A stretch of 20,971 nucleotides of DNA from a virus. A model generated the notes under the pieces. It ran no database searches, was not told where the DNA came from, and saw nothing but the letters and a program-made list of their open reading frames with translations. This document shows, in pieces, positions 1 through 20,971 of the stretch; position 1 is the first letter of the stretch, and each line of letters starts with the position of its first letter. Location of the stretch: positions 1-20,971 of IMG/VR virus record IMGVR_UViG_3300031670_000504. One strand, 5' to 3'. A program made the translations under genes and the position numbers.

Positions 1-33
1 GGCTGGGGAGCTCGAACAATTTAGTATATATTT

Positions 34-127
34 GGAGAGATGGCCGAGCTGGTCGAAGGCGCGCCCCTGCTAAGGGCGTATACGCGCAAAACGCGTATCG
101 TGGGTTCGAATCCCACTCTCTCCGCCA
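34..127 (+). tRNA. tRNA-Ser (anticodon GCU)
   Basis: A full class II tRNA cloverleaf can be read. The acceptor stem GGAGAGA (34-40) pairs with TCTCTCC (117-123), followed by discriminator G124 and an encoded CCA (125-127). The anticodon loop carries GCT at 69-71, which decodes AGC/AGU serine codons. The long variable arm typical of tRNA-Ser is a perfect hairpin (TACGCG/CGCGTA, about 80-96), and the T arm has the usual GGTTCGAATCC. tRNA-Ser genes are common island integration sites, but no second copy of the 3' end was found in this window. Confidence 0.97.
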
Positions 128-146
128 TTCAGTCATGAGCGAACCC

Positions 147-183
147 GCCCTTTCTCCGCATATCGGAGAAAGGGCCTGGTTTT
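147..183 (+). terminator. Hairpin terminator after tRNA-Ser
   Basis: A perfect 12-bp stem (147-158 with 164-175) encloses a 5-nt loop 20 bases behind the tRNA and is followed within a few bases by a short T run (180-183). This fits an intrinsic terminator for the tRNA transcript. The T run is short, so a processing or bidirectional role is possible. Confidence 0.65.
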
Positions 184-232
184 CGCACAGTTCCAGGCCA
201 TCCTGATTCACACGCGCCCGCATAGCGCACTT

Positions 233-268
233 GGAGTGCTGTAATTGAGGGCGCTACACTCCGTTTTT
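233..268 (+). terminator. Second weak terminator-like hairpin
   Basis: GGAGTG (233-238) can pair with CACTCC (257-262), immediately followed by GTTTTT (263-268). The loop is long (18 nt), so this is only a possible back-up terminator for the tRNA transcript. Confidence 0.3.
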
Positions 269-504
269 CTCCGATGGGTCGTCTCGAAGTCCGGTTTCAG
301 TGATGTAATTCGAAGTCTCGTAAACGCAAGCGATTGGAATCTGACTGGTTATCGCCTTCGCACGTAGCATAAATCGCGCATCAATGCTCTTAAACGCACT
401 GGCGATTGCCAGTTCCCAACGTAGTGCATTGGTCCATAGCCTAATGTAAATGCAATATTTACGCGCCGTTAAACGCAGCGCCTAGATTCTGTAAGATGAA
501 TGTA
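269..504. other. Gene-free spacer with three TAAACGCA octamers
   Basis: No convincing coding frame was found between the tRNA terminators and the 3' end of the PIN-domain gene. The octamer TAAACGCA occurs three times in the same orientation, at 321-328, 391-398 and 470-477. The first two copies are each followed by a related GCGATTG. No function is assigned; they could be binding sites or chance. Confidence 0.35.
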
Positions 505-2697
505 TTACCGCTTGATTGGCGCTGGTCCACCCAGCATCGTTAGGATTGCAAAAATCAGACCGAAGACCCCAACAATCCAAAAAACTTTTCGCCATGGTTT
601 TACGCACGCCCCCACTGAAAGAAAGATCAACATCAATGAAATCGATGCTTGGAGACCGTAGCTATTGGAATTCCGTAACAGCCACTGCCATGGAATAACA
701 TAATTTACAATTAGTTCAAAAAGCAGCGCGATTAAAATACCTCCTGATATGCTAGTTATTTTTGCAATAGTAAGGGCTTTCCTTTGCTGCTTACCTAATT
801 CCGATACCACACCATCGCGTTCACTTCTTTGCGTTTCCGCATCCGCCACACTAGTATAGGTACGACGCGCCTCGTCATTTCGTTCATTTTGCAAGCGCGA
901 AATAGTATTGTCGCGCGCTTCCAATTCCTGTTTTGTCTTATTAAGAGCATCCTCTGCCTGCGCAAGCCGCCTGTCTCGATCCGCGGTTTGCTTATGTTTA
1001 CCTTCAAGTTCTCCTTGAAGTGCGGCCTTTTCTTCAACAAGCGCTATATTCAATCTGGACATTTCAGTTTCTACAGCATCCTGAAATGCCTTATCAGTAG
1101 GCTTAGTCTGAAGTTCAGCAAACAAAAGATCGTTGGCAAGCATCTTACTTGCGGTTTCTTCAGGTAGACCGCTATAACTGGCAAGAATACTTAGCATTTT
1201 AGATGCAGCTTTGGCTGCTCCGCCTTTACTCAGAGTAAATTCTGGTAGCGCAAAAGTTTCTGCAAATGCCCGATCAAACTCCTCGTTGCTCGAGATGAAT
1301 GGACGTAATATTTGCCATAGAAGATTTGGCAAGATAGTGCAACTAAGGGTGCCGTCTTTACGGCTTTTCTCTGCATCGAATCGATATAGTTGGTAATCAC
1401 ATGTAATTAATAATGCACCGGCATCGAGCGAGCTCGCAGCCTTACTTCTTAACGACTCTACAGTTTCGAGCACAGCCATATCGTGTTGAACAGCTTCGTA
1501 TGATCTTTCCATGTGATGACATTTTAGATAAGTTTTGTAATCTGCCTCCAAATCAGCTCTTTTTGCCAACTGTGCGTTATTTCCGGCTAACCTGTAGATA
1601 TCAATTCCCTTATCCTTAAGCATAATCTCCCAATGTTTGTAAGGCGACATGAAATCATCTACTTCTATAGGTACCACCGCATTTTTTTGATGAAATCTGA
1701 GTTCAATACCAGATACGCGCTCTGATTTAGCCGCAGCTCGACTGATATTCTGGGACCATCTATGCTTTCGAAGCTCGCCGCCAAAGTGATAGAGAGTGTT
1801 CGTCGTCTCTCGCACGGTAAATTCATGGTAACGAAGCTTAAACGGCAAGTTGAATTGCTTTACAGCCTCAAGGAGTTCGTTTGAGACATCTACTTGTGGA
1901 TTTGTGTGTATTTGCAAAATACCAAATATGAAATTTGTATCCAAAAATAGAACAAGAGGGTTTAGTTTTTCGCGGAGTCGCGCGGATATTTCTGGAGAAA
2001 TCATGAGAGAGAAATAGTTGAAAGCGCTATCAGCCAACTGTGCTATGTATTCCGCTCTCTTGCGATCTGTACGCACATCCGCAATGAAAGATGCGATAGT
2101 CTTGCGCGCAATGTCACGTTGCACTTGGGGAATATTATCGTGCACAAGGGTATCCAATATAGAAGAAAGACTACCGAGTTGTTCTTGAGAAACCTGACTG
2201 GCAGGATCTAATAGACTGACCGCTTGAATACCGTGTCTCTTGAAGGCCTGAGCCAGATATAGCATCAATACATTCCACAATTTCTCTTTGGGTAGCTGTG
2301 CGTTTGCCGCCACCTGTTGTAGCCACGCTTCCTTGACATCACTCTCAAGGGCCCTCGCTTCTTGAATTCTAGTGGTCAATCTAGCCTGAACATCCTGCGA
2401 CAGACCCAGGTGGTTTCCAGGTAATTTGATCAGATATTGTCTTGAAAGCAGTCGGTCCAATGATATAGCAACGTTCTTTTCCAGCAGCTTTATGCCGAAT
2501 AGCGCATCTATGATCTTGATAAGCGTAGCTGGTGAATTAAGCGGCTCGCTGGGAAGGATCACATAGCATTGGAGAATGAGCTCATCGAGAACTTCTGACA
2601 AATTGCGCACTTTTGCTATGGCGGCAAAGCTCACCATTTGTTGAAATGCCAAAGAGAAATTTGGCGAAACAGAATGCTCATTCTTGTACTTGTTCAT
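505..2697 (-). CDS. PIN-like nuclease domain protein with coiled coil and C-terminal membrane segments
   Basis: A 730-residue protein. Residues 1-240 are mostly helical with no recognised domain. From about 247 a hydrophobic strand leads into LDTN (D253), followed by E297 in a VRETTN context, D406 (QHDMAVLE) and D434 (ITCDYQL). This spacing of acidic residues fits a PIN-like metal-dependent RNase domain with large insertions. Residues about 555-640 are highly charged and likely coiled coil. The C-terminus has hydrophobic segments near 648-668, 684-699 and 704-722, so the nuclease would be anchored in the inner membrane with its bulk in the cytoplasm. The start ATG has a good ribosome site (GGAGAAG, minus strand). 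It stands alone, reading away from the recombinase behind it. PIN proteins are usually toxins or RNA-processing enzymes; a membrane-bound, 730-residue form is unusual and a defence role is only inferred. Confidence 0.7.
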   Translation of the reverse strand: MNKYKNEHSVSPNFSLAFQQMVSFAAIAKVRNLSEVLDELILQCYVILPSEPLNSPATLIKIIDALFGIKLLEKNVAISLDRLLSRQYLIKLPGNHLGLSQDVQARLTTRIQEARALESDVKEAWLQQVAANAQLPKEKLWNVLMLYLAQAFKRHGIQAVSLLDPASQVSQEQLGSLSSILDTLVHDNIPQVQRDIARKTIASFIADVRTDRKRAEYIAQLADSAFNYFSLMISPEISARLREKLNPLVLFLDTNFIFGILQIHTNPQVDVSNELLEAVKQFNLPFKLRYHEFTVRETTNTLYHFGGELRKHRWSQNISRAAAKSERVSGIELRFHQKNAVVPIEVDDFMSPYKHWEIMLKDKGIDIYRLAGNNAQLAKRADLEADYKTYLKCHHMERSYEAVQHDMAVLETVESLRSKAASSLDAGALLITCDYQLYRFDAEKSRKDGTLSCTILPNLLWQILRPFISSNEEFDRAFAETFALPEFTLSKGGAAKAASKMLSILASYSGLPEETASKMLANDLLFAELQTKPTDKAFQDAVETEMSRLNIALVEEKAALQGELEGKHKQTADRDRRLAQAEDALNKTKQELEARDNTISRLQNERNDEARRTYTSVADAETQRSERDGVVSELGKQQRKALTIAKITSISGGILIALLFELIVNYVIPWQWLLRNSNSYGLQASISLMLIFLSVGACVKPWRKVFWIVGVFGLIFAILTMLGGPAPIKR

Positions 2698-2843
2698 AAA
2701 ATCTTCTCCATAGGAATTAAATTGAGCCTACACGTTGGGTCGGCTAACGTTGCCCTCCAACGCGGCCCGTTTGAATGCTAATTCTAGCGCGTATTGAATG
2801 GCCACTCTGGGTGGAAACGGTCAATCCGGTTGGCGACTTACAG

Positions 2844-4568
2844 CTATTGATAGTCGCTGATCTGAAACCCACGTCGTTGTTCATCCCACTTCATGGGCAG
2901 GCTGTAGAGCAGCTTATTGAGTGTCAGATCTAGAGGTTGGCGACCCTCCAGGATGACCTCGACGATGGCGGGGGCAAGGAACGCACAGTGGAGAATGTGA
3001 CTGACGTATCGCTCATGGACCCCGACTTCTTTGGCAATTGACCGGATGGATTTGGCTTCACCTGAGATCAGCCGATCATGCCAGCAATAAGCGCGCGCGA
3101 TGGCTTTGATCATGGCGGGATTGGGATGCGCTTTGTCCTTCTTCTCTTGGCTATCCGGCAGGATAACCCTCATTTCACCGCCACAGCGCCGTAACTGGGC
3201 CTTGATCGTCAGGCAGATTGGTTCATCACACTCGTCAGTATGGAGCTTGGAGGGTTCGCTTTGAGTAGACCTGTCATTACCCAACAGCGCACATTGAAGG
3301 CGTTGTCTCCTCAACAGTATCTGTATCTCATCGCCCACCAGCGTGATTTTGGATACCACGGCCTGCAGGAATGCACGCGTCTCGGCCTGAGCGGCTTCCG
3401 TCAGCTTGGCTGCTTGATGGCGTACCGAGGCGAGAACGGCGGTTTGGAGAGCGGCATCGTCCGAGGGCAGGGCGAGCGATTGCAGTACATCCGGTCCGCT
3501 GCTCAAGAACGTCTGTAACCGCTCTACGACCAGCTCTTCAAGATCATGTGCCGGATAGCGTCTTGCGCCAGCCTTGTTATTGCCAGGGTTCCGGATGAGC
3601 GCTTGGGAGACATAGTAGCGGTAGCGTTTGCCATTCTTGACCGTGTGGGTGGGCGTGAGTCTTTGACCTTCCGCATCATAAAGGAGCCCGGCCAGTAAAC
3701 TTGGCGCCTGTGCCTTGGTGCCGGTGCGTTTGGCAGTGTCATTGGTCTCAAGCAGCGCTTGGACTTTATTCCAAAGTGCTTCCGGTACGATGGCTTCGTG
3801 CAACCCGGCATTGGGCACACCGCGGTGGGTGATGACCCCGCGGTAAATTCGATTCTGCAGGAGGTCATAGAGGGCACCGCGGGAGTAGGAGGCATTGCCT
3901 GATCGCTTCCCCGTTTTGCTGAGTCTGTCTTTGCTCCGGATTCCTTGGGCATCCAATTCTTGCTTGAGCTTGGCCACCGATCCAAGCGCTACGTAACGTT
4001 CATAGATATGGCACACCTGGGCGGCCTCTTTCTTATTAACGATAAGCTCTCGGTCTTTCCGGTCATACCCCACCGGCACCCGGCCACCCATCCACATGCC
4101 CTTGCGCTTGGAGGCCGCGATCTTGTCCCGGATCCGCTCCCCGGTAACCTCGCGCTCGAACTGGGCAAAGGAGAGCAGCACATTCAAGGTGAGTCTGCCC
4201 ATGGAGGTCGTGGTATTGAACTGCTGGGTGACCGAAACGAACGAGACTCCGGACTCATCGAAGGTCTCCACCATCTTGGCGAAATCGGAAAGGGAGCGGG
4301 TTAGCCTGTCCACCTTATAAACCACCACCGAATCGACCTTACCGGCTTTGATATCCTCTAAAAGCTTCTTCAGCCCGGGCCGCTCCATGTTCCCACCCGA
4401 GAACCCGCCATCGTCATAGGCCCCATCAACTACCTTCCAGCCTTCATGGCGCTGGCTCTCTATATATGAGAGACAAGCCTCGCGCTGGGCATCGAGGGAA
4501 TTGAACGACTGTTCCAGTCCTTCCTCGGAAGACTTACGGGTATAGATGGCGCAGCGAAGCTTAGCCAT
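2844..4568 (-). CDS. Large serine recombinase (resolvase/invertase family)
   Basis: A 574-residue site-specific recombinase. The N-terminal catalytic domain begins YTRKSSEEG, with S13 the likely nucleophile after R11, and continues through the VDRLTR motif and the FEREVTGERI helix. A recombinase domain follows (about 165-290). The zinc-ribbon region that often carries Cys pairs here has none at the usual place (about 290-330). A C-terminal helix-turn-helix-like segment (SIRSIAKEVGVHERYVSHIL) ends the protein, as in the subfamily that travels with DUF2924. Such enzymes integrate or excise mobile elements by cutting and religating DNA through a phosphoserine link. The start ATG overlaps the end of the DUF2924 gene by 8 bases, so the two are translated together. 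It is full length with an intact active site. Confidence 0.92.
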   Translation of the reverse strand: MAKLRCAIYTRKSSEEGLEQSFNSLDAQREACLSYIESQRHEGWKVVDGAYDDGGFSGGNMERPGLKKLLEDIKAGKVDSVVVYKVDRLTRSLSDFAKMVETFDESGVSFVSVTQQFNTTTSMGRLTLNVLLSFAQFEREVTGERIRDKIAASKRKGMWMGGRVPVGYDRKDRELIVNKKEAAQVCHIYERYVALGSVAKLKQELDAQGIRSKDRLSKTGKRSGNASYSRGALYDLLQNRIYRGVITHRGVPNAGLHEAIVPEALWNKVQALLETNDTAKRTGTKAQAPSLLAGLLYDAEGQRLTPTHTVKNGKRYRYYVSQALIRNPGNNKAGARRYPAHDLEELVVERLQTFLSSGPDVLQSLALPSDDAALQTAVLASVRHQAAKLTEAAQAETRAFLQAVVSKITLVGDEIQILLRRQRLQCALLGNDRSTQSEPSKLHTDECDEPICLTIKAQLRRCGGEMRVILPDSQEKKDKAHPNPAMIKAIARAYCWHDRLISGEAKSIRSIAKEVGVHERYVSHILHCAFLAPAIVEVILEGRQPLDLTLNKLLYSLPMKWDEQRRGFQISDYQ

Positions 4569-4995
4569 GGGATACCCTGAGCCCGAAGAACAAGGGACCT
4601 GACCAGCGTGTTCCGGTAATCAGCCGGGCGATTTCCGAGAGGCTTCGATAGGGCTGTCCCCGGTATGCAAAGCCCTCAGTGATCACAGTGACCTCATGGG
4701 TGTCGCCATTCCACTCACGGACTAATCGCGTGCCCAATTTGATGCGCGGAACATCTAAACCTGCACCGGAGCCAGTCTCAATTTCAGTGGCAATCTTGCG
4801 TAGTTGTTTGCGGGTGTTGGCACTGAGCCCACCGTAGGTCTGCTCTTGCAGGCGGTAGGCAATACAACTAATCAGGAAATCTTTGTGGGCTCGGCAGTGC
4901 AGGGGGTGGCCAAATACTTCATTCCACAGAGAAAGTAGTTCCGCGCGTGTCAGTTGAGGTAGGCATTCAAGCTGTTTAGCGATATCGTTGGACAT
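4561..4995 (-). CDS. DUF2924 family protein
   Basis: A 144-residue protein recognised as DUF2924 from its layout: an N-terminal LTRAELLSLWNEVFG helix, a middle helical stretch, then a C-terminal GTRLVREWNGDTHEV strand and a YRSLSEIARLITG segment resembling a small DNA-binding or modulator fold. The family occurs almost always directly upstream of a large serine recombinase, with overlapping genes, as here. Its biochemical role is not established; an accessory or directionality role for the recombinase is an inference from context. It is the first gene of the minus-strand operon and diverges from the plus-strand gene at 5084. Confidence 0.85.
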   Translation of the reverse strand: MSNDIAKQLECLPQLTRAELLSLWNEVFGHPLHCRAHKDFLISCIAYRLQEQTYGGLSANTRKQLRKIATEIETGSGAGLDVPRIKLGTRLVREWNGDTHEVTVITEGFAYRGQPYRSLSEIARLITGTRWSGPLFFGLRVSHG

Positions 4996-5019
4996 GGTCT
5001 GGCATCATTTATCCGGTCC

Positions 5020-5048
5020 ATTCACGCTTGGTATGCGTGTGAAGTCAA
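5020..5048 (-). promoter_or_regulatory. Possible promoter and palindrome for the DUF2924-recombinase operon
   Basis: On the minus strand TTGACT (5043-5048) is followed after 17 bases by GTGAAT (5020-5025), giving a good -35 and a poor -10. Inside the spacer lies an inverted repeat, CACGC (5023-5027) and GCGTG (5035-5039), with a 7-bp centre, a plausible operator. It sits in the 88-bp divergent gap between 4995 and 5084. Confidence 0.3.
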
Positions 5049-5083
5049 CTCGCCATTTTTTACCCAGAAACAGGCCTCTTTAA

Positions 5084-5749
5084 ATGGATAACCAGCAAAA
5101 CTCATTTCCCAAATCCGAACAACTCTTCAACGATACCTGGTGGGCATTCAATAATGCCTCAGAAGTGCTTGGATTTAAAACTGCAATACCCGCAGAACCA
5201 CTGCCATCGGAAACGGACGGTAACCTGTATAGCTTCGAGACACTTCAAAGAAATGCAAATAAAGCAATAAACGCAAAAGAGAAGGTGGATTATCTATTAA
5301 CAAAGTTGCGTAGTAAGAACGCCTTTACAATAAGGGATATGGACGAGTTCGCTAACAGGTTAGGGTTATTTGTTTTACAAGTGCAGTCACTTTCTGGATT
5401 AGTATTTTTCAAGGATAAATTCAAAGCATATGAAACATCTATAAAAAAAGGGCCGCACGCTGAAGCCTACCAGATGAACCACGATATGTTCGCACCAATT
5501 CTTAGAACGCTACTATCGCAACGTCCCAATGGCATCAGCCAGTTGTCTCAGCTCTACGAAATTCCAGAGATGGATAAAAAGGCGGTTGATTATTTTATGG
5601 TCATTCAAGAGAACAAAGAGAACGATCGAAGAGTATGGCTGCGTACTGCCCTGAGGAATGTTGCGATGTATCATCCACAGCGTAAACGGCTAGATAATTC
5701 AGCACGCTTATCAAAAAGACTTCCACATAAAAGACGAAATAAATCATAG
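5084..5749 (+). CDS. Hypothetical protein (221 aa) between recombinase and terminase modules
   Basis: Function not recognised. The protein has an acidic, polar N-terminus, a mainly helical middle (about 50-140) and a strongly basic tail rich in Arg and Lys (about 195-221) that could bind nucleic acid. There is no signal peptide, membrane segment or obvious catalytic motif. It is divergent from the DUF2924 gene and about 90 bases before the ParB-methyltransferase. Its base composition is more AT-rich than the terminase genes that follow, which suggests a separate origin. The ATG start is preceded by only a weak ribosome site (ACAGG). It is likely a real gene because it fills the gap cleanly with no competing frame. 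Confidence 0.6.
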   Translation: MDNQQNSFPKSEQLFNDTWWAFNNASEVLGFKTAIPAEPLPSETDGNLYSFETLQRNANKAINAKEKVDYLLTKLRSKNAFTIRDMDEFANRLGLFVLQVQSLSGLVFFKDKFKAYETSIKKGPHAEAYQMNHDMFAPILRTLLSQRPNGISQLSQLYEIPEMDKKAVDYFMVIQENKENDRRVWLRTALRNVAMYHPQRKRLDNSARLSKRLPHKRRNKS

Positions 5750-5839
5750 ACATATATCGAGTGAGGTAACAGATTCCTCATAGGAATCTATCTTAAAAGC
5801 TGCACAAAATTAGGCATCGCCCAAATGGAGGATGCCTAA

Positions 5840-7210
5840 GTGTCAATATCCAGCACAAAGAATTTTGCAAATGGTCGTTTGCACGGTAAAGGAATCACGA
5901 TTGTCTATCGTCCCATTACCGAACTCGCGCTCAACCCCAATAACCCTCGCATCCACGCCCCAAAGCAGATCCACCAGCTTGCACGCAGCATTGCAACCTT
6001 CGGCTTTACGGTACCAATTCTAGTTTCTAGCCAGGGCCAGGTAATCGCAGGTCATGGCCGGCTACTTGCGGCACAAGAACTCGGAATTATCCACGTACCT
6101 ACAATCTGCCTTGAGCACCTAACTGAACAACAAATCCAAGCATACGTCATTGCGGACAATAAATTAGCTGAGAACGCGATCTGGAACGAAAGGTTACTGG
6201 CCGAACAGTTCAAGGCATTGTCGTCCGTAGAACTCGACTTTAGTCTGGAAGTCACCGGGTTCGATATGGGGGAAATCGATCTTCTGATCGAAAGTCTCAC
6301 GCCGGTGACGGATAGCGATGAAGACCCTGCGGATGCGCTTCCGGATAACCTATCGGAACAGGCGGTTACGCGCCCTGGGGACTTGTGGGTATTGGGTAGT
6401 CACCGTATCCACTGCGGCAGTGCCCTGGAAGCAGCCGCGTATGACGTGCTCATGAACGATAAGCAAGCCAGCATGGTTTTCACGGACCCACCTTACAACG
6501 TGCCCATCGAGGGGCATGCCAGTGGATTGGGTTCCATCCATCACAAGGACTTTGTGATGGCCTGCGGTGAAATGGATCAGGCCACGTTCACCCAGTTCCT
6601 CAAGAACGCCTTCACCCAGCTCGCACATCACAGTATTTCGGGCTCATTGCATTTTGTGTGTATGGATTGGCGGCACATTGGTGAGCTGCATGCGGCCGGT
6701 CACGCGGTATACACCGAGCTTAAGAACCTTTGTATCTGGGTCAAAGACAATGGTGGCATGGGCAGTTTGTACCGCAGCCAGCATGAACTCATCTTTGTAT
6801 TCAAGAACGGTACGGCCGCCCATCAAAATCATGTGCAGCTCGGCCAGTTCGGCCGTTATCGCAGCAATGTCTGGAATTACCCCGGCGTGAATTCTTTCGG
6901 GCGAACCGCGGAGGAGGGCAACCTGCTGGCGTTACATCCCACCGTCAAACCCACAGCCTTGGTGGCCGATGCCATTCTCGATTGTTCAAGCCGCGGCGAC
7001 ATTGTGCTTGATGCTTTTCTCGGCAGTGGTACGACGGTGATGGCCGCCGAGCGCACCGGCCGTATCTGTTATGCCATCGAGATTGATCCTTTGTATGTCG
7101 ATACCGCCATCCGACGCTGGCAATCCTATACAGGGCAAACCGCCGTGCACGGAGAATCCGGCCAATCATTCAAAGGACTTGAGGCCGAACGGAGATGCGC
7201 CCATGGCTAA
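5840..7210 (+). CDS. ParB-like domain fused to beta-class DNA methyltransferase
   Basis: A 456-residue fusion. Residues about 20-115 form a ParB/Srx-type domain with the hallmark GHGR at 71-74. The rest is an amino-methyltransferase in which the catalytic motif IV DPPYNV (216-221) precedes the AdoMet-binding motif I DAFLGSGTT (391-399), the order of beta-class N6-adenine or N4-cytosine enzymes. HPTVKP (366-371), just before motif I, is typical of the family. It would methylate DNA using S-adenosylmethionine. Such fusions are frequent in phages and islands, commonly beside terminase genes. The chosen start is GTG at 5840 because GGAGGA at 5827-5832 lies seven bases before it. The 3' end overlaps the next gene by eight bases, so the block to 9078 is probably one operon. 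Its target sequence cannot be read from the gene. Confidence 0.9.
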   Translation: MSISSTKNFANGRLHGKGITIVYRPITELALNPNNPRIHAPKQIHQLARSIATFGFTVPILVSSQGQVIAGHGRLLAAQELGIIHVPTICLEHLTEQQIQAYVIADNKLAENAIWNERLLAEQFKALSSVELDFSLEVTGFDMGEIDLLIESLTPVTDSDEDPADALPDNLSEQAVTRPGDLWVLGSHRIHCGSALEAAAYDVLMNDKQASMVFTDPPYNVPIEGHASGLGSIHHKDFVMACGEMDQATFTQFLKNAFTQLAHHSISGSLHFVCMDWRHIGELHAAGHAVYTELKNLCIWVKDNGGMGSLYRSQHELIFVFKNGTAAHQNHVQLGQFGRYRSNVWNYPGVNSFGRTAEEGNLLALHPTVKPTALVADAILDCSSRGDIVLDAFLGSGTTVMAAERTGRICYAIEIDPLYVDTAIRRWQSYTGQTAVHGESGQSFKGLEAERRCAHG

Positions 7211-7616
7211 AAAACCCAAGAACCCCAGTGACTATCCTGTGGGCTATGGCAAACCCCCGCAAAAGTCTCGGTTCAAAAAGGGCCAGTCCGGCAATCCTAA
7301 AGGACGGTCTCAAGGTTCACCTAATCTTGCGACAGCGGTTGACCGCGCGCTCAAGGAGAAGGTGGTGGTGAACGAAGGTGGTCAGCGGCGCGTGATCTCG
7401 AAGCTGGAGGCGATGGTGACCAACATGGTGAATAAGGCGGCCGTTGGCGAACCTCGGGCCCGGCAACAACTACTCCAGGTCATTCGTGTCCTCGATGGCG
7501 ATCCTGCCGAGGCCTCGAGTGACGCTGAGCTTGCTCACGAGGATGAAGAAATCATGGCACGTATCGCAGAACGCCTGCGGCGGACCGAACAGGAGAAACC
7601 CAGTGAAAAACCTTAA
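7203..7616 (+). CDS. DUF5681 domain protein
   Basis: A 137-residue protein starting MAKKPKNPSDYPVGYGKPP. The YPVGYGKPP...RFKKGQSGNPKGR block near the N-terminus (about residues 11-36) is the signature of DUF5681. The remainder is helical and ends in a charged tail. The start at 7203 is preferred over in-frame upstream codons because the domain begins there and it gives the short overlap with the methyltransferase typical of this operon. DUF5681 genes regularly precede a terminase large subunit, so a small-terminase or DNA-binding adaptor role is a reasonable guess, but it is unproven. The Lys/Arg/Gly-rich N-terminal block is consistent with DNA contact. Confidence 0.85.
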   Translation: MAKKPKNPSDYPVGYGKPPQKSRFKKGQSGNPKGRSQGSPNLATAVDRALKEKVVVNEGGQRRVISKLEAMVTNMVNKAAVGEPRARQQLLQVIRVLDGDPAEASSDAELAHEDEEIMARIAERLRRTEQEKPSEKP

Positions 7617-9078
7617 TCGACGTGAATATGACGCCGTGCTGCGTCAAGACTTCAATGCCTTTATTGAGAAGTGCTACTACCAGTTGAACCCAACGGGCGT
7701 GTTTCTACCCAACTGGCACCTGGAGGCCATGGCGGCGAAGCTCGAGGACTGCCGCTGGCGCGAGAGCCGGCGGGTCATCCTCACCGTCCCACCCCGGCAC
7801 CTGAAGTCCATCGCGGCCTCGGTTGCGCTCGTGGCCTGGTGGCTTGGACACGACCCCACGGCCCAGATCCTGTGTGCCAGTTATGGCCAGGACCTGGCAG
7901 ACAAGCATGCACTCGACTGTCGGGCCGTGATGCAAAGCCTCTGGTACCAGCGGATTTTTAAGACCCGCCTGTCGGAGGAGAAGCAAGCCGTGCATGACTT
8001 TGAGACTACGGCCAAGGGATTTCGGATGGCGACCTCCATCGGCGGTGTACTCACCGGCCGAGGCGCGGATGTGGTCATCATCGATGACCCCCTCAAGCCC
8101 GATGAGGCGGTCTCCGACGTCCGGCGGCGGGCGGCGAATGAATGGTATGACAATACCTTGTATACCCGACTCAACGACAAGCACACGGGCTGCATCATTA
8201 TCGTCATGCAGCGATTGCACGAAGATGACCTCGTCGGGCATGTACTGGGTCAGGAGTCCTGGGAGGTGGTCGCCTTTCCGGCCATCGCCGAGGTGGATGA
8301 GCGTCATGTGATTGAAACTGCGTTCGGCACCTATACGCATGTGCGCAAGGCTGGAGAAGCCTTACACCCTGAGCGCGAGTCATTGGAGACCCTAAAGAAC
8401 ATCCGCCAAACCCTCGGGGACTACAACTTCGCCGGCCAGTACCAACAAGTTCCTGCACCCCTCGGCGGGGGTATGGTCAAACGCAAGTGGTTGCAGACCT
8501 ACGAGCCTAACCAGCTACCGGAGAAATTTGACCAGATTGTGCAGAGCTGGGATACCGCCAACTCGGTGTCTGAGCTCAGCAATTACAGTGTGTGCACCAC
8601 CTGGGGGATCAAGGCCAAGAACATCTATTTACTGCATGTTCTGCGTAAGCGACTGGAATATCCGGATCTGAAACGGGCTGTGCGTGAGCAAGAGAATTTG
8701 CGTGAAGCCACCGTTGTCCTTATTGAGGACAAAGCATCTGGAACCCAGCTCATTCAGGAATTGAATCAGGAAGGGCCCCATGACATCACCGCCTACAAAC
8801 CGGATGGGGATAAGGTCATGCGCATGCATGCCCAGACGGCCACCATCGAAAATGGCCGCGTGCTCATCCCCAAAGAAGCACCATGGCTGGATGATTACCT
8901 GCATGAGCTCGTCAACTTCCCGAATGGGAAGTATTCAGATCAGGTGGATTCAACTTCCCAGGCTTTGGACTGGATCAAGCAAGACGCGCGCGTGCCAGGA
9001 ATCCTTCAATACTACATCAACGAAAACATCCGCATGGGGCTTGCCTATCCGGATGGCACATTGAAGGATGACTATTGA
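7603..9078 (+). CDS. Phage terminase large subunit
   Basis: A 491-residue packaging motor protein of the phage TerL type. The ATPase half shows a Walker-A-like VPPRHLKSI (62-70), a Walker B VVIIDDP (157-163) and a conserved MQRLHEDD segment (202-209). The C-terminal RNase H-like nuclease half shows D317 (QSWDTA), E375 (LIEDKASG) and an acidic cluster near D446-D449. In tailed phages it cuts concatemeric DNA and pumps it into the prohead. The GTG start at 7603 is chosen because AGGAG sits just upstream and it leaves a 14-base overlap with DUF5681; a longer reading from 7444 would add a non-conserved tail. Length and motifs look intact. No portal, protease or capsid gene follows; downstream is a decayed gene on the opposite strand. 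Confidence 0.92.
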   Translation: MKNLNRREYDAVLRQDFNAFIEKCYYQLNPTGVFLPNWHLEAMAAKLEDCRWRESRRVILTVPPRHLKSIAASVALVAWWLGHDPTAQILCASYGQDLADKHALDCRAVMQSLWYQRIFKTRLSEEKQAVHDFETTAKGFRMATSIGGVLTGRGADVVIIDDPLKPDEAVSDVRRRAANEWYDNTLYTRLNDKHTGCIIIVMQRLHEDDLVGHVLGQESWEVVAFPAIAEVDERHVIETAFGTYTHVRKAGEALHPERESLETLKNIRQTLGDYNFAGQYQQVPAPLGGGMVKRKWLQTYEPNQLPEKFDQIVQSWDTANSVSELSNYSVCTTWGIKAKNIYLLHVLRKRLEYPDLKRAVREQENLREATVVLIEDKASGTQLIQELNQEGPHDITAYKPDGDKVMRMHAQTATIENGRVLIPKEAPWLDDYLHELVNFPNGKYSDQVDSTSQALDWIKQDARVPGILQYYINENIRMGLAYPDGTLKDDY

Positions 9079-9099
9079 TATCAAAACGTTCGCGATAAT

Positions 9100-9435
9100 T
9101 CAAAGGTCAGGGAGCGCAATACATCGGCATCCAACTTCATTTGTACAATTTGCATATGGTAACTCTAGCACGGAATCTAGCGGTAAGGTTTTGTTGATAA
9201 ACGTTTGACAATAGGCGCAGGAATTGTCACTCGAAAGAATGTGCACGGTTTTTATACCAAGTCGGCGAACTCACCAGGGTTTCGATATCCAGTCTGTGCG
9301 ATATTGAGAGTTTATCGGGACGCCATTTCTTGGATCTGCTTGCCCCCATAAGTACATCATGGCAGCAGGAATGGCTAAAACTCGAAATTTGTCATCGGGT
9401 ATATCTGCAAGCAGAGACGGCTTTTTTGAAAACAT
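9100..9435 (-). pseudogene. Cys-rich small protein gene with an in-frame stop
   Basis: On the minus strand one frame reads from ATG at 9435 to TGA at 9271-9273, then continues in the same frame to TGA at 9100. The second part encodes VRRLGIKTVHILSSDNSCAY and then a tail with a C-x2-C pair, LPYANC, and a C-x-C (GCRC), a metal-binding-like pattern that looks conserved and not random. The simplest reading is a nonsense mutation (for example TGG or CGA to TGA) in a gene of about 111 codons. Upstream of 9435 the frame runs into repetitive DNA, so the original 5' end may have been lost or replaced. It lies tail to tail with the terminase gene, 21 bases apart. I do not recognise the family with certainty. 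Confidence 0.5.
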
Positions 9436-9811
9436 TGTTCGTATGACGAGCCAGTGAAGGGCGAAGCCCGAGGCGAGGAACCTGCGGTAGCCGCAGCGGA
9501 CGTAGCACTGCGGAGTCTGCGAAGCTAAGTGCGAAGTCCGCGCCGCGGCGTAGTGTAGTTGTGGAGGAGGCATTGAATGAAGACGCGTAGCGTCCTCTGA
9601 CAGGCCGACGAACGCAGGACGGCCGCAGAGAAAGGAATAGCCGTCGCTGGAGGGAGTGGCCGGGACGCCGGGACCGTACCGACCGTTACGAGCGACGCGA
9701 CTCTATCGTACAGGCCTGGCTTGGATTAGTAGCTGTGACAGTACTTTTGACACTTTTAGCTCGAAGCGGGTAATTGGTGTTGTGGCCATGGCTAACTATT
9801 TGTGGATTCTT
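9436..9811. other. Gene-free repetitive/structured spacer with a remnant frame
   Basis: The stretch about 9450-9570 is GC-rich and built of short self-complementary motifs (GGGCGAAGCCC, GCGGTAGCCGC), resembling a dispersed intergenic repeat. A plus-strand frame open from 9591 to TAA 9771-9773 encodes an Arg-rich stretch followed by a hydrophobic segment (QAWLGLVAVTVLLTLLARSG) but has no ATG. A GGAGGAGG followed by ATG at 9577 lies in another frame, so a frameshifted small membrane-protein gene is conceivable. Otherwise I see no gene here. Confidence 0.35.
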
Positions 9812-9851
9812 GGGGCCACCTAGGGGCCTTGAAACGGCCCACAGGTGCCCC
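9812..9851 (+). repeat. Large imperfect hairpin
   Basis: GGGG plus CACCT (9812-9821, one bulged C) pairs with AGGTGCCCC (9843-9851), and inside it GGGCC (9824-9828) pairs with GGCCC (9836-9840) around the loop TTGAAAC. This could form a strong two-tier stem in RNA or single-stranded DNA. There is no T run, so an intrinsic terminator is unlikely. Confidence 0.5.
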
Positions 9852-9871
9852 TATATGCATAAATGGTAGGT

Positions 9872-10021
9872 AGCGTCCGTACCACCGGCATCCCTGCCGG
9901 TTGCACAGCGCGACCCACATTGGCCGAATGGCTTCCAGGCGCACAGTCGCCAAGGCCATTTCTCGAGCGTTCGCCTGAAGCGCGGTCCTACGGACCAAAC
10001 CACGACGGCCTCTGGCTTCCG
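9872..10021. repeat. 150-bp direct repeat, copy 1
   Basis: This 150-bp segment recurs at 10253-10402 with no gaps and three base differences (about 98% identity). It contains a perfect 7-bp hairpin (9884-9890 with 9895-9901, loop TCCC) and a second short palindrome, GGTCC-TAC-GGACC. A long stop-free frame on the minus strand reads through both copies but is compositional. It is most likely a dispersed intergenic repeat of this genome. No terminal inverted repeats or transposase are visible. Confidence 0.85.
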
Positions 10022-10252
10022 GGTCAATGGCCGGCTCCTTCCCCGCAACACTCGGGGAGCCGGTAGTGGTCTGCGGCTGCGCGCCAGGCTCGGGGTTGCG
10101 GTGCGGAGGCTGCCGACCATGGCACATTGGAAGCTGCTTGGCGTGATTTTCGGGGCCATTTTGGCCACGGTTTTCGGGCCCGGCAACCTGCAAGTCGAGG
10201 TATTCATGCAAGTTAGCATCGCTGCAAGCGGCAACGGCGCGACAACGCATGG
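10022..10252. other. Spacer between the two 150-bp repeats
   Basis: No supported gene. Directly after copy 1 a hairpin-forming stretch (GGCTCC ... GGAGCC, about 10030-10062) is present. The rest is GC-rich with no shared similarity to the flanks of copy 2. It may belong to a structured RNA upstream of the reverse transcriptase, but nothing proves transcription. Confidence 0.3.
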
Positions 10253-10402
10253 AGCGTCCGTACCACCGGCATCCCTGCCGGTTGCACAGCGCGACCCACA
10301 TTGGCAGACTGGCTTCCAGGCGCACAGTCGCCAAGGCCATTTCTCGAGCGTTCGCCTGAAGCGCGGTCCTACGGACCAAACCACGACGGCCTCGGGCTTC
10401 CG
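10253..10402. repeat. 150-bp direct repeat, copy 2
   Basis: Second copy of the repeat at 9872-10021. Two of the three differences lie close together (two bases in one 4-base patch near 10306-10309) and the third is near the 3' end. The substitutions are not adenine-specific. The repeat ends 54 bases before the reverse transcriptase start codon, so it would lie in that gene's leader if transcription begins further upstream. Confidence 0.85.
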
Positions 10403-10456
10403 TTCTGACCTGTTGGTAGCGGGGCATGGAAGTACCAACAGATCCATGAGCAGCGC

Positions 10457-11656
10457 TTGACAGCGTTCCAGCACGTCTCTGATATCGATTCACTTAGGCA
10501 AGCCTGGAAAAGCCTCCTAGACCATACACCATCTCGACATCGCGGCACGAGCGGCATTGACGGGGAGTCGGTTCGTCAATTTGCAGACAAAGCCGATCGA
10601 AATCTCCGGCAACTGTCATACTACCTGAGATCTGCCTGTTTTCATTACAATCGGCTCAAGGTCCATTTTGAAGAAAAGCCGACCGGCGGTCTTCGTCCCA
10701 TTTGCGTTCCGACTGTCCGTGATCGAATCGTCCAGCGTGCCGTGCTGGAATACCTTCATAGCCTGCCTAACCGACGATACCGCCTCGAAAATGATATTAG
10801 CTATGGATTTATTAAAGGCCGTACCGTCAGTCAAGCTGTTGAACGTGCGGTAACACTCCGCAATTCCTTCCCATGGGTCTACAAGACAGATATTTCAAAG
10901 TTTTTCGATACGTTGCCGAGACCGGCTTTGAAAGCACAATTGACCAGATTTATCCGGTTACGCAGTATTCATCCACTTCTACTAGATGCTATTGACTGTG
11001 AAATTGAGCCACGCGACACAATTCAAAAAGAAAAGCTCTCTAGAACACATCTAAAAGTCGGCGTCGGCGTCCGGCAAGGAATGCCTCTATCGCCATACTT
11101 CGCAAATCTACTTCTTAGATCATTCGATGCGGATATTCAAAAAAATGGATTCCGAGCCGTTCGCTACGCAGATGACCTTATAATTCTTGCTTCGTCTGAG
11201 CAGGAATGCAGGCACATACACGAATTCTGCAAAACAAGTCTCGATTCTTTAGGTCTAAGTATTCCTGATGTTGGCGACAAGAAAACTCACATTTGGTCGC
11301 CGACGGAGTCCGCTGAGTTCCTTGGTGTCGGATTAGAGCTAGACAGTAAGTCACGCTACGTCGTAAATCTCACAGATCATCAAATGGCGGGTAAGCGGGA
11401 GAGACTACTTGAGTTGGCCGATAATAAAACTATCCACTCACATAATCTAACGTTGTCTGTACTTCTTAGAAAGTTGGATGGTCGAATAGACGGATGGCTT
11501 GGCTGCTATGACTATGTAAACAATTTAGACGCATTCGAACAACGTCTAATGGACTGGCGCAAGCTAGCTTTGGAAAAGCTATTCGCAGAGCAACTTGGGC
11601 TGACGGACTTGACAAAGATTAGGCGGTGCTTCTTGGGGATTGAACCTTATTCCTAA
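10457..11656 (+). CDS. Orphan reverse transcriptase (group II-like / unknown-group type)
   Basis: A 399-residue RNA-directed DNA polymerase. Finger and palm motifs run in order: GGLRPICVPTVRDRIVQRA (78-96), SYGFIKGRTVSQAV (115-128), catalytic D145 in YKTDISKFFD (142-151), GVRQGMPLSPYFANLLL (204-220) and the YADD box (237-240), which gives the other two catalytic Asp. A thumb-like C-terminus follows (DGRIDGWLGCYDY, 341-353). There is no HNH endonuclease or full maturase DNA-binding domain, and no intron domain V was seen downstream. Retron (VTG) and diversity-generating (SQ) signatures are absent. It therefore fits a stand-alone bacterial RT, a class several of whose members protect against phage, but I cannot name the subgroup. 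The only usable start is TTG at 10457; the frame is closed by TGA at 10406. No partner gene is adjacent. Confidence 0.85.
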   Translation: MTAFQHVSDIDSLRQAWKSLLDHTPSRHRGTSGIDGESVRQFADKADRNLRQLSYYLRSACFHYNRLKVHFEEKPTGGLRPICVPTVRDRIVQRAVLEYLHSLPNRRYRLENDISYGFIKGRTVSQAVERAVTLRNSFPWVYKTDISKFFDTLPRPALKAQLTRFIRLRSIHPLLLDAIDCEIEPRDTIQKEKLSRTHLKVGVGVRQGMPLSPYFANLLLRSFDADIQKNGFRAVRYADDLIILASSEQECRHIHEFCKTSLDSLGLSIPDVGDKKTHIWSPTESAEFLGVGLELDSKSRYVVNLTDHQMAGKRERLLELADNKTIHSHNLTLSVLLRKLDGRIDGWLGCYDYVNNLDAFEQRLMDWRKLALEKLFAEQLGLTDLTKIRRCFLGIEPYS

Positions 11657-12183
11657 TAGTGGAGATACCTAGGCGTTGCAATTGATTCAGGCAAGCTCAT
11701 CCACAAGGAATGCCGTAACTTTGCTTGCATAAAAACTTGGTGTGCAGCACGCGATCTTGTCCCTTCGCTTCGGTGCTATATTCAGACGGGAGCGGGGAAA
11801 GCGAGGAGATCGTCTGTTTCTTTTTGGGCCAAAAAAGCAACGATCTTGCGCTGCTTTTTCGCTAGACCTTCGAGGGACCATCGGTCCTTAAACCGATTTT
11901 CAATTTCGCATTCCGCGAAAGGGATCATTACCTGATGGCCGAGATTCCGTCTCCGGAGGCTCGGTGAGCGCAGCGAATAGAGCGCGGTCCGCGCAGCGGA
12001 TTCGCCAGAAGGGATCTGTCTGTATTCAATTGCGGATTTCTGAGAAAGAAAGCTCGTCTCTGCCGGCGCGGCGAGAGAGTATTAAGCCCTTTCTGCGGGC
12101 TTCCTCAAGCCTGACGGGGCAGCCGGTTGACACAATGGGCCGAAGGAGTGATCTTGTCAGACGAGGTTGGGGCTTGTTGTCCG
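11657..12183. other. Gene-free spacer between RT and the RM-like cassette
   Basis: No supported coding frame in about 530 bp. A terminator-like element, CAGACG (11783-11788) with CGTCTG (11811-11816) followed by TTTCTTTTT, may end the RT transcript. A nested palindrome (GCGAA 11973-11977 with TTCGC 12001-12005, enclosing TCCGC-GCA-GCGGA 11988-12000) resembles a repeat end. TTGACA at 12127-12132 could be a -35 box for the RHH gene, but no good -10 follows at the right distance. Confidence 0.4.
11783..11825 (+). terminator. Possible terminator of the reverse transcriptase gene
   Basis: A 6-bp stem (11783-11788 with 11811-11816) with a long 22-base loop is followed at once by TTTCTTTTT (11817-11825). 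The T run is good but the stem is short and the loop large, so confidence is modest. Confidence 0.3.
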
Positions 12184-12210
12184 TTCACCGATGTGGTGAA
12201 ATTCGGTGAA
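12184..12210 (+). promoter_or_regulatory. Operator-like half-site array at the RHH gene
   Basis: TTCACC at 12184-12189 is followed by its complement GGTGAA at 12195-12200 and again at 12205-12210. Starts are 11 and 10 bp apart, about one helical turn, the spacing at which ribbon-helix-helix dimers usually stack on DNA. The array covers the proposed GTG start of the RHH gene, suggesting autoregulation of the RHH-methyltransferase operon. Confidence 0.5.
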
Positions 12211-12439
12211 GGTTGATAGCACGGCTAAAATGAAGGCAAAAAGAAAAGGGGCTGGAAAGAAGAGGATGCAGGCTCACAGCACGGCACAGGTGCGCGTAAC
12301 AGTCAGTTTTCCACCGAAGGTTTATGAGACTCTTGAAAACATTGGCAAGGAGAAAAAGGTGTCGTTCGCGTGGGTCGTCCGAGAAGCTGCCGAAAAGTAC
12401 ATCGGAGACAAGTGGCCGCTTTTCAAAGAGCCGGAGTAG
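12206..12439 (+). CDS. Ribbon-helix-helix (CopG-like) regulator
   Basis: A small protein of up to 77 residues. The core QVRVTVSFPPKVYETLENIG gives the RHH beta strand and first helix, and VSFAWVVREAAEKYI the second helix. A Lys/Arg-rich N-terminal arm precedes it. RHH proteins dimerise and insert the strand pair into the major groove, usually to repress their own operon. The start is uncertain: GTG 12206 lies inside the half-site array, while in-frame ATG codons at 12230 and 12266 (the latter just behind GGAAAGAAGAGG) would still give a complete domain. It lies 73 bases before methyltransferase A and probably controls the modification arm of the cassette. Confidence 0.7.
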   Translation: MKVDSTAKMKAKRKGAGKKRMQAHSTAQVRVTVSFPPKVYETLENIGKEKKVSFAWVVREAAEKYIGDKWPLFKEPE

Positions 12440-12512
12440 CGCGATGCAGTCCGTAGGGCAGGGAATAAATATCGATCAACATAGAAGCAACACAGAAAAG
12501 AGCAGGTAAAAA

Positions 12513-13448
12513 ATGGCAACGCGCTTGACAGCGCCGCGGCGGCAGAAGAAGAACACGATTTTGAAGGTAGAGGATGCATTGCCGATCGAGGTGGCCGCCC
12601 TGGAAAATGGGAAGGTAGATGCACGGAACCAACTTAATGATTTAACCGCGAAAGAGTGGATCGTCGAAACTGTCTCCGTGTGGAACCAGCGTGGCTTAGG
12701 TGCTGGTCATGCGGATGCGCAAATCGAGCGCCAGCATCCAGCCCCATTTTCTTTTACGGACGTGGGTCGCTTGGTCCGGTTTTTTACCAAACGCGGCGGT
12801 GTGGTGCTCGATCCGTTTGTTGGTGTCGGGTCCACGCTTAAAGCATGTGCTATTGACGGTCGCAACGGGATTGGGATTGAGCTGAACCCACGTTTTTCCG
12901 AGCTGACGCGGGAACGATTGAGCACGGAAGTCAGCGATATGTTCGCAAACGTAGGCGAGCAGAAAATTCTAGAGGGTGACGCGCGCAAGCTTCTGCCGAA
13001 GCTTGCTGATGAGAGCGTTGATCTCGTTGTGACCAGTCCGCCCTACTGGGGCATCCTCAGGAAGGAGGATCACAAGGCTCGCCAAGAACGTATCGCGAAC
13101 GGGTTATCTACAAATTACGGCGATGATCACCGGGACTTAGGTAACATCAAGGACTACGACGAGTTTCTCCGTGAACTGACCGGCATCTTCGACCAATGCC
13201 GCCGAGTGTTGAAGCCGGGGAAATATATGACCATCATCATCAGCGATTTTCGAGAAAAATCGCGCTACGTGATGTTTCATGCGGACCTGGCGCGATCTCT
13301 TGAGAACATTGGGCTCGAAGTCCGTGGCCTCAAGGTACTCTACCAGCGTCACAAGAAAATCTTTCCCTATGGTTATCCCTATTCCTATGTTCCTAACATC
13401 CACAATCAGTACATTTTGATAGTACAGAAGCCGAAGGCGAACAAATGA
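12513..13448 (+). CDS. DNA methyltransferase A (amino-methyltransferase, motif I before IV)
   Basis: A 311-residue AdoMet-dependent DNA methyltransferase. HPAPF (75-79) and motif I LDPFVGVGST (99-108) come first, then the acidic GIELNP motif (121-126), GDAR (155-158) and the catalytic motif IV TSPPYW (174-179). SPPY is most common in N4-cytosine enzymes, though N6-adenine cannot be excluded. The region after motif IV is short, so target recognition must lie in about 180-290. The stop codon overlaps the ATG of the next methyltransferase in ATGA, indicating coupled translation. Together with enzyme B it would protect host DNA from the nuclease encoded opposite. Two different methyltransferases in one system usually means an asymmetric recognition site, with one enzyme per strand. 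Confidence 0.88.
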   Translation: MATRLTAPRRQKKNTILKVEDALPIEVAALENGKVDARNQLNDLTAKEWIVETVSVWNQRGLGAGHADAQIERQHPAPFSFTDVGRLVRFFTKRGGVVLDPFVGVGSTLKACAIDGRNGIGIELNPRFSELTRERLSTEVSDMFANVGEQKILEGDARKLLPKLADESVDLVVTSPPYWGILRKEDHKARQERIANGLSTNYGDDHRDLGNIKDYDEFLRELTGIFDQCRRVLKPGKYMTIIISDFREKSRYVMFHADLARSLENIGLEVRGLKVLYQRHKKIFPYGYPYSYVPNIHNQYILIVQKPKANK

Positions 13449-14239
13449 GACAGGAACTTGTACACGGCGACTGCATCGCCGAGATGAAGGACTTGGCGGA
13501 TAGCAGCTTTAACCTGATCGTTGCCGATCCGCCTTACAACCTGAATAAGGATTTCGGCCCTTGGAAGGAAGCCGAACGACGTTCCGAGTGGAAGGATTGG
13601 ACGCGAGAGTGGCTCAGCCAGGCCCAGCGGGTCCTCTCAGATCAGGGAAACATTTTCGTCTATGGCATCCATCACCATCAGTGCTGGGTGCAGTGCATGA
13701 TGTTGGAGCTGGGGCTTATCTATCGGCGGCAAATAATCTGGTATTACGAGAATGGTTTTGCCGGGTATGGGAAGCGCTCTCTGAATGCGTGCTACGAGCC
13801 GCTTCTTTGGTTCTCGAAAACCGACAATTATATTTATGACACAATCCGCGAGCCTTACATGAGTCAGGAGCGGCTGAAACACAAGATCATCAAGAACGGC
13901 AAGGTGTGGACGCCGCACCCTGACGGCCGAATGGCCGGCGACGTGTGGGCGTTTCCGACCTTAGCCGGTCGTCGTTTCCGCGATGAGAAGGTCGATCATC
14001 CGACGCAAAAACCGTTGTCGATATCGAGGCGAATTGTCCGGCATTTCTCGAACCCCGGCGACACGGTTCTTGTGCCATTTGTCGGAAGTGGAACTGAGTG
14101 CGTCGCGGCTGCGGCGGAGGGCAGAGGATATTTCGGATGCGAGCTCAATCCCACCTATCTGAAACTAGCCAAACAGCGCCTCTCCGCTTTGCAGGAGCAG
14201 AAAGAGGCTGCGGAACAGGAAGAAGCCGTTCTTATTTAG
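13445..14239 (+). CDS. DNA methyltransferase B (beta-class, DPPYNL)
   Basis: A 264-residue methyltransferase of the opposite motif order to its partner: GDC (8-10), catalytic DPPYNL (28-33), HPTQKP (185-190), then motif I LVPFVGSGT (209-217) near the C-terminus. DPPY with this order points to an N6-adenine beta-class enzyme. One oddity is that the Asp normally preceding PFxGSGT is Val210 here, which may affect cofactor binding or simply be tolerated. It begins in the ATGA overlap with methyltransferase A and ends with an 8-base tail-to-tail overlap with the ferredoxin-domain gene, so the two arms of the cassette are locked together. The last 20 residues are Glu/Gln-rich. Confidence 0.9.
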   Translation: MRQELVHGDCIAEMKDLADSSFNLIVADPPYNLNKDFGPWKEAERRSEWKDWTREWLSQAQRVLSDQGNIFVYGIHHHQCWVQCMMLELGLIYRRQIIWYYENGFAGYGKRSLNACYEPLLWFSKTDNYIYDTIREPYMSQERLKHKIIKNGKVWTPHPDGRMAGDVWAFPTLAGRRFRDEKVDHPTQKPLSISRRIVRHFSNPGDTVLVPFVGSGTECVAAAAEGRGYFGCELNPTYLKLAKQRLSALQEQKEAAEQEEAVLI

Positions 14240-15281
14240 AAGGTCGGTAAGCCCCGGCGTAGGGTTGGTCTGCGGAGATTAACTTGGAGATGAATTTCGT
14301 CATGGCAGGCCAGAGGTCCGTATCCCCCGGCGAGGTCATGAAGAGATCACCTGCAAACCCGTCTATCGTTTGGAATTGCCACAACACCACCAACAGCGAG
14401 CCGATCGTCAAGGTGCGGCACTGGAGGCCGAGAACTTTTTCAATGTCGGCGATCACTTGGAAATACTCAGAGCGGGCGTTGGGCAAGCCGAGGATGACGC
14501 TCACAGGGTCGATTTGATTTATCTCTATGCCGTAGCGGCCATGCAACACGGCAACATCCTCCAAAAGGGCGCGCGGCGAATCCAATACAGCGTTGCCGAG
14601 TTCGATCTCAAGTACGCCTAGCCGACCGTCGGCCATGCTAAGGACACCATCCATCCTGACATTGGTGTCGCCTCTGCGGCGCGTGCGGCATTCGATGCCG
14701 CACGCGATCAGCAAATTGCGAACAAACTGTGTGCTCGCAAGGTCGCCAAGTGCGGCGACCGACTCCGGCATTTCCCAGAGCGCCGGAGAACCAACGGTTC
14801 CGAGCTGGCCTACGCGCTGCGGGTTCGCATGTTCGGTAGGGTTCGAGCCATTATCACAAGTTGCTGTCAAACGGTCGGGATCGGAAGTTTCGACGATGGC
14901 TTTGCCTTCAGCACTTAGAGAGATCGCACCATATGGGCACCGCGCGACACACAGTCCGCACCCGATACATGTATCGGCATCGGCGAGGATAGTATTCGCA
15001 CCCTCGTTCCAGGACAGCGCGCGCGTCGGGCAGACTTCTTTGGTAGGATCGCCAGGAAAATCCCTGAGGGCCTTCGGGAGCGCGGTGTCGCCTGCGGTTA
15101 GTGTCATGCAAGGCGCATCTTTGCACCCGAGGCATGTGCCCCGGCCTTCGCGTCCATCGGACAGCCTGACCTTGACCGCATGTCCACCTTTCCCGAAGTT
15201 CAGGCGTTCGGCAGGCGCGAGATAGTCGCGGACTCTCCCCTCTCGCCCTATTCTCTTTTTGTGAGGAACTACCTCAGACAT
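14232..15281 (-). CDS. 2[4Fe-4S] ferredoxin domain fused to a nuclease-like domain
   Basis: A 349-residue cytoplasmic protein. The N-terminal half holds a ferredoxin domain with two cluster motifs: C50-x2-C53-x4-C58 with C84-P, and the classic C105-x2-C108-x2-C111-x3-C115-P. The C-terminal half (about 180-310) has no Cys motif. It shows a helix, then RMDGVLS (D211), a turn and LGVLEIELGN (E225, E227), followed by further helix and strand. This looks like the core of a PD-(D/E)XK fold, but with E-x-E in place of E-x-K. The start ATG at 15281 is chosen because it overlaps the end of the endonuclease gene by eight bases. It is the third gene of the operon with the HTH and endonuclease genes. It may be the second subunit of a restriction enzyme, a redox-sensing partner or an unrelated electron carrier; the first is my preferred inference. 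Confidence 0.7.
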   Translation of the reverse strand: MSEVVPHKKRIGREGRVRDYLAPAERLNFGKGGHAVKVRLSDGREGRGTCLGCKDAPCMTLTAGDTALPKALRDFPGDPTKEVCPTRALSWNEGANTILADADTCIGCGLCVARCPYGAISLSAEGKAIVETSDPDRLTATCDNGSNPTEHANPQRVGQLGTVGSPALWEMPESVAALGDLASTQFVRNLLIACGIECRTRRRGDTNVRMDGVLSMADGRLGVLEIELGNAVLDSPRALLEDVAVLHGRYGIEINQIDPVSVILGLPNARSEYFQVIADIEKVLGLQCRTLTIGSLLVVLWQFQTIDGFAGDLFMTSPGDTDLWPAMTKFISKLISADQPYAGAYRPSK

Positions 15282-16986
15282 GGAGAAACCCCCGCAGGCC
15301 GCTAAGCTGCGCACCCTCGATGGTCAGATCATCCGTCGCGGCGCGAATTGCCAGCAGGGCGAGCGTGCCAAGGTCAATCACCCCGATCCTGATCCGGAAA
15401 GATCCGTAGATGTCGTCTATAAGCGAGGACATGTCCCCGCGTTCATTGGGCACCTGATAGCCCACGATCAAACTCGTAATCTCAAAACTGGTTTTCAAAC
15501 CGCCGCGGGCCAGGAGGACAATCTTGTTTTCGAGAGCCTGACGGATTGCCTTCGTTGAGAGAAAAGCTTCCTCAGTGGGGGATTTAATCTCGATGGGGAC
15601 GGCAACCGCGCCCAGCCAGACACAGGCATCCCATCGCTGGTAATTCACGCCAGGCCGGGAATAGTCACTCTGCAAGCCGAGTGCCCGAAACAGCTCGCTC
15701 ACCAGCGGGTAAAACTCCGTCCGGGTGTCGGCCGCGCGCGAGGTGGCAAAGGCCGCTGCTGCTTCTTTATCCGATTGGTGGTGCTGGCGCAGCGTACGCA
15801 ATTCCTCTTCGAGCGAGCGTGTGTTGCTTGCCTCTTTCCTATGCGTTTGTCGCACGAACTTCGGTTCGACAAACAAATGGTCGCGCGCCCCCCGACCGAC
15901 CACCGTGCCCACCACTGCCGCTTCGCGCTCGCGCGCCTTGGTGGAGGCTTCTTCAGAAGCAGGGAAGATCTGGCGAATGTCGGCGATGGATAGTGACTGA
16001 AAGGGAGAAAACAGGAGGGACCGAGTCTGCTCAATACCCAGAAGACCGAGCGCACGATTGAATACCGGCGTTTGGAGTGCCAGCTTCCGACTTACAGGCT
16101 CAAGATCGAAGCCCGCCCGCTCCAGCATATTGTAGTGCGCTTGAACGCTGAGCGCGGCTTTCTCTTGAAACGGAAGAGCATCCACTTGGTCAACCCGGAT
16201 ATCGGCCGACGTCAGTATGCGGCGCGCGACCGTCTTACCCTGCTCGGTCAGTCGGTGTGCTTCAAAGGTGCCGGCTTTACGGAATTTCAGACGAACTTTC
16301 TCCGTCCATCCGCAATCGCGCATGATCGCAATGGGCCAACGTGTGTAATTCTTGAGCGTGTTGATCTGGATGTGCCTTTCTTCGGAAAGGCGCTCGATGG
16401 CGTCTTGAATAGTTTTTGGATTTAGCCGTAAGCCTTCCACGAATGTCGCCATAACGGCCGCCGCCCCAGGCTGGCGATCGGAACGGGCACTCAGCGGCCC
16501 CACGATCATTTCATCCCTGGACAGCGCATCACCGCACGCCAGCATGGTCTGCAGGATGAAGGCGAGCGGCCGAAGATCGTGCTCGCCTTGAACGGTCAAC
16601 ACATGGCTCGGGTACGAAATCCCGAGCACGGTCTCTCCGAACAGAGGCAGATAGTATGGTCCGGCGGCAACCAGCTGCCGACCGAGCAATGTGAAGGTGT
16701 AGTTTAGTGCGCTACGTTCGGTCGGATGCAGCCAGCCGAGCGACCGGAAAAGTTCAGCATACATCTTGAGCTGGTTATATAGAGGATCGCGGGTGCGGTC
16801 GAGTCTCGTGGAACGCGCGATGGCTTCCGCACCCATATACCCGGAGGACGTGGCCATATTGGCGTCAACCGTCGCTCCGACGATATCATCGAGAGTGACC
16901 ACCTGGCCATGAAGCCGCTCGAAAGCCGCAGTATAGACTGCTACGAAATTGCTGATTGTCGAACCGGGGTTGGGAAAGCGGAGCAT
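15274..16986 (-). CDS. Candidate restriction endonuclease with C-terminal PD-(D/E)XK site
   Basis: A 570-residue protein. Residues 1-340 are helical with segments that look like winged-helix units (for example around 60-105 and 185-255), suited to DNA recognition. A charged linker follows (about 345-420). The C-terminal domain has E424 in a helix, then D453 (QRWDACVW) and E466-x-K468 (VPIEIKSP), the D-x12-E-x-K catalytic pattern of PD-(D/E)XK nucleases. Recognition at the N-terminus, linker and C-terminal cleavage domain, at about 600 residues, is the plan of N.BspD6I-like type IIS large subunits. No sequence match to that family can be claimed by eye. ATG 16986 is chosen over an in-frame codon at 17037 because it lies four bases behind the HTH stop and next to an AGGGGAAA ribosome site. 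The two methyltransferases opposite would protect its target. Confidence 0.65.
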   Translation of the reverse strand: MLRFPNPGSTISNFVAVYTAAFERLHGQVVTLDDIVGATVDANMATSSGYMGAEAIARSTRLDRTRDPLYNQLKMYAELFRSLGWLHPTERSALNYTFTLLGRQLVAAGPYYLPLFGETVLGISYPSHVLTVQGEHDLRPLAFILQTMLACGDALSRDEMIVGPLSARSDRQPGAAAVMATFVEGLRLNPKTIQDAIERLSEERHIQINTLKNYTRWPIAIMRDCGWTEKVRLKFRKAGTFEAHRLTEQGKTVARRILTSADIRVDQVDALPFQEKAALSVQAHYNMLERAGFDLEPVSRKLALQTPVFNRALGLLGIEQTRSLLFSPFQSLSIADIRQIFPASEEASTKAREREAAVVGTVVGRGARDHLFVEPKFVRQTHRKEASNTRSLEEELRTLRQHHQSDKEAAAAFATSRAADTRTEFYPLVSELFRALGLQSDYSRPGVNYQRWDACVWLGAVAVPIEIKSPTEEAFLSTKAIRQALENKIVLLARGGLKTSFEITSLIVGYQVPNERGDMSSLIDDIYGSFRIRIGVIDLGTLALLAIRAATDDLTIEGAQLSGLRGFLHV

Positions 16987-16990
16987 TACG

Positions 16991-17230
16991 TCATTTCCCC
17001 TTGCGTTCGATCTTCCGGAGCACCCCACATGGGTCAAGTTTCAGCACCTTGCACAATTCCATAAACTCGACGACGTCCAGCCGTCTTTCACCGCGTTCGT
17101 ACTTCGACACGAACGACTGCGGCTTCTTCAGCAACCTGGCCAGTTCCCGCTGGCTTGGCCTCAAGCGAACGCGGGCCTCCGTCATCAGTGACAGAAAGCG
17201 CCCATAGGGCTCACTGTGGATCGACTTCAA
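16991..17230 (-). CDS. XRE-type HTH regulator, probable controller protein
   Basis: A 79-residue helix-turn-helix protein. The core (PSQRELARLLKKPQSFVSKY followed by ERGERRLDVVEF) is a typical XRE/Cro-type fold filling almost the whole chain, as in controller (C) proteins of restriction-modification systems. TTG at 17230 is the preferred start: GGGAGAG lies just upstream and the family normally begins a few residues before the IHSEPYGRFL stretch. A longer in-frame reading to 17263 adds a non-conserved hydrophobic lead. It is the first gene of the operon with the endonuclease and ferredoxin-domain genes, four bases ahead of the endonuclease. An operator-like inverted repeat overlaps its promoter. 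It probably delays or limits nuclease expression until the host DNA is methylated. Confidence 0.8.
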   Translation of the reverse strand: MKSIHSEPYGRFLSLMTEARVRLRPSQRELARLLKKPQSFVSKYERGERRLDVVEFMELCKVLKLDPCGVLRKIERKGK

Positions 17231-17269
17231 AACACACTCTCCCAAAATAACAGCCACCGCCAATGTTCT

Positions 17270-17310
17270 GTATAAACCTGTTTTGGATTTGAACCCAACA
17301 CGCGTTCAAA
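17270..17310 (-). promoter_or_regulatory. Promoter with operator-like inverted repeat for the HTH-endonuclease operon
   Basis: On the minus strand TTGGGT (17293-17298) and TTATAC (17270-17275) are separated by 17 bases, a plausible sigma-70 promoter about 40 bases before the TTG start. A perfect 7-bp inverted repeat TTTGAAC/GTTCAAA (17288-17294 and 17304-17310, 9-bp spacer) overlaps the -35 box. This is where a self-repressing controller protein would bind. Confidence 0.5.
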
Positions 17311-17799
17311 CGATACGGTGTCCTGTCCGCACGTCCGTGACAAACCGTCTAGCCGCTTTTGAGTGAGAAATTCAAAAAATGGGTACCTCTTAAGTATCGA
17401 CATGGCTAATTTCAACGAATAGTATAGATGAAATTCCATAAATATTGCTATTTGAGATTTCGTCTGTGGCAGTAGATATTTATAAATGCGTTGCAAAAGA
17501 TAATGCGGCTGATATCCAACCGCGATAAGATCGAAAGTTAATTATGGTAGAAAAATTCTTTATGCTAGTTTTCCATACAGGCGGTTAGTTAGATACAGGG
17601 TCACCGCGCAGAGCCCTTTTAGTACTTAGAAGAAGTTATGTCAATGGCGACTGATATTATGACTCTGCGGCGCTCGAATCTCTGATGCGGGGCAGCTGGC
17701 GATGGAACTCTGTCATCGGCACGACTTTATGCGTGTAGTGATTATTAGGTCGGACTTAATGTTATATCAATACAATAAAAATATTGTGTAAATATGGAT
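17311..17799. other. AT-rich gene-free spacer
   Basis: No supported gene. A minus-strand frame of 89 codons (17227-17496) runs into the HTH promoter region and shows no conserved features. Base composition drops clearly in AT-rich direction from about 17.4 kb, marking the outer edge of the restriction-modification-like cassette. No tRNA, attachment repeat or insertion sequence end was seen. Confidence 0.5.
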
Positions 17800-18303
17800 T
17801 TACTTTTTACTGATAATTGTCGGATTCAGTTGTTTTTTCTTTAACGTTAATGTAATACCTGGACGCCAATTATTAAAATTGTTATCAATACAAAGAATCT
17901 GGCCCCATTTGTCGTAATAGTATCTTTCAGTCGGTGTACGATAATAAATATAACCATGGAGATGCTCTTGATATGACTCTTGCTGGTAATCTTTTTCTTG
18001 TATACGTTTTTTGTATATCTGTGCTACTTGATTGAGTTCCTGCAGCGTAGCGCGTTGCCCAAGCACAGCGAATGGAATATTTATATGCCTTATATCTGGG
18101 AAGAAGGCGAGCACAAAGAGTGGAACTAAGTTTAGTAGCTGTATATTAATATAAGGTACATAACCCTGCGCTTCCTCCCAAAAATCTTCATTAGTTTTCT
18201 CACGCTCAGGAATAGTTCCTGGCGGGAAGGGCGGAAGTATAGGTCTGAAGTTTCGTAACTTCATTATGCGGTTTAATCTGGCTCGTCTCTCGATTTCATT
18301 CAT
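17800..18303 (-). CDS. Hypothetical protein (167 aa), AT-rich orphan
   Basis: Function not recognised. The N-terminus is basic (RRARLNRIMKLRNF) and proline-rich (PPFPPG). A hydrophobic stretch LLNLVPLFVLAFF near 56-68 is too short and too close to charged residues to call a membrane helix. The second half is Tyr- and Gln-rich (YIYYRTPTERYYYDKWGQIL). The gene is much more AT-rich than its neighbours, which suggests recent transfer. It lies on the same strand as the metallophosphoesterase and AAA genes, but a 77-bp gap separates them. The hydrophobic and aromatic pattern could suit a host-interaction or toxin-type protein, but there is no direct evidence. Start ATG at 18303 has no strong ribosome site. 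Confidence 0.55.
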   Translation of the reverse strand: MNEIERRARLNRIMKLRNFRPILPPFPPGTIPEREKTNEDFWEEAQGYVPYINIQLLNLVPLFVLAFFPDIRHINIPFAVLGQRATLQELNQVAQIYKKRIQEKDYQQESYQEHLHGYIYYRTPTERYYYDKWGQILCIDNNFNNWRPGITLTLKKKQLNPTIISKK

Positions 18304-18380
18304 TCAGTTTACCCTCTTGTGTACTTAATGGTGACAGATCAATCGTTGTTCGAATCAGCTATATATGATGTGAATTGTAT

Positions 18381-19367
18381 TTAATTCGTCACTGCCAAGA
18401 AATGTTCTTTTATCAATATCTGTTCGCCATCCCATCGATAAGCCACCAGTGCACCACCGCGCGCAATGCTGTAATCAAGACAGGCCACGTTTGTTGAGAG
18501 TGGGGCGGGTGTACCGCTCAGCCAGTAATGGCCTACAAAGACTGGCGGCGCATTTGTCGGATATTGCAGGAAATCTTGAGCAATTATCCTGCGTTTACTG
18601 AGTTGACGAATGAGAGAAGGTGGACCTAATAAGGCATCTTGCCAGTGATATGACTTACGATCCTCAAGCCACCATTTAATACGCGCCTTGGTTCAAACTT
18701 TGCCATCGGTATCCTTGAACTGGATTCCGACTGGTAATGAACGTTCGATGCCTTTCAGAACAAATTCGGCCGCCTCGAAGAGGAGTGTGCCGTGTTGAAA
18801 GAGCGGCAACGCTCGTTGTGTGTTTAAAAGTAGGAGGGTAGTGCCAATCTGCTCTTTGATAAGTGCCATTGCACACTCATCCCAGACAGCATGGACCACG
18901 CGTAATTCGCCTAAATCGAGCCAGAGCGGCAAGCTTTGGAACCAGCTCAAGGTATCGAGGTAATCACGTTCGTTACCCTTGAACTCCTCAATAAATGGCT
19001 GATGTTGCTCAAAGGTATGTCCCAATCGATCACGTAGGCGCCGGCCGAGTATTTTTGGGTGTGGCAGTCCAAACCCCAAGGCGTTGAATTCATGGTTGCC
19101 CATGACCGCTAAAGCGGAGCCCTGTTCGACCATTGGGCGGACAATCGCAATAACTCCACGTCCTGGATGCCGGTCAATGAAATCCCCTAGGAAGATGGCC
19201 TTGCGGCTCGGGTGACGCAGGACGCCCTCTTTATTGCGATAGCCAAGACGTTTCAGCAGGGCCCGCAAAGCAGTCTCGCAGCCATGAATATCGCCAATCA
19301 GGTCATAACCATCGATGCCGTGAGCCGTTTGGAGTGATTTTTGTGTCATGGCATAAGTCGATCGCAT
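18381..19367 (-). pseudogene. Calcineurin-like metallophosphoesterase gene with an in-frame stop
   Basis: The first 224 codons carry the phosphoesterase motifs GDIHG (25-29), GDFIDR (61-66) and GNHE (90-93), which hold two metal ions for phosphate ester hydrolysis. The frame stops at TGA 18693-18695 after DTDGKV. The same frame then continues for 103 codons to TAA at 18381 and encodes what looks like the normal end: KARIKWW, the conserved FVGHYWLSG motif and ACLDYSIARGGALVAYRWDG. A single C-to-T change (CGA to TGA, Arg) explains the break. The GHYW histidine ligand lies behind the stop, so the shorter product should be inactive. Either ATG 19367 or 19349 could be the start. It lies 106 bases behind the AAA ATPase gene and probably shared its operon. 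Confidence 0.8.
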
Positions 19368-19473
19368 CGTGACCCATCATATTCGCTGAGCGCCGCGGAC
19401 CCATACCCGAATAGAGTTTGGTGTATTTCTGCCAGGCAGTTAGCAATCACTTCATAATTTCGGATTGAGTTCA

Positions 19474-20971
19474 TCATGAAAGGAATCCAATCGTCCGGTG
19501 TTGACCCCCAGGCTTGTGCACACATTCCTCAGCAAGCGCATCCAGGAAGGTGCTGGCAGATAGCTTTTTGACGAGCCGCAATCTACGCAAAGCCGCTGCG
19601 AAATCGCCAGGCGTGAGCTGATCAAGTGCCTCCAGTCGCCGGGCCTCAGGCTGAGAAGCATCGAGCTCAGTCTGCGCTTGATCTCGCAAAATCTGATTGC
19701 AGAGTGCAAACCGCTGTGCACGTGTCAGGGGACGGAATTCGATCTTGAAATCAAAGCGCCGGAAGACTGCTTGATCGAGATCATGTAACAGATTAGTGGA
19801 CGCGATGAAGATGCCTTCAAAATGTTCCATGCCGGTAAGGAATTCGTTCACCTGGGTCACTTCCCAGCTGCGCACGGCGTTGGTGCGGTCGCGCAGGAAG
19901 CTGTCGGCTTCATCGAGCAGCAGCACCGCGCCATCCTGCCCGGCTTCCTGGAACATCTGGGCGGTGAGCTTCTCGGTCTGGCCCAGATACATGTTGAGAA
20001 GATCCGAAGCGCGCCGCACCATCAGTGGCTTATCCAGTTGTTCCGCCAGATATTTAGCAAAGGCGGTCTTGCCGGTCCCAGGAGGCCCGTAGAGGCATAT
20101 GCGGCCCGAGGGTGTCGTGCGCAGGCCCTGAAGCACAGCCCCAAGATCGAAGCTGGGATTCACATAGTCCAGCCGGTAGGTGATGGGATCGTTGGAGGCT
20201 AGGAATGGCGGCAACGGATTGCCGCAGACTTCTGACAAATGCGACAGGGTGCGAGTGATAGCCATCTCCGCTGCTTTCCCCGGCGACACCTGCATGAGGC
20301 CTGCGGCGCGCACAGCGGTTTCGATATGCGCAGGCTTGATTTGGGTTTCATCGGCCAGCCGGTCAATCCATCTCTCAGAGACTGCTAATGGTTGCACTTT
20401 GTTTTCGATTAGGCGGCGGCGTGCTTTCCGGCTTGGCGTTTCGAGCTGTAGGATATAGGTGAACCGGCGCAGGAACGCCTCATCGATCTGTTCTATTTGA
20501 TTACTGATCCAGATCGCCGGCACCGGATTGCTCTCGAGCAGCTGGTTAGTCCAGGCTTTCTGTTGCCCAACGGGCCTGGACTGGCTCCAAAACGGGGATA
20601 GGGAAAATCGGGATGGAAACGCATCTTCGATCTCATCAAAGAGCAATACACAGGGCAGGCGGCGTTTCAGTACCTGCTGGCTGATTTTGAAGACCGACAG
20701 GCGCTTCTCTCCAGGCCGTGGGTCCCCGTCTTCATCGATCGTGCTGACTTCATAAAGAGGCACACTTGCTTCAGAGGCAAGCAAGCGTGCAAGTTCGGTT
20801 TTGCCTGTACCAGGCGTGCCATAGAGCAGGATATTGACTCCGCGTGTCTGGTTCTTGCAGGTATTGGCTAGCAGGGGCCGCAACAAGGCGATGTCTTCTG
20901 CAACGTGGGAGTAATCCTCAACCGTCAGGTTGGTCGGTTCGGCGATTTTGAAAAATGCACTCAAGAGCTCA
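19474..20971 (-). CDS. Tandem AAA ATPase, 5' end outside the window
   Basis: At least 496 residues with two complete AAA modules. In the first, Walker A GTPGTGKT (49-56) and Walker B LLFDE (107-111) are followed by a sensor-like WISN and a LRRF Arg finger. In the second, Walker A is GPPGTGKT (293-300), Walker B LLLDEAD (348-354), sensor 1 IASTN (387-391) and Arg finger FRRFD (401-405). Both sites look active, so this is a hexameric-type remodelling ATPase of the Cdc48/ClpB style in architecture, but the substrate is unknown. The frame is open to the window edge; a TTG at 20964 might be used, but a start beyond the window is more likely. It precedes the broken metallophosphoesterase gene on the same strand. 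Confidence 0.88.
   Translation of the reverse strand, partial: ELLSAFFKIAEPTNLTVEDYSHVAEDIALLRPLLANTCKNQTRGVNILLYGTPGTGKTELARLLASEASVPLYEVSTIDEDGDPRPGEKRLSVFKISQQVLKRRLPCVLLFDEIEDAFPSRFSLSPFWSQSRPVGQQKAWTNQLLESNPVPAIWISNQIEQIDEAFLRRFTYILQLETPSRKARRRLIENKVQPLAVSERWIDRLADETQIKPAHIETAVRAAGLMQVSPGKAAEMAITRTLSHLSEVCGNPLPPFLASNDPITYRLDYVNPSFDLGAVLQGLRTTPSGRICLYGPPGTGKTAFAKYLAEQLDKPLMVRRASDLLNMYLGQTEKLTAQMFQEAGQDGAVLLLDEADSFLRDRTNAVRSWEVTQVNEFLTGMEHFEGIFIASTNLLHDLDQAVFRRFDFKIEFRPLTRAQRFALCNQILRDQAQTELDASQPEARRLEALDQLTPGDFAAALRRLRLVKKLSASTFLDALAEECVHKPGGQHRTIGFLS

What the first reader, a model, noticed from the sequence alone, without database searches (positions are those of the whole stretch)
12184..17310. 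Convergent RM-like cassette with two methyltransferases, a PD-(D/E)XK nuclease and a ferredoxin-domain partner
Seen: RHH, MTase A and MTase B on plus; HTH, D-x12-E-x-K protein and ferredoxin-domain protein on minus; all coupled by overlaps or gaps of a few bases, with the two arms overlapping tail to tail. Known: asymmetric-site type IIS systems such as BspD6I, BtsI and BsrDI use two methyltransferases plus a large and a small nuclease subunit. Inference: this is a heterodimeric type IIS-like system whose small subunit has gained a 2[4Fe-4S] domain. I know of no described example. The Fe-S part could make restriction depend on redox state or help DNA binding.
Basis: partly seen in the sequence, partly recalled or inferred. 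Interest (0 to 1): 0.87.

Follow-up and report, generated by a model that had tools for sequence, protein, structure and literature searches.

The report
Restriction enzyme with iron-sulfur cutting subunit
A mobile DNA-defence cassette pairs two DNA methylases with a two-subunit cutting enzyme resembling BspD6I, and its small cutting subunit carries a predicted iron-sulfur domain found in no restriction enzyme we could trace, which raises the testable idea that DNA cutting is tied to iron-sulfur or redox state.

Summary
The cassette is real and conserved. Window 12206-17263 holds RHH, methyltransferase A and methyltransferase B on plus, converging on HTH, a 570-aa nuclease (Nuc) and a 349-aa ferredoxin-domain protein (Fd) on minus. 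Nuc's predicted structure has significant PDB matches only to the BspD6I large subunit (E 1.7e-9) and FokI. Fd is more than a partner. Its C-terminal half is a second nuclease-like domain, homologous to Nuc's (hhalign E 1.2e-12), with invariant D211, E225 and E227. It looks like the small, second-strand subunit of a type IIS/IIT heterodimer, fused to an eight-cysteine ferredoxin domain.

Relatives occur in Alphaproteobacteria, Chloroflexi, Desulfoprunum, Spartobacteria and prophages. Nuc, Fd and both methylases recur together, and all eight cysteines are invariant in 13 distinct Fe-S subunits. Three relatives have a 214-215-aa small subunit without the Fe-S domain, a natural control. Several relatives have an R-M control-protein gene upstream, and one prophage carries the cassette exactly where close relatives carry another methylase cassette.

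Cleavage activity, cluster binding, redox role, and gain versus loss of the domain are not shown. I rate it a new variant of a known kind.

The parts
12206..12439 (+). RHH (CopG-like) small regulator gene upstream of the methyltransferases; 73-bp gap to MTase A; start codon uncertain
   Evidence: RHH_1 E 3.5e-4, 20.9 bits against a cut-off of 20.5; an RHH-type ORF lies at the same place in L001 and L003, and a MerR-like HTH in L004
12513..13448 (+). Methyltransferase A (311 aa), TSPPY motif after the DPFVGVGST motif; probably N4-cytosine (or N6-adenine) methylation of one strand
   Evidence: N6_N4_Mtase 5.5e-28; 66-74% identical in four relatives; base specificity is inferred from the motif only
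13445..14239 (+). Methyltransferase B (264 aa), DPPY motif, beta-class N6-adenine type; closest solved structure M.MboIIA
   Evidence: N6_N4_Mtase 2.4e-50; PDB 1g60 E 1.8e-42; 71-74% identical in relatives
14232..15281 (-). Fd: Fe-S small subunit (349 aa), N-terminal ferredoxin domain plus C-terminal PD-(D/E)XK-like nuclease domain
   Evidence: Fer4_7/Fer4 above cut-off; alignments; hhalign to Nuc E 1.5e-5, or 1.2e-12 with the wider family
14892..15155 (-). Ferredoxin region of Fd (residues about 43-130): C50-x2-C53-x4-C58-x25-C84-P and C105-x2-C108-x2-C111-x3-C115-P, two predicted [4Fe-4S] sites
   Evidence: All eight Cys invariant in 13 distinct Fe-S-bearing homologues (plus L002)
14373..14744 (-). 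Nuclease-like domain of Fd (residues about 180-303), D211 / E225-I-E227
   Evidence: Predicted order H-E-E-E-H-E-H-E, pLDDT mostly 60-78; Foldseek best hits EndoMS (3e-3) and EcoT38I; D/E/E invariant also in Fe-S-less relatives
15274..16986 (-). Nuc: large subunit (570 aa), BspD6I/FokI-like; N-terminal recognition region and C-terminal nuclease domain
   Evidence: AlphaFold2 pLDDT 79; Foldseek to N.BspD6I 1.7e-9 and FokI 3.8e-8, the only PDB matches at E <= 1e-3
15340..15708 (-). Catalytic domain of Nuc (residues 427-549); D453 (15628-15630), E466 (15589-15591), K468 (15583-15585)
   Evidence: Invariant in all Nuc homologues aligned
16991..17263 (-). XRE-type HTH gene, 4 bp upstream of Nuc; place of the R-M control (C) protein
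   Evidence: HTH_3 2.2e-8; PADLOC Control_protein 1.7e-4 here, and 8e-24 to 1e-18 for the gene at the same place in L001, L004, L006 and L008

Best explanation
It is a complete mobile type II restriction-modification system of the heterodimeric type IIS/IIT kind. The two methyltransferases each protect one strand of an asymmetric site. Nuc is the large, BspD6I-like subunit: it recognises the unmodified site and cuts one strand with its C-terminal D-E-x-K site. Fd is the small subunit: its C-terminal D-E-x-E nuclease domain, a paralogue of Nuc's, cuts the other strand when docked on Nuc. Its N-terminal 2[4Fe-4S]-type ferredoxin domain is an added module, most likely needed for folding, docking or DNA contact, and possibly a redox or iron-sulfur-status gate on double-strand cleavage. 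The upstream HTH gene acts as a control protein. Shown: gene content, conservation, co-occurrence, homology of the two nuclease domains, fold match to BspD6I, invariant cysteines. Inferred: cleavage, strand assignment, cluster binding, the role of the cluster.
For: Fold match of Nuc to BspD6I/FokI only. Fd and Nuc catalytic domains homologous. Eight invariant Cys and an invariant D/E/E. Relatives with a bare 214-215-aa small subunit beside the same Nuc, MTase A and MTase B. Co-occurrence in every informative locus. Distance matrices of the four proteins correlate (Mantel r 0.77-0.94, p <= 4e-4). Control-protein gene upstream of Nuc in relatives. Exchange with another MTase-plus-partner pair at the same prophage site. 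Literature: type IIT enzymes of the BspD6I/BtsI/BsrDI kind have a large subunit that recognises and cuts one strand, a small subunit that cuts the other, and two MTases (PMC4081073; PMC2909958).
Against: Nuc does not match BspD6I by sequence profile, only by fold, with low global TM-score (about 0.33). The Fd model is poor in the ferredoxin region (pLDDT about 30) and its fold hits are weak. Fd has E-x-E, not E-x-K. No recognition site, methylation or cleavage data exist. Relatives are few.
Confidence: 0.85

Rival explanations
1. The Fe-S domain is a redox or iron-sulfur-status switch: with the clusters intact (or in one redox state) the heterodimer cuts both strands; when they are oxidised or lost only Nuc acts and the system nicks or stays silent.
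For: A full two-motif ferredoxin arrangement with all eight Cys kept, rather than one structural cluster; relatives that lack it keep the same gene set, so it presumably adds something to the basic reaction.
Against: No redox partner gene in the cassette; no measurement; invariant Cys are equally expected for a structural cluster. Relatives occur in both aerobic hosts (roseobacters) and an anaerobe (Desulfoprunum), judged from the host names.
Confidence: 0.25
2. Fd is a pseudo-nuclease or specificity/assembly factor: only Nuc cuts (as a nickase, or as a Nuc dimer), and Fd's nuclease-like domain is a dimerisation scaffold.
For: E-x-E in place of E-x-K in Fd.
Against: D211, E225 and E227 are invariant over sequences down to about 28% identity, including Fe-S-less relatives; BamHI is an active enzyme with an E-x-E site (own knowledge, not tested).
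Confidence: 0.15
3. Not a restriction system: two orphan-type methylases and a redox/nuclease pair that happen to be neighbours, or a DNA repair or replication function of a prophage.
For: The window is a virus record with a terminase; several relatives lie in prophage contigs.
Against: The same four genes sit next to each other in several phyla and on plasmid-like contigs; R-M control-protein gene upstream; the slot is exchanged for another MTase-plus-partner pair in related prophages; BspD6I/FokI fold.
Confidence: 0.05

Closest known systems
R.BspD6I / BstNBI (large 604 aa nickase plus 186 aa small subunit)
   Same: Large subunit of similar size and predicted fold; small subunit gene directly downstream and carrying a catalytic domain
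   Different: No detectable sequence-profile match; the small subunit here is 349 aa with an N-terminal ferredoxin domain; recognition site unknown
BtsI and BsrDI type IIS/IIT systems
   Same: Two REase subunits (large: recognition plus catalysis; small: catalysis) and two MTases, one for each strand
   Different: No ferredoxin domain is mentioned for these enzymes in the papers read; no sequence comparison could be made, as REBASE was not available
Fe-S-less relatives L053, L054, L066 (this study)
   Same: Orthologous Nuc (27-31% identical) and small-subunit nuclease domain with the same D/E-x-E; MTases A and B in L053 and L054
   Different: Small subunit 214-215 aa without the ferredoxin domain; genes co-directional instead of convergent
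Fe-S nucleases AddB, Cas4, Dna2
   Same: PD-(D/E)XK-type nuclease together with [4Fe-4S]
   Different: There four Cys staple one cluster into the nuclease domain itself (own knowledge); here eight Cys form a separate N-terminal ferredoxin domain
M1/M2.MboII-type methyltransferase pairs
   Same: MTase B's closest solved structure is M.MboIIA; an m6A-type and an m4C-type enzyme would serve an asymmetric site
   Different: Pairing and base specificity are inferred only

Membership tests
Type II restriction-modification system | Cognate DNA MTase(s) genetically linked to a restriction nuclease | tested here: met
   MTase A, MTase B, Nuc and Fd linked in all informative loci
Type II restriction-modification system | Site-specific cleavage blocked by the cognate methylation | not testable with these tools
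   Needs the enzyme or a host strain
Type II restriction-modification system | Control (C) protein gene upstream of the nuclease (frequent, not obligatory) | tested here: met
   E 8e-24 to 1e-18 in L001, L004, L006, L008; only 1.7e-4 in the window's own HTH
Type IIT/IIS heterodimer (BspD6I, BtsI, BsrDI kind) | Large subunit with recognition and catalytic regions of BspD6I/FokI fold | tested here: met
   Foldseek 1.7e-9 / 3.8e-8, no other PDB match at E <= 1e-3
Type IIT/IIS heterodimer (BspD6I, BtsI, BsrDI kind) | Small subunit with its own catalytic domain | tested here: met
   hhalign E 1.2e-12 to the Nuc catalytic domain; D/E/E invariant; catalysis itself not shown
Type IIT/IIS heterodimer (BspD6I, BtsI, BsrDI kind) | Two MTases, one per strand of an asymmetric site | tested here: inconclusive
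   Two different MTases present and conserved; target strands unknown
Type IIT/IIS heterodimer (BspD6I, BtsI, BsrDI kind) | Large subunit alone nicks; both together cut both strands of or near an asymmetric site | not testable with these tools
   Biochemistry needed
BspD6I sequence family | Sequence-profile match to BspD6I | tested here: not met
   hmmsearch with A2 and A8 against PDB sequences gave no BspD6I hit; similarity is of fold only
2[4Fe-4S] ferredoxin domain | Two four-Cys motifs and a Pfam match above cut-off | tested here: met
   Fer4_7 32.7 bits (cut-off 27), Fer4 31.6 (21.1); eight invariant Cys; the first motif has an atypical x4 and x25 spacing
2[4Fe-4S] ferredoxin domain | Binds two [4Fe-4S] clusters | not testable with these tools
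   Needs spectroscopy
AddB/Cas4/Dna2-type Fe-S nuclease | Cluster built into the nuclease domain by four Cys flanking it | tested here: not met
   All eight Cys lie in residues 50-115, before the nuclease-like domain at about 180-303

The most novel reading that the evidence does not exclude
The first redox- or iron-sulfur-gated restriction enzyme: the state of the ferredoxin clusters in the small subunit decides whether invading DNA is cut on both strands, only nicked, or left alone, so that defence strength follows the cell's oxygen, iron or infection-stress status.
Probability: 0.22. Interest if true: 0.92.

Novelty: new variant of a known kind. Interest (0 to 1): 0.74.

Why it matters
Type II restriction enzymes are regarded as simple Mg2+-dependent hydrolases. 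A two-cluster ferredoxin domain fixed in the small subunit of a heterodimeric one, across several phyla, has no described counterpart that I could find. The Fe-S-less relatives make the question 'what does an iron-sulfur cluster do for a nuclease?' directly testable by comparison. If it gates cleavage, it links metabolism to defence and gives a switchable nickase/double-strand cutter. The Nuc family also lacks any Pfam, NCBIfam or PADLOC model, so current defence finders do not label it as the restriction subunit.

Tried and rejected
Sequence-level link of Nuc to any solved structure: none. Known defence-family label for Nuc or Fd: none; the BrxP hit of Fd (E 0.02) is only the ferredoxin motif. 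Plasmid and phage collections: no relative of Nuc, Fe-S or Fe-S-less type, and none of Fd in plasmids. The nearest plasmid MTase A relatives (38.8% identity or less) sit beside a helicase, hypothetical proteins, a phospholipase D family protein or unrelated genes, not beside this nuclease pair. L011 and L012 match Fd only over the ferredoxin motif and were set aside. The idea that Fd is just an electron-transfer partner was dropped once its C-terminal half proved homologous to Nuc's nuclease domain. The 'gain' of the Fe-S domain could not be polarised: the MTase A tree joins the Fe-S-less L053 and L054 with Fe-S-bearing G991, while the Nuc tree, rooted at the midpoint only, separates them, with long branches. 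Recalled BamHI and MboII facts were used as leads only.
Full report
What is there. The window's cassette runs from 12206 to 17263. On plus: an RHH gene, methyltransferase A (MA, 311 aa) and methyltransferase B (MB, 264 aa). On minus, read towards them: an XRE-type HTH gene, a 570-aa nuclease (Nuc) and a 349-aa ferredoxin-domain protein (Fd). The ends are tightly coupled: MA/MB overlap 4 bp, MB/Fd overlap 8 bp tail to tail, Fd/Nuc overlap 8 bp, HTH-Nuc gap 4 bp; only the RHH-MA gap is larger (73 bp). Both MTases are N6_N4_Mtase proteins; Fd scores above the Pfam cut-off for 4Fe-4S dicluster domains; Nuc has no hit in Pfam, NCBIfam or PADLOC.

Conservation. One scan of 84,980 species genomes with Nuc found six relatives: three Rhodobacterales, one Chloroflexi, Desulfoprunum and a Spartobacteria MAG. 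In loci long enough to show it (L001, L003, L004; L005 holds the end of Nuc plus the other three), Nuc is followed by Fd and converges on MB and MA exactly as in the window. The tail-to-tail 8-bp overlap of Fd and MB recurs in L001, L003 and L005. In all nine records holding Nuc at that stage, a full or contig-broken Fd was found. Viral-contig scans seeded separately on Nuc, Fd, MA, MB and the small-subunit nuclease domain return overlapping sets; all nine small-subunit hits have Nuc beside them. The system is rare and scattered: apart from the query genome itself, samples of 397, 297, 350, 385 and 289 genomes gave one more complete Nuc (G991) and one Nuc fragment. Protein distances of the four genes are strongly correlated (Mantel r 0.77-0.94, p <= 4e-4), as for genes that travel together. 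Between the close relatives L001 and L002 dN/dS is 0.07 (Nuc) and 0.23 (Fd, few changes).

Nuc. D453-x12-E466-x-K468 and the surrounding GVNYxRWDA...PIEIKSPxEE are invariant or nearly so in the close family, and D453, E466, K468 are invariant also in relatives at 27-38% identity. AlphaFold2 with eight sequences gives pLDDT 79. Against 350,542 PDB chains, all 11 matches with E <= 1e-3 are N.BspD6I (best 1.7e-9) or FokI (3.8e-8). Global TM-scores are low, so this is a domain-level resemblance, and sequence profiles find no BspD6I match.

Fd is itself nuclease-like. Residues about 180-303 are predicted as the alpha-beta-beta-beta-alpha-beta-alpha-beta core of PD-(D/E)XK nucleases; the best, weak, fold hits are EndoMS and EcoT38I. 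Profile comparison aligns this domain with Nuc's catalytic domain, active site on active site, at E 1.5e-5 and, with the wider family, 1.2e-12. D211, E225 and E227 are invariant in all 15 sequences that cover them. The third residue is E, not K; BamHI is an active precedent (own knowledge). The ferredoxin region has C50-x2-C53-x4-C58-x25-C84-P and C105-x2-C108-x2-C111-x3-C115-P; all eight Cys are invariant in every Fe-S-bearing homologue. The model of this region is unreliable (pLDDT about 30), so the cluster sites rest on motif and Pfam.

Natural controls. Divergent systems L052, L037/L038 and L075 keep the Fe-S subunit and the convergent order; G991 (Chloroflexota) keeps the Fe-S subunit but in a co-directional MA-MB-Nuc-Fd order, with Fd broken by a contig end. 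L053, L054 and L066 have an orthologous Nuc and a bare 214-215-aa small subunit with the same D...E-x-E but no ferredoxin domain; L053 and L054 have MA and MB in front, co-directional. So the ferredoxin domain is a separable module on a BspD6I-style small subunit. Whether it was gained by one lineage or lost by the other is open: the MA tree joins L053/L054 with G991 (99/99), the Nuc tree does not.

Signs of an R-M system. In L001, L004, L006 and L008 the HTH gene before Nuc is a control protein (PADLOC E 8e-24 to 1e-18; the window's own HTH only 1.7e-4). MB is closest to M.MboIIA among solved structures. In prophage contig L008 the cassette lies between portal-like and terminase-like genes (named here from sequence reading, not from a family search); L055 and L056 share that backbone at about 79-90% identity but carry a different MTase plus a 366-aa partner in the same slot. 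L039 has an MA/MB pair with an unrelated 459-aa protein in the nuclease place, with a very weak REase_II hit (0.038).

Mechanism. Literature: type IIT enzymes of the BsrDI/BtsI/BspD6I kind have a large subunit that recognises the site and cuts one strand, a small subunit that cuts the other, and usually two MTases (PMC4081073; PMC2909958); the BspD6I small subunit acts only with a catalytically active large subunit (PMC6261011). By homology, Nuc is the large and Fd the small subunit. Because Fe-S-less relatives manage the same gene set without the domain, it should modify the basic reaction: folding, docking or DNA contact (my first choice, about half), a redox or Fe-S-status gate (about a quarter), or something else.

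Novelty. Full-text searches of 5.39 million open papers and two long R-M reviews showed no Fe-S type II restriction enzyme. REBASE and subscription journals could not be searched. I rate this a new variant of a known kind: the heterodimeric restriction system is known, the ferredoxin-bearing subunit is not.

Noticed in passing
window 9872-10021 and 10253-10402, with ORF 10457-11656 (+): Two 150-bp direct repeats, 98% identical, just upstream of a reverse transcriptase ORF (RVT_1 2.7e-29; PADLOC RT_UG17 5.8e-36; group II RT model below cut-off); no Rfam intron hit. Could be a defence-type or group-II-like RT with a repeat-containing partner RNA.
   Followed up: partly
L008 3723-9094 versus L055 4632-7086: Same prophage backbone (79-89% identical flanks; L056 88-90%) with two different MTase-containing cassettes swapped between the portal-like and terminase-like genes: a defence-exchange site.
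   Followed up: partly
L039 5920-8937: MTase A/B pair 60-63% identical to the window's, facing an unrelated 459-aa protein with a very weak type II REase hit (0.038): the MTase pair seems to be served by another nuclease.
   Followed up: no
window 34-127 and 2844-9078: tRNA-Ser at the edge, large serine recombinase (2844-4568), DUF2924, ParB-methyltransferase fusion (5840-7210), DUF5681 and terminase large subunit (7444-9078): looks like an integrated or decayed phage region.
   Followed up: partly
window 18693-19367 and 19474-20964: Calcineurin-like phosphoesterase beside a protein with two AAA ATPase domains, both on minus.
   Followed up: no
L054, L075 (MTase A genes); L004 12507-12743: MTase A of the divergent AT-rich systems has an N-terminal MerR/excisionase-like HTH fused to it; in L004 a separate MerR-like HTH ORF takes the RHH place: different regulators at the same position.
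   Followed up: no
G002 contig C23 (L002, L021, L022): The Loktanella contig of 18,113 bp has the two halves of Fd at its two ends, so it is probably a circular element, like the 17.8-kb Phaeobacter contig (L001) with a ParA-like gene; both carry a resolvase-like gene before the cassette.
   Followed up: no
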